From the IMG/VR virus record IMGVR_UViG_3300036823_000041, positions 1 to 62,291 of that record: a stretch of DNA of 62,291 bases; one strand, written 5' to 3'. The translations under genes and the position numbers were made by a program. This stretch comes from a virus. Under the pieces are notes generated by a model that was given only the letters and a program-made list of their open reading frames with translations, made no database searches and was not told the origin of the DNA. This document shows, piece after piece, positions 1 through 62,291 of this stretch. The stretch's first letter is position 1. Each line of letters begins with the position of its first letter.

Positions 1-2
1 TG

Positions 3-632
3 CCGATCGACGGCTCGGCAACCAATAACCTCACCTTCACGGTGAGCTATCTCTTCGGCTGGTCCGACCCGGTGGTCTTTGTCCCGCGCAAGGGCGAACT
101 GGTTCCGAACGTCGAGGGCCGCAAGTGGTCTTTCGACGACCTGGCGCATGCCGACCTGCTCTACCTGCCGCAGCGGTACCCGGACAGCGAAGTCGAATCG
201 GACGCGGACCTGAATTGCAATCTCGTCGCATTCGGATACGACGGCGCCATCTACACGCTCACCGAGGGCCAGTACTTCGACAACGACCATACCGGCGCGC
301 AGATTGGCTATTTCTGGAACTGGGAGGAGGTGCTCGGCCCGTCGCAGTCCTTGAACCTGCTGCAACTCGGCGGCGCGACCGTCGGCTGCACCGGAGCGGG
401 AAGCATCAATGTCTACGCGCGCGGCGACCAGGGCGAGAAGATCCCGCTCTCGAATGCGATCGCTCAACTCCAGCTCGTCGCCGGCAAAGAGACGAACGCG
501 GATTTCTGGGCTCAGGATTATTCGACTCGCTTCGCGCTCGGCTACGACAATGGCGGCGTCGCCGGAGTCTGGTGCGAGCTCCACATGGCGATACTCTATC
601 AACGGGTCTGGGAACAACTGCGCAGCGGATAA
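3..632 (+). CDS. Tail or virion protein, 5' truncated by window edge
   Basis: The reading frame is open from the first bases and ends at TAA 630-632. About 209 residues are visible and the true start lies outside the window. An in-frame GTG at 42 is not preceded by a ribosome site, and the upstream codons read as ordinary protein, so it is probably internal. The protein is rich in Gly, Asn and aromatic residues and has no recognisable catalytic motif. It lies directly before a repeat-containing adhesin-like gene and upstream of ejection-type genes, so a tail component is inferred. The precise family is not recognised. Confidence 0.6.
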   Translation, partial: PIDGSATNNLTFTVSYLFGWSDPVVFVPRKGELVPNVEGRKWSFDDLAHADLLYLPQRYPDSEVESDADLNCNLVAFGYDGAIYTLTEGQYFDNDHTGAQIGYFWNWEEVLGPSQSLNLLQLGGATVGCTGAGSINVYARGDQGEKIPLSNAIAQLQLVAGKETNADFWAQDYSTRFALGYDNGGVAGVWCELHMAILYQRVWEQLRSG

Positions 633-638
633 GAATGC

Positions 639-2102
639 ATGGCTAAAAATAACGTCATCGTCACGTCGAAGATCGAGGCCGCCTCCGCGGGCAACATGCA
701 GCTCAAGGAGACGCTCTACCAGATTGCGAAGAATCTGCAGCTCTCGGCGACGGTTCAGAACACGAGCAACAAGAACACGCCCGGCGAAGCGGTCGCGACC
801 GTCTCGGCCCTGGGCTCGAGCTACATCGTGCAGCTCGTCCTGCCGGGCACGCTCTCGCCGACCTCTGTGCTCCAGGGCGTGCAGGCCGCGGCCGCGCAGA
901 CGCAGCAGTCGAATACGACCGGCATTACCGCGGTCTATCATCAGATCCAGGCTGCGACGACGCCACGCTTCGATGCTGGCTCAGACCTTCATCAGTACGG
1001 CGGCAATACCGGCTCGGTGCAGCTCTACTGGAACATCACCGATCTGCCGACCGGGCAGTATTACTTTCGCAGCCGCTCGAGCTTCGACGGACAGAACTGG
1101 AATCTGTGGAAGCTCGCGAATGGCGGCAAGCCAGTCGGCGGCCGCGGCGAGTCGGTCACCCAGGAGACGGTCGTCAACGGCGTCTCGGCGGTCTTCACCC
1201 TGCCGGGGAAAGAGCTCGTCGCCTTTGTCGCAGGACTGGCGAATAACGGCGACTCGTTCACCCTGCCCGAGAACCTCTACAGCTCGGCGATGATGGCGAT
1301 CGCCGGACCCAACGGCTACAAGGACACTGGCCACCCGTCGCACGGCGTGCAGGAGTGCGACATCCTCATTCAAGACCTGGGCGAGTCGACAACCGGGCCG
1401 GCCGATTTTCCGATAAGTGTTGGGATGCTTTACCAGGATGGCAGCGGGAACTCCTGGGCGGGCTCGGCGAATTTCTTCGCGTTCGCGTTCGATCCGCTCG
1501 GCACCAACGTCTCGCTCGTCGTCGCCGGGCTCACCAACTGGGCAGTCTTCACGCTCCCCGGCGGCGGCAAGATGGCAGTCGGCGCCGGCAACGCAGCCGA
1601 CGGGACGACGATTACCCTGCCGCCGAACTTCGCCTGGGCCGATGCGCAATTCGTAGCTTCCCCGCAGAACGGATACTCGGCGCCCAACGAAGCGCATGGC
1701 GTATTCGCGTGCAGCATCTCCGGCACGGGCGTCGTCTCGATGAGCTTCAAGGACGGAGTCGGCAACGTCTGGACCGGCACCGCGCAATACCTCGTCATCG
1801 CCTTTTCGCCGGGCCTGCTCGACGCGAGCGGCTTTCACGAGATCAATACGCCGGGCGGCTCCCAGGTCGCCATCGGCTCAGGCACCGCGGCGAGCGGTAC
1901 CGTCATAGGATTGCCCGCCGGTTACGATTGGTCGAAGGCGCTGGTATTCGTGACGCCTAGCAGCTTCGTCGATACGGGCCATCCGTTCCACGGCATCGCC
2001 AACTGCTCGGCCAACCGCGGCATAGTACAGGCCGTCTACCAGGACGGCGAAGGCAATACTTGGTACGCGGGCGTCAACTGGATGGTCTTCGCGTGGCAAT
2101 AG
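639..2102 (+). CDS. Repeat-containing virion/adhesin-like protein
   Basis: 487 residues, starting 7 nt after the previous stop. The N-terminal third (to about residue 180) includes a beta-rich segment describing a domain with the motif YYFRSRSSFDGQNW. The rest is three related modules of about 90 residues. Each has the order TLPGGKxAVGAG, then an xHGV/FxC segment, then YQDGxGNxWxG, then a hydrophobic strand ending near AFxP or FAWQ. Repeated beta modules with a conserved Trp and Gly pattern are typical of phage fibre or decoration proteins. Function is inferred from this architecture and from its tail-gene neighbour; no enzymatic site is seen. Confidence 0.6.
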   Translation: MAKNNVIVTSKIEAASAGNMQLKETLYQIAKNLQLSATVQNTSNKNTPGEAVATVSALGSSYIVQLVLPGTLSPTSVLQGVQAAAAQTQQSNTTGITAVYHQIQAATTPRFDAGSDLHQYGGNTGSVQLYWNITDLPTGQYYFRSRSSFDGQNWNLWKLANGGKPVGGRGESVTQETVVNGVSAVFTLPGKELVAFVAGLANNGDSFTLPENLYSSAMMAIAGPNGYKDTGHPSHGVQECDILIQDLGESTTGPADFPISVGMLYQDGSGNSWAGSANFFAFAFDPLGTNVSLVVAGLTNWAVFTLPGGGKMAVGAGNAADGTTITLPPNFAWADAQFVASPQNGYSAPNEAHGVFACSISGTGVVSMSFKDGVGNVWTGTAQYLVIAFSPGLLDASGFHEINTPGGSQVAIGSGTAASGTVIGLPAGYDWSKALVFVTPSSFVDTGHPFHGIANCSANRGIVQAVYQDGEGNTWYAGVNWMVFAWQ

Positions 2103-2527
2103 ACCCGCTGCACTGGAGACGGCGATCGCACGGTATAACCTGGCGCATTGCGGTGCCGGCCGACGACGACAAGCTGCGCGAGATCCATGCGCAGAAAGGC
2201 CGCCGGCTCAACGACTCCGAACTGCCTAACCTGTTCGCGGCGCCGGTGCGCCTGACGCTGGTCGGCGAGGATGAGCACGGGGAGATCGTCTACGGCGCAT
2301 ATGTCGAGAACGTCGCGCATATTCGAGCTATCGGCGTGCATAGAAATGGCCTGCGATCGCTGCTCGGGCTCAGGTCGGTTTTCGTTGCGTTCCTGCGCTC
2401 CGCGGGGTACCGGCTCTGCAAGATCAATTTCAAGCGCCAGATGACCGCCGCGGTCCGCGGTCCGCTGATCGAAGCCGGTTTTCGCCCGGAGGATAAACAG
2501 GGGCCGAATTTCACCTTCAGGCTTTAG
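2093..2527 (+). CDS. GNAT-like N-acetyltransferase
   Basis: 144 residues from a GTG at 2093 that overlaps the stop of the upstream gene; an upstream TTG at 2060 is in frame but less likely. A beta segment (LTLVGEDEHGEIVYGAYVE) is followed by helix and strand elements, ending with an EAGF segment near the C-terminus, the usual place of the last GNAT helix and strand (compare ALxxxGF). Small GNAT proteins are common between tail and internal-virion genes of podoviruses, where their substrate is generally unknown. The family call rests on fold-like pattern only. Confidence 0.5.
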   Translation: MAIDPLHWRRRSHGITWRIAVPADDDKLREIHAQKGRRLNDSELPNLFAAPVRLTLVGEDEHGEIVYGAYVENVAHIRAIGVHRNGLRSLLGLRSVFVAFLRSAGYRLCKINFKRQMTAAVRGPLIEAGFRPEDKQGPNFTFRL

Positions 2528-2544
2528 GTAGCCCCGCCGGTCCG

Positions 2545-2577
2545 GTTTTTGGTATGAGTTCCCGCGCGAGGGAATCT
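2545..2577 (+). promoter_or_regulatory. Putative late promoter P1 with 5'-leader hairpin
   Basis: GTTTTTGG is followed by TATGAG at 2553-2558, which together read as an extended -10 (TGG-TATGAG). A dyad follows: TTCCC at 2559-2563 pairs with GGGAA at 2570-2574. The right arm contains GAGGG, which would serve as ribosome site for the ATG at 2578. The same core recurs at 45030, 55002, 55586 and 60811, always before rightward late genes. Confidence 0.6.
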
Positions 2578-3144
2578 ATGGGCGGCGACGCTGGAACCGA
2601 CGCAGCAAAGAGCGAAAATTCAGACGCGACGGACTGGGAAAATACAGGAGTCGGCAGCTATAACGCGGACCTCGGCAGCTATATGTCGAACGTCAACTCG
2701 GCGCTCGCCGCGGGCAATCCCTATCAGACCACGGCCTATAAGACCGCGCAGAACCTCGAAACGTCGGGCGCGGCCAATTCCGAAGACACTGCCGCGAAGA
2801 CCGCGACCAGGGGCGCCGCCTTGCGCACCGGGCTCAACTCGGCAGCCGTCAACGCGCAGGACTCCGAGAACCGCCTGGCGCAGACGCGCAACATCGACAG
2901 CTTCAACGCGACGCGCGATACCGCCAACGACCAGGCATGGGAGCAGGAACGGCAGGGGCTCATGGGCCAGCAACTCGCCGGAGCCAACTCGCAGGCGGCG
3001 GCAGACGCGGCCTACGGCCAGCAACGCAGTTCCGCTACCAGCGGCCTACTGACGCAGCAGGAAGAAGAAGATCAGATGTGGGCAGGCCTCGGCGAGACGG
3101 CAATGAAGGGCGCCGGAGCCGGATTGACCGCAGCTTTCGCATAG
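2578..3144 (+). CDS. Small Ala/Asn/Gln-rich virion protein (internal or ejection type)
   Basis: 188 residues from ATG 2578, chosen because GAGGG lies 7 nt upstream; ATG 2554, inside the promoter-like TATGAG, is in frame and would add eight residues. The protein is hydrophilic and rich in Ala, Asn, Gln, Ser and Thr, with predicted long helices (for example SEDTAAKTATRGAALRTG) and a short hydrophobic C-terminal end (GAGAGLTAAFA). It is the first gene after P1 and begins a run leading to the polyvalent protein. Composition and position match internal virion proteins of podoviruses, but no named family is recognised. Confidence 0.55.
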   Translation: MGGDAGTDAAKSENSDATDWENTGVGSYNADLGSYMSNVNSALAAGNPYQTTAYKTAQNLETSGAANSEDTAAKTATRGAALRTGLNSAAVNAQDSENRLAQTRNIDSFNATRDTANDQAWEQERQGLMGQQLAGANSQAAADAAYGQQRSSATSGLLTQQEEEDQMWAGLGETAMKGAGAGLTAAFA

Positions 3145-3154
3145 GGAGGACACG

Positions 3155-4564
3155 ATGGCCGCAGCAGATGTCGTGCCTTTTGTCGACGACGACGAAGACG
3201 AGGAAGCGCAGGCGCTCTACAAGGGACCGTCCAAGAGCGAGGACGACGACGCCGATACCGGCAAGTCGCAAGGGACCAAGGGCGCCTATGGCCCGTCTGG
3301 CTCCGGCAAGAGCGGCGGCAGTTCGCAGATGCCGTCGACCGTCGACGCGCCCGCGTCGGATGACCCGGACGAACAGGATCTCGTCGCCCCGAAGTACACT
3401 GCGCCGGATCGCTCCGCGCTGCAGGCTGCGCAGGCCAAACAGTCGACCGACGCAACGGCGATCGACCGCAACGCTCCAGGCGTCAAGCCGACGTGGAAAG
3501 ACCGCTTGCTCGGTGGGCTCGCCGGATTCATGTCGCAGGACGCGGCCGGCGGCGCGAGCGTCACGAATCGGAAGTACAACCAGGCCGTCGCGCAGCAGAA
3601 GGCGAACCTCAGCGCCGATCAGACCGTCGTCAATACGGAGCAGTCGAAGCTCGAGGCCGAGGGCCAGGATTTCGAGCATCAGCTTCAGGCAAACCGCGGC
3701 CAGGTAGCGACGGCAAATGCCAACTCGCTCACTGGCGAGCGCGCCGCCAAGGCTGCGAAGTACGACGCCGCGATCGACCCGAAGTCGATCCATCAGAACG
3801 ACGACGGCGAATGGGAGGGCACGACCTACGGCGGCAAGACGGTCCCGGCATCGCCGCCGGCCGGATTCAATAAGCCGCTTCCGCAGCCGAAGACCTACGA
3901 GGAGCTCGTCTCTGCGTCCGAGAATCCGCAGTACTCGGACGACCAGCGCGCCGGCTTCAGGCGCGCCGCGAAGACCATCCAGGGAACTGAGGTCAAAAAG
4001 TTCCAATCGACCGCGCCGCGGCAATCCGACGAGGAGCTATGGATCGCTGCTTTCAAGCGCGACAACGGACGCGCCCCGAATGCCGACGAACTCGAGCAGC
4101 ACAGCACCCGCAAGAGCTCGGCCGCGAGCGGCCGCACCGCGCGCTCGATCGACGACAAGGCCGCGACCGCCTACCAGGCCATCGAGAAGCAGATTTCCGA
4201 CGGCGATCTCGACCCGAACGTGCCCGAGGATGCGGCCAAGATCAAGAAGGCGAAGCAGAACGTCGAGGACCAGCGCCATCAGGACATGACCGACATCGGC
4301 GTGCAGCACACCCGTTTCGTCTACGACGATGCCAACAAGGGCCACAACGAAGGACCCTCACGGCAGGGACCAGGCAGCCAGCAACGGCAGGCCGCGACGC
4401 CCCCGCAGCAGGGCGGACCAGGCAAAGCTCCCAGGCCTGGCGCGCCGATCGACCGCGCCGGCATTCAGCACTATCTGCAGATGGCGGGCGGCGACAAGGC
4501 GAAGGCCCGCGATCTCATCAAGGCCGACAATTGGACGATTCCGGTATCTGGGAAGAAGGGGTAA
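3155..4564 (+). CDS. Hydrophilic virion/ejection protein
   Basis: 469 residues with a GGGAGG ribosome site. The N-terminus is very acidic (VPFVDDDEDEEAQ), followed by low-complexity Gly/Ser/Lys. A region near residues 110-190 carries the segment WKDRLLGGLAGFMSQD and long Gln/Ala-rich helices. The C-terminal third is Gly/Gln/Pro-rich and ends in a short helical motif (IQHYLQMAGGDKAKARDLI). No enzymatic motif is seen. The gene sits between another helical protein and two proteins sharing an N-terminal PDLLDDV tag, so a role in the ejected set is inferred. Confidence 0.55.
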   Translation: MAAADVVPFVDDDEDEEAQALYKGPSKSEDDDADTGKSQGTKGAYGPSGSGKSGGSSQMPSTVDAPASDDPDEQDLVAPKYTAPDRSALQAAQAKQSTDATAIDRNAPGVKPTWKDRLLGGLAGFMSQDAAGGASVTNRKYNQAVAQQKANLSADQTVVNTEQSKLEAEGQDFEHQLQANRGQVATANANSLTGERAAKAAKYDAAIDPKSIHQNDDGEWEGTTYGGKTVPASPPAGFNKPLPQPKTYEELVSASENPQYSDDQRAGFRRAAKTIQGTEVKKFQSTAPRQSDEELWIAAFKRDNGRAPNADELEQHSTRKSSAASGRTARSIDDKAATAYQAIEKQISDGDLDPNVPEDAAKIKKAKQNVEDQRHQDMTDIGVQHTRFVYDDANKGHNEGPSRQGPGSQQRQAATPPQQGGPGKAPRPGAPIDRAGIQHYLQMAGGDKAKARDLIKADNWTIPVSGKKG

Positions 4565-4567
4565 GCC

Positions 4568-5302
4568 GTGCCGGATCTTCTCGACGACGTGCATGCCGAG
4601 CAGGCCGCCGGCGACAAAGGCGCAGCCGGCGCTCCGCAGCCCTTGCAGGATGCGACCCGCGACCTCGGCGTCCAGTACCGGCCTGCGTCGACTGACCCGA
4701 ACATCCAGCGCGATGCCGTTGCCGGCAGCGAGAACTCGATCGCCGGCGTCGAAGAAAACGAGCCGCGCCAGGTCGAAGTCAACGACGAGGAGAAGTTCGA
4801 GAACAATGCCGACCAGGTGGTGCCGCATGAGCTCTACCACGTATGGGCGAACAATCTGCCGCCATCGGTCAGGGCGAAGATCCCCGCGAGCACCCAGGCC
4901 GATTATGCCGAGCCGACCGTCGATAGCGTGAACGCGCTCCATCGCCAGGGCAAGACGCTGCTCGACCTGCCCGGAGAGCAAGGCGCGCAGCTCATGGCGT
5001 GGTCCGCGATGCACCCCGACGACCGCAAGGTGCAGGCGGCGATGAAGCCTTATCTCGACGACATGCGCAACACATCGCTCTCGGTGATCCAGGCGACCGG
5101 CCCGCACGATAAGCAGATCAACACCACGCCGCGGGCTCCTGCGGGTCCGCGCGACGACATCCCTGGGATGGAAGGATTCCACATCACGCCCGGCCAAAAT
5201 AAACTCATCCGGCGGCCCGTTGCCGAGCAGTACGTCGACAAGGCCAAAGGCAACCCCGCTGTCGCCCGCATCATGGCGGCGCACGACGGTCACAGGTTCT
5301 AA
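4568..5302 (+). CDS. Putative ejected zincin-like metallopeptidase, PDLLDDV tag
   Basis: 244 residues from GTG 4568, with AAGGGG 8 nt upstream. Residues 2-8 are PDLLDDV, the same heptapeptide found twice at the start of the next, giant gene. A textbook HExxH zinc motif (HELYH, His87 to His91) lies in a stretch preceded by VVP, as in DUF4157-like or toxin-type zincins. A third ligand is not obvious. A 3-nt gap links it to the polyvalent gene, and the shared N-terminus suggests both proteins are packaged by the same route. Peptidase activity is inferred from the motif alone. Confidence 0.55.
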   Translation: MPDLLDDVHAEQAAGDKGAAGAPQPLQDATRDLGVQYRPASTDPNIQRDAVAGSENSIAGVEENEPRQVEVNDEEKFENNADQVVPHELYHVWANNLPPSVRAKIPASTQADYAEPTVDSVNALHRQGKTLLDLPGEQGAQLMAWSAMHPDDRKVQAAMKPYLDDMRNTSLSVIQATGPHDKQINTTPRAPAGPRDDIPGMEGFHITPGQNKLIRRPVAEQYVDKAKGNPAVARIMAAHDGHRF

Positions 5303-8300
5303 ATGCCCGATCTTCTCGACGACGTAGCCAGCGACCACGCGCAGCCAGATCTGCTCGACGATGTCGCATCGCAGCAACAGCCCGACCAGGGAGACGCCGC
5401 GGCCGCGCAGCAGATGCGCGAGGGACCGCCGCCGACGGCGAAGGGTCCGAGTATCCCCGACCCAGGCATGCGCGAGGAGTCGGTCGGGCGCGCCGTCTTC
5501 GGACCGGCGCAGGGTGCGGTCGATGCGGTAAAGCAGGTTCCCGGCGTAGGACTGCTCGGCGGCAAGAAGCTCAACGACCCGCTCACCGGCACGATCGACA
5601 CCGAGAAGCGCGGCGCCGCGACGTTCAAAGAGGGCCTCGATCTGCTCGGCCCGGACAACTTCGCCGACAACTCGGCCGAGGGGTTCAAGCGGACCGCGCG
5701 CGGCTTTACCAAGCTGGCCGATGGCGCCATGACCATGAGCTCGCCGGCGCTGGCCGCCGAGATGGGCGGAAACCCGGCGTCGATCATCCCGATCGCGAAG
5801 GGCATCATTACCGGCTCGATCACTGGCGCGGCCGCGCAGAAGATCACCAAGGCCGCCGGATTCTCGCAGGATTACCAGGATCTCGCGAAGACCGTCGGCT
5901 TCTTCATCCCGACCGCCGCCGGCGCCATGTTTGGTGCGACTGAGTCGCCCGTGAAATTCGGTGAGGGCACCGGCACGGTAACGGACTACGCCGCGCCGAA
6001 AGGGGCAACCGGACCCGGAAGCGGGCGCGTTTCAACGTTCACCGGCTCGAACCCGCAGGAGTTCACCGCCGGCGCCAGGGTGGGCGGCCGGACCTTCGGC
6101 ATCCGCATACCTCGCGGAAGGGCGGCCGCACCGGGAGCGGCAGGCCCGGACGTGCTGCCACCCCCGCCGAGCCCCGGCATGGCCCAGGCGGCGTCGGACG
6201 CCAAGGCGGCGGCGGCGGCGCTCAATGCCGACCAAGCTGCCACCCAGGCGGCGCAGCGCACGCAGGCAGGCATTCCCCCGCCCGAGCCTCCAAAGCCGGC
6301 AGGGATGGACCAGGGCGAGCTGCGGCCGGGCACCGTAAGCGATGCCGCCAAGCTCATCCAGATGGCGCCCGAGAACATGCGCGGGCCGATGATGCTCGAG
6401 GCGCACGGCAACCTCACCAAGTGGCTCGCGACCAACGGCAAAGTCATCATGCCGGACGGCAAGATCCAGATCATCGACTCGCCGGACAAGGCCGCCAAGG
6501 TCGCCCAGGATCTGCTCAATTCCGAGGTCGATCGCCATCAGCAGGCATTCGAGCAGCAGAAGGCCGATCGCCAGAAGGCCGCCGAGGATGCCGCCAAGCA
6601 ACAGCAGGAAGGCGAAGAGGCCACCATCGAGCAGGCCGGGCAGCCGGGCGGCGAGGAGGAGGAGGAGAATCCGGTCGTCGCCAGGGCGCGGACGATTCTG
6701 GCCGCCAACGCAAATGCCCCGCAATCGCGCCAGCTTGCCCTCCTGCAGCGCCAGCTCCGCGTCGGCCCTGGGATGGCTAACCAGCTTCTACGCCAGGCGC
6801 AGGCCGGCAAAGCCGCCGCAATGGCAGGCGGTATGGTGGGAAGTTCGACCGAGCCGGTGACGCCCGAGCCGAATGAGCAGGTCGACGCGCAGATCCAGTC
6901 GCTCGCCAAAGGGACGGTCCCGGTCGTGTTTCTGCCGGAAGGCTCGAAATACAAGCCGGCGATCCCGCCGGGTATGAAGGCGATCAAGGTATCGGGCGCG
7001 GATACTCCGGGCGCCGGCACCTACGTCTACAACCCGACGAAGATCCAGGCCGCGGCGATCAAAGAGGCGGCCAAGAACGGCACGCACGGCGACCTGCTCG
7101 GCCACATCAACGACAAGGGCGCGATCACCGGCATGAAGGTGCCGGCAATTCTGCAGGCAAAGACTGCGGACGGCACGCCGATCCAGGAGTCGGTCGTCGA
7201 CGGCGCGAATCCGCAGGAGGTCCGCGACCAGGCCGCGGCGCTGCGCGAACGGCACCCCGACGCCCACATCCAGATCCGCCATCCCGAGGCCGCGCTCAAC
7301 GAACGGGACCATCTCATCGCCAGGAGCGAAACCGGCGGCGGCGACATCTTCGACCACATCGCGCAGGAGCGCGGGAAAGGAGAAAGCAATGCCGTACAAA
7401 AGCAAGGCACAGCAAGGGTACTTTCACAGCCCGGCAGGGAAGAAGGCAGTCGGAGCCAAGGTAGTGAAGGAGTTCGACCAGGCGAGCAAGGGGCAGAAAA
7501 ACCTGCCACAGCGCGCGCCGGCGAAGCGGAAGTAAATCCAGTCGAGGGAGGTCCACGGAAGCCAGAGCCAGCGGAGCGCCGGCAGGATACAGAACGGCGC
7601 CGGCGCGTCGCTGAAATGTCGCCCGAGGAGATGCGGCAGGAGCTCCAGACATCCGAGAAAACCGGCCTGCCCAACCGCCGGGCATTCGAGGAAGCCGCGG
7701 ACAAAGGCGCGGTCGGCATGTCGGACGCCGACGGGCTCAAGGCGTTCAATGATCGCTTCGGATACGAGAGCGGCGACAAGCTGCTCCGCGCCAAGGCCGA
7801 CGCGCTGCGCGAGGCTGGCGTCGAGGCGTATCACGACAAGGGCGACGAGTTCCTCTACCGCGGCGAAACCCCCGAGAAGCTGCGCGCCGGACTGGACAAA
7901 GCGCGGGACATTCTGCGGGACAAAATCATCGAGGTAAGGGGAGCGGATGGCACAACCAAACAGTTCAAGGGCGCAGACTTCAGCCACGGCACCGGCAAGG
8001 ACATCGCCGAAGCCGAACGCGGGCTCAAGCAGCACAAAGCCGAGCGAGAAGACCGCGGGGAACGGCGGCGTGGGGAGCTTCGAGGATTTAATGAGGCTGG
8101 ACCCGAAACAGGTCAAGAGCGTGAAGGTGCTGCCATCAAGAAAGGCGACGCCGGAGTCCGATTCAAAGACGACAAGGGAGTCGAACGAGCGGGCACGGTA
8201 GCGCACACCAACGAGCGCGTGACCCGGCTCCGGGCCAACGACGGCAAGGAATACACCGTCAAAACGGCCGGGCTCAAGCCTGCGGCGGACATTACGCCGG

Positions 8301-11300
8301 GCTCGATTGGCGAGCTGCACTCGTCGCAGATCCACCTGGCGCCGAAAGACTTCCAGTACAAAGTCTCAAACATTGGCGCCGAGGGCGTCTCGTCCTTACT
8401 CGAGGGCTCGGAGTGGAACCCGGATCTGTCGGGCATCGTGAGCGTCTGGCGAGATCCCGAGAACGGCAAGTTCTATGCCGTCAACGGACATCACCGCACC
8501 CAGAGGGCGCGCCAGACCGGCGGCCAGACCCTCGCCGTGCGGCACCTGGTCGCCGAGAACCGGGCCGAGGCGCGGGCAATCGGCGCGCTCCAGAACATCG
8601 CCGAGGGCCGCGGCACCGCGGTCGACGCCGCGAAGTTCCTCCGCGACTCCGGCATCTCGCTCGAGGATCTCGAGAAGAAGGGCATCTCGATGGGCGAGGC
8701 GACGGCGCAGAACGGCGTCGCGCTATCCCGCCTCGAGCAGTCCCTCTTCGATCGCGTGGCAACCGGCAAGCTGTCCGAGCGCAAGGGCATCGCCATCGGC
8801 AGGGCGACCGACAACCCGGCGACGCAGGAGGCGATCGTCAAGATGATCGACAAGGCCGAAGCCCGCGGACGCCATGTCTCAGACGCTACGGTGCAAGAGC
8901 TCGCCAGGTTCGCGGCTTCCGCCGGCGAGAAAGAGCAAACCGTCTCTTCCCTTTTTGGCGACCGAGTGGAGACGCAGAATCTCGCGCTCGAGAAGGCCGA
9001 GGCGTCGGCCTACGTGCAGAAGCAACTGCGGGCCGAGAAAAGCCTCTTCGGCGCCGTGTCGAGCGAAGCCAGGGCGAAGACGCTGGCCCGGACCGGCAAC
9101 AAGATTACGGCCGAGAAAAACGCGAAGGAATCCGAGGCTGCAATGCAGGCGCTTGAGGTGTACGATCGCCTGAGCGCGCGGCGCGGGCCGGTCGATGACC
9201 TGCTCAACCAGGCCGCAAAGGATCTCGCCGATGGCAAGCCAGCCGCCCGTACCAAGTCCGAACTCTACGACGGAATCCGAGCCGCAGTACGCGAATCTCT
9301 CGGCGGTGTCCAAGGAAAGAGTCCTCGGCGAAGCGCACCGAGTGCTGACCGACCATCGAACGTCACCCCGGAAAAAGAAGAAGATGGAGACGGACGACTC
9401 TCTGCCGAAGAACTAGAGGCCGTCGGCCAGAACGGCCTCGCCTTCTCGCTCGAGCGCCCGACCTTCACCCGCGACAACGGACCCGTCAATCCTCCGCTGA
9501 CTCCTGCCGACCCGTTCTATCTCAAGAGCTCCCGCGTGGTAGCGCAGAAGATGCGCGGTCCGATGAAGGGCACCGACCTCATCAAGATGCTCGAAAACGC
9601 CGGCGTCAAGGCGGACGAGCTGAAATGGACTGGCCTGCAGGATCTCGTCGGTGAGGCGAAGGTGACGCCGGACCAGGTCCGCGAGGTGCTGAATCAGGAC
9701 CGCGTTGAGCTGATCGAGGATCTCAAGGGCGACATCCACAAAGACAATCTGCCCGACGGCTGGAAGATTCAGCCGAACGAGGACGGCGACGGCTACGAGG
9801 TGCTCGACAATCGCGGCGTCATGGTCGGCGACGGCCCAGACCGCCAGTCTGCACTCGAGCAGGCGCAGCGACAGAACCGCGCCAAGACGGCTATCAGCGA
9901 CACGTCGAAGTACTCCGGCTATCAGCTCCGCGGCGGCGAGAACTACCGCGAGATGCTGATGCAGATGCCGGCGCAAAAGGCCGAGCCGACGGCGCAAGAG
10001 AAGGCGCTGCTCGCGGACATCGACGCGAAGTACGTCCCCCTGTCTAAGGAATGGACGGCGCTCAACGCCTCGAGCAGCTATGAGAAATACCTCGAGGCGG
10101 GCAGCACGATCGCGCCAGATATGGCCCGCAACCTGGCACGGACGCGCGAGATCGAAGACATTCAGGAACGGCTAATCGCGCAGCAAAAGAGGACCGAGGA
10201 CGCCATAGAGAAGCGAGAGAGCGCGGCGAACTATAAGTCGCCGCACTGGGATGAGCCGAACGTCCTCACCCACATTCGATTCAACGACCGCACCGATGCC
10301 GACGGCCGCAAGCTGCTGCATCTCGAAGAGGTTCAGAGCGACTGGCACCAGAAGGGCCGCGACAAGGGCTACCGCGAGGGAGGCGAGCAACTCGCCCCGC
10401 GACCGACGATTGCGCGCATAGAGAAGAAGGACGGCATCGAATGGATCGCCTACGACGAAGCCGGCAAACTGCTGACTCATGTCGGCGCCGGGACCGAACC
10501 GACCGAAGAAGGCGCCCGCGAGTACATGGCGCGCTATCTCAACCGGCGCGCAGACGAGCGAGATGCAGATATGCGCCAGGAGAACTACGACAAGGTGCCC
10601 GACGCACCATTCAAGAAGACCTGGCACGAGCTGGCGCTGCGCCGCATGCTGCGCTACGCCGCCGAGAACGGATACGACGGCCTGAGCTGGACGCCGGGCG
10701 AGAAGCAGGCCGAGCGGTACGACCTGAGCAAGCAGGTCGGCCAGATCGACTACACCCAGCACAACCGCCTCATCGTTCACGACACCGGCCGGAACGTCAT
10801 CCACAACCAGGTAGTGCCGGAAGAGAAGCTCGAGGACTACATCGGAAAAGAGGCGACGCGCAAGCTGCTCGAGACTGAGCCACGCAATCATTCTGGGCTC
10901 GGCTCGGCTTTCGAGAAGTCGCGGACCTTGACCTCGCCCGACCTGAAGCTCGGCGGCGAAGGGATGAAGGGCTTCTACGACAAGATCATCCCCGACTATC
11001 TCGGCAAGTACGGCAAGCAGTGGGGTGCAAAGGTTGGCGAGACGAAGCTATCCATCCCGCTCGACAAGATGCGCGACAAATATGCGTATGAAGGCCCAGA
11101 GCGCACTCGCCAGGAAGTAGAGGCCGCCGAGGATGATCCTCATTCCCTGGCGATCGTAAACATGCAGTCAAGAGCCGTGGCCGCGCTGATGCGTCGCAAT
11201 CGCTCATTCTCTGAAGCGATGGCCGAAGAGGGCAGCCACACGCTCGCGGAGTATTTCGGCGGCAAGATGGTCGAGCCCGAGGGGACCAAGACGCAGGTCG

Positions 11301-14300
11301 CACCTTACCTGCCCGTCACCGACGCCATGCGCAAGAGCGTGATGGAAGAGGGCCAGCCGCTATTCTCCCGCGCTAAGCTCGACGCCACGCCCGAGCAGCA
11401 GGCGCGCGCGCAGCGGCTCACCACGTCCGACCCGAAGTTCCCGTATCTCGACCGGCCCGGCATCGCCAAGCTCTACCAGAAGAACCTGCGCGGCGTCCTG
11501 CTCGAGGGCGAGTCGGCCACACTGCCCGGCTTTGAACCGCACGTCGAGGAACATGAGAAGTCGGCGGCCGAGGTATCGAGCGGCGCGCTCGAGCAACGCG
11601 GCGTGAAGGACATCTCGCGGGCGACGCGGGAGATCGAGCAGAAGTCGCCACTGTTCGAGGGCTCGGCCGCGAACGACCAGGGCGCTCTCTTTTCTCGCCC
11701 GAAGCCGCCGCAGCCAGGCACCGGCCAGGGCGGCCTCGACTTCAGCAAGGCGGTCGAGGGCTCCGGCTTTAAGGAGATGAGCGAATCGCGCAGGGAAGCC
11801 TTCCAGCACGATCTGCATTTTCGGGCCAGTTCGCAGAGCATCGACCGCAACCTGGCCGGCGCAAAGGTCACAGTCCACCCGCCGGCGCGCGAGGGAGCGG
11901 CGCCGTTGACCGAGATCAACGCCGACGCCTACGTCTCGCTGCGCAAGCTGCTCCCTGAGTTCCGCGAGGTGGAATGGGCCGGCGTCTATATCAACCCGAA
12001 ATCGACGCAGATCCTCTACAAGAAGCTGATGATTTCAGGCTCTCAGCGCGACGGGGCGATGGAGCTATTCAAGCAGCTATCGGCCGGCGAGACGCCGAGC
12101 GGGTCGCTCGTCATCGTCCGCGCGGATGCGACCCTGGCCGCCGCCCGCGAGGAGTTGGCTCATTCCTGGTGGAATGACAACGTTGCGAAGCACGAGGACG
12201 GCGAGAATGCCCTGCTCGAGCATCTCCACAACGCGCCGCAATTCCTGCAAGGGCTCAAGATCCTCGACCGCCAGGGCTATCCGATCGACCGGATGCCGCA
12301 CGGCACCCTGCTAAACGAGATCGTCTCGAAGATGCTGGCCGATGCCGGCGGCTCGTCGATGCCCCTTTCGCCTGCCGACGTCAAGGCGTTCCTGGGCCAG
12401 ATGCTCGACGTCTACGCCAACACTTTCAGCACTGTTACTTTGGAGAAGGCTTTCGACACTCTGCCGGAGATTGCGCCGGAAGCGAAGCGTATCCTTGACG
12501 ACTGGAGAGCACAACATGCCGACAATCAACGGGATGCACTTTCTGCCCGCGGACCCGAAGAAGGACACAGCCTTGCGACTACTCAAGGCGATGGCGCAAG
12601 CGGCACGCGAGGCCCGCCAGCGGGGCAAGACTCCGGTCTTCTTTTCAGCCGCGAAAGGCAGCCCGGCGAATCCCGAGGGCGAGACGAAGTAGCGCGCCAG
12701 CGCGACCTGCCCGACGAGGGCGCAGACGAGGAGATGTCGCCGCTCGACAACTTTGTCGGCGCGCTCACCGACTACATCCGCTCGGATTCCGAGCTCGATA
12801 CCGGCAAGCTGCAACGCGGCATTATGCGCGAGACGCGCGGCCAGATGGACCGCCGCATCGCGCAGACCGCGGTCGCGCTCGACAAGGACCGTATGCGGTG
12901 GGCCGGCCGGTCGCATGATGCTTTCCTGAAATTTGCCGACGCCGTCGAAAAGGTCGGCGGCTCGACGGTTGCAGACCTGGACCCGAAGGACCAGAAGCTC
13001 GCGCAATATTTTCAAGATCAGTACTGGAAGCGTATCGAGACAATCCGCGCGCTCAAGGAAGGCGCGCTCCAGGATCTCATCGAGAACTACATCTCGCACA
13101 ACTGGGAGCGGCCAGGCGTCGCCGAAAAGGCGTTCAAGCAGGTTTTCAGCGGGCGCCGTCCGTTCGCCGGCAGAGGCTCTTTCCTCAAGCAGCGCACCAT
13201 CCCCACCATTCGCGAGGGCATCGAGCTCGGCCTGCGGCCGAAGACCTGGAACCCGGTCGAGGATTTCCTGCACAAGATCCTCGAGATGGACCGCTTCATC
13301 ATGGGGCACCAAACGCTCATGGGCATGAAGCAGGCCGGTACCGCGAAGATGATTCGCGTCGGCGATCGCGCTCCCGACGGATGGCTGCAGCTCGACGACC
13401 GCATCGGCACCGTGCAGTCGAAGTCGGAGGACGGCGGCCTAGTGGTCCGCGGCCACTACTACGCGCCGGCAGATGCGGCGAAGCCGTTCAATAACTTTGT
13501 CTCGCGCGGCATCGCCGGCAGGTCGAACATCTACGACGCGCTGCGGTGGGCCAACAACAACATCAACGCCCTGCAGCTCGGCATCTCCTTCTTCCACGCC
13601 ATGACGACGACGAATAACGCGATCGCGTCGGATGTCGGATTGTCGATCCAGGAGATGTCGAAGGGCCAGGTCATCTCGGGCGCCGGTCGCATGGTGCGCG
13701 CCGTAACGATGGTCCCGTCCGTGGTGCAGACGTTCCGCAACGGCTCGAAGCTGATGGCCGAGTACCTTTCGCCCGGCTCTTATGAGAAGTTCGCGAAGGA
13801 GGCCGACGCGCTCGCTTCCGCCGGCGGTCGCGTCAAGATGGATGTCGTCCAGCCGAAGCCACTACTCCAGATCGTGAGCCATTTCCGCAACGGCGAAGTA
13901 TTCCGCGGCGCCGGCAAATCGCTCGGCTCGATCATCCACGCGACCACTTACCCCGTGCTCGAGTACTGGGTGCCGCGCATGAAGGTCGGCGCGTTCTACG
14001 CCGACGCTCATTCGGTGCTGAAGTACGCCAAAGACAAGAACTGGACTCCCGAGCGAACCAGGATGGAGATGCAAAAGGCCTGGGATTCGGCCGATCATCG
14101 TTTCGGCCAGGTGGTCTACGACAATCTGTTCTGGCATAAGGCTCTGCGCGACGTGCTGCAACTCTCGCAGCGCGCGGTCGGATGGAACTATGGAACGGCA
14201 GCCGGCGTCGGCGGCGCCATCCCAGAGGCGGCCAGGGCCGCAGGGCGCGTGGCTACCGGCGACGTGTCCGAGTTCGGTACCCTCTTCGGCCGCGCGATGT

Positions 14301-15253
14301 CCTTTGTGGTCGGCATGACGGTGGCGACCGGACTCATCGGCGCCCTGCTCGAATATCACTGGAACGGACACGGGCCGCGGTCCTCGAAAGACTTCTTTTA
14401 CCCGCAGCGGGCAGACGGCCAGCGCGTCAACGTCCCCGGCTACATGAAGGACGTCGTCGCGTTCGCGCACGCGCCGGTGCAGACCGTGCTCAATAAGCTG
14501 GCGCCGGTCTTCTCCACCCTCGCCGAGCTCTACCAGAACAAGGATTTCTATCGCGTGGAGATCCGGCACGCCGACGACAACTGGCTGCAGCAATCGGAAG
14601 ACACCGGCAAATTCCTCGCGAAGTCGCTCGAGCCTTTCAGTGTGAGCTCGCAGCAGAAGATGATCCAGAACCAGGGCGCCGGCGTCGACACGGGTGTCGG
14701 CGGGATGTGGCGCGCCGTGCTCACGCATCCCGAGGACGCGGTACTCGGCCAGCTTGGCTTTCAGCCAGCGGCGGCCTATGTCCAGAACACCCCGGCGCAA
14801 AACCTGGCCTACGAGTTTTCTGTCTCCAACTCGCCGCCCGGCACGCGCACCCAGGCGCAATTCGAACGGTCGCAGGTCAAGCAGGCGATCACGGCGATGC
14901 ACCGCGCGGGAAAGGTCGACACGGCGCAGATCAACGAATACATCCGCTCGGGCAAAATCACCCGGCACGACGCCGACCTCGCGGCGAAGAATGCGAAGGT
15001 CGACCCGCTGGTCGGCACCGTCAAGCACGGCGAGCTCACTCTGCCGCAGATGCTCGACGTCTTCGACAAGGGCAATGCGCGGGAGCGCAAGCTGCTCCGT
15101 CCGATCCTCGAGCGCAAGGCTCAAACCTACAGCGAGCCGGACCGGGAGCGCCGGCTCGCGGTCAAGGCGAAGCTGCGTCAGGCGCTCGGACACAATCCGC
15201 CGCCGGTCACCGACTCCGACTCTCTCTGGGAGACGATTTCAACGCACCGCTAA
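5303..15253 (+). CDS. Giant polyvalent protein (ejected, counter-defence type)
   Basis: 3316 residues, the longest gene of the window. It begins with two PDLLDDV tags (residues 2-8 and 15-21). Visible modules in order: an Ala/Gly-rich hydrophobic stretch near 155-180; a GGDEF-derived domain near 785-855 with DADGLKAFNDRFGYESGD and a KGDEF signature; a ParB-like nuclease fold near 1000-1200 with NGHHRTQRA at about 1061; a block EEVQSDWHQ (about 1676) to WTPGEKQAERYDLSKQV that recurs in phage large polyvalent proteins; a degenerate zincin-like EELAH (2283-2287); and a C-terminal region of about 800 residues with a hydrophobic segment near 2990-3015. Such multi-domain proteins (Iyer and colleagues' polyvalent class, including P1 DarB-like members) are injected with phage DNA and resist host defences. 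That role is inferred here. Confidence 0.75.
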   Translation: MPDLLDDVASDHAQPDLLDDVASQQQPDQGDAAAAQQMREGPPPTAKGPSIPDPGMREESVGRAVFGPAQGAVDAVKQVPGVGLLGGKKLNDPLTGTIDTEKRGAATFKEGLDLLGPDNFADNSAEGFKRTARGFTKLADGAMTMSSPALAAEMGGNPASIIPIAKGIITGSITGAAAQKITKAAGFSQDYQDLAKTVGFFIPTAAGAMFGATESPVKFGEGTGTVTDYAAPKGATGPGSGRVSTFTGSNPQEFTAGARVGGRTFGIRIPRGRAAAPGAAGPDVLPPPPSPGMAQAASDAKAAAAALNADQAATQAAQRTQAGIPPPEPPKPAGMDQGELRPGTVSDAAKLIQMAPENMRGPMMLEAHGNLTKWLATNGKVIMPDGKIQIIDSPDKAAKVAQDLLNSEVDRHQQAFEQQKADRQKAAEDAAKQQQEGEEATIEQAGQPGGEEEEENPVVARARTILAANANAPQSRQLALLQRQLRVGPGMANQLLRQAQAGKAAAMAGGMVGSSTEPVTPEPNEQVDAQIQSLAKGTVPVVFLPEGSKYKPAIPPGMKAIKVSGADTPGAGTYVYNPTKIQAAAIKEAAKNGTHGDLLGHINDKGAITGMKVPAILQAKTADGTPIQESVVDGANPQEVRDQAAALRERHPDAHIQIRHPEAALNERDHLIARSETGGGDIFDHIAQERGKGESNAVQKQGTARVLSQPGREEGSRSQGSEGVRPGEQGAEKPATARAGEAEVNPVEGGPRKPEPAERRQDTERRRRVAEMSPEEMRQELQTSEKTGLPNRRAFEEAADKGAVGMSDADGLKAFNDRFGYESGDKLLRAKADALREAGVEAYHDKGDEFLYRGETPEKLRAGLDKARDILRDKIIEVRGADGTTKQFKGADFSHGTGKDIAEAERGLKQHKAEREDRGERRRGELRGFNEAGPETGQEREGAAIKKGDAGVRFKDDKGVERAGTVAHTNERVTRLRANDGKEYTVKTAGLKPAADITPGSIGELHSSQIHLAPKDFQYKVSNIGAEGVSSLLEGSEWNPDLSGIVSVWRDPENGKFYAVNGHHRTQRARQTGGQTLAVRHLVAENRAEARAIGALQNIAEGRGTAVDAAKFLRDSGISLEDLEKKGISMGEATAQNGVALSRLEQSLFDRVATGKLSERKGIAIGRATDNPATQEAIVKMIDKAEARGRHVSDATVQELARFAASAGEKEQTVSSLFGDRVETQNLALEKAEASAYVQKQLRAEKSLFGAVSSEARAKTLARTGNKITAEKNAKESEAAMQALEVYDRLSARRGPVDDLLNQAAKDLADGKPAARTKSELYDGIRAAVRESLGGVQGKSPRRSAPSADRPSNVTPEKEEDGDGRLSAEELEAVGQNGLAFSLERPTFTRDNGPVNPPLTPADPFYLKSSRVVAQKMRGPMKGTDLIKMLENAGVKADELKWTGLQDLVGEAKVTPDQVREVLNQDRVELIEDLKGDIHKDNLPDGWKIQPNEDGDGYEVLDNRGVMVGDGPDRQSALEQAQRQNRAKTAISDTSKYSGYQLRGGENYREMLMQMPAQKAEPTAQEKALLADIDAKYVPLSKEWTALNASSSYEKYLEAGSTIAPDMARNLARTREIEDIQERLIAQQKRTEDAIEKRESAANYKSPHWDEPNVLTHIRFNDRTDADGRKLLHLEEVQSDWHQKGRDKGYREGGEQLAPRPTIARIEKKDGIEWIAYDEAGKLLTHVGAGTEPTEEGAREYMARYLNRRADERDADMRQENYDKVPDAPFKKTWHELALRRMLRYAAENGYDGLSWTPGEKQAERYDLSKQVGQIDYTQHNRLIVHDTGRNVIHNQVVPEEKLEDYIGKEATRKLLETEPRNHSGLGSAFEKSRTLTSPDLKLGGEGMKGFYDKIIPDYLGKYGKQWGAKVGETKLSIPLDKMRDKYAYEGPERTRQEVEAAEDDPHSLAIVNMQSRAVAALMRRNRSFSEAMAEEGSHTLAEYFGGKMVEPEGTKTQVAPYLPVTDAMRKSVMEEGQPLFSRAKLDATPEQQARAQRLTTSDPKFPYLDRPGIAKLYQKNLRGVLLEGESATLPGFEPHVEEHEKSAAEVSSGALEQRGVKDISRATREIEQKSPLFEGSAANDQGALFSRPKPPQPGTGQGGLDFSKAVEGSGFKEMSESRREAFQHDLHFRASSQSIDRNLAGAKVTVHPPAREGAAPLTEINADAYVSLRKLLPEFREVEWAGVYINPKSTQILYKKLMISGSQRDGAMELFKQLSAGETPSGSLVIVRADATLAAAREELAHSWWNDNVAKHEDGENALLEHLHNAPQFLQGLKILDRQGYPIDRMPHGTLLNEIVSKMLADAGGSSMPLSPADVKAFLGQMLDVYANTFSTVTLEKAFDTLPEIAPEAKRILDDWRAQHADNQRDALSARGPEEGHSLATTQGDGASGTRGPPAGQDSGLLFSRERQPGESRGRDEVARQRDLPDEGADEEMSPLDNFVGALTDYIRSDSELDTGKLQRGIMRETRGQMDRRIAQTAVALDKDRMRWAGRSHDAFLKFADAVEKVGGSTVADLDPKDQKLAQYFQDQYWKRIETIRALKEGALQDLIENYISHNWERPGVAEKAFKQVFSGRRPFAGRGSFLKQRTIPTIREGIELGLRPKTWNPVEDFLHKILEMDRFIMGHQTLMGMKQAGTAKMIRVGDRAPDGWLQLDDRIGTVQSKSEDGGLVVRGHYYAPADAAKPFNNFVSRGIAGRSNIYDALRWANNNINALQLGISFFHAMTTTNNAIASDVGLSIQEMSKGQVISGAGRMVRAVTMVPSVVQTFRNGSKLMAEYLSPGSYEKFAKEADALASAGGRVKMDVVQPKPLLQIVSHFRNGEVFRGAGKSLGSIIHATTYPVLEYWVPRMKVGAFYADAHSVLKYAKDKNWTPERTRMEMQKAWDSADHRFGQVVYDNLFWHKALRDVLQLSQRAVGWNYGTAAGVGGAIPEAARAAGRVATGDVSEFGTLFGRAMSFVVGMTVATGLIGALLEYHWNGHGPRSSKDFFYPQRADGQRVNVPGYMKDVVAFAHAPVQTVLNKLAPVFSTLAELYQNKDFYRVEIRHADDNWLQQSEDTGKFLAKSLEPFSVSSQQKMIQNQGAGVDTGVGGMWRAVLTHPEDAVLGQLGFQPAAAYVQNTPAQNLAYEFSVSNSPPGTRTQAQFERSQVKQAITAMHRAGKVDTAQINEYIRSGKITRHDADLAAKNAKVDPLVGTVKHGELTLPQMLDVFDKGNARERKLLRPILERKAQTYSEPDRERRLAVKAKLRQALGHNPPPVTDSDSLWETISTHR

Positions 15254-15282
15254 ATGTCGCCGTTGTTGCACAATAAGAGCGG

Positions 15283-15870
15283 ATGGCATCACGGAAGGCA
15301 ACGCGGCAAGCGGTGAGGGTGCCCAGGTCGGGCGAGGCGGCTATCTCCGACCAGGAGATGACCTTCTGCCATTACATGCTCGGCCACGATGCCGCCGGCA
15401 AGCGTTACACCCTGCTGGCATGCGCGGCGATGGCCGGGCTCGATCTCGACCAGGCTGGCGCGGAGCAGCTTTCAAATACCGCCCGCGTCCGCGAGTACTG
15501 TGCCGTCTACGCAAATGAGCTGGCGCGCCAGATGGCATGCCAGGAGTCGCTGCGCCGCGCGGAGTACGAGCTCTCGCCGATGGCGGTCGCGAGCGAACTG
15601 CTCTATCTGCTGAAATTCAGCAAGGACGATCGAGCTCGCGTTGCCGCCGGCGCCAGGCTGCTCGACTGGTTCGGCCCGCTCGACGACCGCCTCAAGAGGG
15701 CCTCGCGCGACGACCTGATGTACCTGGCCGCGCATGGTCGTTTCCCCGAGGAGCGGCTGCAGGCGCCGGCTCCCGAAGTCATGCCGCCGGCAGCGGCGAG
15801 TGCGCCGCACGGCGAGATTCTCGCGCCCATCGGAAAAGAGCAACCCGTCGAGGAGGAGTGGGCGCTATGA
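15283..15870 (+). CDS. Terminase small subunit-like protein
   Basis: 195 residues. The N-terminal half resembles the DNA-binding helices of small terminases (SDQEMTFCHYMLGHDAAGKR, then TLLACAAMAGL). The middle carries a helical oligomerisation-like stretch (LLYLLKFSKDDRARVAAGAR). It ends in a Pro/Ala-rich tail. Its stop overlaps the start of the terminase ATPase gene by four bases (ATGA), so translation is probably coupled. The assignment rests mainly on position and helical pattern. Confidence 0.6.
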   Translation: MASRKATRQAVRVPRSGEAAISDQEMTFCHYMLGHDAAGKRYTLLACAAMAGLDLDQAGAEQLSNTARVREYCAVYANELARQMACQESLRRAEYELSPMAVASELLYLLKFSKDDRARVAAGARLLDWFGPLDDRLKRASRDDLMYLAAHGRFPEERLQAPAPEVMPPAAASAPHGEILAPIGKEQPVEEEWAL

Positions 15871-16631
15871 GCGGATACGTTTCGCGCCCGAGTCCGGTGC
15901 GGATGAACGTCTTTCTCCAGGCGATGGCGCGCCGGCGCCTGGCTCTCCGCGAACAGGAGCTCGCGATCGCGACCGACCGGCCAGCGGTCGAGGCCGAAGA
16001 GGACGTGCAGCACCAGGAGACGCTGGTGCGTTCCGCGATGGGCTCGGCGCATCATTGGCTGCTCAATCACACCATGACGTTCAACGAGCATTGGGCCGAC
16101 GAGGGTTTCGAGTCTCCCGAGGAGCCCTTTCCCGACTTTGAATACCTGCCGCTCGTGATGCAGTTACTCGAGGCGCAGGAGAAAGTCGTCTGCCTTGAAA
16201 AGTCGCGCGACCTGATGGCGAGCTGGATGTGCGTCGGCTACTTCACCTTCATGGCGCAGAAGCGGCCGCGCACGCAATGCGTCTTTCAGTCGCAGCAGAA
16301 GGAAAAGGCGTTCCAGCTCATCGACTACGCCAAGCAGCTATGGCGATCGCAGCCGAAATTTCTCCGCGATGCTTACCCGCTGACCAAGGACGTCGATGCC
16401 TTCTCTGAATCCGAGATGATTTACGCGCACGGCTCTCAGCTCTTTGCCATACCGGGCGGCAAGGACGGGCTACGCTCGTACCATCCCTGGGGATACATGA
16501 GCGACGAGGCTGGCTTCCAGCCGGAGGCCGGCGGCGCCTACGCGACGGCCCTGGCCGGCTGCAATAAGATCATTCTCAACTCGACGGCGAACGCATCCTG
16601 GTACGCCGATTTCCGAAATGACGCCTACTAG
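15867..16631 (+). CDS. terL: Terminase large subunit, ATPase half
   Basis: 254 residues. The ATP-binding loop is the degenerate terminase form CLEKSRDLMASW (about residues 109-120), followed by a Walker B region YMSDEAGF with the catalytic Glu (about 208-215) and the coupling motif NSTANASWY (about 237-245). It then stops at TAG 16629-16631 after DFRNDAY. Intact terminases continue from this point straight into the linker and nuclease domain. Here that continuation is in the +1 frame and begins at ATG 16618, so the motor and the nuclease are separate genes or joined by frameshifting. Confidence 0.85.
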   Translation: MSGYVSRPSPVRMNVFLQAMARRRLALREQELAIATDRPAVEAEEDVQHQETLVRSAMGSAHHWLLNHTMTFNEHWADEGFESPEEPFPDFEYLPLVMQLLEAQEKVVCLEKSRDLMASWMCVGYFTFMAQKRPRTQCVFQSQQKEKAFQLIDYAKQLWRSQPKFLRDAYPLTKDVDAFSESEMIYAHGSQLFAIPGGKDGLRSYHPWGYMSDEAGFQPEAGGAYATALAGCNKIILNSTANASWYADFRNDAY

Positions 16632-17808
16632 CGACGACCGCATAACCCGCGCGATGGCCGAGCTCGACGGGCTCCCGCCGCAGACCTCGGTCGAGGTCGC
16701 CAAGGGCGTAGAGATCCGGCGCAAGGCCTCGGGCATTCTGGTCGTATCGCTTCACTACTCGGCTGATCCGCGGCGCGACCCTGAGACGCCAGAGGGGCAG
16801 GCGTGGGTCAAGGCCGAGCGTGCCGGCTATCCGACGCAGGGCGACTGGGACCGCGAGCAGGAGATTGACGACACGGCCGGCGGCGGCGAGCGCATGCTGG
16901 CGCCACTGCTGCAGGCCTACGGCGACAAGATCATCATCAGCGACCCGAACTGGATGCCCGATCCGCGGTGGGAGTGTGTCGAGGGCTTCGATCATGGCGT
17001 CTCGAATCCGACGGCCATGCTCAAAATGTACATAGACTTCAACGGCGATCGCTATCTCTGTGGCGAGTACTACAACTGGCGCCGTGATCCGAAGCCGAAC
17101 CGCGACGATCCAGGATGGGCAAACGAGATCAGCGATAACGCGCCGTACCTCATCGCGCTGCACAATCTCCGCAAGCCGCGCTGGTCACTCGCCGACCCGT
17201 CCATCTTCAACCAGAGGAACCAGGCGCAGAAGGACGGCAAGTTCACCTTCACCAGTGTGATTTACCGCGAGCAGGGTGTGCGATTCCTGTCGCCGTTCCC
17301 GAGCGAACTGCCGCGCGAGGACGAAACCTATATGACCCGGCTGCGCGAGCACTGGGGCGGCCTCGACGAAGAGGGCCAGCAGCCAACGCTCTACATCGTT
17401 TGCCGACCGCATCTCGATACCGGCTATCGCATTCCAGGCCTGCATCCCTACGACTGCCCCAATTTGCTGTGGGAGATGCGCCGGCGCAAGCGGGTCCAGC
17501 TCACCGACCGGCAACTCATGGCGCGCAATCAGTCAGAGAAGCTCGTCGACAAGGACAACCATGCTTGCGATGCCCACAAATACATGGAAATGAAGATGCC
17601 GCGGCCGACGCGCAAGCCGATCGAAATGCTCTACGAGGAGCAGGTCGCCGGCCCGATGCGGGAGATCCTCGCAGCGCGCGGTCAGGCGCCGATGAATCCG
17701 ATGTCTGAAGCGGTTGCGATGTCGCGCTATCTGGCTCTTGGCGGCGGCCAGCCTAAGAGGGGCGGCCAGGTGTCGACCCGAAACAGGCGCCGCATGCCTC
17801 TCCGGTAA
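16618..17808 (+). CDS. terL: Terminase large subunit, nuclease half
   Basis: 396 residues from ATG 16618, which lies within the last codons of the ATPase gene (14-nt overlap, +1 frame). No good ribosome site is seen, so coupling or frameshifting is likely. RNase H-like nuclease motifs are visible: FDHGVSNPTA (Asp near 125), LADPS (near 191-195) and DKDNHACDAHKYMEM (Asp near 312-320). The segment VVSLHYSADPRRDPETPEG before them is the usual inter-domain linker of phage terminases, so nothing appears missing between the halves. It cuts concatemeric DNA at the portal. The last gene before terminator 17812-17856. Confidence 0.85.
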   Translation: MTPTSDDRITRAMAELDGLPPQTSVEVAKGVEIRRKASGILVVSLHYSADPRRDPETPEGQAWVKAERAGYPTQGDWDREQEIDDTAGGGERMLAPLLQAYGDKIIISDPNWMPDPRWECVEGFDHGVSNPTAMLKMYIDFNGDRYLCGEYYNWRRDPKPNRDDPGWANEISDNAPYLIALHNLRKPRWSLADPSIFNQRNQAQKDGKFTFTSVIYREQGVRFLSPFPSELPREDETYMTRLREHWGGLDEEGQQPTLYIVCRPHLDTGYRIPGLHPYDCPNLLWEMRRRKRVQLTDRQLMARNQSEKLVDKDNHACDAHKYMEMKMPRPTRKPIEMLYEEQVAGPMREILAARGQAPMNPMSEAVAMSRYLALGGGQPKRGGQVSTRNRRRMPLR

Positions 17809-17811
17809 AAA

Positions 17812-17856
17812 GCAGAAAGCTCCCGAGCGTTTTGGCCCGCTCGAGAGCTTTTCTGC
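17812..17856. terminator. Bidirectional intrinsic terminator
   Basis: GCAGAAAGCTC followed by CGAGCG pairs with CGCTCG and GAGCTTTTCTGC around the loop TTTTGGCC, with one mismatch and one bulge. It is flanked by A/T runs on both sides and lies between convergent units (terminase nuclease rightward, 354-aa gene leftward). Confidence 0.8.
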
Positions 17857-17881
17857 CATGCCTACTTTCCCTGCAGCTATC

Positions 17882-18946
17882 TTACTCCGGCTGATGCTCG
17901 TGCGCCGCGCCGGGAGCCTGAAAGGGCCGTCCGGTGGGGTGCTCGGCATTTGCTTCGAAGGTTTCGCCCTGCACCGCGGCGCCGATTGTCTCCGAGCCGA
18001 CACTGCCTGGGTCCGTTGCCGCGCCTTCCATCGGCACCGCTCCGGTGCGATCGAAGCGCGCATCCTGGGGAACCTCGGCGCCCCGTTGCTGCAGGGCCGT
18101 GCGCTGGCGTGCGCGGTGCGCCTCGATCTCCTCCTCCGTGCTCGTTCCTGCGGGCGCAGGGGCAAGCGGCTTGCGGATGAGCTGGTCGACGGCCTGCGGC
18201 GTGTTCTCCGGCGCCTTGGGCGTCATCCTGCCCGCCTGTACGGCTCCGGTCGCGGTGGTATCTGCCTGCAGGTAATGCCCGGCATGGGTACGGATGGGAC
18301 CATAGCCCTCGCCGCCCTGTGCCGCTCTCTGCTGCTCCGCGTTCGCCAGCCGGCTTGCCTGGTCCTGATTCAGATCAAGGCCTTGGAGGGTGATAGCGTC
18401 ATCGACTGAGTCGGCTGGAATCAGGTCGACCCACACGACCGACTCCTGGCCAGCCTTGGCAGACGGCGCGGTGTGGTGGTGGATGGGACCGGTGCGGGTG
18501 AAGGCCTTGTGCCAATCCGGGCCGCCGAGCAGCTCCGCATCGGACGAGTGGCACCATGCAACGCTCAGGTAGGGTTCGCCGTTTTCGCCCTGGCGATTCT
18601 CGTCCAGGTTGGAAACGCCGGTGACGGTTCCGAATTTGGCGCTTACCACGCCGCCGGATTCGATGACCTGCAGGCGGACGGTATCGCCGCGCCGCGGACT
18701 GATGGCCTGCTTCTCGCGTCCGAGCTGGTCGCTCTCTCGCGCGGTCATGGCTGCGGTATCTGATCCAGAGTGCCGGGAATGGATGACGGCGCGCTGGCTA
18801 TCGGTGAGCGGCTTGCGACCTTCCGCATCGGCTTCTACAGGTGCGTCTGCGCCGGTCATGCGCTCATGCTCCAAGGCCGCGATGCGGTGCTCTGGCTCGA
18901 GCTCGTGCTGGAACTGTGGTTTCTGGTTTGGCGTTTCGCTGTTCAT
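17882..18946 (-). CDS. Hypothetical hydrophilic protein
   Basis: 354 residues from the ATG at 18946. The N-terminus is Gln/Glu/His-rich. A small beta-like domain (about residues 85-165) contains TVRLQVIESGG and VAWCHSSDAELLGGPDWHKA. The C-terminal half is low-complexity Ala/Gln/Pro/Glu. No family is recognised. It stands alone between two terminators at the distal end of the leftward region. The 110 bases upstream contain an imperfect GAGCC/GGCTC hairpin but no convincing promoter. Confidence 0.6.
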   Translation of the reverse strand: MNSETPNQKPQFQHELEPEHRIAALEHERMTGADAPVEADAEGRKPLTDSQRAVIHSRHSGSDTAAMTARESDQLGREKQAISPRRGDTVRLQVIESGGVVSAKFGTVTGVSNLDENRQGENGEPYLSVAWCHSSDAELLGGPDWHKAFTRTGPIHHHTAPSAKAGQESVVWVDLIPADSVDDAITLQGLDLNQDQASRLANAEQQRAAQGGEGYGPIRTHAGHYLQADTTATGAVQAGRMTPKAPENTPQAVDQLIRKPLAPAPAGTSTEEEIEAHRARQRTALQQRGAEVPQDARFDRTGAVPMEGAATDPGSVGSETIGAAVQGETFEANAEHPTGRPFQAPGAAHEHQPE

Positions 18947-19048
18947 GGGACTCGTGCTGCCTATGTTTGGATTTTTTTGCGGTGATAGCGAGCCTTTCCA
19001 GGCTCCATGCAGGGATTAGATGGCGCCCCGCGGCCCTATAGCAAGGGG

Positions 19049-19081
19049 AAAAAGAAACGGCGCGCCACAGGTGGGCGCGCC
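19049..19081 (-). terminator. Intrinsic terminator of the leftward DNA-processing operon
   Basis: On the minus strand GGCGCGCC pairs with GGCGCGCC (self-complementary arms, 19074-19081 and 19059-19066) around a 7-nt loop, followed by GTTTCTTTTT. It lies 16 nt beyond the last gene of the operon. Confidence 0.8.
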
Positions 19082-19096
19082 GCGGGGTGGACCAAC

Positions 19097-19729
19097 TCAG
19101 TGCAGAAGCGCCGCGCCGCGCGCCTTCTGCGCCTTCGGCGTGTTGTCGCGGACAGGAGCGCCGAGGCCGAGCGAAGCCTGATTGTCGGGCTTCTTCTCCT
19201 CTTTGGCCTGATGCGCGACCGGCACACTATCGAAGTCGATGACCTGCTGGCCCTGCGAGAACGCCGCGGCGAACTGCTGGTGGAAGTGACCGTGTAGCCA
19301 CTGATGAAGCTGGAGCGGGTCGGCGCAACGGACCTGCCAGCTCAGCCAGAATTTCGTCTTCTCTTCGAGGCCTTCGCGCTCGAGCGTAAACTTCGCGAAC
19401 TCGCACGCGGTCAGGAGCAGTGCGCGCTCTTTCGTGTCGGCCGTCGCATAGACCTCGATCGTCATGCCCGGCATCGTGCGGCTCTTGTTGAACGTAACGC
19501 GGCCGGCTCCGGTATCGTCTTCGGCGATGAAGTCGATCGCGTTACCCACCCATCCGGGCATGCCGGTCGCCGCCTCGCCGGTGAGCTCCATCGCAAGCAT
19601 GAGTTTCTTCTGCGACAGTGCGCCGTCGCCGTCCTTGTCACCGCGGCCGCGCAGCGGGACGTAGTTGTCGAGGTAGAGGTATTTGCGGACGCCGGGAAAG
19701 AATGTGCGGCCAAGCGGATTAAGTTCCAT
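19097..19729 (-). CDS. Hypothetical protein, last gene of leftward operon
   Basis: 210 residues with a CGGAGGCACAC ribosome site before the ATG. The N-terminal half looks like a beta-rich domain of about 130 residues (from VRKYLYLDNYVPLRG to FTLEREGLEEKTKFWLSW). The Lys/Gln/Ala-rich C-terminus looks disordered. The sequence DKDGDGALSQKK resembles an EF-hand loop but lacks the final acidic residue. Position after HerA-like and SbcC-like genes suggests a role with DNA processing, for example an accessory ssDNA-binding protein, but no motif proves this. Confidence 0.55.
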   Translation of the reverse strand: MELNPLGRTFFPGVRKYLYLDNYVPLRGRGDKDGDGALSQKKLMLAMELTGEAATGMPGWVGNAIDFIAEDDTGAGRVTFNKSRTMPGMTIEVYATADTKERALLLTACEFAKFTLEREGLEEKTKFWLSWQVRCADPLQLHQWLHGHFHQQFAAAFSQGQQVIDFDSVPVAHQAKEEKKPDNQASLGLGAPVRDNTPKAQKARGAALLH

Positions 19730-19743
19730 GTGTGTGCCTCCGT

Positions 19744-20211
19744 TTAGAAATCTGGATCGAAGTCGAGTTTAGCTGGCGCGCGGTACGCCGGCACGGGCTT
19801 GGTGGATTTCTGGACACTTTTCTCGGCCTTCAGGCGGCGCCATCTTTCGTGCTTGGCGTGATGGCCGTTGCGGATACTGTCCTCGAGCACTTGCCAGTCG
19901 CGCGGCGTCATTTCCAGGCGCAGGGCCATGAGCAGCCGGAATCCCTCGCCGGTCATGTTGCCCTTGAGGATGTTGCAGTCCTTGCAGCAGGGCAGCAGGT
20001 TGTCGAGCTCGTAACTGCCATGCTGCCCGCGCGGGATCATATGGTCGAGGGTGAGGTTGAGGATGTCGATGGGCCGGTTGCAGCCATACGGGCACATGCG
20101 CGCCTTGAGCGCGTCCGCCGATGGCCCGGCGCCGCCTCCCATCGCGCGCCAGAGCCAGAGGGTGAGCTGGTCGCGGGTGAACGGCAGGCGATAGCCGTCC
20201 TTCTTCGCCAT
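19744..20211 (-). CDS. HNH endonuclease
   Basis: 155 residues. A canonical HNH core is present: a CPYGC pair, TLDHMIPRGQHG carrying the catalytic His, ELDNLLPCCKDCNILKGN with the Asn and the second CxxC zinc ligands. The Lys/Pro-rich tail is short. ATG 20211 is the first standard start, but the frame stays open upstream as plausible protein (LTLDEFAFDDRAKALYDSQRG) to about 20270, so a nonstandard start is possible. HNH enzymes in phages act as homing nucleases or assist packaging; which applies here is not decidable. Confidence 0.8.
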   Translation of the reverse strand: MAKKDGYRLPFTRDQLTLWLWRAMGGGAGPSADALKARMCPYGCNRPIDILNLTLDHMIPRGQHGSYELDNLLPCCKDCNILKGNMTGEGFRLLMALRLEMTPRDWQVLEDSIRNGHHAKHERWRRLKAEKSVQKSTKPVPAYRAPAKLDFDPDF

Positions 20212-20264
20212 GCCGCGCTGCGAGTCATAGAGCGCCTTCGCGCGGTCGTCGAACGCAAACTCGT

Positions 20265-21959
20265 CTAGCGTAAGGCCTCCGCGAGACGCACTGCGTCCCC
20301 GTCTACGACGACGATCATCTTGCCCTGGAGCCGCTGGATGTATGCGTTCCTGGTCGACCGTTTGTAGTCAGTGATCGCGGTGATCTCTTCCCGAGTCACA
20401 AAGGGCTCTTGCGCGATGCACTCGAGCACCTTGCGTTCACCCTCCGGCACCCGCGCCATCCACCACGCAAGCAGCGCGCGGCCCTCTGGCAGCGGCTCAA
20501 AGTTGCCCAGTGCGACCATTCCCTCCTGCGTCGCCTTGAGCGGCTCGGCGCCAAGGCTGAGATAGCCCTTGCCCTGCAGCCGCTGGATATAGGCATTGCG
20601 CGTCGATCTCTTGTAGCCGGTAAGCGCCGTGACGGTTTCGCGGTTCAAGCCTGTGCCGTACTGCGCGAACGCGGTGAGCACGATGCGCTCGCCGGGCGGC
20701 ATCTCTTCGCCGTCGTCCGCGGGGGTCGCGAGGACGCGCGCAGGCGTCGGCGCGGGCACGGCGCGCACGTTCTTTACCTGCGGCGCGGGCGCCGGCGGAA
20801 GCGACTTTATAGCCCGGTTGACTGCGGCGTACCGTTCGCGCAAATCCTTGAGGATGCCCGCGAACTCGAGCATTTTCGCCTCGACGGTATTGAGGAGCCC
20901 GGCGTAGAGCTCCGAGTCCTTGGACAGCGCCTCCTGCAATACTCTGTTTTCCTCGGCGTAGCTGGCTACCTTGGCACGCGCGTCGGCCAGCGCACTACTC
21001 GCGAGCCCGTCGTTGTTCATTGACCCGCGCTCGAGCTCGGCGATGCGACGCTTCAGCACCGCGGGATCGTTCGCGCGCTTCTGCTCGACGGTCGCGGCGA
21101 TCTGTTTGCCGAGCTTCGCCAGGTCGACCTCCTGCAGCTCGCGAGGCTTCTCTGCTTCCTTGCCGGGCTCAGGCGTGGCGCTCGAGTCGAACGTGACGCG
21201 CTTGCGCACCTTGGCCCGCTGGAACACTTTCAGGCTCGGCGCCCAGAACCAGGCCTCGCCGGTCGGCAGGCTCGGCAGCGAGTCGACCATCTCCTTCGCC
21301 TGCTCGGTGCTGGCCTGCGATTGCATCCAGAGCTTCACCGCGCCGATGTCCAGGTTGTGCGACATCCGCATGGCGATGAGTACCTCGCACTGCGTAAGGA
21401 CATCCTTCGCGATCGCCTGCGGCCGTTGCGTGACCAGGGCGCAGCCGAGCCCGCGAGCCCGACCGCGGCGCACGAGGAACTGCATCGCTCCCAGGCATGC
21501 CGGCCCGTTGCCGGACGTGGCGCCCTGCGGCGCGAACATATCCGCCTCGTCGACGATGACGTAGCAGCTCTCGCGATGGCGCGCCTTCAGCCGATAGAGC
21601 TCGTGCAGGAACGAGCCAACAAAGCGCAGCCCGTCGCTATTTGTCATGTCCGACGTGTCGAGGATGAGCGAGAAGCGATGCTCGACGACGGCCTTCGCCA
21701 GCTCCTCGCCTGATGCCGGCGACAGCGGGAGATCCTGGTGCTCGCCGCCGAAGATGGGGAGCGAGAAGCCGCTCTTGAGCCCGTACATCACGCCGACGGG
21801 GTCGATGATGACGACCTGCTGCTTCAGCGAGAGCAACTCCTCGGCAATGACCGACGCCGTGTACGTCTTGCCGGCGCCGCGGTTCGCGAGCACGGCCGTC
21901 GCTAAAGTCATCAGGTTCAGATCGAGCCGCACGCCGTCGGCGATGTTGAGATGCTTCAT
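20265..21959 (-). CDS. HerA/FtsK-like ATPase with tandem C-terminal winged helices
   Basis: 564 residues. The Walker A is NRGAGKT (26-32) and the Walker B is CYVIVDEADM (Asp137, Glu138); RGRARGLGCALVTQRPQ matches the sensor region of HerA-type DNA pumps (DUF87). A coiled region with GSMNNDG and AEENRVLQEALSKD follows. The C-terminus holds two related winged-helix modules, about residues 425-480 and 510-564, each with YKRSTRNAYIQRLQGK. HerA ATPases translocate on DNA and work with end-processing nucleases. Here the nearest nuclease candidate is the Fe-S PD-(D/E)XK protein of the same operon. The start overlaps the previous stop (ATGA). Confidence 0.75.
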   Translation of the reverse strand: MKHLNIADGVRLDLNLMTLATAVLANRGAGKTYTASVIAEELLSLKQQVVIIDPVGVMYGLKSGFSLPIFGGEHQDLPLSPASGEELAKAVVEHRFSLILDTSDMTNSDGLRFVGSFLHELYRLKARHRESCYVIVDEADMFAPQGATSGNGPACLGAMQFLVRRGRARGLGCALVTQRPQAIAKDVLTQCEVLIAMRMSHNLDIGAVKLWMQSQASTEQAKEMVDSLPSLPTGEAWFWAPSLKVFQRAKVRKRVTFDSSATPEPGKEAEKPRELQEVDLAKLGKQIAATVEQKRANDPAVLKRRIAELERGSMNNDGLASSALADARAKVASYAEENRVLQEALSKDSELYAGLLNTVEAKMLEFAGILKDLRERYAAVNRAIKSLPPAPAPQVKNVRAVPAPTPARVLATPADDGEEMPPGERIVLTAFAQYGTGLNRETVTALTGYKRSTRNAYIQRLQGKGYLSLGAEPLKATQEGMVALGNFEPLPEGRALLAWWMARVPEGERKVLECIAQEPFVTREEITAITDYKRSTRNAYIQRLQGKMIVVVDGDAVRLAEALR

Positions 21960-22393
21960 TGCTTTGGGCCTTTCACGTCGAGATCGTCGAATGCCGCTTT
22001 GGCGCGGTCCTTCTCGCTCTGATCCTTCATCTCTTCGAAGACGCTATTGAACATCTCGAAAGCGCCCGTCATGACCTGATTGGTTGCCGGATTCTGCAGC
22101 ATGCCCTGCGCGATCGCAAACATGATGCAGGCCAGACAGCCCCCGGCCTTCGACTGGTTGACGATGGTCGGAAGCTGCGGGCCGAACTCGGGCACGGCGT
22201 AAGGCGCTTTGACGATAAGCGCGCCCTGGAAGATGCAGGCGTGAACGCCGTATCGCTCGGTCAGCGCCTCAAGCTCATGGTTGAAATCCTCCCACGCCTG
22301 ATTCGCTTTTTCCAGGTTCGCGTACTCGCGGCCGGACGGTACATGCTTGGTATCGGCCGGCAGCTTGAGCTCCTTCACTATCTGGTCCGTCAT
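21956..22393 (-). CDS. Hypothetical protein between SbcC-like and HerA-like ATPases
   Basis: 145 residues from the ATG at 22393, which overlaps the SbcC-like stop by four bases. A helical N-terminus (LEKANQAWEDFNHELEALTE) is followed by a compact region with GGCLACIMFAIAQGML. The C-terminus is charged. No family is recognised. The coupled position between two ATPase genes suggests an accessory subunit. Confidence 0.6.
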   Translation of the reverse strand: MTDQIVKELKLPADTKHVPSGREYANLEKANQAWEDFNHELEALTERYGVHACIFQGALIVKAPYAVPEFGPQLPTIVNQSKAGGCLACIMFAIAQGMLQNPATNQVMTGAFEMFNSVFEEMKDQSEKDRAKAAFDDLDVKGPKQ

Positions 22394-24246
22394 TGTGCGC
22401 CCGTCCTTGCCTGCTCCGTTGCGACTGTATGGCCGTTGACCATATCGAGCCGGTAGAAGACTGTCCCCGGCGCCCGCGGCGCTTCGACCTTCTCGTCGGT
22501 GAGGAGCAGGATGGCCTGCTCTATACGCTCGTCGCTCCATAGCTGGTTGAACAGGATCGAGCGCCCATCTGGCGTGAGCGTGTCGACCTCGTCGATGACG
22601 GCGAAGCCTACGCCGAGATGCACTGCGAGCGCGATCTGAAAGGCGATGCCGAATCGCAGCTTTTCGGACTCCGAGGCCAGGTCGAGCTCAATCTGCCAGC
22701 GCATGTCTTTGCGCTCGAGTTTGAAAGAATAAGGCTCCATCGTCACGTCGATGCCGTAGTCCCATGCCTGGAGCAGCGCGTTCATGCGACCGACGAACTG
22801 CGACAGGTACTTATCGAGGATCTGGACGCGCGCGCCTTTCGGCCCGAGCACTTCGCAGGCGCGATCGAGCTTCGCCTTCTCGACGTCCATTTCCTTGCGT
22901 TCCGTCCAGGCTTTTTCGGAGTCGATCTTGCGCTGCGCTGCCATGCTGGCCTCGCGGTGCATCGTCCAGCCGCGCTCGATGCGCGTCTCGAGGTCGGAGA
23001 TCGCCGTGTCGATGGCGCTGGTGTCGAGCGCATCGACAGCCGCCGGCATGCCGGCCAGCTTCTCGCGGATAGTGGCGAGCCGCGCCTTCGCCCGGTCGAT
23101 GCTGGCATCGGACCGCTGGACGCCGACCTTTGCCTGCGCGTGCTTCTCGATCTTCGACTCAGCCTCGCCGAAGTCGGCCTCGATGCAATCGAGCGCATTA
23201 AGCGCGGCCTGCGTCGCGTCGCGCTCCTGTATGGCTCGATTGTTAGCCTCGATCATGGGTGAGTACATCGCCTGGCGCACTTCGGCGGTAACGGCCTGCC
23301 CGCAGGTTGGGCACATGTCGAGCGCCTCGAAGTTGGCGCCGTCGAGCGTTTCGGCGGCCGTCGCGGCGATAGAGGTCTGCTCGCCGAGCTTGCGCGAGAG
23401 CGTCTTCCATTCGTCGCGCTTGCCAAGGACGGCCTTCTGCTTGGCGAGATCCTCTTTACTGAGCACGTCGCCGGCATAGATCGCCCGGTCGCGTGTTGCG
23501 GCCGTGAGCTCGCCCTGCTCTTTCTTCGCGTCGGCTTCGAGGTCGGCGCGGTCCTTGTCTCCGGCAGAGCCGCCGAGCATGCGGGCGCGGTCCGCGCGGC
23601 GCGCATCGAGTTCCTCCTGGCGCGTCTTTATTTGCGCCTTCACCGCGTCGGGGTCGATGTCGGAGTCCGACGCCTTCGCCGGCTCGCGCCAGTCGCGGAT
23701 ACGGCGACTCAGCTCCGTGCGCTGCTCGAACGCGACCTGGTAGCCGTCGCCGATCTCCTTGAGCACATCGCCGCTCTTGCCGCGGTATGCCTCGCCGAGC
23801 ATCTCGATCAGTTCCTCGGGGAACGGGATGTCTTTCGGCACGACCAAGCCGGCGAGCAGGTCGCGCTGGTCTTCGGGTTTCATGCGTGCGAAGTAGCGGG
23901 TCGAGCATAGGCACGACCAGACATCGCGGGATAGTTCCGGCGCGGCGCCGTTCTTTGCCTGGAACTGGCGGCCGCCCTTTGCGGTGAGCGACGCGCGCAT
24001 CTTCGCGCCGTCGGCGAGCTCGAGCGTGACGACTGCCTTGTCGGCGCCTTTCTGGATCAGCCGATCCATGCCCTGCCCGTTTGCGCCGGTGGTCATGGTG
24101 CGAGCGGCGAAGAGAAAGCCGAGCGCCTCTTCGACCGAGCTCTTGCCGACCGAGTTCGCGCCGCGCAGCACGGTGATGCGCTCGAGCTCGAGCCTTGTCT
24201 CTTTGTGGGACCGGAATCCCTCGATAAGCAGCGTTTTAATCTTCAC
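22390..24246 (-). CDS. SbcC/Rad50-like SMC ATPase
   Basis: 618 residues from GTG 24246, preceded by GGGAGG and overlapping the previous stop (GTGA). The N-terminal Walker A is GANSVGKSS (29-37) after the strand motif IEGFRSHKETRL. Two long coiled-coil arms flank a CPTC zinc-hook-like pair near residue 312. The C-terminal Walker B is FAVIDEVDTL (Asp552, Glu553), followed by an H-loop-type region. At about half the length of cellular SbcC it resembles the short phage T4 gp46 and T5 D13 class. Such proteins pair with a nuclease (SbcD/gp47); no calcineurin-like partner is visible here, so the Fe-S nuclease may substitute. Confidence 0.8.
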   Translation of the reverse strand: MKIKTLLIEGFRSHKETRLELERITVLRGANSVGKSSVEEALGFLFAARTMTTGANGQGMDRLIQKGADKAVVTLELADGAKMRASLTAKGGRQFQAKNGAAPELSRDVWSCLCSTRYFARMKPEDQRDLLAGLVVPKDIPFPEELIEMLGEAYRGKSGDVLKEIGDGYQVAFEQRTELSRRIRDWREPAKASDSDIDPDAVKAQIKTRQEELDARRADRARMLGGSAGDKDRADLEADAKKEQGELTAATRDRAIYAGDVLSKEDLAKQKAVLGKRDEWKTLSRKLGEQTSIAATAAETLDGANFEALDMCPTCGQAVTAEVRQAMYSPMIEANNRAIQERDATQAALNALDCIEADFGEAESKIEKHAQAKVGVQRSDASIDRAKARLATIREKLAGMPAAVDALDTSAIDTAISDLETRIERGWTMHREASMAAQRKIDSEKAWTERKEMDVEKAKLDRACEVLGPKGARVQILDKYLSQFVGRMNALLQAWDYGIDVTMEPYSFKLERKDMRWQIELDLASESEKLRFGIAFQIALAVHLGVGFAVIDEVDTLTPDGRSILFNQLWSDERIEQAILLLTDEKVEAPRAPGTVFYRLDMVNGHTVATEQARTGAQ

Positions 24247-24512
24247 CTTGGCTTGCCTCCCTGAGAATGCAGATACTTCATCGAATTGGCCTTCGCCTTC
24301 TTGCGCTTGAACTCGGCGCCGTCCGGGCAGGTTGCGAAGTGCGACATCACGGGCGACTCGTCGTTCGGCATCTCGTCGTAGGGGCAGGGCCGCTTGTTGG
24401 GCGACATCCACCACTCCATCATCCGGCTGCAGTTCCGCCCGGAGCAGAGGCCGCGCGACGAAAAGGTGTAGCCGGCTGCGATGAGCTCGGCTCTAGTGGT
24501 GGGTGCGGGCAC
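24243..24512 (-). CDS. Small Cys-rich, probable zinc-binding protein
   Basis: 89 residues from GTG 24512 with AGGAGG at ideal distance; longer starts have no ribosome site. It contains spaced Cys pairs (GLCSGRNCS, PCPYDEMP, FATCPDG) and a conserved-looking WWMSPNKRPC segment. The tail is basic. No named family is recognised. It overlaps genes on both sides in the leftward operon. Confidence 0.65.
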   Translation of the reverse strand: MPAPTTRAELIAAGYTFSSRGLCSGRNCSRMMEWWMSPNKRPCPYDEMPNDESPVMSHFATCPDGAEFKRKKAKANSMKYLHSQGGKPR

Positions 24513-24738
24513 GGGTGCCTCCTGACATCTTCTCGACTGCGCGCTTTGCGTCGGACAGTTTGACGGCGAGCGCCTCGGAAATCTTGCGGCGGTCGAGGAT
24601 CGCGGCCGGCGGGCAGACCGACTCACCGCAGGACGCCTCCCGCATCGCGTTCTTCTCGTCCTCCGCGAACAGGTGGCGTATCTGCTCCCAGGTCTGCACG
24701 GTGACGAGGATCATCTGGTCGGGCGTCTCGTCGGTCAT
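24493..24738 (-). CDS. Hypothetical small protein
   Basis: 81 residues, overlapping its neighbours by 4 and 20 bases. It is mainly helical, with a middle SCGESVCPPAAILDRRKI segment. No family is recognised; the frame is supported by chained ATGA-type overlaps on both sides. Confidence 0.55.
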   Translation of the reverse strand: MTDETPDQMILVTVQTWEQIRHLFAEDEKNAMREASCGESVCPPAAILDRRKISEALAVKLSDAKRAVEKMSGGTRARTHH

Positions 24739-25148
24739 GCGTGGCCCGTCCCTGGCTGCTTCGCCATATGGTCGACCAGTGATTGCTCGAGGGCTTCATT
24801 GATCTTCGACATCGCAGAATTTGTGTAGGTGCGCTCGACCTCGGGCTCTGTCGAAACAACCTTCAGCACGCCGACGTGAATCGCGTAACCGCCGCACGAG
24901 CGGCAACCGCCGAGAATCCCTTTCGTGCGTAGCCCCTGGTCGTCCGGCAGGCTCGCGACCATGAAAAAGCAGTGGAGGCCGGCGGCGCGCGCCATCTCGG
25001 ACGCCTTCTGCAGCACGTCGTCGAGGCGCTGATGGGCCTCTTCCATGGTTTCTGCCGGGCGAGTGCTCGAGACGCTCTCGACGTAGTGCTTGCGCATCCA
25101 CGCGATCTGCTCGGCTTCGGTCATCTTGTCGAGGTCGGGCTTATCCAT
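24735..25148 (-). CDS. Hypothetical protein
   Basis: 137 residues from ATG 25148 (MDKPDLDK), which overlaps the nuclease stop by eight bases. The N-terminal half is helical; the middle holds GLHCFFMVASLPDDQG and GGCRSCGGYAIHVGVL. The CxxC pair could bind metal. No named family is recognised. It is translationally coupled to the Fe-S nuclease gene. Confidence 0.6.
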   Translation of the reverse strand: MDKPDLDKMTEAEQIAWMRKHYVESVSSTRPAETMEEAHQRLDDVLQKASEMARAAGLHCFFMVASLPDDQGLRTKGILGGCRSCGGYAIHVGVLKVVSTEPEVERTYTNSAMSKINEALEQSLVDHMAKQPGTGHA

Positions 25149-26367
25149 AAAATTCCTCGTCTGCCGGCGCATCGCCGATGTTCCGCGCGGTGAGCCCGGT
25201 CTTGGTCTTGGTGACGGTGCGCAGCATCGGCTCGAGCTCGTGCCGCAGGCTCGCGCGCTTCTGGGTGTCGAGCTTCGACTTGAGCCCGGTCGAGGACAGA
25301 TTGATCGAAGCGGCGAACGCCTGGTCGCCAGTCGCCGTGCACCACTCCTGGATGACCGGCAGGCACTCCTGCGCGGGATAGCTCTTGGATTCGCTGGCCG
25401 ATACGCCGAAGCTCAACTCGGTGCCGTTGTCGTCGGTGACCACAATCGGACCGCCGCGCGCCTGGACTACGTTCTTGAGAAATCCCCTGATAAAATCACG
25501 GCGTTTTTCAAGAAACTGCAGCTCGTGCGTGAGATCCTCGGGCGACTGGTTGTTCGGGTTGACGTTCGCGACCGGGCACTCGCCCATCGAAAGCAGCGGG
25601 CAGTAGTGGCAGCCGGCGTGCGGGATGGCCGCGAGTGCGTCGAGCCCGCCCTCGTCATAGGTGGCGTGCATGCCGATCTGCCGATTGCGATACCGCTGCA
25701 TCTCGTCCATCATCTTCGGCAGCTCGGCGCGCTTCCATGTCACGGACCGCCGGCAATTGCGATACCGCACAAAGGTGAGCTGAAAGGTGACGAGCTCGAG
25801 CCAGGGCATTTTCTGGAACAATAGCACCGGATACATGAGCGACTGCGGCGTGTCGGCCTCGAATGGCACCGGGTGGCTCTTGTAATCGTCGATGAGCGCA
25901 TGCGTCTCCGTGAGCCCGTAGATCACATCGAGCGTGCCGGCGTAGGCCGTCTCGATAGGTTGAGGAAACTGTATTTCGGGGTTGTCGAGATAGATGGCGC
26001 TCAGGCCGCGTGGCAGGCTTGGCTGCTGGAATTGGGCATCGAGCTCGATCGTCTCCTCGGTCGCGAGCAGATGATCGTAGTCGACCGTGAACCAATCGCG
26101 CATCCCGTCGCAGATGCGGCCAGCTTCGATCGACACGCGCTCGGCGATACGGTCGAATGCTGCCCAGTCAGCCGATACCTTGCGCGTGCCGCAGTGCGCG
26201 GCGTAGGCCCGCATGACCTCGTGGACCTCGCCGCCGCGGTAGCTTTGCTCGGATGGCGCCGAGCGGATGCCGTCGATGAACTGCGCTCCGTAGGAATGCG
26301 GGCAAGCCATGGATTCCACAAGACTCTGCCTCGTAGCCGGTACTACTGTGCTTGTTGCTTTTTCCAT
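25141..26367 (-). CDS. Cas4/RecB-type PD-(D/E)XK nuclease with Fe-S cysteines
   Basis: 408 residues from ATG 26367. Catalytic residues are visible as EVHE (His49), GTLDVIYG (Asp147) and DDYKSH (Asp161, Lys163). Four cysteines fit the AddB/Cas4 iron-sulphur staple: Cys22 in ACPHSYG, then Cys253, Cys256 and Cys264 in CHYCPLLSMGEC. Enzymes of this class resect DNA ends, usually with 5'-3' or bidirectional single-strand exonuclease activity. With an SSAP-like protein upstream and two ATPases downstream it forms a recombination and end-processing module. Confidence 0.8.
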   Translation of the reverse strand: MEKATSTVVPATRQSLVESMACPHSYGAQFIDGIRSAPSEQSYRGGEVHEVMRAYAAHCGTRKVSADWAAFDRIAERVSIEAGRICDGMRDWFTVDYDHLLATEETIELDAQFQQPSLPRGLSAIYLDNPEIQFPQPIETAYAGTLDVIYGLTETHALIDDYKSHPVPFEADTPQSLMYPVLLFQKMPWLELVTFQLTFVRYRNCRRSVTWKRAELPKMMDEMQRYRNRQIGMHATYDEGGLDALAAIPHAGCHYCPLLSMGECPVANVNPNNQSPEDLTHELQFLEKRRDFIRGFLKNVVQARGGPIVVTDDNGTELSFGVSASESKSYPAQECLPVIQEWCTATGDQAFAASINLSSTGLKSKLDTQKRASLRHELEPMLRTVTKTKTGLTARNIGDAPADEEFYG

Positions 26368-26813
26368 CGTCCTCGTCCTTTCTCTAGCATGTCGGCCATG
26401 TTGTCGGCCTGCGTGCCCGCGAAGAGATGCTCTGGCCGGCAGCACGGTGGGTAGTCACAGTGATGGCAAACGTTCGGTTTGCCTTCGGGCAGCGGTCCTT
26501 TAGTCAGCAGATAGGCGATTACGTGCGCAAGCATGGGCCGCCGCTGCTCTGGATGCCATACCTGCCCGTAGTTGTTGGGGTTGCGCGACATCTTCCAGCT
26601 CCAGCATTCGCCCCGCGGCCCTTGGCCTGGCGTCTTGTCGACGAAGAGCCAGAACCGCTCGACGAATGGCAGCAGGAGATGCTTGCGAACCATGTTCGCG
26701 CGGCGCTTCGCCTTGCGCTTGTCAGCGCAGCAGACCTTACAGAAGCGATGCCCGTCTGACTTAACGTAGGCATGCTCCTGCATGGAGTGTCCGCGCTGAC
26801 AGGTATCGCCCAT
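26343..26813 (-). CDS. HNH endonuclease (homing-type)
   Basis: 156 residues from ATG 26813, which overlaps the previous stop TGA. Two Cys pairs near the N-terminus (DTCQRG and FCKVCCADKR) form a zinc ribbon. The C-terminal half carries the phage HNH_3-like core: NVCHHCDYPPCCRPEHLFAG followed by TQADNMADM. A Trp-rich ECWSWKMSRNPNNYGQV segment precedes it. Inserted inside the recombination operon without disturbing the overlaps; probably a mobile free-standing nuclease. Confidence 0.8.
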   Translation of the reverse strand: MGDTCQRGHSMQEHAYVKSDGHRFCKVCCADKRKAKRRANMVRKHLLLPFVERFWLFVDKTPGQGPRGECWSWKMSRNPNNYGQVWHPEQRRPMLAHVIAYLLTKGPLPEGKPNVCHHCDYPPCCRPEHLFAGTQADNMADMLEKGRGRWKKQQAQ

Positions 26814-27892
26814 CAAAAATCAAACCCCGCAGTCTTCTTCGCCGGATCAGCCGCCGGCTCGGGCTTCGCTTCCTGTTTTGCTACATCGCTCGCGGGCTCG
26901 GCCTGCGCCTCGGCTGCGGGCTTCGCGGCGGGCTTGGCCTCTTTCTTCGCCGGCGCGGACGTGGACACCCCGGCGCGCTCGGCCTTGTCGATCTCGGTCT
27001 TGAGATACGCCAGGTGCTCGGCTGGCCGGCCCTTGAACGACATCCGGCTCGCCGTCTTCTGGCCCTCGTTCCACTTGAGCTGCGCCATCGCTGCCTCGAT
27101 GTTGGCCGACTCGAGGGAGCCGAATACGTCGTCGATCGACTTCTCGCCCGACATCACTTCTTTTTGCATGACCTTCAGCGCGAGGAATTTGTCGCCGACG
27201 ATGTCCTGCACGCCCTGAACGCTCAGGGTATTGAAAAGCATCTCGCCGGTGATGCCGGCCTGCTTGGCCCACTCGAGCACGGCGGTGCGCTCTTTGACGA
27301 CCGACTCTGCCGAGCCGATGGCGACCTTCTGCGTCTCCATCCAGGTAGCGAACCAGACGCCCTTGCCGATGCCGTTGAGCACCGCGTTGCGAAAGGCAAT
27401 CGACGCCGCGGCGTTCCCGGTGACGCCGATCATGTCCTGGTTGAACCGGCGCCCGTCCGAGCCGGTGATGCGCCGGGCGACCTCGCGGCCATGCCTGTAG
27501 TTAGACTCGCAGTCGAAATAGATGCCCTGCGCCCTCACCCACTCCTGATCTGCGCCGACGACCCGGCACATGCTCATGTTGTTGCCCCATGACGCGGCCA
27601 GGATCTCGGCGAAGCGCGAGCTCGCGCCGGTGATCTGCTTGCCGCCGCGCGGAAGCGAGTACGTCATCTCGAGCGCGATGGCCTGGTTGTAGCAGGTCCG
27701 GCTTTTGAGCGTCGCCATGACCTTATCCATCGACCGCGGGAACTTCCGGGCAAATTCCATCTGCATTTCGAGCTCGCCCTTGTTGAGCCGGACAAGCGCC
27801 TGCGAGTCTTCGATCTCGCGGTCCTCCTGCTCGTCCATGTTGTCAGGTGGAAGTACTTCGGGCTCCGGCTGCGTGCTGCGATGTGATGCCAT
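26813..27892 (-). CDS. Conserved phage recombination-module protein, candidate annealing protein
   Basis: 359 residues. The core (about 30-250) has FPRSMDKVM, YSLPRGGKQITGASSRFAEI and GVTGNAAASIAFRNAVLNGI. These segments are typical of a widespread phage family found next to RecB-type exonucleases and SSB-like genes. The C-terminal 80 residues are Lys/Ala/Pro/Glu low complexity and end in GFDF, an acidic-hydrophobic tip like those of ssDNA-binding proteins. A role as single-strand annealing protein is inferred from context; I cannot place it in the RecT, Erf or Rad52 groups from sequence reading. Confidence 0.55.
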   Translation of the reverse strand: MASHRSTQPEPEVLPPDNMDEQEDREIEDSQALVRLNKGELEMQMEFARKFPRSMDKVMATLKSRTCYNQAIALEMTYSLPRGGKQITGASSRFAEILAASWGNNMSMCRVVGADQEWVRAQGIYFDCESNYRHGREVARRITGSDGRRFNQDMIGVTGNAAASIAFRNAVLNGIGKGVWFATWMETQKVAIGSAESVVKERTAVLEWAKQAGITGEMLFNTLSVQGVQDIVGDKFLALKVMQKEVMSGEKSIDDVFGSLESANIEAAMAQLKWNEGQKTASRMSFKGRPAEHLAYLKTEIDKAERAGVSTSAPAKKEAKPAAKPAAEAQAEPASDVAKQEAKPEPAADPAKKTAGFDF

Positions 27893-27896
27893 AGGC

Positions 27897-28250
27897 TTAG
27901 GCCGCCTCCTCGGGCGGAAAGAATGCGTCGATAAAGCAATTGCGGTGGTAGTGGCCGGCGAACGCCATGTCGCGCTGCGGGCGGCGCTCGCGTGGCTTGT
28001 TAAAGAATATGAGCTCGTAAAACTCGCCCGTCTCCGGTCCGGCGCCGACGAACTCGCGGCCGTCTGGATGCCCGTCGTAAACCGGCTCGTTGCATGCCTC
28101 GCAGATGGGCAGGCAGCTCAAGTGGTGGATCTGGCGGTCGACGCTCTCGTGATCCTCGGTGATGTCGACGGCATAGCCGCAGCCGCCGCAATTGTCGATG
28201 ATCGCAGTCTGATAAAAGTCGTGCGGATTGCCCTGGTGAGTCTTCAGCAT
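27897..28250 (-). CDS. Zinc-ribbon-like hypothetical protein
   Basis: 117 residues with an AGGAGGCAC ribosome site. CGGCG, then CLPICEAC and a downstream YHRNCF segment give potential zinc ligands. It is the first gene after operator 28280-28296 and directly precedes the SSAP-like gene. No named family is recognised. Confidence 0.6.
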   Translation of the reverse strand: MLKTHQGNPHDFYQTAIIDNCGGCGYAVDITEDHESVDRQIHHLSCLPICEACNEPVYDGHPDGREFVGAGPETGEFYELIFFNKPRERRPQRDMAFAGHYHRNCFIDAFFPPEEAA

Positions 28251-28279
28251 GACGTGCCTCCTAAGCGGTCACATGAAGC

Positions 28280-28296
28280 GTACACGGATAGTGTAC
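28280..28296. promoter_or_regulatory. 17-bp operator palindrome, copy A
   Basis: GTACACGGATAGTGTAC, with six-base inverted arms. It lies 30 bases upstream of the leftward gene at 28250 and immediately after the ribbon-helix-helix gene. It matches the repeated GTACAC-N5-GTGTAC pattern. Confidence 0.6.
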
Positions 28297-28300
28297 AGCT

Positions 28301-28495
28301 CTACAGTTCGATTTTTGGAACTATATCGTTCTCGAATTTGGCCTCGACGAGATCGCGCAGAAACTGGCGGCTGCCGACTCTGTTCTTGGTGGCCTGGCGC
28401 TCCAATCCTTTGAGTGCGGCCGTCGATACCCGGAAGGTAAAGGGGACGCGGCCAGTAGGCTTTTTCTTCGGTGCTGGCTTTACGACTGATGGCAT
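28301..28495 (-). CDS. Ribbon-helix-helix DNA-binding regulator
   Basis: 64 residues from ATG 28495, with AGGAGGAGT upstream. After a basic, Pro/Lys-rich arm the sequence GRVPFTFRVSTAALKGLE gives a strand and first helix. NRVGSRQFLRDLVEAKFE gives the second helix, the layout of Arc/CopG/ParD-type ribbon-helix-helix proteins. Such dimers bind short palindromes. Copies of a 17-bp palindrome flank the gene on both sides (28280-28296 and 28519-28535), so autoregulation and control of the operon are likely. Confidence 0.65.
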   Translation of the reverse strand: MPSVVKPAPKKKPTGRVPFTFRVSTAALKGLERQATKNRVGSRQFLRDLVEAKFENDIVPKIEL

Positions 28496-28518
28496 GGGTG
28501 ACTCCTCCTGTGTTGTTT

Positions 28519-28535
28519 GTACACTAGCCGTGTTC
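28519..28535. promoter_or_regulatory. 17-bp operator palindrome, copy B (imperfect)
   Basis: GTACACTAGCCGTGTTC, one mismatch in the right arm. It is 24 bases upstream of the ribbon-helix-helix start and inside the only gap of that part of the operon. Confidence 0.5.
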
Positions 28536-28838
28536 TTACGGGTGGACGCCGTTCTTGATCGCCCAGATGACGTAGAGCACAATGCCGACCGCGAGCAGGA
28601 TGATGGTCGCATTGAGCATCTGGGTGGGGGTCGACGCGGTGAATTGCTCGCCCTCGCGCCGGTTGGCCTCGTCGCAGGCGATGCAGATGCACCGGCCCGT
28701 CTCGTCGCATTGCGAGCCGGGGACCATGCAGGCGCCGCAGGTATCGGCCTGGCATTGCAGGCAGATGTAGCCGTGATAGTACTCGGGACCGCGCTTGCCG
28801 CAGAGGTCGCAGACTTGGGCGAATTGAACGTATGTCAT
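28536..28838 (-). CDS. Membrane-anchored zinc-ribbon protein
   Basis: 100 residues from ATG 28838. Five Cys pairs lie in the first 70 residues (CDLCGKRG, ICLQCQADTCGACM, CICIACDEA), a RING- or double-zinc-ribbon-like spacing. They are followed by a single hydrophobic C-terminal segment (NATIILLAVGIVLYVIWAIK) that should cross the inner membrane. No named family is recognised. Coupled by overlap to the 40-residue gene upstream. Confidence 0.65.
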   Translation of the reverse strand: MTYVQFAQVCDLCGKRGPEYYHGYICLQCQADTCGACMVPGSQCDETGRCICIACDEANRREGEQFTASTPTQMLNATIILLAVGIVLYVIWAIKNGVHP

Positions 28839-28957
28839 CGGGGGGATCTCCGTTGCTGCGCGAGCTTCGCCTTCGCTTTCGCGATCTTCAGCCGGCAGCG
28901 CATGCACCGCTTGAATTGCGGGTTGGGGTTGGGCAGGTGGCAACGATTGCAGATCAT
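28835..28957 (-). CDS. 40-residue zinc-ribbon miniprotein
   Basis: Starts at ATG 28957 and overlaps both neighbours by four bases. Two CxxC pairs (CNRC and CMRC) are followed by a Lys/Ala/Arg-rich basic helix, a small nucleic-acid-binding layout. The short size and chained overlaps support it as a real gene. Confidence 0.6.
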   Translation of the reverse strand: MICNRCHLPNPNPQFKRCMRCRLKIAKAKAKLAQQRRSPR

Positions 28958-29214
28958 GGGCGCCAGGCCTCCGCGGCCTGCTTGGCGTCCGCGATGTGCC
29001 GGAAGCCGCGCCCGTTCTTGTCGAGGATGCGATCGCCGGCGGGCGTCACGATGTATAGCGGGAAGTTGGCCGTCGGATGGCCGCAGTGGTGGATCTCGCA
29101 GCCGTTCTCGTGCAACCACCAGGTGCCGAGCTTGCCGAGCTCGGACCCGAATCGCTGCCAGGGATCGACGGGCGCGGGCTTTAGCTCGAGCTCGAGGAGC
29201 GTGAGCTGCGTCAT
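28954..29214 (-). CDS. Hypothetical small protein
   Basis: 86 residues. A strand-rich core with GTWWLHENGCEIHHCGHPTA and FPLYIVTPAGDRIL ends in a helix (DAKQAAEAW). Similar short phage proteins with a WxLH/HCGHPTA block are common, but their function is unknown. Start overlaps the upstream stop (TAATG). Confidence 0.65.
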   Translation of the reverse strand: MTQLTLLELELKPAPVDPWQRFGSELGKLGTWWLHENGCEIHHCGHPTANFPLYIVTPAGDRILDKNGRGFRHIADAKQAAEAWRP

Positions 29215-29363
29215 TATTTACCCCCGTTCAAGTAGTGGACGCGGGCCGCAGCTTCCGCATCTGTGCGGTGGTCGCTCTCGGGGTGCCATTCGCCGTCGGG
29301 CGAGTAAAACCCGACGACGTAGCAGCCGCCGGTACTTGAGTAAAAGTACAGCCAGCAGCTCAT
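29214..29363 (-). CDS. 49-residue hypothetical protein
   Basis: ATG 29361-29363 on the minus strand to TAA 29214-29216. It contains WLYFYSSTGGCYVVGFYSPDGEW followed by a helix (DAEAAARVHYLNGG), a pattern seen in many very short phage proteins that look like half of a small beta-hairpin-plus-helix domain. It overlaps both neighbours at start and stop, which supports expression. Confidence 0.6.
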   Translation of the reverse strand: MSCWLYFYSSTGGCYVVGFYSPDGEWHPESDHRTDAEAAARVHYLNGGK

Positions 29364-29602
29364 ATCGAGAGCCTCCCGGTGCAGTTATCGCTAATGGCGC
29401 ACATTTTGTCGGCTGCGGCGCGTGCGTCGATCTGCTCGCGCAGCGGGCCGTGCTTCTCGCAGCTCAGGCCGTTGACGCCGGCGCATAGATACCGGCAGCA
29501 GAGGGCGCCCTGGCCGACCAGGCAAACCATCTTTGCCCAGTCGCCATCGGGCGGCGTGTGGCGATCGCCGACAATCTCGGCGACGATAAACGGGCGCTTC
29601 AC
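29360..29602 (-). CDS. Small Cys-rich hypothetical protein
   Basis: 80 residues from GTG 29602, overlapping the upstream stop (GTGA). Cysteines at GALCCRYLCAG, LSCEKHG and KMCAISDNC suggest metal binding or disulphides. No family is recognised. Confidence 0.6.
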   Translation of the reverse strand: MKRPFIVAEIVGDRHTPPDGDWAKMVCLVGQGALCCRYLCAGVNGLSCEKHGPLREQIDARAAADKMCAISDNCTGRLSI

Positions 29603-29892
29603 ACACGCCTCGGCGCGTCGTGCTCGTCGCGCGGCTGCCCGACGACGGTTGCGGCTACAGTCCTCGATGGCACCGCGCGGTAGAACGTCTCGCACTGCAG
29701 TGGCCCGATAAAGGCGAGCGCCTCGCGCAGATCCTTCGCGCTCAGTGCGGCCAGATCATGTTCGTCTGGCAACTTTGGCCCGATGCGCTCGAGAATCTCT
29801 GCGGCGATGCGGATAGATGCGCGGAGGGAGCCGAGCTTGCCGGCATTCTCCCACCCTTCAATGATGTACCCGTTGTGGCTGGTCACGTCCAT
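29599..29892 (-). CDS. First gene of the leftward operon, hypothetical
   Basis: 97 residues with a CGGAGGCATTAC ribosome site. The middle is helical (ASIRIAAEILERIGPKLPDEHD and LSAKDLREALAFIG) and the tail is polar. No family is recognised. The promoter of this operon with operator 29917-29933 lies 25 bases upstream. Confidence 0.6.
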   Translation of the reverse strand: MDVTSHNGYIIEGWENAGKLGSLRASIRIAAEILERIGPKLPDEHDLAALSAKDLREALAFIGPLQCETFYRAVPSRTVAATVVGQPRDEHDAPRRV

Positions 29893-29910
29893 GTAATGCC
29901 TCCGTATTCC

Positions 29911-29940
29911 GTTTTAGTACACGGACCGTGTACGGCGCAA
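29911..29940 (-). promoter_or_regulatory. Leftward early promoter with operator palindrome, copy C
   Basis: On the minus strand TTGCGC (29940-29935) and TAAAAC (29916-29911) are separated by 18 bases. The spacer is filled by the perfect 17-bp palindrome GTACACGGACCGTGTAC (29917-29933 on the plus strand). A protein bound there should block RNA polymerase directly. Confidence 0.65.
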
Positions 29941-29952
29941 GTAGAAAGCGCG

Positions 29953-29982
29953 TTGCGCCGTTACCGTACACCGCTGTACACT
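29953..29982 (+). promoter_or_regulatory. Rightward early promoter with operator half, copy D
   Basis: TTGCGC at 29953-29958 and TACACT at 29977-29982 are separated by 18 bases. The imperfect palindrome GTACACCGCTGTACAC (29966-29981) runs from the spacer into the -10. It is divergent from the leftward promoter, giving a single control region for both early directions. Confidence 0.55.
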
Positions 29983-30059
29983 GGCCGGCGTGCGGGCGGA
30001 TGGGGCGCCGAAGTCAAAGAGCGGCGCCTTCGCAGATTCATCTGCCCGCGCTGCGATTC

Positions 30060-30443
30060 ATGTCTCTTGAGCTCGCCCATCTCGTGCTCGAGCGGTGCCC
30101 GCTCCGCGGCCAGCTCTTTCGCGCCCTGCTAATCCTGGCGCTCGACGCCGACGACGACGACCTGGTCATCACATCGCATCTGCGCCTGGCGCGGTGGGGA
30201 CGTTTCACGGTAGCGCGCGCCCAGGAGATGCTCGAGCGGCTGCGCGCCGAGGGATGGATTGCGATGCCGCGGAGAGGGCGGCGCCGCCTCAACCGCCGCC
30301 GGCTGCTGCAATGCGCTGTCCTGCCTGGCAAACCCCCGCAAAAGCCGGCTGGAGTGCGTAGGACGGCGCTCGAGCTCCGCGTACAGCATCGCGCACGCCA
30401 GATGGCCGAGGATCTGCGGCAAATCCACTTTCCCGCAAAATAA
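30060..30443 (+). CDS. Winged-helix DNA-binding protein
   Basis: 127 residues from ATG 30060. Upstream starts (30000, 29928) would run into the promoter and operator zone, so they are less likely. The order of elements fits a winged helix: LELAHLVLERCPLRGQLFRALLILAL, then a helix pair ending in AQEMLERLRAEGW, and a basic wing RRGRRRLNRRR. The C-terminus is basic. As the first gene of the rightward early unit it may be a regulator. No close family is recognised. Confidence 0.5.
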   Translation: MSLELAHLVLERCPLRGQLFRALLILALDADDDDLVITSHLRLARWGRFTVARAQEMLERLRAEGWIAMPRRGRRRLNRRRLLQCAVLPGKPPQKPAGVRRTALELRVQHRARQMAEDLRQIHFPAK

Positions 30444-30535
30444 TGCACATTTGCACTTGAGCGGTTACGTTCGCTGGATTACATTCGTGTCTGCCTTCTT
30501 GGGCGGCCTGCGGACTGATCCCCGCCGGTTTCGAG

Positions 30536-30589
30536 AGCTGGCCGCGGGTTCATCAGCCCCGCGGCCAGCTGCTTCGAATAGCTGATGAA
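30536..30589 (+). other. Strong hairpin with loop complementary to downstream sequence
   Basis: AGCTGGCCGCGG (30536-30547) pairs perfectly with CCGCGGCCAGCT (30559-30570). The 11-nt loop carries TTCATCAGC (30549-30557), whose complement GCTGATGAA lies at 30581-30589. The 184-nt gap it lies in (30444-30627) has no other convincing gene. It may be a leader RNA or an operator dyad. Confidence 0.45.
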
Positions 30590-30627
30590 ACGCTGTAAAA
30601 ACGCTCTCAGAAAGCTGATGCACCCCT

Positions 30628-30774
30628 ATGCCGTGGTATTTCCCTCGCCCGTGCGGCTGCCTAGCGCACACGGGACCATTCTGCCTATCGTGGCGTGAGC
30701 GCCGCATCCTTCAGCCTGGCGAGTGCTGCCCCTGCCGGTGCCACCCGCAACTGCTTGAGCGGAAGGTCGCATGA
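30628..30774 (+). CDS. 48-residue Cys-rich miniprotein
   Basis: ATG 30628 to TGA 30772-30774, overlapping the HNH start by four bases. Eight cysteines occur in CGCLA, PFCLSW and ECCPCRCHPQLLERK, a plausible zinc-binding fold. No strong ribosome site is visible, so it is a moderate call supported by overlap and composition. Confidence 0.45.
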   Translation: MPWYFPRPCGCLAHTGPFCLSWRERRILQPGECCPCRCHPQLLERKVA

Positions 30775-31178
30775 GCCTCACCGTGAGCCCCGCCCAACGC
30801 CGGCAGGACCGCCGCGACCTCGCGAAGTTGCGGAATATGGCCTGGAACCGTGTCACATGCTGGTACTGCGGGTGCCTGCTCGATCGCGAGAACCGCAGCC
30901 GGGACCACGTCCAGCCGGCCTGCAAAGGTGGGTCCAACTCGCCCGACAACATCGTCGAGTGCTGCCAGCCATGCAACGGGCGGAAGCGCAGCCTCACGCT
31001 CGAGGAGTACCGCGCCAGGTGCTACGTTCGCACGCCGGCACGCCGCAGCGCCCGAGCCCTGCGTGAGCTTCTGGACTCGGGAGAGCTTCACGAGCGCCAC
31101 GTCGCGGCCGTGCGGGCTCTGCTCGTGGTCCTCGACGACGACAGCCCTTACCTCTTCGCCGGGGAGCTTGGCCTATGA
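30771..31178 (+). CDS. HNH endonuclease
   Basis: 135 residues. The core CWYCG, SRDHVQPACKGGSNSPDNIV and CCQPCNGRK contains the two zinc CxxC pairs, the catalytic His and the structural Asn of standard HNH nucleases. A helical C-terminal extension follows. It sits just ahead of the replication initiator gene; its cut site is unknown. Confidence 0.85.
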   Translation: MSLTVSPAQRRQDRRDLAKLRNMAWNRVTCWYCGCLLDRENRSRDHVQPACKGGSNSPDNIVECCQPCNGRKRSLTLEEYRARCYVRTPARRSARALRELLDSGELHERHVAAVRALLVVLDDDSPYLFAGELGL

Positions 31179-31420
31179 GCGAGACGCGGAAAGAAGCCGC
31201 GGTAAAAGCCGCGCTGATGTCGGTCGCTGGCGCGGCAGATGTGGCCTTGCGGCTTTCCAAACGACTCCAGCTTTGCTGCGAGTATGGCGCTCAGGACGCC
31301 CAGATCGCCGATTATGACGACGCCCACGTCGAGGAGGAACTCCTGCTCATCCGGGCCTATTTGCGCCAGGCGCGCGATTTTGAGCGGCTCGCATACCTCG
31401 AGAAATTGGGGGAGCGGTGA
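31175..31420 (+). CDS. Hypothetical small helical protein
   Basis: 81 residues, overlapping the HNH stop and the initiator start (GTGA). Helical throughout (KAALMSVAGAADVALRLSKR, EEELLLIRAYLRQARDFERL). No motif is recognised. Confidence 0.6.
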   Translation: MSETRKEAAVKAALMSVAGAADVALRLSKRLQLCCEYGAQDAQIADYDDAHVEEELLLIRAYLRQARDFERLAYLEKLGER

Positions 31421-32682
31421 GGGTCGCCAAGCGCCTGCGCGACATCCTGGCCCTTGACCTGGACCCTGTCCAGAGGTTTATCCTCATCGTCTTGGTCAAC
31501 GCCGGAGCAGCCGACTCGCCAGTCGAGTGCTCCCAGGGTGACCTCGTAGAACTCAAAATCGCCTCTGAGCGGCATCTGCGCCGGGCATTAACAGCACTGC
31601 AAGAGCAGGGGTACCTGGTGAGAAGTTACCCCGGCGGCAACGGAACGCGCGCTTTTTTGCAGGTCAATCTGAGCAGGTTCACCCCGGTCGCCATGTCCGG
31701 GGTTCAAGAGCCCGAAGATGGCCCTGAGAATCGCCTTCCGACCCCGGACACCATGTCCTCCCCGGACATAGCTGACACCACCCCGGACACCATGTCCCCG
31801 GTCGCCATGTCCACCCCGGACACCATGTCCCCGGTCGCCCTCGCGCAGTCTCTTAACTCTAGTGTTGTTAAAACACACAAAAATAGTGAGTTATATGTAG
31901 ATCCTCTGCAACAACAACACCTAAGGATCTCTGATAAAACTAACAGCGCACACGTAGAAAAATCGCCAAGGCGCAGCTCGCAGCAGGCCGATTCTGGCCT
32001 CTTTCCCAACCCAAAATCTGACGCAGAAATCGCACGCGAAATCAACGCGGAATTTGTTCGCAAATATCCACGCCGCGATGATCGAAAACCAGGCTTCGAA
32101 ATGGCCGTCCTCTGGGCGCATGTCGTCGAGCTTCAAAAAGCAAACGGCCAGACAATCGAGAGCGCAGCCCGGTATCTCATGGCTCGGCTCGAGCTGCACA
32201 TGGAAGCATGGGCGACCCGGCCCGACTCCGAAAACCAGTACATCCCGAGCATTCGCACCTTCCTCGAGCTGCGTCCCGCCGATCACAAGCAAGGCCCAGG
32301 ACGCCGCTACGAAGACCCACCAGCGTTTACGCCCACAGGAGGCACCAGCAATGGCAACAGTGCAGCAACTCAAGCCGCAGAATCAGGCCGAGGACGCCGT
32401 ACAAGGCGTTTTGGCACACCAGCAGACCCTGCAGAGCTACAGGCAGCTCTCGATGCACTCAACAACCAGGCAGAGCCGACTGAATGGAATCAACAGGATG
32501 TACCAGCGACTAGCCCGATTCTTCCAGGTGGAACCAGACCCGCTTCACATGGTGGCGTACCCGACGGCGCTCGAGAGCCTGCCGGACGACCTGCTGGTCC
32601 TGGCGTTCGAGAGAGCCGAGGAGCAAATAACCGCGTTCTGCCCTTTACCGGGAAAGCTGCGGGAGCTGGTCGCCTCCGATAA
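31417..32682 (+). CDS. Lambda O-like replication initiator (winged helix) containing origin repeats
   Basis: 421 residues from GTG 31417. Residues 1-85 form a winged helix (DPVQRFILIVLVNAG, then ERHLRRALTALQEQGYLVRS), as in phage O/DnaD-type initiators. Residues about 89-142 are encoded by the iterons and read as repeated TPDTMSPVA-like units. An AT-rich Asn/Ser/Thr-rich stretch follows. A second helical domain spans about 200-292 (KPGFEMAVLWAHVVELQ, AARYLMARLELHMEAW). From residue 312 the tail overlaps the next gene in another frame and is low-complexity, so the functional protein may end earlier or be frameshifted. Confidence 0.65.
   Translation: MRVAKRLRDILALDLDPVQRFILIVLVNAGAADSPVECSQGDLVELKIASERHLRRALTALQEQGYLVRSYPGGNGTRAFLQVNLSRFTPVAMSGVQEPEDGPENRLPTPDTMSSPDIADTTPDTMSPVAMSTPDTMSPVALAQSLNSSVVKTHKNSELYVDPLQQQHLRISDKTNSAHVEKSPRRSSQQADSGLFPNPKSDAEIAREINAEFVRKYPRRDDRKPGFEMAVLWAHVVELQKANGQTIESAARYLMARLELHMEAWATRPDSENQYIPSIRTFLELRPADHKQGPGRRYEDPPAFTPTGGTSNGNSAATQAAESGRGRRTRRFGTPADPAELQAALDALNNQAEPTEWNQQDVPATSPILPGGTRPASHGGVPDGAREPAGRPAGPGVRESRGANNRVLPFTGKAAGAGRLR
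31682..31960 (+). repeat. Putative replication origin: iterons plus AT-rich element
   Basis: Tandem 17-mers CCCCGG(ACA/TCG)CCATGTCC begin at 31682, 31742, 31781, 31796 and 31814, with degenerate copies at 31760 and 31829. The ACA copies carry the dyad GGACA-CCA-TGTCC. Directly downstream, about 31850-31960 is strikingly A/T-rich for this genome and includes a GTGTT/AACAC dyad. Iterons followed by an AT-rich tract inside the initiator gene is the lambda ori layout. Confidence 0.65.
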
Positions 32683-33025
32683 CGCAGCCCAGATCGAGGA
32701 GCTCTGGCGCCACGAGTGGATGCAACTACTGCCGGCGATCAAGGCGCATGGCCGTGTGTGGCGCGATAAGAGCCGTTTAGACCTGTCGAACCCCCGGCAG
32801 CCCAAGAACATCCCCATCAAGCCGCCAAGCCTCACCCAGGCCATGCAGCGGGCCATCCAGGTGCTCGGCGGGACCAACGATTGGCGCGACGGCATCCAGC
32901 ACATCCAATTCCACCCGTTTTTCTACGGCACCGAGCCGGGCGACTTTCCTGGCCCGGATAGCCCGCGGCTGGCAGCAGACCGCATCGAGAAGAAGGTCCG
33001 CGATCTTTGGGAGGTCTACAGGTGA
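32351..33025 (+). CDS. Helicase-loader-like replication protein
   Basis: 224 residues from ATG 32351. The segment VEPDPLHMVAYPTALESLPD followed by LLVLAFERAEEQITAFCPLP resembles the small phage replication proteins that follow O-like initiators and act as lambda P or DnaC-type loaders. No Walker motif is present. The first 332 bases overlap the initiator gene in another frame. This frame reads as normal protein there, so it is preferred. Confidence 0.5.
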   Translation: MATVQQLKPQNQAEDAVQGVLAHQQTLQSYRQLSMHSTTRQSRLNGINRMYQRLARFFQVEPDPLHMVAYPTALESLPDDLLVLAFERAEEQITAFCPLPGKLRELVASDNAAQIEELWRHEWMQLLPAIKAHGRVWRDKSRLDLSNPRQPKNIPIKPPSLTQAMQRAIQVLGGTNDWRDGIQHIQFHPFFYGTEPGDFPGPDSPRLAADRIEKKVRDLWEVYR

Positions 33026-33201
33026 GCCCAGACAAAGCCGCATACGCCGCAGCAGACGAGATCATCGCAGACATGGCCGGACGCATCGGGCTCGGCTCGA
33101 CCTGGTCAGAATGCCCGCTGATGGCGCGGGCGAAGATCCGCGCAGCATGGGCGGCGATCATCCTCAAGGCGCTGTACGAGGAAGCGGAGAATAACCGATG
33201 A
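33022..33201 (+). CDS. Hypothetical small protein
   Basis: 59 residues from GTG 33022 overlapping the previous stop. Two amphipathic helices (AAYAAADEIIADMAGRIGLG and RAKIRAAWAAIILKALYEEA). No family recognised. Confidence 0.55.
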   Translation: MSPDKAAYAAADEIIADMAGRIGLGSTWSECPLMARAKIRAAWAAIILKALYEEAENNR

Positions 33202-33434
33202 GAGAATCCTCACTCCACGCAGCCGCGGTCGATGCCTACATCGCCGGGCTCACCTTAGAGCAGGCAACCGTGCTATTCCAGGCCGAGCTCATCCGCGTGA
33301 CCATGACGCGCAACAACGGCCGGCGCGAGGTCGCGGCTAGGCGCCTCGACGTGCACCGCAATACGCTACTCCGGCACGCGATTAAAAACGGGCTTTATGT
33401 GCACCCGCGGCGGAAAGCAGAGGCGCAGCCATGA
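33198..33434 (+). CDS. Fis-family helix-turn-helix protein
   Basis: 78 residues. The C-terminal half matches the HTH_8/Fis pattern: FQAELIRVTMTRNNGRREVA, then ARRLDVHRNTLLRHAIKNGL. This fold binds and bends DNA in Fis and NtrC-type activators. It probably regulates early-to-middle transcription or helps the nearby origin, both inferred. Overlaps both neighbours by four bases. Confidence 0.7.
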   Translation: MRESSLHAAAVDAYIAGLTLEQATVLFQAELIRVTMTRNNGRREVAARRLDVHRNTLLRHAIKNGLYVHPRRKAEAQP

Positions 33435-33628
33435 GCGCCGAGCCGCTGAAAGTCGCGCGCGTCTGCCCTGGGTGCCATCGCCGTTCGATCGCGCCAGCGT
33501 TCGACGTGTTCTCGCTTCGTTTCCAGCGCACCATCTACGAGTGGAGATGTCGCCACTGCAACTTGAAACGCCCGATACGTCTCACCCGCAACGAAATTGC
33601 GGCGCGTCCGACCCCGAAGCTGTACTAA
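33431..33628 (+). CDS. Zinc-ribbon miniprotein
   Basis: 65 residues with CPGC and CRHC pairs about 30 residues apart around a strand-rich YEWR segment, a two-knuckle zinc ribbon. Its stop lies just ahead of an operator-like repeat. Function unknown. Confidence 0.6.
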   Translation: MSAEPLKVARVCPGCHRRSIAPAFDVFSLRFQRTIYEWRCRHCNLKRPIRLTRNEIAARPTPKLY

Positions 33629-33631
33629 GCT

Positions 33632-33648
33632 GTACACCGGAGGTACAC
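33632..33648. promoter_or_regulatory. Operator-like GTACAC repeat, copy E
   Basis: GTACACCGGAGGTACAC: same 17-bp length as the other copies, but the second half is directly repeated rather than inverted. It also contains the GGAGG ribosome site of the gene at 33654, so part of the match may be coincidental. Confidence 0.35.
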
Positions 33649-33653
33649 GGCAA

Positions 33654-34190
33654 ATGAAAAAAGACACGCGCGTCGCTCTCACCGCGGCCGGCTCGGTCGC
33701 GGTACTCATCATCGGCGGGATCACCGGCGGCTCGATCGCACTGCATAAGCTCGACGGCGACGACAACCCTGCGGCAAAAATCGTCGTCCGCACCCAGGAC
33801 AACCGGACAATCGAGGTCGACTGCAGCGGCGGCTGCTACACGCATCGCAGCGAAGACGAGTTCGTTGTCATCCCGTGGAAGGTGCAGATCGAGCCAGGCG
33901 AGACGGCGCTCGAACTGCAACGCGCGATCGACGCCCAGGCCTGCGCTTACGCCCGCGGCTGCGCCGTGAGCCCGATCGACTACCGCCAGCAGATCAACCT
34001 TGAGCCAAGCGCAGATGCCGAAATAGGCGGCAACCAGTACCTCGGCGGCATTGAGGCTGATACGGTCAGAGGCGACATGAGTCCTGGCGTTGCACTCGAC
34101 CCGCGCCAGGAGCTCGAGACGCCTGAGTTCACGCCGGCGCCGCACACGGAGCCATGCTCGTTTAACCCGAAATACACTTGCGTCAAGTAA
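33654..34190 (+). CDS. Membrane-anchored hypothetical protein
   Basis: 178 residues from ATG 33654 with GGAGG 10 nt upstream. A basic start is followed by one transmembrane segment (VALTAAGSVAVLIIGGITGG), then an external domain with paired cysteines (DCSGGCY, ACAYARGCAV, PCSFNPKYTC). The cysteine pairs suggest disulphides in the periplasm. It may act on the host envelope; no family is recognised. Confidence 0.6.
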   Translation: MKKDTRVALTAAGSVAVLIIGGITGGSIALHKLDGDDNPAAKIVVRTQDNRTIEVDCSGGCYTHRSEDEFVVIPWKVQIEPGETALELQRAIDAQACAYARGCAVSPIDYRQQINLEPSADAEIGGNQYLGGIEADTVRGDMSPGVALDPRQELETPEFTPAPHTEPCSFNPKYTCVK

Positions 34191-34207
34191 CAACCGGAGG
34201 CACCACA

Positions 34208-34723
34208 ATGCGAAAGAACGGCAAACCAGAACCACCCCGCACGATCGACGCCAACGGCACCAACCTCTCCCTCTCCATGATGGACCGCGCACTCAACGGC
34301 CTTGGCTGGCACGAGGACACCCGCGTCTATGTATCGACCGAACGCTGGCCGCAGCTAGTGGCGCTTTATGGCGGCTATATCCTCGAGCGCATTCGCAAGC
34401 AGCCGGAGCTCGCGCCCTACTCCCTCGTCGTCTGCCGCGGCTACAGCCCGAAAGACCCGATCGACATGCCGCCCGTGGAGAAGATCGAGTGCATCGTGTC
34501 GAATATCGGCAACCTCGCCAGCGAAGACCCGCGCACGCACGAGTCGGCCGAGCCGGATGCGCGAAAAGTTACAGATGTTACAGAAGACTCGCTCGGTCCG
34601 GTCGGGCCAGACATCTCGATCGACGGAGTGAAGGTCGTCGTCAACCGCATGCTCGATACCGCGACGATTCAGGTATCGGCCGACGTGTGGGAGAGGATGG
34701 TAAAACGTGGCGCAGCTTGTTGA
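34208..34723 (+). CDS. Hypothetical protein
   Basis: 171 residues with the phage's typical CGGAGGCACCACA-ATG start. The first part contains LNGLGWHEDTRVYVSTERWP and LGWxxD-like elements. The C-terminal part (GVKVVVNRMLDTATIQVSAD) is strand-rich. No family recognised. Confidence 0.6.
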   Translation: MRKNGKPEPPRTIDANGTNLSLSMMDRALNGLGWHEDTRVYVSTERWPQLVALYGGYILERIRKQPELAPYSLVVCRGYSPKDPIDMPPVEKIECIVSNIGNLASEDPRTHESAEPDARKVTDVTEDSLGPVGPDISIDGVKVVVNRMLDTATIQVSADVWERMVKRGAAC

Positions 34724-35012
34724 CACGACGACCGACCTGCAAAAGCGATACCTGCAGATGCTCAGAATATGCGGATGGGAGCAGGCGCGCGACCTCGATG
34801 TGCGCGTTGCTCCAACCGTGCCGCTCGACGTGGCGTTCCGGGCCGTGGAGCTGATGGAGCAGGATCTCTGGCGACGCGTCGAAGCCGCCCAGGCATATGC
34901 GATGGATCTCATAAAGCTGTCTCCCGTGCCTCCGATCGTCGTGCCTCGCGGCTCGATCGACCTCGGCCTGTTTCCCAACGAGGCGGCGAAGATCACGGAG
35001 AAGCCGGAATGA
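34707..35012 (+). CDS. Hypothetical small protein
   Basis: 101 residues from GTG 34707, overlapping the previous gene by 17 bases. Helical throughout the first 75 residues (LQKRYLQMLRICGWEQARDL). No motif recognised. Confidence 0.55.
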   Translation: MAQLVDTTTDLQKRYLQMLRICGWEQARDLDVRVAPTVPLDVAFRAVELMEQDLWRRVEAAQAYAMDLIKLSPVPPIVVPRGSIDLGLFPNEAAKITEKPE

Positions 35013-35257
35013 ATCGCCCGTACACCCTGCCGAAGAACGCAAACCCGAAGGAGCTCGACGTGCGGCACGAGACGGCGCGGCGGGCTCTGCTCAAAGAGGC
35101 CGGCGACCTGGTCATCTTCGCGGCGCGCACTCTCGATCTCGACCTGAACGTCTACGCCCGGAAGACGATGCGGCTGCACATCGCCGAGCTTCAGCGGGCG
35201 CTCGATCGCTTTGAGTTCCTCGAGTCGGCCGTAAACGACAAAAGCAAGGTATCTTAG
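35009..35257 (+). CDS. Hypothetical small helical protein
   Basis: 82 residues from ATG 35009 overlapping the previous stop. Long helices (ETARRALLKEAGDLVIFAAR and HIAELQRALDRFEFLESA). It ends one base before operator 35258-35274. Confidence 0.55.
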   Translation: MNRPYTLPKNANPKELDVRHETARRALLKEAGDLVIFAARTLDLDLNVYARKTMRLHIAELQRALDRFEFLESAVNDKSKVS

Positions 35258-35274
35258 GTACACCGACCGTGTAC
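35258..35274. promoter_or_regulatory. 17-bp operator palindrome, copy F
   Basis: GTACACCGACCGTGTAC: six-base perfect arms and only one mismatch across eight-base arms. It lies 51 bases upstream of the gene at 35325, in the short gap after a stop codon. No clear -35 is visible here. Confidence 0.6.
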
Positions 35275-35324
35275 GGATCGCTTAGGCGGGCTCCTAGCGC
35301 GTCGTTTTGGAGGCATTTCAGGCT

Positions 35325-35573
35325 ATGTGGTGCAACTACAGCATGGAAGCGAAGCTGCGCAACGGGACGACGATCAGCGTCGGACCGAGCACACAGCTTA
35401 CCGCGCCACGCGGCGAGTTCCTCGAGATCGAGATCCAGATTCCGCGCAGGCTGCTCTCTCTCGACCAGGGCGAATATGCCGAGGCTGTAAAGGCTGCACT
35501 GCTCGCCTTCGCCGCGGGCATCGACGCGGCGCAGCCGAAGAGGCGAAAGAAGGCGCTCCGTGCCGGCGTATAG
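35325..35573 (+). CDS. Hypothetical small protein
   Basis: 82 residues. ATG 35325 is chosen because GGAGG lies about 10 nt upstream; TTG 35307 is in frame. Strand-rich start (AKLRNGTTISVGPSTQLTAP) and helical Lys-rich end. It follows operator copy F. Confidence 0.55.
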   Translation: MWCNYSMEAKLRNGTTISVGPSTQLTAPRGEFLEIEIQIPRRLLSLDQGEYAEAVKAALLAFAAGIDAAQPKRRKKALRAGV

Positions 35574-35913
35574 CTTTAAGCCGCGATTCCGCACGCCCAT
35601 CCTGGCCGGCGAGAAGAGGCAGACCATCCGGGCGAAACGAGCTCGAGCGACCAAGGTCGGCGATACCCTGCATCTGTTCTGCGGGATGCGGACCAAACGC
35701 TGCGAGAAGCTCGGCACCGCGGTCTGCACCAGGGTCGAAGACATCGCGATTTATGAATGGTCGGTCCGCATCGACGGCCGCATCCTCTTCGTGATCGAGT
35801 GCGAGCGCCTGGCGCGGCGCGACGGGTTCAAAACCTTTGCGCAGATGATGGAGTTTTGGAAAGGGCGCCTGCCATTCCGCGGCGACATCATCCACTGGAA
35901 AGAGCTGCTATGA
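35560..35913 (+). CDS. ASCH/PUA-like domain protein
   Basis: 117 residues from GTG 35560. The order FKPRFRTPILAGEKRQTIR, then GDTLHLFCGMRTKRCEKLG and a C-terminal FWKGRLPFRGDIIHW fits small phage ASCH-domain proteins, a PUA-related fold. Some such proteins bind RNA or cleave modified nucleosides; the activity here is unknown. It overlaps neighbours on both sides. Confidence 0.7.
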   Translation: MPAYSFKPRFRTPILAGEKRQTIRAKRARATKVGDTLHLFCGMRTKRCEKLGTAVCTRVEDIAIYEWSVRIDGRILFVIECERLARRDGFKTFAQMMEFWKGRLPFRGDIIHWKELL

Positions 35914-36149
35914 GCTGCGCTTACTGCCATCACGTCGAAAAGAAGCATTGTAAGGGCGAGGTCCGCCACCAGAATTACAAAGATGCGATGCGCCAGGTGC
36001 CGAACTCGCGCACCACCATCTGTCACACTCGGCACTGCGAGGAGCCGCTTTGCGACTGCCTCGGCTATGTCGAGGCCGCGATCGTTGCGCCGGCGGCGGC
36101 GACTGCTACGACCGTGCCAGCACCGAAGCCGGGCATCTTCGATTTTTGA
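35910..36149 (+). CDS. Cys/His-rich hypothetical protein
   Basis: 79 residues from ATG 35910. CAYCHHVEKKHC, CHTRHCEEPLCDC give a zinc-binding pattern; the last 20 residues are Ala/Thr/Pro-rich and end in GIFDF. It lies directly before the methyltransferase gene (10-nt gap). Confidence 0.6.
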   Translation: MSCAYCHHVEKKHCKGEVRHQNYKDAMRQVPNSRTTICHTRHCEEPLCDCLGYVEAAIVAPAAATATTVPAPKPGIFDF

Positions 36150-36159
36150 AAGGAACGCG

Positions 36160-37320
36160 ATGGGCTATCAGATTCTCGAGGGCGATGTAATCGACCGGCT
36201 GCGCGAGATGCCGGCAGAGAGCGTGCATTGCGTCGTGACCTCGCCGCCCTATTGGGGACTGCGCGACTATGGCGTCGCCGGGCAGATCGGGCTCGAGCCG
36301 ACGCCCGATGCATTCGTCGCGCGACTCGTCGACGTTTTCCGCGAAGTGCGCCGGGTGCTGCGCAACGATGGCACTCTCTGGATGAATCTTGGTGACAGCT
36401 ACGCAACCGGAACGACCGCAGACAGAGCGGCGACTGCCACCGGCCAACACGGCTACTGGGAAAACCCTGCTGTCAATAAGCGAATCAACGGGCGCGAGGC
36501 AGGCCTCAAGCCGAAAGACATGGTCGGCATCCCCTGGCGCGTGGCGTTCGCGCTCCAGGCCGACGGCTGGTACTTGCGGCAAGACATCATCTGGGCCAAA
36601 CCGAATCCGATGCCGGAAAGCGTAACCGACCGCTGCACCAAAGCGCACGAGTATCTCTTCCTGCTATCCAAGAGCGAGCGCTATTTCTTCGACCAGGACG
36701 CGATCAAAGAGCGCGTGAGCGGGACGGCACACGCCCGCGGTACAGGCGTCAATCCGAAGGCGAAGGCAGTCTCCGGCTGGATGAACGGCGCGGGCTCGCA
36801 TAGCGCGCCGGATCATAATCAGGATCAGGTGCACCCGAAGACCTTTGAGCGCATCGGCAAAGAGGGACCAAATTCACGCATGCACCAGGACCGCGATCCG
36901 GCGCACCCGACCGCCAGAAAGCCGCGCAACAAGCAAAACGAATCATTCAGCGCCGCCATCTCCGGCAACCAACTCGAGTACCGCAACAAGCGCGACGTGT
37001 GGGAGATAGCGACCGAGGCTTTCCCCGAGGCACACTTCGCGACGTTCCCGACCGAGCTCGTAAAGCCCTGCATCCTGGCCGGATCTCCGGTCGGCGGTAC
37101 GGTGCTCGACCCGTTCTCGGGCTCTGGCACGACCGGAATTGTGGCCCTGCGGCATCACCGCGCGTATATTGGCGTCGAGTTAAATCCAGAATATGCAGAG
37201 ATGAGCAGGAGACGGATCGGCGGCGATGCGCCATTATTTAATTGCGAGTCTCAACCTGAACCGGAGGCACCGACCAATGCGCAGGAAACTCTTATCGCTT
37301 CTAGCCCTCTCGATTTTTAG
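36160..37320 (+). CDS. DNA methyltransferase, beta class
   Basis: 386 residues from ATG 36160 with AAGGAA upstream. Catalytic motif IV (TSPPYWGLRDYG, about residues 27-38) precedes the SAM-binding motif I (DPFSGSGTTG, Asp317), the order of beta-class amino-methyltransferases. TSPPYW is typical of N4-cytosine and some N6-adenine enzymes, so the base is uncertain. A long variable region with YFFDQDAIK lies between. No cognate restriction nuclease is nearby, so self-protection against host restriction is likely. Confidence 0.85.
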   Translation: MGYQILEGDVIDRLREMPAESVHCVVTSPPYWGLRDYGVAGQIGLEPTPDAFVARLVDVFREVRRVLRNDGTLWMNLGDSYATGTTADRAATATGQHGYWENPAVNKRINGREAGLKPKDMVGIPWRVAFALQADGWYLRQDIIWAKPNPMPESVTDRCTKAHEYLFLLSKSERYFFDQDAIKERVSGTAHARGTGVNPKAKAVSGWMNGAGSHSAPDHNQDQVHPKTFERIGKEGPNSRMHQDRDPAHPTARKPRNKQNESFSAAISGNQLEYRNKRDVWEIATEAFPEAHFATFPTELVKPCILAGSPVGGTVLDPFSGSGTTGIVALRHHRAYIGVELNPEYAEMSRRRIGGDAPLFNCESQPEPEAPTNAQETLIASSPLDF

Positions 37321-37720
37321 CCTGACCGCCCATGCCGCAACCGCAGCGCCGTCGACCGCGGTCAATTGGACATGGCTCGCGCCGGTGAATCCGTACCCGC
37401 CGTGCACGACAACCGTCAAGGTCGCGTGCAATGACTACTACGTGCCGGCCGATGTGACGCCTGGGGGCGCGTTCACGATCTCGGACCATATCGCCGTCAC
37501 CGCGACCAGCTACACCGAGAAGCTGCCCGCGGGCAACGCCTACACCACCCGGCAATTCACACTCACCCTGATGTACAAGGACGTGAGCGGCGCCGAGCAG
37601 ACTGGCCCGGTGGCGACCTGCGGATCTAGCAATACGCCGCCGCCCTGCACCGTCTCGAGCATCATCCCCAACCCGCCGCCGAACGTGACCGGGCTCACCG
37701 GCACACCCGTCTCGCAGTAG
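37277..37720 (+). CDS. Secreted hypothetical protein with Sec signal peptide
   Basis: 147 residues with CGGAGGCACC ribosome site, overlapping the methyltransferase end by 44 bases. The signal peptide is clear: MRRKLLSLLALSIFSLTAHA, cleavage near AHA-AT. The mature part is Pro/Thr-rich and strand-rich with three cysteine pairs. An exported role at the host envelope is inferred. Confidence 0.65.
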   Translation: MRRKLLSLLALSIFSLTAHAATAAPSTAVNWTWLAPVNPYPPCTTTVKVACNDYYVPADVTPGGAFTISDHIAVTATSYTEKLPAGNAYTTRQFTLTLMYKDVSGAEQTGPVATCGSSNTPPPCTVSSIIPNPPPNVTGLTGTPVSQ

Positions 37721-37740
37721 AAACCAGAGGAGGCACCACA

Positions 37741-37947
37741 ATGCAGGCTTACCAGCAGAGAGTCGTCGACGAGAAGAAAGACCTCGACCACAAGCTCGAG
37801 AAACTCGACGCATTTCTCACGACCGCGCAATCGGGCGGCCTGTTCGATAGCCTCCCGCAAGAGGACAAGACGCTGCTCCAGCACCAAGGGGTAGCGATGC
37901 GGGAATACAGCCAGATCCTTAAAAAACGCATCGCGCGTTTCCAATGA
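37741..37947 (+). CDS. Small conserved phage protein
   Basis: 68 residues with GAGGAGGCACCACA-ATG. The pattern YQQRVVDEKKDLDHKLEKLD, AF, LPQEDKTLLQHQ, MREYSQILKKRI recurs in a widespread short phage family of unknown function. Helical coiled-coil-like throughout. Confidence 0.7.
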   Translation: MQAYQQRVVDEKKDLDHKLEKLDAFLTTAQSGGLFDSLPQEDKTLLQHQGVAMREYSQILKKRIARFQ

Positions 37948-38375
37948 CACGGCCGACCAAGACACCCGAGGGGATGACGGCGCTGCTTTGCCTGGGCGCC
38001 GTCCTCATCGCGACCATCCTCTGCTGCCTCGGCGGATGCGGCTCTACTAGCTCGCCGCCGCCGGTGATCGTCCCGCCCCCGCCCGCGCTCACCTACATCG
38101 GCATCGACTTCTCCTGGCCGAAGCCGGCGCTCACCCTGCCGGCCTGCAACCACGAAACAGATGCCGCGGGATTCCCATGCCAGCAATACGCGCTCATCGA
38201 CCAGGCCACGGGCAAGGTGATAGCCAACCCGCCTTTGACGGCAACGACCTATCGGCTTACCCCGGCGCCGGCAGCCTGGCCGCACAGCTACGCGATGGTG
38301 GTGCAGAACTTCGACCAAAATGGCACAATGACGCAGTCGGCGGTGCCGGATCTCGTCACCGTGACGGTAAAGTAG
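37944..38375 (+). CDS. Phage lipoprotein
   Basis: 143 residues. A hydrophobic stretch ends in a lipobox LGGC with Cys32; ATG at codon 11 would give a more usual signal length. After the Cys come Ser/Pro repeats (SPPPVIVPPPP), then a beta-rich domain of about 90 residues. Likely anchored in the outer membrane. An outer spanin was considered, but the folded domain and distance from the lysis genes argue against it. Confidence 0.6.
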   Translation: MTRPTKTPEGMTALLCLGAVLIATILCCLGGCGSTSSPPPVIVPPPPALTYIGIDFSWPKPALTLPACNHETDAAGFPCQQYALIDQATGKVIANPPLTATTYRLTPAPAAWPHSYAMVVQNFDQNGTMTQSAVPDLVTVTVK

Positions 38376-38393
38376 CAAACGGAGGCACGACCG

Positions 38394-38744
38394 ATGGAAC
38401 GCAGAAGCGCAATCGTCGCTTTGCTTGGCTTTATGTATGCCGCGCTGGTGCCGCTCAAGGCGCAGCAGGAGTCGGCCGGTCGTATCCTCGCGGCCGACAA
38501 GGGCCACGAGATCGCAGACAGTCCGGTCGAGCTGCTACCGGCGCAGTCGTTTATCTTCATGCTCGACAGCATCCGAGACTTTCGCCTGGAGCGCACTGTC
38601 GACGGAAAACAGCAGGAAGTTGTACTCTCGATCGACGAAATTTGGCAGGCACTCAAGGAGAAACCCGATGAGAAATTCGAATGTAGTCATTGCGGCACTG
38701 GTGAGTCTCGGGATGACGTTCCCCCTGCTCGCCCAAACCTGTAA
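38394..38744 (+). CDS. Exported hypothetical protein
   Basis: 116 residues with CGGAGGCAC upstream. N-terminal MERRSAIVALLGFMYAALVP followed by LKAQQES resembles a Sec signal. The C-terminal 25 residues overlap the next gene in another frame and hold a lone CSHC, so the functional end is uncertain. Confidence 0.5.
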   Translation: MERRSAIVALLGFMYAALVPLKAQQESAGRILAADKGHEIADSPVELLPAQSFIFMLDSIRDFRLERTVDGKQQEVVLSIDEIWQALKEKPDEKFECSHCGTGESRDDVPPARPNL

Positions 38745-39000
38745 GCCAGGCGCACACCCGGAAGGAACGCCGGCGAAATGCGTCGCCGACCATCCTCCGG
38801 TCGAACCCATGTTTCGCCAGTCTGCGGCCGGGGGTTGGGATATGTATTGCCCGGCAAATACCGAAGTGACCAGGACCACGCCGAAGCCGGTCTGCATCCT
38901 GGGCGCGAAGACCATCGACCGCAAGCCGAACTCGATGGAGCTCATCTGTCGCTCGATCGGCGCGCAGCCGAAGCTGCCCACCTGTGCGGTCACAAAATGA
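38668..39000 (+). CDS. Secreted Cys-rich hypothetical protein
   Basis: 110 residues from ATG 38668 with AAGGAG upstream. Signal peptide MRNSNVVIAALVSLGMTFPL-LAQ is clear. The mature part has seven cysteines (QTCKPGAH, KCVADH, MYCPANTE, VCILGAK, LICRSIG, TCAVTK), probably disulphide-bonded in the periplasm. Confidence 0.6.
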   Translation: MRNSNVVIAALVSLGMTFPLLAQTCKPGAHPEGTPAKCVADHPPVEPMFRQSAAGGWDMYCPANTEVTRTTPKPVCILGAKTIDRKPNSMELICRSIGAQPKLPTCAVTK

Positions 39001-39167
39001 AGGCGCAGGGCCATCGCAAGCGGCTGCGGCTGCTCGAGGATCTCGACAAGGCAATGAACGACGGCGGGCAATGGCTACCGATGGCAACCGGGCGCGAGGA
39101 TCTGCGCTTGCGACTCAAGAAAGCCATCGAAAAAGAGCGCCGCGCCTGTAACAAAAACGGCGTCTAA
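38997..39167 (+). CDS. 56-residue basic helical protein
   Basis: ATG 38997 overlaps the previous stop. Arg/Lys-rich helices (HRKRLRLLEDLDKAMNDGG, REDLRLRLKKAIEKERR). No family recognised. Confidence 0.5.
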   Translation: MKAQGHRKRLRLLEDLDKAMNDGGQWLPMATGREDLRLRLKKAIEKERRACNKNGV

Positions 39168-39190
39168 TTGCCCTGAGAGGATTCCCCGAC

Positions 39191-39634
39191 ATGGACCAGC
39201 GCGAAAAGCAGCACCAGGAGCAGATGCTCCAAGAGTTTCATAGCCTTGAGCTCTCACCCCTGGGCCGCCTGTTTTACGAGATGGTCCGCAACCAGTTCCG
39301 CATCATCAACCGGCTCGACGTCGTGATCGAGCAGAATGAGAAGATTATGGCAACCCAGGCAGACCTCGACGCGGCCCTTCAGGGTGAAGGCACCGACCTC
39401 GCAAGCGCAACCGCAGCATTGACCGCACTCGAAGCAAAGCTCTCGAGCATCACCCCCGGACAGCCGGCACCTGATCTGTCGTCCGAGATCGCAACCATCG
39501 GCACTTTCCGCTCGGCACTGCAGACGATGGCAGCCAACCTCGGCACCGATGCTTCGAACCTCGGCAGCTCGGGCGGGACGGACACCGGAAGCGCACCGCA
39601 GGCCTCGGCCAGCGCGGCACGCAAGGCGGTCTAA
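39191..39634 (+). CDS. Coiled-coil phage protein
   Basis: 147 residues. An N-terminal charged helix (EKQHQEQMLQEFHSLEL) is followed by a heptad-like region around MATQADLDAALQGEGTDLAS and an Ala/Ser/Gly tail. The middle resembles short phage coiled-coil proteins of unknown role. 23-nt gap upstream with GAGAGGA. Confidence 0.55.
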   Translation: MDQREKQHQEQMLQEFHSLELSPLGRLFYEMVRNQFRIINRLDVVIEQNEKIMATQADLDAALQGEGTDLASATAALTALEAKLSSITPGQPAPDLSSEIATIGTFRSALQTMAANLGTDASNLGSSGGTDTGSAPQASASAARKAV

Positions 39635-39687
39635 AGCATTCATCCGCGGTAGTGCAGACGGGGTCGGCGAAAGCCGGCCCTTTCTGT

Positions 39688-39717
39688 TTGCCCTGCCGTA
39701 CACGGTCGGGGTACAGT
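39688..39717 (+). promoter_or_regulatory. Rightward promoter with operator, copy G
   Basis: TTGCCC (39688-39693) and TACAGT (39712-39717) with an 18-bp spacer. The operator GTACACGGTCGGGGTAC (39698-39714, two arm mismatches) fills the spacer, the same architecture as promoter 29911-29940. Confidence 0.6.
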
Positions 39718-39737
39718 GACAGCGGAGGCTTTACCCT

Positions 39738-39968
39738 ATGCGCGCTTACGCATTCATCACTTCCGGCGACAACGAGGAGCTCGAGGCTGCCCGGTCCGTC
39801 GACGACCGGCCCGTTGGCCATCGCCACTCATTCGACTCGGCAATCCCCGGCTCACACGTCTACGAGGGCAAGAAGAGATTCGCTTTCGTTTGCGTCTGCG
39901 GGGCGCTCATGGTCTACAACGCGTACTGCGGCGAAGGCAAGCTAGACCTGTCGCAGGCGAGCGTATGA
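39738..39968 (+). CDS. Hypothetical small protein
   Basis: 76 residues. His-rich middle and a VCVCGALMVYNAYCG segment suggest a metal-binding beta hairpin. First gene after promoter copy G. Overlaps the next start (ATGA). Confidence 0.55.
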   Translation: MRAYAFITSGDNEELEAARSVDDRPVGHRHSFDSAIPGSHVYEGKKRFAFVCVCGALMVYNAYCGEGKLDLSQASV

Positions 39969-40171
39969 GGCTGCTCAAGCGTAAGTTGGCGGGGCATGTC
40001 CTTCTGCCTTCGGGTCCAGGAGGATGGTCGTTCTGCTCGTGCGGAGAGAAGACTGGACCTCTGGGAACATTTAAGAAGCAACGCGAATGGCACCAACACT
40101 ATAAGGCCGACATGATCGACAGATCCGTGATTTGCGGAGTGGATGACAGAGGACGCGAGGTGCAACCGTGA
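39965..40171 (+). CDS. Hypothetical small protein
   Basis: 68 residues from ATG 39965. Contains GPGGWSFCSCGEKTG and EWHQHYK, possible metal ligands. Coupled to both neighbours by overlaps. Confidence 0.5.
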   Translation: MRLLKRKLAGHVLLPSGPGGWSFCSCGEKTGPLGTFKKQREWHQHYKADMIDRSVICGVDDRGREVQP

Positions 40172-40650
40172 GCGCGAAGGATGAGGAGCTGGTGATACCC
40201 ACGGACTTGGTGACTCACTATGAAAAGGCACAGAGCCATGTAGAGCACGCAGTGTGGGACGCATGGACTAGCGAATTCGTAATTGAACTCATCGAACGCA
40301 TCGCCCGACTCACCGAGGACCGGAAGGCGCGCCCCGTCTTCAGCGGGGAGAGGATGGTCGCTTCGCTCAACATTGCCGGCAACGCGGTCGACCTGCATTT
40401 CGCGATGGAGATATGCGGCGCCGTCCAGGGCCGCGGCCCGCTCTACCAGTTTGTCTGCGTGGCCTGCCGGACCGAGAGCCCGCGCGGTCGTAACGAGTGG
40501 GCGTCGAAGAATACGTTCCTCGACGATGCCGACGAAGAGACGCGCGAGCGGCTGAATGCGGCGATGGTCGAGGCGAGTGAGCACGCGCGGATGCACGAGC
40601 TGATTGCGGCCTGGGCCGCGAAGATCCTGCAGCCTGGGCCGACCGTATGA
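40168..40650 (+). CDS. Hypothetical protein
   Basis: 160 residues from GTG 40168. Helical N-terminus (EHAVWDAWTSEFVIELIERI), a central strand region with NAVDLHFAMEICGAVQG and VCVACRTES, and a helical end. No family recognised. Confidence 0.55.
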   Translation: MSAKDEELVIPTDLVTHYEKAQSHVEHAVWDAWTSEFVIELIERIARLTEDRKARPVFSGERMVASLNIAGNAVDLHFAMEICGAVQGRGPLYQFVCVACRTESPRGRNEWASKNTFLDDADEETRERLNAAMVEASEHARMHELIAAWAAKILQPGPTV

Positions 40651-40946
40651 ACCGCCGCAACTTTCTGAAGTTGGCGAGCGCCGCGTTGGCGTATCGCATC
40701 GTGCCAGTGAAAGCGGCGCCGCTCGTGCGGCCGTTGTCAGTCGACGCTCTAGACCTGCGGAATTGGGGGAGGGTCGAGATCGGGCGCGCGCCGTTTTGGT
40801 ACGAACCCGCGGGCGTTTCGCTGTCCGGCCTGCCGTACTGGCTCGTCATGCCGCCCTGGATCGCCGACACCTACGGCGGGATATCGCGCGTGCCATTAAC
40901 CACTCGAATATCGGACGGCGGCATCGAACGCGGAGGCAAGCCATGA
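40647..40946 (+). CDS. Protein with twin-arginine (Tat) signal
   Basis: 99 residues. MNRRNFLKLASAALAYRIVP matches the Tat consensus (RRxFLK) followed by a moderately hydrophobic h-region and an AxA-type end near VKAAP. Tat substrates cross the inner membrane folded, often with a cofactor. The mature part is only about 75 residues with several Trp and Pro; no function is recognised. Confidence 0.6.
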   Translation: MNRRNFLKLASAALAYRIVPVKAAPLVRPLSVDALDLRNWGRVEIGRAPFWYEPAGVSLSGLPYWLVMPPWIADTYGGISRVPLTTRISDGGIERGGKP

Positions 40947-41221
40947 GCATGAATCTCTCGAACTCTGCACAGATCGCAATTGCGCTCGAGTCGATGGTGC
41001 TGCCCAACGGCTTCGCCATCTACCGCGACCAGAACGAGCAAAGCGTCTTCCCGTTCATAAAGCCGGACGGTCATCCCGCAGACACTTTCATCATCGTGCT
41101 GCTCGGTCCGACGAAAACCAAGAGGCTCGGCTACGTGCAGCGATGGCTCGACTTCCCTGACAACGTGACAGCGAACGAGCTCGAGAGCTACATTCGCCAG
41201 GTAATCGAGGCGTGGGTATGA
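40943..41221 (+). CDS. Hypothetical small protein
   Basis: 92 residues with CGGAGGCAAGCC-ATG. Mixed alpha/beta (AIALESMVLPNGFAIYRD, FIIVLLGPTKTKRLGYVQRW, a final helix). Overlaps the next start. Confidence 0.55.
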   Translation: MSMNLSNSAQIAIALESMVLPNGFAIYRDQNEQSVFPFIKPDGHPADTFIIVLLGPTKTKRLGYVQRWLDFPDNVTANELESYIRQVIEAWV

Positions 41222-41436
41222 GCGCACAATTCAACCCGGACGCGCCATGCTGCCCGCTCTATCCCGAGCACGTCGGAATCGCGGCCGCGCTGCACGGCTG
41301 GCAGCCCTACCAGATCGACATCTTGATCTATCGCGAAGGCTCACCGCTGGCAGGGCCGCATCAGCGAATGGTTAACCCTGCTTACCTGCGCGGCATGCTT
41401 GCGGATAAGAATTTGCGCCTGGTGAAACTGCCATGA
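41218..41436 (+). CDS. Hypothetical small protein
   Basis: 72 residues from ATG 41218. Pro/Tyr-rich; contains DAPCCPLYPEH. No family recognised. Confidence 0.45.
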   Translation: MSAQFNPDAPCCPLYPEHVGIAAALHGWQPYQIDILIYREGSPLAGPHQRMVNPAYLRGMLADKNLRLVKLP

Positions 41437-41621
41437 CCTGCAACTGCATCGCACCGGAATCGCACCACGCGCCCTGCACCAATCCTGCCGGGCCGATAGG
41501 CATCTGCTCGACCTGCGAACTCTGCTGGAACCTGCTCGGCCAGTGCGCGCCGCCAGAAAGGAAGCAAGACGATGAAGACCTACCCCGACCCGACACAAGC
41601 GATGCAACCCGCGGGCTCTGA
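41433..41621 (+). CDS. Cys-rich miniprotein
   Basis: 62 residues with CNCIAPESHHAPC, CSTCELCWNLLGQC; probable zinc binding. The last 16 codons overlap the next gene in another frame. Confidence 0.45.
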   Translation: MTCNCIAPESHHAPCTNPAGPIGICSTCELCWNLLGQCAPPERKQDDEDLPRPDTSDATRGL

Positions 41622-42021
41622 CATTTGGGGCGACTCGGCATATAAGCCGCCGGCAATGAGCTATGCCGGCGAGACGAGGCCGTCGCCGTTGCCTTACGAG
41701 GTCGCGCAGGAGAAGGAACGCATCAACGACGACGTGCTAGACGCTGAGGCCTTCCCTACACCGCAGCCCGGTCGGTTCTTCGGTATGCCTGAGATCCGCG
41801 TCGACGAGAGCGTCCCGCCGGGCGCCATCCTGTACGTCGGTCGCGACGAATACGGCAAGCCGAAGATCGTCGGCGCGATCTACAACCTGTGCCGCGAGTG
41901 CGGGAAGTTCGGCTGCGAGCTCGGCGCCGGGCATCCTTCCGACCACTTCGCCAAGTCGATCAACTATCCCGGCAGGTACGTTGTCCTCGACGATACCGGC
42001 TGGGTTTTGAGGGTCGTCTGA
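41572..42021 (+). CDS. Hypothetical protein
   Basis: 149 residues with AAAGGAAGC upstream of ATG 41572. A strand-rich core (PPGAILYVGRDEYGKPKIVG) contains CRECGKFGCELG and ends FAKSINYPGRYVVLDDTGW. No family recognised. Stop overlaps next start (TGATG). Confidence 0.55.
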   Translation: MKTYPDPTQAMQPAGSDIWGDSAYKPPAMSYAGETRPSPLPYEVAQEKERINDDVLDAEAFPTPQPGRFFGMPEIRVDESVPPGAILYVGRDEYGKPKIVGAIYNLCRECGKFGCELGAGHPSDHFAKSINYPGRYVVLDDTGWVLRVV

Positions 42022-42425
42022 TGCCCGGCAAATCGTTTACGACCGCGTGGCACAACTCGCTGATGCGCTTCGAGCCATCCTTCATCTCGCAGAGCTGCTA
42101 CGCATTCGCGGTCGAGCGCGGCTATGAAGAGGAGTATCACTTCCGGCAGGCGTGGAGCGCGGACTATTACCGCTTTCACGGCTCCGACTTCTACATGCCG
42201 CTCGTGGTTCGCATCTGGATGAAGGTCATCGAGAGGCACGGCATCACGCTCCCGCAGTACATGCCGTATGTGGTCCTGCCGCCCTACACCGGCACGCAGA
42301 TGGTCGACATCATCACCGCGATCGACGAGAGCCGGCGCCAGCGAACGTACTCTCAAGCGCAGATGGAAGGCTTCCTCTCTATGCTGGATCACCGCCGCGC
42401 GATCGAGAACCCAGGCCTCGAATGA
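42021..42425 (+). CDS. Hypothetical protein
   Basis: 134 residues. Aromatic-rich (EEEYHFRQAWSADYYRFHG) with helical second half (VVRIWMKVIERHGITLPQYM). No motif recognised. It is followed by a gap of 93 bases with a CTCGCC/GGCGAG dyad that could mask the next ribosome site. Confidence 0.5.
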   Translation: MPGKSFTTAWHNSLMRFEPSFISQSCYAFAVERGYEEEYHFRQAWSADYYRFHGSDFYMPLVVRIWMKVIERHGITLPQYMPYVVLPPYTGTQMVDIITAIDESRRQRTYSQAQMEGFLSMLDHRRAIENPGLE

Positions 42426-42518
42426 GGCACCGCCTGCTGATGTCCCGCACAAAACACGAAGAAACCCGGTAGTCTCGCCCCGTAATCCCGTGATAAACAA
42501 GGGAGCGGGAGGCGAGCG

Positions 42519-42689
42519 ATGGCGTATCCGTGGTGGCTACGATTGTGGGACTGGGCATTCTCGAGCCCGATGAAAACGTGCCTGAGATGCGGCGCCCGCA
42601 AATGGCGCGAGACGATGGTGCATTATCCCGGCGTCGGATTCTTCTGCAACGTTGACGAGTACGAGCTCTTTCGATGGATTCATCGGTGA
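42519..42689 (+). CDS. 56-residue zinc-binding miniprotein
   Basis: ATG 42519 to TGA 42687-42689, preceded by GGGAGGCGAGCG. MAYPWWLRLWDWAF is followed by a CLRC pair and GFFCNVDEYELFRW. It overlaps the next gene by 16 bases. Too short for a family call but composition and ribosome site are good. Confidence 0.55.
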   Translation: MAYPWWLRLWDWAFSSPMKTCLRCGARKWRETMVHYPGVGFFCNVDEYELFRWIHR

Positions 42690-43045
42690 GCGATGCCGCG
42701 GCCGTGGCGGCCATCCCGAAAGGGCTTATCCCCTACTTCTCGGCCCGCTGGCTCTGCATGCAATGCGGCAAATACCTGGCCGGCTATCGCAACCCGCCGC
42801 CACAAGTAGTGAAATGCCATCACTGCGGGCAGCCGGCCATGCTCGACGCGATGTGTCTCGGATACACCGGACGCAAGCTGCCATTCTTCGATAAGCCGCC
42901 ACACGGCAACTTCTTCGGAAAGATCGACCAGCCCTACTGGCAGCAGCAACCCGTGCGGCGCATCCATCGCAAAGGGTATAAGCGCAAAGCTGGTGAAAAA
43001 GACAAGCTAAATGGGTATCATCGCGAAAAGCAGGACGACGATTAG
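42674..43045 (+). CDS. Zinc-ribbon hypothetical protein
   Basis: 123 residues. CMQCGKYL and CHHCGQPA form a two-knuckle ribbon near residues 28-55; the C-terminus is strongly basic (RRIHRKGYKRKAGEKDK). Nucleic-acid binding is inferred. Confidence 0.55.
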   Translation: MDSSVSDAAAVAAIPKGLIPYFSARWLCMQCGKYLAGYRNPPPQVVKCHHCGQPAMLDAMCLGYTGRKLPFFDKPPHGNFFGKIDQPYWQQQPVRRIHRKGYKRKAGEKDKLNGYHREKQDDD

Positions 43046-43068
43046 TAAACCCCCAGGAGGCACCACCG

Positions 43069-43275
43069 ATGGACCTACAGCACATTTTTAGCTACCACGC
43101 ACCGCAGGGCGACCAGCTCGAGCGGTATAACCGCATCCGCACCGCGGCGCTCGTATTCGCGCAGGCAATCGTCGACGACACGCCGGCAGGCGCCGACCAG
43201 ACTGCGGCCGTCCGTAAGATCCGGGAAGCCTCGATGACCGCGAATGCTGCGATCGCGCTGGACGGGCGCCTGTGA
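43069..43275 (+). CDS. Acb2/Tad1 hairpin-domain-like protein (cyclic-nucleotide sponge candidate)
   Basis: 68 residues with AGGAGGCACCACCG-ATG. The sequence IFSYHAPQGDQLERYNRIR, then a helix, then KIREASMTANAAIAL matches the short phage family with YHPPxxxQ..RYxxIR and a terminal MxWANAAIAR-type helix. That family shares the helical-hairpin fold of anti-CBASS Acb2. Acb2 and Tad1 trap cyclic oligonucleotide signals made by CBASS and Thoeris. Here the usual Trp before ANAAIA is Thr (SMTANAAIA), so binding may differ. Function is inferred from family resemblance only. Confidence 0.5.
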   Translation: MDLQHIFSYHAPQGDQLERYNRIRTAALVFAQAIVDDTPAGADQTAAVRKIREASMTANAAIALDGRL

Positions 43276-43457
43276 TTGCCGACCCGTCAAACCGCGAAGA
43301 GCTGGAAAACCTGCACTTAAAGGCGCTGGCCGAGGAGCAAAGGGCTCGCTCGCGCATGTGGGACGCGATCGCGCTCGGCGTGACCGCTCTCGTGGATCTC
43401 GCGAAGAAGGCATTCGCCGACGAGGCAGAGCGCCGGAAGATTCGAGGTGGCCGATGA
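43272..43457 (+). CDS. Hypothetical helical small protein
   Basis: 61 residues from GTG 43272, overlapping the sponge candidate's stop. Charged helices flank a weakly hydrophobic helix (WDAIALGVTALVDLAKKAF), possibly membrane-associated. Co-translated with the previous gene. Confidence 0.5.
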   Translation: MIADPSNREELENLHLKALAEEQRARSRMWDAIALGVTALVDLAKKAFADEAERRKIRGGR

Positions 43458-43771
43458 AGTTTGGAGGATTGCGCAGAGCGCGCGAATCGCAGGTAAAGCG
43501 CCGCGGCGACGGCTCGGTCATCGGCCAGGACGACGGTCGACCGCCAGGCATGACCGGCCGGCAGTGGAAGCGGCTGCGGAAGGCCGAGCACGCCTTGCGC
43601 CTACTTCCATTGGGCGGACACCCCAACATCGACGCGGCGCGAATCGAGTGCAGAAAGCGCATCGACGGCGCGCACCGTCTCGCCGAACTTCGCGCATTAA
43701 CGCCCGGCGTTAAGTTCCGCCCGAGCCGGCCGCCGTGGAAGCGATTCAAAGCTGCAGAGGCGCAGGGATGA
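43454..43771 (+). CDS. Hypothetical basic protein
   Basis: 105 residues from ATG 43454, very Arg/Lys-rich (GLRRARESQVKRRGDG, QWKRLRKAEHALRLLP). Nucleic-acid binding is plausible. No family recognised. Confidence 0.45.
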   Translation: MKFGGLRRARESQVKRRGDGSVIGQDDGRPPGMTGRQWKRLRKAEHALRLLPLGGHPNIDAARIECRKRIDGAHRLAELRALTPGVKFRPSRPPWKRFKAAEAQG

Positions 43772-44115
43772 CCTGCGCCATCGGCCTTCTACTGCTTCTC
43801 TTCGCCGGGCACGCGCTCTGCGACTACCCGCTGCAAGGCGACTTTCTATCCCGCGGCAAGAACCATAAGACGCCCATCCCCGGCGTGCCCTGGTATCAGT
43901 GCCTCGGCGCGCACGCGCTGATTCATGCCGGCGCGGTCCTGCTCATCACGCACAACGTCTGGCTCGCGCTCGCCGAGCTGGTGATTCACGCCGCAGTCGA
44001 CTACGCGAAATGCGATGGCCGGCTCACCTTCAACCAGGACCAGGCCATCCACTACATCTGCAAAGTGCTGTATTGGCTGATCCTCACATCGCATACCATG
44101 AGGCTTCCATCATGA
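43768..44115 (+). CDS. DUF3307-like membrane protein
   Basis: 115 residues from ATG 43768, overlapping the previous stop. HALCDYPLQGDFLSRGKN, then LGAHALIHAGAVLLIT, ELVIHAAVDYAKCDGRLTFN and DQAIHYICKVLYWL match DUF3307: several His-containing membrane helices and a D-QxxH end. DUF3307 proteins are found in bacteria and phages; function is unknown. Confidence 0.7.
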   Translation: MTCAIGLLLLLFAGHALCDYPLQGDFLSRGKNHKTPIPGVPWYQCLGAHALIHAGAVLLITHNVWLALAELVIHAAVDYAKCDGRLTFNQDQAIHYICKVLYWLILTSHTMRLPS

Positions 44116-44405
44116 GCACAGCATTTCAAGCACCCGCGCCCGGCAGGGCCATAGGCTCAGGGAATCAGGCGTCGCGACCAGGCGACAGCGAAACACTCGT
44201 CGGAGTACTAGCCAACTGCGAAGACATTTTCTCCGAAGCCTCACGCAGTCTGGACCAGGTCTGCGGCGCAATCCTCGGCGCGGCACCGGAGCCTAGCGAG
44301 GCGACGGTCACCGGCGACCATGCGATGGATCGCGCCCTGCGGCTGCGCGCAAGGCTGAATATCATGTCGCAGATCTTGGCGCAGCTCTCCTCCCGAACGT
44401 CGTGA
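44112..44405 (+). CDS. Hypothetical small protein
   Basis: 97 residues from ATG 44112. After a Gly/Pro/Ser-rich start it is helical (ETLVGVLANCEDIFSEASRS; LRLRARLNIMSQILAQLSS). Last gene before the terminator at 44458. Confidence 0.55.
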   Translation: MSTAFQAPAPGRAIGSGNQASRPGDSETLVGVLANCEDIFSEASRSLDQVCGAILGAAPEPSEATVTGDHAMDRALRLRARLNIMSQILAQLSSRTS

Positions 44406-44457
44406 TAACTTAGCAGTCAGCGCCCACGGCTTTCAGCCAATAGGTGCCTCCGACCGG

Positions 44458-44493
44458 AGCCCTGACCCGCCCGCAAGGGCGCTCAGGGCTTTG
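44458..44493 (+). terminator. Intrinsic terminator-like hairpin
   Basis: AGCCCTGA (44458-44465) pairs with TCAGGGCT (44483-44490), with an inner CGCCC/GGGCG stem and GCAA loop. It is followed only by TTTGG, so termination may be partial. Confidence 0.55.
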
Positions 44494-44511
44494 GTGTATA
44501 ACGGGACCGAA
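44493..44511 (+). promoter_or_regulatory. Possible extended -10 promoter before the 44512 gene
   Basis: GGTGTATAAC places a good -10 (TATAAC, 44497-44502) nine bases before ATG 44512, giving an almost leaderless transcript. It resembles, but does not match, the five TATGAG late elements. Confidence 0.35.
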
Positions 44512-44757
44512 ATGTCCATCCCCACCACCCGCCGCGTCCCCTATCTGTTCGCCATCGCCCTACGCCGGCGCTGCACCGCGTTCGCGGTCTTCTATCCGCG
44601 CATCTATGACAATGCGCTCGGGGAGTCGGACGAGCGGCGTCACGTCCTGCCAGTCGAGGATCTCGCCCGGCGCAACGCCAACCAGCAGATGGAGAAAGTC
44701 GAGCGCGACGCGCAGATCCTTGCATGCGCCGGCCTTCACCATGTCGCCATGCTGTAA
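44512..44757 (+). CDS. Hypothetical protein
   Basis: 81 residues from ATG 44512. Arg-rich start and helix-rich end (EDLARRNANQQMEKVERDA). No family recognised. Confidence 0.5.
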   Translation: MSIPTTRRVPYLFAIALRRRCTAFAVFYPRIYDNALGESDERRHVLPVEDLARRNANQQMEKVERDAQILACAGLHHVAML

Positions 44758-44768
44758 AGGGGGGATAC

Positions 44769-44945
44769 ATGCCGCTCATCGTGTTGATTCTGCTCATCCT
44801 GATTCTGGTCGGAGGGATCGGATACCCGTTTTTCGCGCCGCTCCACCACGCCGCATACGGCTACGGCGGCCAGGGTATTTTCCTGGTCCTGCTGGTCGCT
44901 CTGCTGCTTTATTACTTCGCCGGACCCTGGACGCGGCGGCTATAA
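44769..44945 (+). CDS. Small membrane protein, DUF3309-like
   Basis: 58 residues with AAGGGGGGA upstream. Two hydrophobic segments (PLIVLILLILILVGGIGYPF and GIFLVLLVALLLYYFAGPW) are separated by a Gly/Tyr/His loop, the layout of DUF3309 short membrane proteins. A holin-like role is possible but the lysis genes lie 10 kb away. Confidence 0.6.
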   Translation: MPLIVLILLILILVGGIGYPFFAPLHHAAYGYGGQGIFLVLLVALLLYYFAGPWTRRL

Positions 44946-44981
44946 TTCGCAGCAACCCACATTGCGTGGGCAGATGTCGGC

Positions 44982-45012
44982 GGCGAAGCCTTTACGGGCT
45001 TCGCCCTTTTTC
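44982..45012 (+). terminator. Intrinsic terminator closing the rightward early region
   Basis: GGCGAAGCC pairs with GGCTTCGCC around TTTACG, followed by CTTTTTC. It separates the small accessory genes from the late promoter P2. Confidence 0.85.
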
Positions 45013-45023
45013 GTGGGTCGCGC

Positions 45024-45052
45024 TTTTGGTATGAGTTCCCGCGGCGGAACCC
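45024..45052 (+). promoter_or_regulatory. Putative late promoter P2 with leader dyad
   Basis: TTTTGGTATGAG (TATGAG 45030-45035) followed by GTTCC/GGAAC arms at 45035-45039 and 45046-45050. Seventeen bases separate TATGAG from ATG 45053; the right arm includes GGCGG as weak ribosome site. It directly follows a terminator. Confidence 0.65.
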
Positions 45053-47287
45053 ATGACCCATCGAATCCTGCGACTTGCCGGCCTGCTCCTCGTCCTCATC
45101 GCTTCCGCGCAGCTCGCGCTCGCGCAGTCGAAGATCCCGCTCATCGGCCACTTCGGCGGCGTCGGCCCGAATCCCGGCAACCCCACCACCTACCAGGTGA
45201 AGTTTGACCTCGCCTACTGCGGCTCGAATATCCCCCGGATCTTCGGCGTGCTTACCCCGTCGGCGACGACCGCGACCTATACCGCGGATTCGACCGGGCT
45301 CATCTCGAGCACCATCTGGCCGAATGACGACATAACCTGCGGGAGCACGATCGGCGGCACGCGCTACAACGTGACGTATCTGGTCAACGGCTCGGCCATC
45401 GGCCCGGTGACCTGCTACCAGGTGCTCTCGACGGTCGGCACCTTCAACCTCGACGCGGCGATTCCCTGCGCGGTGACGCCACCCCCGCCGCCGCCCCCGC
45501 CGCCCTACGTCGACGCAGAATTTCGCAACATGACGCTCTCGGGCGACCTGTTCGCCAACAACGGGACGTTTTACGGCCAGCTCAATGGAATTTTCTATTC
45601 GCATCCCGGCGACACCATCGCCTCGATCGAGGCCGAATGCGCGAACGCCTGCACCTACGTGGTGACCATGCCGCAGACCTTCACCCTTTCCGGCGACCAT
45701 ACCCTCGCCGCGAACGTGAACCTCGACTTCGAATCCTTCGGAAGCTGGACCATCTCGGGCGGCACGCTCACCATCCCCGCAATGGTTCGAGGGACGATGG
45801 CGAAGCACTTCTCCGGCTCTTTCAAGATGGGCATGATGCAGGCGCGGCTGCCCTTTGAGTGGTTTGGCGCGGTCGGGGACTGGAACGGAACGACCGGGAC
45901 CGATAACACCGCGTTCATGCAGGCCTGCCTCAATGCGCTTTATGCCGGCCAGTGCGTCATGCAGGCGAAGACCTACCGCACGACCGCGCCGCTTACGATC
46001 ACTCGATCCTCGATCGGCATCACCGGCACCGGGACAACGTTCGCCTTCCACTCTGTTTTCCCGAATGGCGTCCCGCCGGGCTCTACCATCATGACGACCT
46101 CGGCCTCGGCCGACCAGATCGACGTCTCGGGCGTGAGCGGCTCGAATGCCATCGCCTTCGGCGAGTTCGATCATTTCAACCTCGCGCGCAACCAGGCGCC
46201 GAGCGGCGCGGCGGCCGGCATTGCGCAAAACTACACCTTCTCGATGAGCCTTCACGACCTCACGCTCGAAGACGACATCTACGGCTTCTATCTCCACGGG
46301 GTCGGCGCTTCTTCAAGCGGTCGCCTTGAAAATCTCTCTGTTCTCTTCGGCCAGCGCGGATTCACCGAGGGCGCCGGAAATTATTACGGGTTTTTCATCG
46401 ACTCCTCGGATGGCAAGGCGAGCCCGTCTCTGCGCATCCGCTACACGGACGTGGATGCCTCGGCGGTGACCGGCGGCGCTGCCGTGGTCTACGGCCTGGC
46501 GACCATCGGAACCGCCATCAATGACCTGATGGCGTGGAATTTTGAGACGGCCTCCTGCACCTACGGGGAATGGATTCAGCAGACCGGGCCAGGTTCGGCC
46601 ATCGCGAGCTCGGATATTCACTTTTACGGAGCTATCAACGACGGATGCGTGAATAGTTGCGTGGTCATCCAGGGGACCACCCTCACGGGCGGCGCCGGCG
46701 TCGAGTACCAGGGCGGATACAACACCTTTGCCGTGGGCACATCGCCGGTCTTCGATATTTTGAATGCGGTCAACGTCCGCATCTCCAGCGTCCAGATCGG
46801 CATCGCGCTGAATACCCTGGCGTCGGCGGCCATCGCCGCGCAGAACTCCTCGAACATCACCCTCACGGCGAACCAGATTCAGGGCATCCGCAACGTCGGC
46901 ATCCTGTTCAACGGGGTGACGCAGGCCTCGATCACCGCGAACATACTCACCGGCAACGGGTCTGCCAACGGCCTCATTCTGCTGCAGAACGGGACCACCA
47001 ACGTTGCCGTCAACAGCAACACCCTGAGCACCCTGAGCGGCACCGGCCTGAGCATCTTCGAGGACAACACCAGTCACGGAAACCGCGGTTTTGAAACGAA
47101 TACCATCGCGTCGACCCTCACCGCGCCATCCCTGCTCGGATCGACCTCCATCCAGATCATGACGACCGCGCCGAGCGGCACCTGTGTCGCCGGCTCGTAT
47201 GTGATCAACACCTCCACAACCGCGGGCACGTACACCAGCTACAACTGCAAGGGCACCGCCTGGGTAGGGAACGGAACGCCGTACTAA
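45053..47287 (+). CDS. Exported tailspike-like beta-helix protein
   Basis: 744 residues. A clear Sec signal, MTHRILRLAGLLLVLIASAQ then LALAQ, opens the protein. An Ig-like domain follows to about residue 140, then a poly-Pro linker. From about residue 268, FEWFGAVGDWNG and DNTAFMQACLNALYAG are the hallmark of pectate-lyase-type phage tailspikes. The rest has right-handed beta-helix repeats rich in Asn and Ile (SSNITLTANQIQGIRNVGIL) and ends in a small beta domain. These normally degrade or bind surface polysaccharide. A signal peptide is not expected on a cytoplasmically assembled tailspike. Confidence 0.7.
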   Translation: MTHRILRLAGLLLVLIASAQLALAQSKIPLIGHFGGVGPNPGNPTTYQVKFDLAYCGSNIPRIFGVLTPSATTATYTADSTGLISSTIWPNDDITCGSTIGGTRYNVTYLVNGSAIGPVTCYQVLSTVGTFNLDAAIPCAVTPPPPPPPPPYVDAEFRNMTLSGDLFANNGTFYGQLNGIFYSHPGDTIASIEAECANACTYVVTMPQTFTLSGDHTLAANVNLDFESFGSWTISGGTLTIPAMVRGTMAKHFSGSFKMGMMQARLPFEWFGAVGDWNGTTGTDNTAFMQACLNALYAGQCVMQAKTYRTTAPLTITRSSIGITGTGTTFAFHSVFPNGVPPGSTIMTTSASADQIDVSGVSGSNAIAFGEFDHFNLARNQAPSGAAAGIAQNYTFSMSLHDLTLEDDIYGFYLHGVGASSSGRLENLSVLFGQRGFTEGAGNYYGFFIDSSDGKASPSLRIRYTDVDASAVTGGAAVVYGLATIGTAINDLMAWNFETASCTYGEWIQQTGPGSAIASSDIHFYGAINDGCVNSCVVIQGTTLTGGAGVEYQGGYNTFAVGTSPVFDILNAVNVRISSVQIGIALNTLASAAIAAQNSSNITLTANQIQGIRNVGILFNGVTQASITANILTGNGSANGLILLQNGTTNVAVNSNTLSTLSGTGLSIFEDNTSHGNRGFETNTIASTLTAPSLLGSTSIQIMTTAPSGTCVAGSYVINTSTTAGTYTSYNCKGTAWVGNGTPY

Positions 47288-47304
47288 AAAAACGAAGGAG
47301 CTCC

Positions 47305-50300
47305 ATGCGTCTGAAGATTCTTGCTCTCGTCGCCCTGCTGGTCGCCGTACCGCTTGCCGCCTCGGCGCAATATCAGGGATGCCGGCAGATGTTCCCCGGC
47401 GTGAGTGTCGACCAGGCCTGCATCCAGCTATCGGCAAATATGCTGCTCGGCCCGAACGGCCTGCCGCTTACCGCCGGCAAAGTGGTCCTGACCGTGACCG
47501 ACGCGAGCGGCACTCCCATCAGCTACACCCCGCAGGGCGGCACGAGCTCGAGCGGCGTCTTCACCGCGCAGGTCGTCGACGGTGCCATCCAGAATATCGG
47601 CGGCTATCCCTACACCATCGTCAACTCGCTTACGAGCTCGCCGGCGAACCCGAACCTGTATTTCCATTACCAGCTCGAGTCGACCGACGGCTCGCAGGTT
47701 TATCTCGACGCGCCGCTCCTGAATATCTTCTCCTCGACCGGCGGCTACGCTCTCGATGCCTACGCTGCCGGCGCCGGCACTTCGATCAGCGGATTGCAGC
47801 CGCCGCGCGTGCTCTGCGCGCCGTCGGCGAAGTACACCCAGACCGACGCACCCGCGGGCGCGAAACCCTGGATCTGCTCGCATCTCTGGCGCACTGACAA
47901 CTCGAACCAGTGGACCCAGAACCCGTCGGCAAACACGCAATGCCCCTACGGACAGGCGGTCGTCTCTCCGCGCGTCGGGAACGCCTATTGCATCCAGCCG
48001 GAGAACGCCTTCGCGCTTCCTGGCGAGGGATTCCAGAATCAGGCAAACGTGCCTGGCCCGATTAGCATCGAGCCCATTAACGGCTCGGGCGGCGGCTCGG
48101 CGTTGCCGCTCGGCATCCCGCAGCAGGACAGCCTCGGGCCGCCGGAACCCCCGGCACGTACCGCGGGCGCGCTCGATCTGATCGCAACCGGAACCACCTT
48201 GCACCCGCAGTGGATGAGCTTTACGCCGGCGATCATCACCCAGACCCTGATCGACACCAAGTTCAACGAGGGCTCGGCCGGCGCTCCAGTCATCGGCACC
48301 GCGCCTGCGATCAATGTGCCTGGCAATAGCTGGATCGGCGTCGGCGGCACCTTCGCGAGCGCGCCGGCGTTTGTCTCGGGCGGCGGCATGGCATGGACCT
48401 CGGCCGGCTCGCAGCTCATGCTGATAAATATCGGCAGCTACGGCGGCGACGTCACCTACAAGAATCTGGTAAACCCGGCCTTCGGCTTCACTCTCATCGG
48501 GTTGTCGGACGCTACCGGCGCCAACCAGGTGCAGATGCAGCTCGTCGGCACAAGCCTGCAAATCAGCAAGGTCGTCGCGAACATCTTCACCAATATCGGC
48601 AACCTCACCGTCGCGCCGACCGGAACCGATACCTGGGATTTCATCGTCTCCGGGCAGACCATGTCGGTGAAGCTCAACGGCGCGAGCGTGGGATCGGTAA
48701 CGCTGCCCTCGGGCACCCCTATCACCACGAACCAGTACTGGGGCGTGGGATTCGGCGCGCCGAACCCGGTGCTCGGCGAGTTCATCTACACCGGCACGAC
48801 GACGGTGACGAATCCGATTCCCGCGGTCGGAACCTTCTGCCTCCTCGGCGGCAACGGGAAATGCGGCCCGCTGGTCCCGAATCAGGGCATGGCGCCGCGC
48901 ACCGACGGCTACGTCTCGAGCGTTCCCGAGATCGGCTATTCGACCAACAGCGACGGCACCTCGAGCATCGCCTGGCGCGAGGATCGCAACAGCGGTCAAT
49001 TCGACGTGCGGCGCCCGCGCAACGGAGTGACCTGGGCGAGCGACCCGAATACGGCCTTCGCGAATACCGTGAACGATGCCGTCTGCACGACGATCGCGAC
49101 GCATATCCTGCCGACGGTCAATCTGCCGGCGGGAATCTTTCACGTCACGAATCTGCAGGCGCCTCCGACCCTGACCATCAACGGCGTCAACACGCAGCCG
49201 AACCAGCAGGGGACCACCCTGTTCAATACCAATGCGGCCAACGCGGTCATGGTCGGCGTCCCGAGTTACACGACGAGCTGCAATGGCGTCACGACCACCT
49301 TTGCCGGCATCGGCACCGTCATCCGGTACATAGATTTCGAAGGCCTGGGCGCGACGGCCGCGACCGACATCGGCCTGACGGTGACTCAGTCGACCGGCAA
49401 AGTGGAGTACGACTCCTTTAACAACTTCGGCGGTCCCGGCTTCCGCGTCACCGGCATCAACAACGCCGGCGACCATCTTTTCCTAAATGGCGATCTGGCC
49501 TGGTATTACAATTCGCCCTCCTACAATCCCTCCGGCTTCACCGATACGGCCTATCATGCCGCCGCCGAGCTCGGCAGCCAGGACGGCCAGTATCACGACA
49601 TCTTCCAGACGGGATGGCAGCCCTCTGCCTTTGTCGCGGGCCAGGGCTACTACAACCGCTGGTATCTCTGCGGCGTGCTGCTCGAGGGTTCGCCGAGCTA
49701 TCCCTTCACGAACAGCTTTGTCCAGGTAAACGCCAACGATCTGTGCCTCGGCCAGCAGGGCATCGGCGGCTACATCGTGACGAACAACCGCTTCGACCTG
49801 GCCCATTTCAATTCCGTGCGACTGCCTACGGGTCCGGCGCCGCAGCAGGCCATCGTCCGCAACAACGAGATGACGACCGCCTGCACCTCGCCGACGCTGA
49901 ACCCGGCGAACTTCCCGAGCGATCCCGGCGGCGTCTCGCCTGATCCAAACTGCGCCAACATCCGCGTCGAAGAGGCGTATCTCACCTCGCAAATCGGGCC
50001 GAATGAATACACCGGATCGTTTGTGCCGTCATGGCCGGTGGGCGCCGTGTTCTTCGAGCAGAACGTCTCAGGCCAGCTACCGGGCCGCGCAGATGAGCCA
50101 GGGCAGACCGTCATCGGGCAGACTGGCGGCGACCCGGTCGACGGCAATCAAGGCGTGGACGTCTCGCAGAGCATGGTCGGCGAAACCAGGGTGACCTTCG
50201 GACCCGGAGCGCCGGTCATTCCGATGAATCAATACCGCTCGATTCATCTGTCGAGCAGCACGGCGACGAGCTGGACCTCGGCATCGGTCGAGTATCTGGA

Positions 50301-51291
50301 CACCATCCGCTATATCGACGTAGGGCCAAACGACACCATCGTGAACGGCAACAACCTGGCGCTTTGCGGCGGTCTGAACATCACCGGCGACACGTCGCAC
50401 GTCCTGCACGAGTTTTACTTCTGGCGCGGCAACCTGGTCGAGTTTGGCTGCGGCGGCTCCGGCACCGGCGTGCTCTATCCGAGCGCCACGCAGAATGCCC
50501 TGCCGCGCGCAAATATCGTCGGCGGCGTGACCTCGCTTGAGGATTCAGCATTTGGGGACGACGGTTTCAACTCCTCGACGAGCGAGCCCTTCTACAGCCC
50601 ATCGAGCTACGAGCGCGCCACGGGAACCGCGACCTCGTCGCAAAACTACGTTTCTGGAGTTACGAATTACATCGTCAGTTATTGGGACACGTCGACCGCA
50701 GCCGCGGTCGGCGTCGCCTGGAGCGTCTACGGATGGGTGGCGCAGGGCGCATCGCCGCCGGCGACCGTGCTCACCTACTACTGCCCGACCGGCCTGCCGA
50801 GCTGCGCGGTGCTTTATGCGATCGACCCGGCGCTGCTTGCGACGAGCTCCCAGAACTACGCTTCGCCGAAGCTCAAGGTACGCGGCGCATGCTGGAACGG
50901 CACCACCTCGGTGCTCGACGACTGGAACATCCAGGGCGTACCCGGCACCGGCGCAAACCCGAGCGAGACGCTGGTGTTCTCCCACTCAGGATGCGGAGGG
51001 GCTACGGTCACGCTCGAGATGCCTGGGCTCAAGGTCGACGGGCTCTCGGCGATCGGCTCGGGAGTCGCGACAAATTCAGACATCGACGGCGAGTTCGCGT
51101 TCTCGGCTGCGACGACCGCGACCTACACCTGGCAGAACTCCTACGTCTCACATCCTGAATGCGTCCCTGAGCCGCAATTCTCGACGACGGTTGCCCACTG
51201 GGTTACCTATACCGGCGTGACATCGTTCACCATCAACTTTGCTTCGGCCGTTACCGGCAACGTGGGTTATCTATGCTTGTCCAGAAACTAA
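47305..51291 (+). CDS. Large exported fibre/tailspike-like protein
   Basis: 1328 residues with AAGGAG upstream. Signal peptide MRLKILALVALLVAVPLAAS-AQ. The N-terminal domain (about 30-160) is beta-rich, with ANMLLGPNGLPLTAGKVVLT and LNIFSS. A jelly-roll/lectin-like stretch spans about 300-500. From about 560, NGVTWASDPNTAFANTVNDA begins a beta-helix with parallel Asn/Gly-rich coils. The C-terminal part from about 1100 has further beta domains with Cys pairs. Likely a receptor- or glycan-binding protein; exported by its signal. Confidence 0.65.
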   Translation: MRLKILALVALLVAVPLAASAQYQGCRQMFPGVSVDQACIQLSANMLLGPNGLPLTAGKVVLTVTDASGTPISYTPQGGTSSSGVFTAQVVDGAIQNIGGYPYTIVNSLTSSPANPNLYFHYQLESTDGSQVYLDAPLLNIFSSTGGYALDAYAAGAGTSISGLQPPRVLCAPSAKYTQTDAPAGAKPWICSHLWRTDNSNQWTQNPSANTQCPYGQAVVSPRVGNAYCIQPENAFALPGEGFQNQANVPGPISIEPINGSGGGSALPLGIPQQDSLGPPEPPARTAGALDLIATGTTLHPQWMSFTPAIITQTLIDTKFNEGSAGAPVIGTAPAINVPGNSWIGVGGTFASAPAFVSGGGMAWTSAGSQLMLINIGSYGGDVTYKNLVNPAFGFTLIGLSDATGANQVQMQLVGTSLQISKVVANIFTNIGNLTVAPTGTDTWDFIVSGQTMSVKLNGASVGSVTLPSGTPITTNQYWGVGFGAPNPVLGEFIYTGTTTVTNPIPAVGTFCLLGGNGKCGPLVPNQGMAPRTDGYVSSVPEIGYSTNSDGTSSIAWREDRNSGQFDVRRPRNGVTWASDPNTAFANTVNDAVCTTIATHILPTVNLPAGIFHVTNLQAPPTLTINGVNTQPNQQGTTLFNTNAANAVMVGVPSYTTSCNGVTTTFAGIGTVIRYIDFEGLGATAATDIGLTVTQSTGKVEYDSFNNFGGPGFRVTGINNAGDHLFLNGDLAWYYNSPSYNPSGFTDTAYHAAAELGSQDGQYHDIFQTGWQPSAFVAGQGYYNRWYLCGVLLEGSPSYPFTNSFVQVNANDLCLGQQGIGGYIVTNNRFDLAHFNSVRLPTGPAPQQAIVRNNEMTTACTSPTLNPANFPSDPGGVSPDPNCANIRVEEAYLTSQIGPNEYTGSFVPSWPVGAVFFEQNVSGQLPGRADEPGQTVIGQTGGDPVDGNQGVDVSQSMVGETRVTFGPGAPVIPMNQYRSIHLSSSTATSWTSASVEYLDTIRYIDVGPNDTIVNGNNLALCGGLNITGDTSHVLHEFYFWRGNLVEFGCGGSGTGVLYPSATQNALPRANIVGGVTSLEDSAFGDDGFNSSTSEPFYSPSSYERATGTATSSQNYVSGVTNYIVSYWDTSTAAAVGVAWSVYGWVAQGASPPATVLTYYCPTGLPSCAVLYAIDPALLATSSQNYASPKLKVRGACWNGTTSVLDDWNIQGVPGTGANPSETLVFSHSGCGGATVTLEMPGLKVDGLSAIGSGVATNSDIDGEFAFSAATTATYTWQNSYVSHPECVPEPQFSTTVAHWVTYTGVTSFTINFASAVTGNVGYLCLSRN

Positions 51292-52418
51292 TCCTGCTCG
51301 CGCTGCTCCTGATCCTGCCGCGATCGCTGATGCTCCAGAACGTCCAGGGCGCGAGCGGCGTGCGCGGCGTGGCGATCGGCAATCAGACCGGCGCAACCCC
51401 GCCAACTTCCGGGCTCATCTACTCGCCCGTCGCCGGCCACTACACCAGCGCGCAGAGCGTCGGCGTCACCTATAACCCGAGCTCGAGCGGCATCGCCGTC
51501 TTCTACACGCTCGACGGCTCGGCGCCATCCGCAGCCTCGGCGCGCTTTACCTCGAATCTTTCGATCTCGTCCAACACCACGATGAATACGTTGGCCGAGG
51601 CGATCGGCTCGGTGCGCCAGGAGACGCAGGCGACCGGCTCGCTCTGGAAAATCTGCACGCCGGTGGGCGGCGGTCCCGGCACGCCGACCTCGGTCAAATG
51701 CGGCGGCGTGGGATCGACGCAGCCCTCCGGCTGGACCGTGACCTATGGCGCGACGGAATCCATTTCCGTGTCCGCGACCTCCGGCGCGCCGCAGATCCTC
51801 ATCACGCTCGGCGGCTCCGGCTGCGACTCCTGCACCAACATCACGATGGACAAGTGGATTCAGCCACTCAATAATCCCAACCCGAACGTCGAGAACCACG
51901 AGCACGACGCCTGGCACAACAACGGCGCCGGCAACCGCCTCCATATGGGCGGCCTGCAGTGCAACCAGCAGACGGCCTTTCTGCAATGGCAGTACGACAA
52001 CGAGCAGGGCTCGTGGCAGAACCACGTGCCGGCGATCACCCAGGGATGCCCGCTCTCGACGACACTCTGGACGCACATCATCTGGAAATTGCACTGGTTG
52101 GGCGCAAGCGACGATGGCTGCGGCGACGGCCACTCTCCGAGCGTGCATGGCGGACTCGGCTGCACCTATTACGACTCGCTCTCGATCGGCACCGCGACCT
52201 CGCCGGCAGTCGGCGCCACCATGACCGCCTACGCCATCAACGCGACGCTCGAGAACGATAACCCTGGATGGGGCGGCGGCTGCGCCGACCAGGACCAGGT
52301 CGACCTGCGGCCGGGCGGAACCTTCCCGAAAACAGGCGGCGTCAAGGTCCAGCACAACAACGTGACATGCTCGACGGGCACAGTAGCAACGGCCTCGGCC
52401 GCGTACACGATTCCATAA
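51273..52418 (+). CDS. Exported fibre-like protein with chitobiase C-type domain
   Basis: 381 residues, overlapping the previous gene by 19 bases. The N-terminal hydrophobic stretch (LVQKLILLALLLILP) is a weaker signal or anchor. Residues about 45-115 (IYSPVAGHYTSAQSVGVTYN, then FYTLDGSAPS) match the CHB_HEX_C carbohydrate-associated fold. The C-terminal 230 residues have His/Asp/Cys-rich loops (NPNVENHEHDAWHNNGAGN) like a lectin or glucanase domain. Polysaccharide binding is inferred. Confidence 0.55.
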   Translation: MLVQKLILLALLLILPRSLMLQNVQGASGVRGVAIGNQTGATPPTSGLIYSPVAGHYTSAQSVGVTYNPSSSGIAVFYTLDGSAPSAASARFTSNLSISSNTTMNTLAEAIGSVRQETQATGSLWKICTPVGGGPGTPTSVKCGGVGSTQPSGWTVTYGATESISVSATSGAPQILITLGGSGCDSCTNITMDKWIQPLNNPNPNVENHEHDAWHNNGAGNRLHMGGLQCNQQTAFLQWQYDNEQGSWQNHVPAITQGCPLSTTLWTHIIWKLHWLGASDDGCGDGHSPSVHGGLGCTYYDSLSIGTATSPAVGATMTAYAINATLENDNPGWGGGCADQDQVDLRPGGTFPKTGGVKVQHNNVTCSTGTVATASAAYTIP

Positions 52419-52432
52419 GGAGAATCACGAAG

Positions 52433-53455
52433 ATGAGAGGCAAATGGAAATTGCTGCTTGCCCTGGCTATATCGCTTCCGCTGGCCGCGCAGCTCGGCGG
52501 TCCGAACGAGAATCGCCTGGCTTATGTCGATACCGGCGGCGGGTTCACTCTCTGGAACGCGGTCACCGACCCGGCGACGCCGCCGTATCCGATGCGCGGC
52601 ATCAATCTCTGGTGCCAGAACGGAGCTACGGTAGGGCATTGCAACCCATCCGGCGGGCCAGGAGGAAGCACCTCCATCACGTCATCTGATAGCAGCCTCA
52701 CCGTGAACCCTAGCCCGCTGACTGGCACCGGGACTATCAACCTGAATCTCGCGCACACAAATATTTTCACTGCGGCGCAGACCTTCAATGCCGGCATTAC
52801 CTCGCAGTTCAACGGCAACGCGCTTGCGATGGCCGACGCCACGGGCGGGCAAGGTCTTTTCACCGTCAACTTGAACCAGGTCGGGACCGACTCCTACGCG
52901 CGCGTCTACTCGGCTTTCAATAACGCATACCTCAAGGCCAGCACGAACTCGGGCAGCGGAGTCGCCGCGTTGCAGCTCGGCACCTCGGCGGTATCGCATA
53001 ACGTGCTCGCGGTCCCCGGCGGCGCGGGCGTGGGGCTCTCCGATTCGGTCATCGGCGATACCCTGCTGCTCGCGAGCGCCGGCAACCGCATCCTCATCGG
53101 AACGACCGGCGCCTCAAACGTGCAGGTCAGCAACGCGCAAATCTCAACCACGCCGAAGACCATCACCGCGAGCGCGACTCCGGCCATCTCGGCGACCGAC
53201 AGCAACCTGCAAATCATCACCCTGTCGGCAAATGCAACGCCGACCATAGCGAATATCGCCGCCGGCCAGCGAATCATCCTGAGCATCTGCCAGCCGGCAA
53301 CCGGTGGCCCTTTTACCTGGACATGGCCGGCTGCGTTTCATGGCGGCATGACCATCGGAACGACCGCCAGCACCTGTTCGCAGCAGGCATTCGACAATTT
53401 CAACGGAACCACCTATCGCGCGGAGAATGCGGGGGTTGCCAATGTCGCACCGTAA
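52433..53455 (+). CDS. Exported tail-fibre-like protein
   Basis: 340 residues from ATG 52433 with AAGGAG upstream. Signal peptide MRGKWKLLLALAISLPLAAQ. The body has trimeric-fibre features: SLTVNPSPLTGTGTINLNLA, a LANAT-like region near 215-240, then a C-terminal globular end with paired cysteines (SICQPATGGPF and TCSQQAFDNFNG). Similar C-terminal ends occur on phage and bacterial fibre proteins. Confidence 0.6.
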   Translation: MRGKWKLLLALAISLPLAAQLGGPNENRLAYVDTGGGFTLWNAVTDPATPPYPMRGINLWCQNGATVGHCNPSGGPGGSTSITSSDSSLTVNPSPLTGTGTINLNLAHTNIFTAAQTFNAGITSQFNGNALAMADATGGQGLFTVNLNQVGTDSYARVYSAFNNAYLKASTNSGSGVAALQLGTSAVSHNVLAVPGGAGVGLSDSVIGDTLLLASAGNRILIGTTGASNVQVSNAQISTTPKTITASATPAISATDSNLQIITLSANATPTIANIAAGQRIILSICQPATGGPFTWTWPAAFHGGMTIGTTASTCSQQAFDNFNGTTYRAENAGVANVAP

Positions 53456-54989
53456 AGCGTTCGCCGCCCTGCTGCTGCTTTTCTCGGGAGCCGCCTGCGC
53501 GCAGACCTCGGTCAACGGCGTGTCTGGGCAGGCGGTCGGCAGCACCTATATCGGCCTGGTGACGACGCGCAACGAGATGCAGGAATCGCTGAACGCCTCG
53601 GCGACCTGGTCGATGGGCCGCGTCATGCAGTACGCGCGCCGCCCGATTGCCGCCAACACGATGAAGATCGTCTTCGGGAACTTCTACGTCCCGAGCACCA
53701 ACGTCGAGACGAGCCCCGGCACCGGAACCTATAAGGTGAGCGTCGAGTATCCGCTCGGCACCTTTGCCGCCTGCACCTTCGCCGGATCTGCGACGGGATC
53801 GGTGACGGGCATCGGCCTGGCGACGACCGACGCCTGCGGCCCTGCTATCCCCGACGGCGCGCGGTTCTGGATTCGCGTGCTCTACACCAACCCTGCCGGC
53901 ATGATCTACACGGCCGGAGGCTCCAACCATTACGGGTTGCAGTTCCAGACCGCGCAAGGAGACGCATTCATCTTCGGCACCGGCACCGCGGCGGACTACA
54001 CCGCAGGCACCGCCGTCGGCTCCGGCTCTCCGGTCTTCTCTGCAGCGACAACGGCGCTCATGGCGCCGGTGGCCGTGCTGGCGCCTACCAATCAGGCGAC
54101 CGTGGTGCTGGTGGGCGACTCGCGCTGCGTCGGGAACGGTGACACGGTCAGCGACCAGTCGGCCGACCAGGGCGAACTCGCGCGGCCCGTCGGCATGCAG
54201 TTCGCCTACTCGAAGCTCTGCGCGCAGTCGGGCACCGCGGCGGCCTTTGTGACCAGCACCAACTCGGCCGAGCGCCAGATCCTCATCAATTCCGTAATTC
54301 ATCCGACGCTGGTCATCGACAGTTACGGGGTGAATGACATCTTCACCGGCGGCGCCGTTGCGACGCTTATCACCAATCTCAATGCGATCGCCGCGCTCTG
54401 GCCCGCGATCGAGACATGGGGGACGACCATACCGCCGGAGACGACGACGGCAAGCCTGACACTCACGGCGGCCGGCACGGCATCGGGCGGCGTCACCGCC
54501 TACGTCGGTACCTTCCCCAACTGCGGGACAAATGCCTGCGTGGGCGCGTTCTTCACCGTCGCAGGCTTCACGAACGGAGCCAATAACGGCACCTGGGCGG
54601 CGACGGCCTCGACGACGACGGCTCTCACCCTGGCAAATACGGCGGGAGTCGCGGAGACGCATGCCGGCACGGCAACCGACAATTGGGGCACAACCGTCAA
54701 TCAGGCCTCGGTGAACGCCGGGCAGACCTCGAACCTCTACTCGTTTAACTACGTGTTTGCAATGCGCGGCTCGATTTTCAATGAGCGGCGGGTGCTCGAC
54801 ATCAACCAGATTTTTGACCCCGGAAATACCGGGCTCTGGCCGGTATCGGCGCTGAATGGGCAGACGGTCAACGCGCAGCGCACCAACTACGCGACGACCG
54901 ACGGAGTTCACGAGTCGTACCAGGGCAACCAGCTCATCGCGAATCGGCTGGTGAATGCCTTCGCAGCTCTCGCGCGGGTGAACCCCTAA
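53442..54989 (+). CDS. Exported SGNH/GDSL-type hydrolase
   Basis: 515 residues from ATG 53442 (GGGGG upstream; ATG 53427 is too close to its ribosome site). Signal peptide MSHRKAFAALLLLFSGAACA-Q. SGNH blocks are visible: VLVGDSRCVG with Ser near 226, YGVNDIF (Gly/Asn) near 295-301, and DGVHESYQGNQ (Asp/His pair) near 487-497. An inserted beta domain of about 100 residues splits blocks III and V. Such enzymes deacetylate or de-esterify glycans. Esterase activity on the host surface is inferred. Confidence 0.75.
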   Translation: MSHRKAFAALLLLFSGAACAQTSVNGVSGQAVGSTYIGLVTTRNEMQESLNASATWSMGRVMQYARRPIAANTMKIVFGNFYVPSTNVETSPGTGTYKVSVEYPLGTFAACTFAGSATGSVTGIGLATTDACGPAIPDGARFWIRVLYTNPAGMIYTAGGSNHYGLQFQTAQGDAFIFGTGTAADYTAGTAVGSGSPVFSAATTALMAPVAVLAPTNQATVVLVGDSRCVGNGDTVSDQSADQGELARPVGMQFAYSKLCAQSGTAAAFVTSTNSAERQILINSVIHPTLVIDSYGVNDIFTGGAVATLITNLNAIAALWPAIETWGTTIPPETTTASLTLTAAGTASGGVTAYVGTFPNCGTNACVGAFFTVAGFTNGANNGTWAATASTTTALTLANTAGVAETHAGTATDNWGTTVNQASVNAGQTSNLYSFNYVFAMRGSIFNERRVLDINQIFDPGNTGLWPVSALNGQTVNAQRTNYATTDGVHESYQGNQLIANRLVNAFAALARVNP

Positions 54990-54994
54990 CCCGC

Positions 54995-55017
54995 GTTTTG
55001 GTATGAGTGTCTGCGAC
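54995..55017 (+). promoter_or_regulatory. Putative late promoter P3
   Basis: GTTTTGGTATGAG with TATGAG at 55002-55007, then exactly ten bases to ATG 55018, with a TGTC/GACA dyad. A start about seven bases after TATGAG would leave a leader of only two to four bases. Confidence 0.6.
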
Positions 55018-55317
55018 ATGAAACGGCTCCCCAGATTCGGCCCGTTTGTACTCGTGGCAGGGTGCCTTTTTACATCCGCAGCTCCGCGCCGGTCCCCCGG
55101 CCAGATGCGGCATCACAGCGATCGCGATTTCGAAAAGCTCGAAAAGACGCAGGACGACATCCAGAAGCACGTCGAGAACACCGACAAGAATGTCCTAGAT
55201 AACAAAGAGCAACTGCTGAAAATCGAGACGATCGCGGAGTGCTTCATGTGGATCGGCGGCTTTGTAGGATTCGGCGGTCTGGCGGCATTTATACGGAAAA
55301 AAGGAGATTCGGCTTGA
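55018..55317 (+). CDS. u-spanin-like lysis lipoprotein
   Basis: 99 residues from ATG 55018. A lipobox VAGC (Cys16) ends a short hydrophobic signal. A hydrophilic coiled-coil-like segment follows (residues 32-70, HHSDRDFEKLEKTQDDIQKH). One transmembrane helix (about 74-92, ECFMWIGGFVGFGGLAAFI) and a Lys-rich end close the protein. Outer-membrane lipoprotein plus C-terminal inner-membrane anchor is the definition of a unimolecular spanin, as in T1 gp11, which fuses the membranes at lysis. Next to holin and endolysin candidates. Confidence 0.65.
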   Translation: MKRLPRFGPFVLVAGCLFTSAAPRRSPGQMRHHSDRDFEKLEKTQDDIQKHVENTDKNVLDNKEQLLKIETIAECFMWIGGFVGFGGLAAFIRKKGDSA

Positions 55318-55433
55318 CGATTGCATCCAATCCTTTCGAGGAGGGCTATCCTGTGCATGTACTCCCACGGAGTCACTCCCCCCGGCCCAAGGCCACGCTC
55401 GTTGAATTTCAGCAAAGCGGGGGAACCAAACCC

Positions 55434-55556
55434 ATGAGCGACGTGTTGCTCTGGAAGCGCATTCGAAACCGCATCCTTTTCGGGATAAGCATCCTCGGCG
55501 CATCCGGCTGCCTGGTCGGCCTGCTCTATTCGGCGGCGCCTCTGATCCGGCACTGA
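55434..55556 (+). CDS. Holin candidate (single transmembrane segment)
   Basis: 40 residues from ATG 55434 (GGGGGAA upstream). A GTG at 55353 with AGGAGG upstream would give a 67-residue form in the same frame. A basic N-terminus (LLWKRIRNR) precedes one hydrophobic helix (ILFGISILGASGCLVGLLYS). Position between spanin and endolysin suggests a pinholin or holin. The two starts recall dual-start holins. Confidence 0.45.
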   Translation: MSDVLLWKRIRNRILFGISILGASGCLVGLLYSAAPLIRH

Positions 55557-55577
55557 AGCGCATAGACCGCTTGGCGC

Positions 55578-55601
55578 GGTTTTGGTATGAGTTCCCCCGA
55601 T
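55578..55601 (+). promoter_or_regulatory. Putative late promoter P4
   Basis: GGTTTTGGTATGAG with TATGAG 55586-55591, ten bases before ATG 55602. GTTCCCC (55591-55597) pairs with GGGGAAC (55604-55610), so the start codon sits between the arms. Confidence 0.6.
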
Positions 55602-56132
55602 ATGGGGAACCCTGCCATTCCGCACTCTGCAATGCTGGCGCTCTGCCAGAAGCACGGCCCGGAGCTCAAGACCGCGGCCGGCATCGACGGCGTCACCCTG
55701 ATGGCCGCGATCGCGCAGAACGAATCGACGTTTGGCGAGAACGTCACCCCGCGGCACGAATCGGCTTACGACTTCGCCGGCTTCTACTCTTCCAATCCCG
55801 ACCAGGCCGCCCTGCTCCAGAAGTACGGCTCGAAGGCGGCCTATAGTTACGGTCCCTGGCAGACGCTTCCCTGTAACGCCATGAGCACTTCGCCAGACCT
55901 GCTCGAGTCAGACCTCGAGATTGCGGCCGCGGCTTTCGTGCTCGACTTCAACCGACGTGTCGCACCCCGCGGCCATTCCCTTTTCCAGTATGCCCAGATT
56001 TACAACGGCGGCCACGTCGCCAGGAATCCGCTCCCCGGCGTGATCCGCTACGCCGACGAACTCGCAGCCAACTACGCGATATGGGCGAAAGCCCTCGAAC
56101 CGGAGGCAACCGATGCACCTTCCCTCTCTTAG
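55602..56132 (+). CDS. Endolysin, lytic transglycosylase/lysozyme-like
   Basis: 176 residues from ATG 55602; ATG 55587 is in frame. LMAAIAQNESTFGENVTPRH carries the catalytic Glu in an ES motif. AYSYGPWQTLPCNAM matches the SxGxxQ block and YAQIYNGGH the YNGG block of goose-type/Slt-like lysozymes. An aromatic helix follows. No signal peptide or transmembrane arrest sequence, so release would need a holin. Cleaves murein between MurNAc and GlcNAc, inferred from family. Confidence 0.7.
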   Translation: MGNPAIPHSAMLALCQKHGPELKTAAGIDGVTLMAAIAQNESTFGENVTPRHESAYDFAGFYSSNPDQAALLQKYGSKAAYSYGPWQTLPCNAMSTSPDLLESDLEIAAAAFVLDFNRRVAPRGHSLFQYAQIYNGGHVARNPLPGVIRYADELAANYAIWAKALEPEATDAPSLS

Positions 56133-56469
56133 TCAAGTGCTCATCTACGCCTGCGGCTACGTGACCGGCGCGTCGGTGCTCTGCAATGTACTGCCAAAGG
56201 ACACGGTTTTCGATGCTTACCCCCGCGTTAAAACAGCGTATGGCACAGTTGTCCTCATTCTGGCGTCGTCGGCGTTCAACCTCCGCAAGTTCACCCCCGC
56301 CGCCAACCTCAAAATCCCTTTCCTCGGTTTCGGAGACTACGAAAAGCAGCACCCCGAACTCTTCGGAGCCGTCCTCGTCTCTCCCGGCGTCGGAGCAAGC
56401 CCCGAGGCCGCAATCAAAGACGCAGCCGCCAACGCTGCCCAAACCGGAGGCAACAGCCCCAGGAGCTAA
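56113..56469 (+). CDS. Membrane protein, possible holin or antiholin
   Basis: 118 residues with CGGAGGCAACCG-ATG, overlapping the endolysin end. Two hydrophobic stretches (VLIYACGYVTGASVLCNVLP and YGTVVLILASSAFN) precede a hydrophilic Ala/Gly/Pro tail. Two-helix proteins next to endolysins are often holins; here the tail is long, so the call is tentative. Confidence 0.5.
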   Translation: MHLPSLSQVLIYACGYVTGASVLCNVLPKDTVFDAYPRVKTAYGTVVLILASSAFNLRKFTPAANLKIPFLGFGDYEKQHPELFGAVLVSPGVGASPEAAIKDAAANAAQTGGNSPRS

Positions 56470-56476
56470 TTTCGTC

Positions 56477-57004
56477 ATGGCATTCTCATTCGCATCGGCA
56501 GGTCACGCAATCGGCTCGGCTCTCCAGGATGTCGCGAAGGGCGCGGAGTGGCTCATCAAGGAAGCGCAGACCGTCGTCCAGCCCACAGAGAAAGGCGTCG
56601 AGAGCGTTACCGCTCTGATTGCGCAATTCCTGCCGCAAGCCAACATGGCGCTCATCATCGAGAAGGTCGGCTATGGCGCGCTCGGCATCATCATCGCCGG
56701 ACTGCAGTCGGGCGACGCGGCTTTCCGGCAGAACCTGCTCAACGCGGGCGCCGACGAGTCGTTCATTCAGCAGGTCGAGGCGATCATCGAAGCATTCCCG
56801 GCGCTCATCTCCGGCGCCAAGGCGCAGTTCGAGGCGCAGTCGCCGGCCACCACTGCGGCAACCGCCAAGGCCTCGCTCGCGAGTGTCCACACCATCACCG
56901 TGCCCAAGGGCGCGGCCGTCGTCGACAAGACCCCGGCATCGCCGGTATCGGCAACTGTAGAGAAAGAGCTCCACGCCGGCCTCGCGCCGGCGGCAACGAA
57001 GTAA
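56477..57004 (+). CDS. Hypothetical protein, last of lysis unit
   Basis: 175 residues from ATG 56477. Ala/Ile-rich helices (ESVTALIAQFLPQANMALII; GYGALGIIIAGLQSGDAAF) and an Ala/Thr/Val tail. Possibly membrane-associated. It is followed by terminator 57017-57049. Similar proteins accompany phage lysis genes, but no family is recognised. Confidence 0.5.
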   Translation: MAFSFASAGHAIGSALQDVAKGAEWLIKEAQTVVQPTEKGVESVTALIAQFLPQANMALIIEKVGYGALGIIIAGLQSGDAAFRQNLLNAGADESFIQQVEAIIEAFPALISGAKAQFEAQSPATTAATAKASLASVHTITVPKGAAVVDKTPASPVSATVEKELHAGLAPAATK

Positions 57005-57016
57005 CACCGTACTGAT

Positions 57017-57049
57017 CCCGCGGGCTTCGCAAGGCCCGCGGGCATTTTT
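57017..57049 (+). terminator. Intrinsic terminator after lysis genes
   Basis: CCCGCGGGC pairs perfectly with GCCCGCGGG around an 8-nt loop, followed by CATTTTT. It separates lysis and head genes. Confidence 0.85.
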
Positions 57050-57069
57050 CGATCACAGGAGCGGCGGCG

Positions 57070-57348
57070 ATGAAAAGCGCAAACCCGAAACCGATGGGAC
57101 CAGGCGGCTCGCAGAAGGACCGCATCGGCGAAGACGAAAAGGATATGAGGCGGCCGGCAGTCACCGTCGGCGGCAAGTCGACGACCGGCATCAACCAGGC
57201 GAGCGCCGCCACCCAGGCCGGCACCGACCCGACGATGGCGCAGATTTTCAAGCCCTCGAAGCGCGTCGGCATGGACAACTCGGTGAAGCCGGCGCCAGTG
57301 CAGCCCAAGGCCAAGCGCCGTTTCAAAATCGGACGAGAGGAGTACTAA
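57070..57348 (+). CDS. Small basic/hydrophilic protein, head region
   Basis: 92 residues with AGGAGCGGCGGCG-ATG. Low-complexity Pro/Lys/Gly and a basic C-terminal end (KAKRRFKIGREEY). A similar short basic protein often precedes portal genes in podoviruses; no named family. Confidence 0.55.
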   Translation: MKSANPKPMGPGGSQKDRIGEDEKDMRRPAVTVGGKSTTGINQASAATQAGTDPTMAQIFKPSKRVGMDNSVKPAPVQPKAKRRFKIGREEY

Positions 57349-57349
57349 C

Positions 57350-57712
57350 TTGCCTTTCCCAAATCCAAGCACCGGAATCGACCCGTCGCCACGCAAATAC
57401 ACCCTGCCAGCCGGCGGCGGCCTCGTCGACATCCCTGCGACCAAGTTCGCGCGCCGCGTCGAGATCATCGAGGACGGCAACGTGGCGGCATTCGCCGGCT
57501 TCTCGCTGAAGTATCCGAACGGCAACACCATCGGCTACACCCCGGACCAGCAGCCAGCCGTCATCGAGGACTCGCCCAAGCGCGGCAACGCGGGCGGCAA
57601 CTTCCTCGCCGAGCCGGCACAGGAGGGCTATCCTGGCCCGCGGGCGGCGGATCTCTACTGCCAGGCGAGCTCGACTGCGGGAACCATCATCGTCGTTAAA
57701 GAGCTGGAATAG
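57350..57712 (+). CDS. Hypothetical beta-rich structural protein
   Basis: 120 residues from TTG 57350, with AGGAG nine bases upstream. The pattern DPSPRKYTLPAGGGLVDIPA, FARRVEIIED, FSLKYPNGNT and TIIVVKEL suggests a small beta-barrel such as a decoration or head-tail protein. Assignment is structural guess only. Confidence 0.55.
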   Translation: MPFPNPSTGIDPSPRKYTLPAGGGLVDIPATKFARRVEIIEDGNVAAFAGFSLKYPNGNTIGYTPDQQPAVIEDSPKRGNAGGNFLAEPAQEGYPGPRAADLYCQASSTAGTIIVVKELE

Positions 57713-57721
57713 AGGAGCGGC

Positions 57722-58228
57722 ATGGGCTTCCGCGACTGGTTTGTGACGGCAGCGCATCATCGCGAAGTCTGCGCGCTCTACGAGCAGCGCCTGGTCGTCG
57801 CCGCAGATATGGCGACGCGGGCCGAGGAGCGCGCAGCTCGCGAAGTCGAGATCCGGCAGGAGCTCGAGAAGAAGCTCGTCGACAGCCTGTTCGCGAAGCC
57901 GGAGAAGGTCGAGCAACGTCCGCGGCTGAAGCCGTCCGAGAAAACGGAGCGGGTCCAGGTTCCGCTCTCGCTCGACGATCCTGCCTCCATCATCCGCCAG
58001 GCCGTCAAGGAAGTAGGCGGCCGCAATGGCAATGCAGTCGCGGCCAGGGCGCAACGCATCATGGACAACCTCAACCGCGGCCGCACACAAACCCGCACCG
58101 CCGTGCTCAAGATGCCCGAGCGCGCCGAGGCGATGAGAATCATCGAGGACGCGACCAGGGAAGCCGAGGCCGAGGCCTACCAGCGGTCGGTCGACGCAGC
58201 CGCAGCCGCGCGCGAAGCAGCAAGCTAG
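57722..58228 (+). CDS. Hypothetical helical protein, head region
   Basis: 168 residues with GAGGAGCGGC-ATG. Long charged helices (ATRAEERAAREVEIRQELEK) and an Ala/Glu-rich C-terminus (AEAEAYQRSVDAAAAAREA). Likely virion or assembly protein preceding the portal; no family recognised. Confidence 0.55.
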   Translation: MGFRDWFVTAAHHREVCALYEQRLVVAADMATRAEERAAREVEIRQELEKKLVDSLFAKPEKVEQRPRLKPSEKTERVQVPLSLDDPASIIRQAVKEVGGRNGNAVAARAQRIMDNLNRGRTQTRTAVLKMPERAEAMRIIEDATREAEAEAYQRSVDAAAAAREAAS

Positions 58229-58240
58229 AAGGGGTAAGGA

Positions 58241-60787
58241 TTGGCAGAGCCGACATCCATTTCGGTCGATACACCGGACCAGACCAAAGCCATCGTCCGC
58301 ATCGACCCGCAAGCCGCCGGGCTCGAGCAGACCGCCTCCGACGACCCGACGCCATTTGCGCCGGCCACGCCGAAGTCTCAGGAGGACAAGGACGCGGTCG
58401 AGCGCATGTCGCAGCGCATCACCGACGCGCTGCGCGAAGTGCGCCGGCAGTTCCTCACCGCCGATTCGGCCGAGTACAACTCCTACCTTCGCCGCATCAC
58501 CCGCTGCTTTGAGACGTTCAAAAATAACCCGTACATTCTCTACAACGACACCACGGGCACGACCGACACCATCTCGCAGATCATGCGCTCGCAGAATGTC
58601 GATACGAGCGACCAGATCGACCTCTATCAGTACAACGACAACGTCTACCAGATGCTCGGCCTTACGCTCATTGCCGCGCTAGGCGAGGACATCCCGCGTT
58701 GCCGCTACCAGCCCACCGATGCCGAGAACGAAGCCGACATCCTCATCGCCGAAAAGGCCTCGCTTATCCAGGCCGACAACGAGCGCAAGAACGGAGTCGC
58801 CGCTCTCCAGAAGAAGGAGCTCCTCTACTTCTGGTGCACCGGCTCGTATTTCAAGTACACGCGCAACGTCGTCGATGCGAACCGCGCCGGCGTAACCCGG
58901 CAGCCCGTCGTCGCGATGAAGCCGACCGAGACGGCTCCGGCCCGCTACATCTGCCCGGATTGCGGCGAGGCGACTCCCGAGGCCGACTTCAACCAGCGGC
59001 CAGGCTCGCCGATGGCGCTTGCCGGCGGCGATCAGGGCATGGGCCAGGGCGCGCCGGACGATCAGGGCATCCAGTGCCCGCAGTGCAACGCGCAGATGGG
59101 CGATGCGGACTGGCACGAGCCTTTCAATATGGACATGCCGCAGCGCGTCGGCGAAAAGGTCGTGCCCAACTCGATGTGCGCGATCGACGTTTATTGCGGC
59201 GCCTCGGTTCGGATCAATCCCAAGGCCGAGGATCTCTACGAATCGAAGTATCTGGATCTTTCCGGCGAGGTCGATGCCGGCACCGTGCGCGCCGCGTACC
59301 CGGATTTCTGGGATCAGATCGGCGGCAACAAGGGCGAGAACGCGGACCCGAGCGATCAGCAGGGCGTCACCGTGCGCCGGCGCATCGGCTCGCCATCCGG
59401 CACCGATACCGCCCTGAGTTCCACGCTCAATGGCACCTACTCGCGGTGCTGGCTGCAGCCGGAGGCGTTCAATATCCTCGATGACCGCGATCTCGCCGGC
59501 GACCTGCAGCGGCTCTTTCCCGAGGGTGCGAAGCTGGTTTTGTGGGGCGACACGCTGGTGCTCGATGCGGTGCCCGACAAGATGATGGACCACTGGACCC
59601 AGGCCCGCACCATCAAGGGGCTCGGCGCGTATCCGTTCGGCATCGGCGACGCGGCGCTCGACATCCAGGCGCGCATCAACAGCACCGCGAATACCATCCA
59701 CGCCTACATGGACCGCCTGGCATTCGGGACCATCCTGGCCGACGCGGAGCAGATCGACGTAGAGCGGCTGACCGACAAGGCCTTGCATCCGGGCAACTTT
59801 ACGGAGATTTACCGCAAAGACGAGAGCGGGATGCTGGACAAGCGGCTCGAGGACATCCTCTACCAGCCCGAGTTCCACATCGACTCCCATATTTTCCAGT
59901 ACCAGCCGCAGCTCATTCAGCTCGCCCAGGTCATTGCCGGCGTGCAGCCGCAGACCTTCGGCGGCTCGGACCCGAATGTCCAGACCGCGGCCGGGCAGGC
60001 GCAGATGCTTCGCCAGGCGATGGGCCGCATGAAGCTCTTTTGGGACCAGATCCGCGAGGAGCATGCCGCCGCCGCAGAAAACAGTGTTCGCTGCACCGTC
60101 CAGAACATGGACGCGCAAATGAAGATCGTCACCGAGGGCTCGAACCCGGACAGCTATCAGACCGTCGTGCTGCTCAAAAACCAACTCGTCGGCGACTTCA
60201 TGGCGTACCCGGAGACGGAAGAGGGCATGCCGGCCTCCTACGACGAGATGCGCGCGAACCTCATGCAACTGCTCGAGCAGGCGCAAAAGAGCCCGTTCCT
60301 CTCGGCCGTGCTCTCCGAGCCGGACACGATGAAGCTGGTCGCGCGCTACATCCTGCCCTACGGCGCGAAGATGCCGGGAGATGCCGAGCGCGCGCGCATC
60401 AAGACGGTCATCGGCCAACTCTCGAAGCAGGCACCCCGCCAGGTGCCGCCGCCGCCGCAACAGCCAGGGGCGCCGCCCGCGCCGCCGCAGTTCATCTCGT
60501 CGCAGGTACCGTCGCCCGATTACGACGACTACGGCATGATTGTGGAAATAGCGACGGAATGGCTGCAGGAAAACTGGCAGATTGCGCAGACGCCGGGCTT
60601 CATCAACGTGCTGCTCTACATGAAGGAAGCGAAGTCTCAGGCGACCTTGAATGCGATCAAGATGCAGCAACAGGCCGCCGCGGCGCTGCCCCCACCGCCT
60701 GCCGCCGGATCTGGCCCGAAGCCGCCGGGAGGGCCGCCGCCCGGCCTTCCCGCGGGCCATCCCCCAGGTCAGCAAGCTATCCAGTAG
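58241..60787 (+). CDS. Portal protein
   Basis: 848 residues from TTG 58241, preceded by GGGGTAAGGA. Podovirus portal features are seen: an N-terminal helix with YNSYLRRITRCFETFKNNPY, a wing with ELLYFWCTGSYFKYTRN, AYMDRLAFGTI and SGMLDKRLEDIL in the stem/clip region, and a helical C-terminal barrel ending in Pro/Gly/Gln repeats. Residues about 235-290 insert a four-Cys zinc ribbon (CPDCGEATP, CPQCNAQM) in the wing. The dodecamer is the DNA channel at the capsid vertex and partner of terminase. The C-terminal Pro-rich tail is unusually long. Confidence 0.8.
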   Translation: MAEPTSISVDTPDQTKAIVRIDPQAAGLEQTASDDPTPFAPATPKSQEDKDAVERMSQRITDALREVRRQFLTADSAEYNSYLRRITRCFETFKNNPYILYNDTTGTTDTISQIMRSQNVDTSDQIDLYQYNDNVYQMLGLTLIAALGEDIPRCRYQPTDAENEADILIAEKASLIQADNERKNGVAALQKKELLYFWCTGSYFKYTRNVVDANRAGVTRQPVVAMKPTETAPARYICPDCGEATPEADFNQRPGSPMALAGGDQGMGQGAPDDQGIQCPQCNAQMGDADWHEPFNMDMPQRVGEKVVPNSMCAIDVYCGASVRINPKAEDLYESKYLDLSGEVDAGTVRAAYPDFWDQIGGNKGENADPSDQQGVTVRRRIGSPSGTDTALSSTLNGTYSRCWLQPEAFNILDDRDLAGDLQRLFPEGAKLVLWGDTLVLDAVPDKMMDHWTQARTIKGLGAYPFGIGDAALDIQARINSTANTIHAYMDRLAFGTILADAEQIDVERLTDKALHPGNFTEIYRKDESGMLDKRLEDILYQPEFHIDSHIFQYQPQLIQLAQVIAGVQPQTFGGSDPNVQTAAGQAQMLRQAMGRMKLFWDQIREEHAAAAENSVRCTVQNMDAQMKIVTEGSNPDSYQTVVLLKNQLVGDFMAYPETEEGMPASYDEMRANLMQLLEQAQKSPFLSAVLSEPDTMKLVARYILPYGAKMPGDAERARIKTVIGQLSKQAPRQVPPPPQQPGAPPAPPQFISSQVPSPDYDDYGMIVEIATEWLQENWQIAQTPGFINVLLYMKEAKSQATLNAIKMQQQAAAALPPPPAAGSGPKPPGGPPPGLPAGHPPGQQAIQ

Positions 60788-60803
60788 TTGCAACACTTAC
60801 AGG

Positions 60804-60826
60804 GTTTTGTTATGAGTGGCCGCGAT
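60804..60826 (+). promoter_or_regulatory. Putative late promoter P5
   Basis: GTTTTGTTATGAG with TATGAG 60811-60816 and ten bases to ATG 60827; a GCC/GGC dyad follows. Slightly diverged from the other four (TTGTTATGAG). Confidence 0.55.
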
Positions 60827-62291
60827 ATGGCAACCCCTGTAGTCACTCCAGCCGCTCCGGCCGCAGCCTCCGCTGCAGGTCCGGCAGCCGCCGCCGCTCC
60901 CGCCGCCGCTCCTGCGACAACTGCCACGCCGGCAACTCCTGCGGTCGCCACCCCCGCGGTTGCGCCTGCGACTACGGCAACACCGGCGCCCGATAAATTC
61001 GAGGGCATGTCGACCGAGGAGCGCATCGCCGCGACTCTCAAGGACCGGCTCGAGTTCGACGACAAGGGAAATATCACGAATGCGGACGAGGCCGTCCAGC
61101 ATCCCGAGCAGGTCGAGGAAGCGAACAAGGTCGAGGAGCCGAAGCCGGGCGAACAGGTTGAGCAGACGGCCGAAGAGAAGGCCGAAGGCGCTGCGAAGGA
61201 AGGCACCGAAGATGGCGAGGATTACTATGCGCCGAACGAGGGCATCGCGGCCAAAGACCTCCGCGCAAAGATCGAAGCAGACCCGGCGCTCAAGTCAGCG
61301 ATTGACAAGAATCCCGAGCTGCGCAATCAAATTTTCGCGAATGCACGTCTGGCCGCGCGCATAGGCGAATACGAAACCATCTTCATGTCGCCGGCCGAGG
61401 CCGCAGTCGCCGCCGAGCGGCATGGCACCTACAGCATGCTCTCCGGCCTGCTCGGCTCGGTCGACTACGCGAAGCCGGAGACAGGCGACGCATTTGCCCG
61501 CGCGCTGATCGAGCAGACCTATCTGCGCGACGAAGACGGCAACGTACTCAAGAACGACAAGGGCGCGCCGAGAACGTCGGGCGCCGTCGGTCGATTCATC
61601 AAGGGTCGTTTCGCCGTGAAGCTCGGCGGCGAGCTCGACTCGCTGCAGAGCCAGCTCGAGGACGCGCAGCGGCGCGGCGATGACGACCAGATCGAAGAGA
61701 TTTCCCGCAACATGGAGCACGCGCAATGGGTCGCGGCGAGATTTGGATTGCGCCCGACCGCCGGGGCCGAGGAAGACTCATTGCCGGAGGAAGTGAAACG
61801 GGAGAAAGCCGCGATCGCAGAGCGCACCAAGGCGCTCGACGACCGCGAAACCGCAGCCCGACAACAGCAGGCGCAAGCCTTTGACGAAGCGGTAGAGGTC
61901 GGCACCCAGAAGGTATTCGATGCCGAGCTCGAGAAGTATCTGGCGAAAGCGAGCGGACTGGACGAGCACAACCGTGCCGTTACCATCCGCAATATCAAAG
62001 TCGCCCTCTCTGAAGCGATTGACGGCAACCAGTTTTATGCGGATGCCTACGATCGCATCATGAACGCCGCGCGCGTCAATGGATTCACGCCGAAGCTGCA
62101 GCAGAAGCTCATCACTCTAAACCTGGAGACGTTGAGAGAAGCACTGCGCAAAGGGGTTGCAAAACCGGCCGTCGAGGCTGCGGGCGCTCATGTGATCGCC
62201 AAGCAGGCCGAGGCCGACACCGCACAGGCCGCTCGTGAGAGCGCGAGCCGCGGAGATACGCGCACTGCGATGGGTGGAGTTCGACCCGCTG
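60827..62291 (+). CDS. Scaffold-like protein, 3' truncated by window edge
   Basis: 488 residues are visible from ATG 60827 (ATG 60812 is in frame) and the frame is still open at the edge. The first 60 residues are an Ala/Pro/Thr linker. A conserved-looking region (DKFEGMSTEERIAATLKDRL) and long charged helices (DSLQSQLEDAQRRGDDDQIE; EREKAAIAERTKALDDRETA) follow. Ala/Gln/Glu helix-rich composition directly after the portal gene matches head scaffolding proteins, which chaperone capsid assembly. The capsid gene would follow outside the window. Confidence 0.6.
   Translation, partial: MATPVVTPAAPAAASAAGPAAAAAPAAAPATTATPATPAVATPAVAPATTATPAPDKFEGMSTEERIAATLKDRLEFDDKGNITNADEAVQHPEQVEEANKVEEPKPGEQVEQTAEEKAEGAAKEGTEDGEDYYAPNEGIAAKDLRAKIEADPALKSAIDKNPELRNQIFANARLAARIGEYETIFMSPAEAAVAAERHGTYSMLSGLLGSVDYAKPETGDAFARALIEQTYLRDEDGNVLKNDKGAPRTSGAVGRFIKGRFAVKLGGELDSLQSQLEDAQRRGDDDQIEEISRNMEHAQWVAARFGLRPTAGAEEDSLPEEVKREKAAIAERTKALDDRETAARQQQAQAFDEAVEVGTQKVFDAELEKYLAKASGLDEHNRAVTIRNIKVALSEAIDGNQFYADAYDRIMNAARVNGFTPKLQQKLITLNLETLREALRKGVAKPAVEAAGAHVIAKQAEADTAQAARESASRGDTRTAMGGVRPA

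Follow-up and report, generated by a model that had tools for sequence, protein, structure and literature searches.

Organization of the cassette and its surroundings

The window analysed here is a stretch of 62,291 nucleotides, positions 1 to 62,291 of the IMG/VR virus record IMGVR_UViG_3300036823_000041. Five consecutive ORFs at 45053-54989, on the plus strand like the other parts located between 44982 and 60787, encode proteins of 744, 1328, 381, 340 and 515 aa. The same five genes were picked by a codon-usage gene caller, in agreement with the lengths and the order given in an earlier sequence-only reading of this DNA. A terminator-like hairpin with a CTTTTT tail (44982..45005, recognized from the sequence) closes the upstream transcription unit and is followed by the late-promoter-like element GCGCTTTTGGTATGAGTTCC (45020..45039), the core of which (TTTTGGTATGAGT, at 45024) lies 29 nt upstream of gene 1. 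The core occurs five times in the window, a number reached in none of 100 shuffles, and the element is also present in a related phage (G001). The next copy is located directly 3' of the gene 5 stop codon (54996..55008), so that two copies bracket all five cassette genes. A search for a sigma-70 consensus promoter of the cassette found none. The candidate for the one late promoter (P2) suggested previously for all five genes is this repeated, phage-specific element.

Protein 1 (45053..47287) comprises a Sec signal ending in ASA/Q or ALA/Q (the slash marks the predicted cleavage site), a Cys-containing N-domain, a tailspike-like body (WFGAVGD...TDNTAF...) and a phage-fibre-type C-terminus; the protein has a weak beta-helix-type match (NosD, E 0.0013). 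In protein 2 (47305..51291), a Sec signal (ASA/Q) and an N-domain are followed by a beta-rich body and a C-terminal module (residues 1179-1233), which recurs in the signal-less tail fibre gp15 of phage Tunturi_3. Protein 3 (51273..52418) starts with a hydrophobic segment that lacks a good cleavage site and has a CHB_HEX_C_1 domain (residues 52-111) and a Cys-rich C-terminal part, whereas protein 4 (52433..53455) carries a Sec signal (LAA/Q) in front of repeats that were judged fibre-like by eye. The Sec signal of protein 5 (53442..54989; ACA/Q) precedes an SGNH hydrolase, in which the catalytic blocks GDS, GxND and DxxH can be read as VVLVGDSR, GVNDIF and TDGVH. Its Lipase_GDSL_2 match (E 0.0048) is below the curated cut-off, and it is homologous to annotated SGNH proteins of phages. 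Those of Rhizobium, Mesorhizobium, Shewanella and Gordonia phages, encoded near tail or lysis genes, are 26-31% identical to mature protein 5 but lack a signal peptide, several having a short Gly-rich leader instead; further signal-less kin were found in an acidobacterial genome, within a region that resembles a prophage. Relatives of protein 5 of any kind were present in only 2 of 297 acidobacterial genomes.

Proteins 1, 2 and 4 gave no glycoside hydrolase or lyase (CAZy-type) Pfam match above the cut-off, and in protein 3 only the accessory CHB_HEX_C_1 domain was detected. Sequence searches of the PDB returned no meaningful match, and AlphaFold models of protein 1 and of a protein family from related phages (family A, see below) had pLDDT values of 33.7 and 31.6, too low for a fold search. 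The description of the cassette as tailspike- or fibre-like is partly supported, by the SGNH assignment of protein 5, the CHB_HEX_C_1 domain of protein 3 and the fibre module of protein 2, whereas protein 1 has a weak match and protein 4 was classified by eye. Some of the five are not clear tailspikes.

Downstream of the cassette, a small protein with a C-terminal hydrophobic stretch and a weak XhlA/hemolysin-like match (55105..55317) is a probable lysis accessory; its start is uncertain, and an alternative start at 55003 overlaps the promoter-like element. It is followed by a probable transglycosylase-type lysis enzyme (55632..56132), assigned by eye and without a family match, and by a terminator-like hairpin (57017..57042) that closes the fibre and lysis region. 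The product of the gene at 58241..60787, which has no family match, was called portal-type on the basis of synteny, because scaffold-like and MCP-like genes sit downstream of it in relatives, and it served as a query for related phages. At 639-2102, next to the nozzle gene, the window phage encodes a conserved, signal-less beta-repeat protein, which could be an adsorption protein of its own.

Export signals and cysteine content

Signals were scored by a rule that takes into account a basic n-region, a hydrophobic h-region and small residues at -3 and -1 within the first 35 residues. Proteins 1, 2, 4 and 5 scored 8.1-9.6, as Sec/SPase I substrates, whereas in protein 3 a hydrophobic stretch was found with no scored cleavage site, exactly the division into four signal peptides and one hydrophobic stretch described previously. 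When residues 2-40 of the four proteins were shuffled, the observed score was reached in 0-0.3% of 2000 shuffles, so the predictions are not at background level, the outcome that the sequence-only reading had named as speaking against it. Outside the cassette, only two further genes of 79 exceeded the threshold, and the probability that any five-gene block contains at least four of the six positives is 0.003. We conclude that these phage tail-type proteins bear real export signals, export itself being predicted.

The viruses are from soil, and their hosts are probably members of Acidobacteriota. Gln at +1 occurs in 17 of 40 signals of an acidobacterial MAG and in 23 of 38 signals of the phages. 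Cys makes up 1.7% of the cassette proteins and 0.3% of the other virion-module proteins of the window. A similar difference separates the signal-bearing proteins of the cultured phage Tunturi_1 (85 Cys in 4117 aa, 2.1%) from the tail and fibre proteins of Tunturi_3 (14 in 3510 aa, 0.4%). Secreted proteins of the host are not themselves Cys-rich (0.47% versus 0.99%), so that a high Cys content does not by itself denote export in this host. An N-terminal homolog of protein 1 in the related phage G004, which also has a signal peptide, shares 27% identity over approximately 230 residues, a weak case of conservation of the N-terminal part, with six Cys residues invariant. The Cys-richness, the host-like cleavage style and the invariance of Ala(-1) and Gln(+1) in one of the families described below (family B) argue that export is functional.

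Signal-bearing genes in related and cultured phages

Direct searches of IMG/VR with proteins 1, 2 and 5 gave no relatives, and GenBank phages contained no match to proteins 1, 2 and 3. Since the direct searches were empty, the cassette was regarded as hypervariable, and relatives were sought with the giant virion protein and with the portal as queries. Signal-bearing genes, usually fibre-like, were present in 12 of the 13 related loci with at least 5 kb upstream of the portal gene, the exception being L049, where none was seen within 10 kb of the portal. In some relatives, the signals had been hidden by late starts set by the gene caller (L043 and L047 have them at upstream starts), and in L040, G003, L041 and G002 such cases are ambiguous. 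Some of the related phages (G003) have an integrase-like gene.

In family A (G002, L041, L042, L040 and G003), the signal and the N-domain are kept up to approximately residue 270, beyond which similarity is undetectable; G002 and L041 are 93% identical across residues 1-285. In family B, the only invariant residues before position 60 are Ala20 and Gln21, which form the cleavage site. In both families, a conserved N-terminal part is joined to a distal part exchanged between related phages, an organization that resembles that of receptor-binding proteins. No virion-anchor domain common to all signal-bearing proteins was found.

The same arrangement was found in the cultured acidobacterial podovirus Tunturi_1 and in Tunturi_2, both phages of Tunturiibacter (PMC11924767; PP887698, PP885685), although their portal lineage and protein sequences are unrelated to those of the window phage. 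In Tunturi_1, gp12, gp13, gp14 (annotated as tail spike), gp16 and gp17 (annotated as virion structural protein) have Sec signals at the depositors' start codons, ending in Ala/Gln or Ala/Thr, where gp13 and gp17 pass the score only with proline allowed in the hydrophobic core. These four large fibre- or spike-type proteins and a small fifth one, all Cys-rich, form one gene block between tail-adaptor and nozzle-like genes. gp17 has a Beta_helix match (E 1.4e-4), and no further large fibre-like gene was seen outside the block. The signals are not mentioned in the main text of the paper describing these phages (PMC11924767). Tail fibres of Tunturi_3, which infects the same host strain as Tunturi_1, Tunturiibacter psychrotolerans X5P2, have no signals, and an IMG/VR scan with the Tunturi_1 portal gave no loci.

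Export as a possible step in virion completion

Fibres of tailed phages normally assemble in the cytoplasm. The P22 tailspike and podovirus fibres resemble the cassette in their location among late structural genes and in being long, beta-rich proteins with a conserved N-terminal part and an exchangeable distal part. To our knowledge, known phage tailspikes and receptor-binding proteins fold in the cytoplasm and have no Sec signal, so the cassette differs from them in its signals and Cys-richness, and we know of no tailed virus that exports host-binding-type parts before their action or assembly. The literature that we searched, with most subscription papers outside reach, contained no report of Sec signals on tailspikes or fibres of tailed phages. 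This bears out the earlier statement that no such system has been described, and the observation applies beyond the window phage, to several lineages of which one is in culture. Auxiliary genes for glycan-active enzymes in soil phages are similar in that phage-encoded enzymes possibly act on extracellular glycans, but proteins 1, 2 and 4 contain no recognized CAZy catalytic domain; the phage GH32 enzymes that were checked are without signal peptides (PMC4595243).

The signals suggest that tail-spike-like parts leave the cell interior before acting or joining the particle. The sequence-only reading had left three outcomes open, namely secreted enzymes, surface adhesins and virion parts added after export. 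Module exchange and the lack of another large fibre or spike in Tunturi_1 favour the last, although protein 3 cannot be clearly assigned to the Sec substrates. The cassette would then be a receptor-binding set of tailspikes, fibres and an SGNH esterase, made as Sec precursors. The genes would be transcribed late, from the 45024 element, and the proteins, whose signals are seen in the sequence, would be exported through SecYEG and cleaved after Ala and before Gln. They would fold, form disulfides and oligomerize in the periplasm, as their Cys-richness and conserved Cys residues suggest, and would join the tails of cytoplasmically assembled particles once the downstream lysis genes open the cell, a step with no direct precedent in the literature searched. 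The distal, receptor-facing part would be swapped phage by phage, as observed in the relatives, with the signal and N-domain kept. We give even chances to a route in which spikes and fibres leave through Sec, fold in the periplasm and join the virions at lysis. Slightly more tentatively, tailed phages of Acidobacteriota may, in several lineages unrelated to each other, finish their virions outside the cytoplasm in this manner, with Sec export, periplasmic disulfides and tail attachment during or after lysis.

The main rival, possible but rather doubtful, is that the proteins are exported without becoming virion parts, and act in the periplasm, in secreted form or on the cell surface as adhesins and glycan-active enzymes, which would be produced late to loosen polysaccharide outside the cell, to mask receptors on debris or siblings, or to act on the matrix before lysis. 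The functional appearance of the signals fits this reading, as does the presence of an SGNH hydrolase with its catalytic blocks and of a CHB_HEX_C_1 domain, both of which are frequent in enzymes that bacteria secrete. The signal-less adsorption candidate at 639-2102 is separate from the cassette, and Bdellovibrio sends to its own surface fibre-like MAT proteins with a signal peptide, a conserved beta-rich N-domain of ~130 aa and variable phage-fibre-like tips (PMC10769870); the likeness noted is one of architecture, and these proteins are encoded by the bacterium. However, exchange of modules behind a conserved N-domain is a receptor-binding pattern, the genes are located in the structural and lysis late region, at least two per phage are many for accessory enzymes, no CAZy-type catalytic family was detected for proteins 1, 2 and 4, and Tunturi_1 would be left without an evident large spike or fibre.

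It is improbable that the signals are look-alikes, that is, hydrophobic segments for virion assembly or membrane contact on proteins that remain cytoplasmic. Such segments would agree with the usual cytoplasmic assembly of fibres and with protein 3 and a few relatives, where no clean cleavage site follows the hydrophobic stretch, and the short, hydrophobic, Gly-rich leaders of the SGNH relatives in Rhizobium phages are possible anchors. Yet the invariant part consists of the cleavage-site residues, not of the hydrophobic core, the Ala/Gln style is common to secreted proteins of the host, and the proteins are Cys-rich. Capture of secreted host proteins as morons (lysogenic conversion factors), with merely inherited signals, is very improbable. 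Host-like signals, CHB_HEX_C_1 domains and the integrase-like gene in some relatives speak for it, but we rejected ordinary captured host genes mainly on the basis of protein 5, which belongs to a signal-less phage tail-region family so rare in acidobacterial genomes, and partly because of the protein 2 module common to a Tunturi_3 tail fibre.

Tailed phages are regarded as assembling entirely in the cytoplasm, a rule that a clade-wide, host-style export signal on a receptor-binding set would break. Such a signal would also account for the making of disulfide-rich spikes, and it might connect the fibres of phages with those that predatory bacteria export. Should the proteins instead lie outside the virion, a whole battery of adhesins and esterases would be secreted before lysis by phages that infect an abundant phylum of soil bacteria, with a bearing on the turnover of polysaccharides in soil. 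Since phages that have the signals and phages that lack them are in culture on one host strain, the question is directly testable.

Layout of the cassette and its predicted signals

The window spans an entire IMG/VR virus record (62 kb). The five consecutive genes described by the sequence-only reading at 45053-54989 (+) are all present in the window with the lengths and order it gave (proteins 1-5, of 744, 1328, 381, 340 and 515 residues), and the same five genes were chosen by a codon-usage gene caller. Proteins 1, 2, 4 and 5 begin with MTHRILRLAGLLLVLIASAQLALA, MRLKILALVALLVAVPLAASA, MRGKWKLLLALAISLPLAA and MSHRKAFAALLLLFSGAACA, respectively, each followed by Q, and the hydrophobic N-terminus of protein 3 is without a good cleavage site. 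A rule-based signal score applied to 79 genes of the window phage was passed by six, four of them inside the cassette block (block permutation P = 0.003), and the observed scores were matched by only 0-0.3% of shuffled N-termini; the Sec signals previously read on four cassette proteins are thus above background. A small protein at 40647-40946 has a twin-arginine-like leader (MNRRNFLKLASAALAYRIVPVKAA).

A terminator-like hairpin (44982-45005) lies upstream of the cassette, before a repeated element, TTTTGGTATGAGTTCC, at 45024 (+), 29 nt upstream of gene 1. The 13-base core of this element occurs at 2547, 45024, 54996, 55580 and 60805, always on the + strand and with one mismatch at 60805; five matches were attained by no shuffle, and the related genome G001 has two perfect copies. 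Since the copy at 54996 starts directly after the gene 5 stop, the cassette is flanked by two elements, a layout of co-transcription. The element is probably a phage-specific late promoter. The earlier claim of one late promoter is thereby supported in substance, although the element is no sigma-70 consensus. It stands before late genes, precedes a short GC-rich inverted repeat and contains an ATG that can pass for a start codon (e.g. 55003). Downstream of the cassette are small genes with probable lysis functions.

Signal-bearing genes in related and cultured phages

No close relatives of the cassette proteins were found in IMG/VR (proteins 1, 2 and 5) or among GenBank phages (proteins 1, 2 and 3), as expected for receptor-binding genes. 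Relatives (G numbers denote genomes, L numbers loci) were retrieved with the 3316-aa giant virion-type protein (5303-15253) and the portal (58241-60787, +) as queries. Among 13 portal loci that have 5 kb or more of upstream sequence, including two near-duplicate pairs, 12 have, close to the portal, signal-bearing genes of 140 aa or longer, the majority fibre-like; L049 is the sole locus without one. One portal relative lies on a small contig of an acidobacterial MAG (Candidatus Angelobacter, Terriglobia), which gives a lead for the host. G005, whose only tie to the window is the GGDEF-like part of the giant protein, also encodes a 612-aa protein that starts with a strong signal. This GGDEF-like domain (residues ~772-913, DADGLKAFNDRFGYESGDK...KGDEF) is the part matched by most IMG/VR relatives (51-64% identity), and is also similar to GGDEF proteins of Pseudomonas/Bordetella phages. 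GroEL-like chaperonins (MPRQIKHEDDCRQTILRGMDAVADLVGSTLGPRGHTV...) are encoded in G003 (L023, 34506-36266) and G009 (L035, 8305-10059), in both cases directly after the gene for a small protein whose leader resembles a signal.

The cassette arrangement recurs in Tunturi_1, a podovirus isolated on Tunturiibacter psychrotolerans X5P2 (PMC11924767). Read from the depositors' own start codons, gp12 (1190 aa), gp13 (675 aa), gp14 (919 aa, annotated tail spike), gp16 (149 aa) and gp17 (1184 aa, annotated virion structural protein) carry Sec signals, those of gp13 and gp17 being recognised by eye because the initial score disallowed proline. Beside this set, no other large fibre or spike is evident in Tunturi_1. 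The portals of Tunturi_1 and of the window are without similarity to each other, so the signal trait is present in two or more portal lineages. Tail fibres of Tunturi_3, a phage of the same host strain, are without signals. The main text of PMC11924767 mentions neither signal peptides nor mass spectrometry, and nowhere in the open literature searched was a tailspike or fibre of a tailed phage described as having a Sec signal, in line with the earlier statement that no described system of this form is known. In architecture, the Bdellovibrio MAT family comes closest.

Probable signal function and receptor binding, and a possible route to the virion

Families A and B are signal-bearing proteins from relatives of the window. 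In family B (L042, G002, L041, L040, L038), Ala20 and Gln21, positions -1 and +1 of the cleavage site, are alone in being invariant ahead of residue 60. Gln occupies +1 in 17/40 predicted signals of an acidobacterial MAG and in 23/38 signals of these phages. The cassette proteins of the window contain 55 Cys in ~3220 mature residues, compared with 19 in ~6050 residues of its other virion-module proteins; the corresponding numbers are 85 in 4117 for the Tunturi_1 signal proteins and 14 in 3510 for the Tunturi_3 tail/fibre proteins. Protein 1 and its homolog in G004 (27% identity) have six invariant Cys, and family A (G002, L041, L042, L040, G003) has two. Host secreted proteins as a class, taken from the acidobacterial MAG, are not Cys-rich, indicating that Cys-richness is peculiar to the phage proteins described here; the MAG has Thioredoxin_4 (DsbA-like) genes. 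The invariant cleavage residues, host-like Gln(+1) and Cys-richness are sequence evidence that export may be functional.

A constant N-terminal part with a differing remainder is what receptor-binding proteins usually show. Members of family A have the signal and ~270 N-terminal residues in common (93% over 1-285 between G002 and L041), with similarity undetectable beyond, and two neighbouring genes of G003 are alike over ~200 N-terminal residues and different in the remainder. Such N-terminal conservation with exchanged distal parts argues for a putative receptor-binding role. Among 12 late proteins compared between Tunturi_1 and Tunturi_2, gp17 diverges most, with a divergent internal block and lengths differing by 96 residues, and a C-terminal module of protein 2 also occurs in the Tunturi_3 fibre gp15 (45% over 58 residues). 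Homologs of protein 5, matching its mature part, are SGNH proteins of Mesorhizobium, Rhizobium, Shewanella and Gordonia phages (E 8e-28 to 2e-9) and one protein encoded within a prophage-like tail region of another acidobacterial genome (G207; L098, 8794-10023). All these homologs lack a signal, and several begin with a short Gly-rich leader. Protein 5 is thus a phage tail-region protein that has a signal absent from its relatives, and this speaks against the view that secreted genes were simply captured from the host.

We propose that the cassette proteins would be exported by Sec and cleaved, would fold in the periplasm with disulfides, and may join the tails once lysis opens the inner membrane. 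If virion attachment after export were proved, the assembly route would be categorically new. The chief rival explanation is that the proteins are exported yet never become part of the virion, and it is kept alive by a conserved, signal-less beta-repeat protein at 639-2102, adjoining the nozzle gene, which may itself serve the window phage in adsorption. This candidate constant adsorption or tail-tip protein has repeated ~90-residue beta units and is 71% identical in G001 and 41% in G004.
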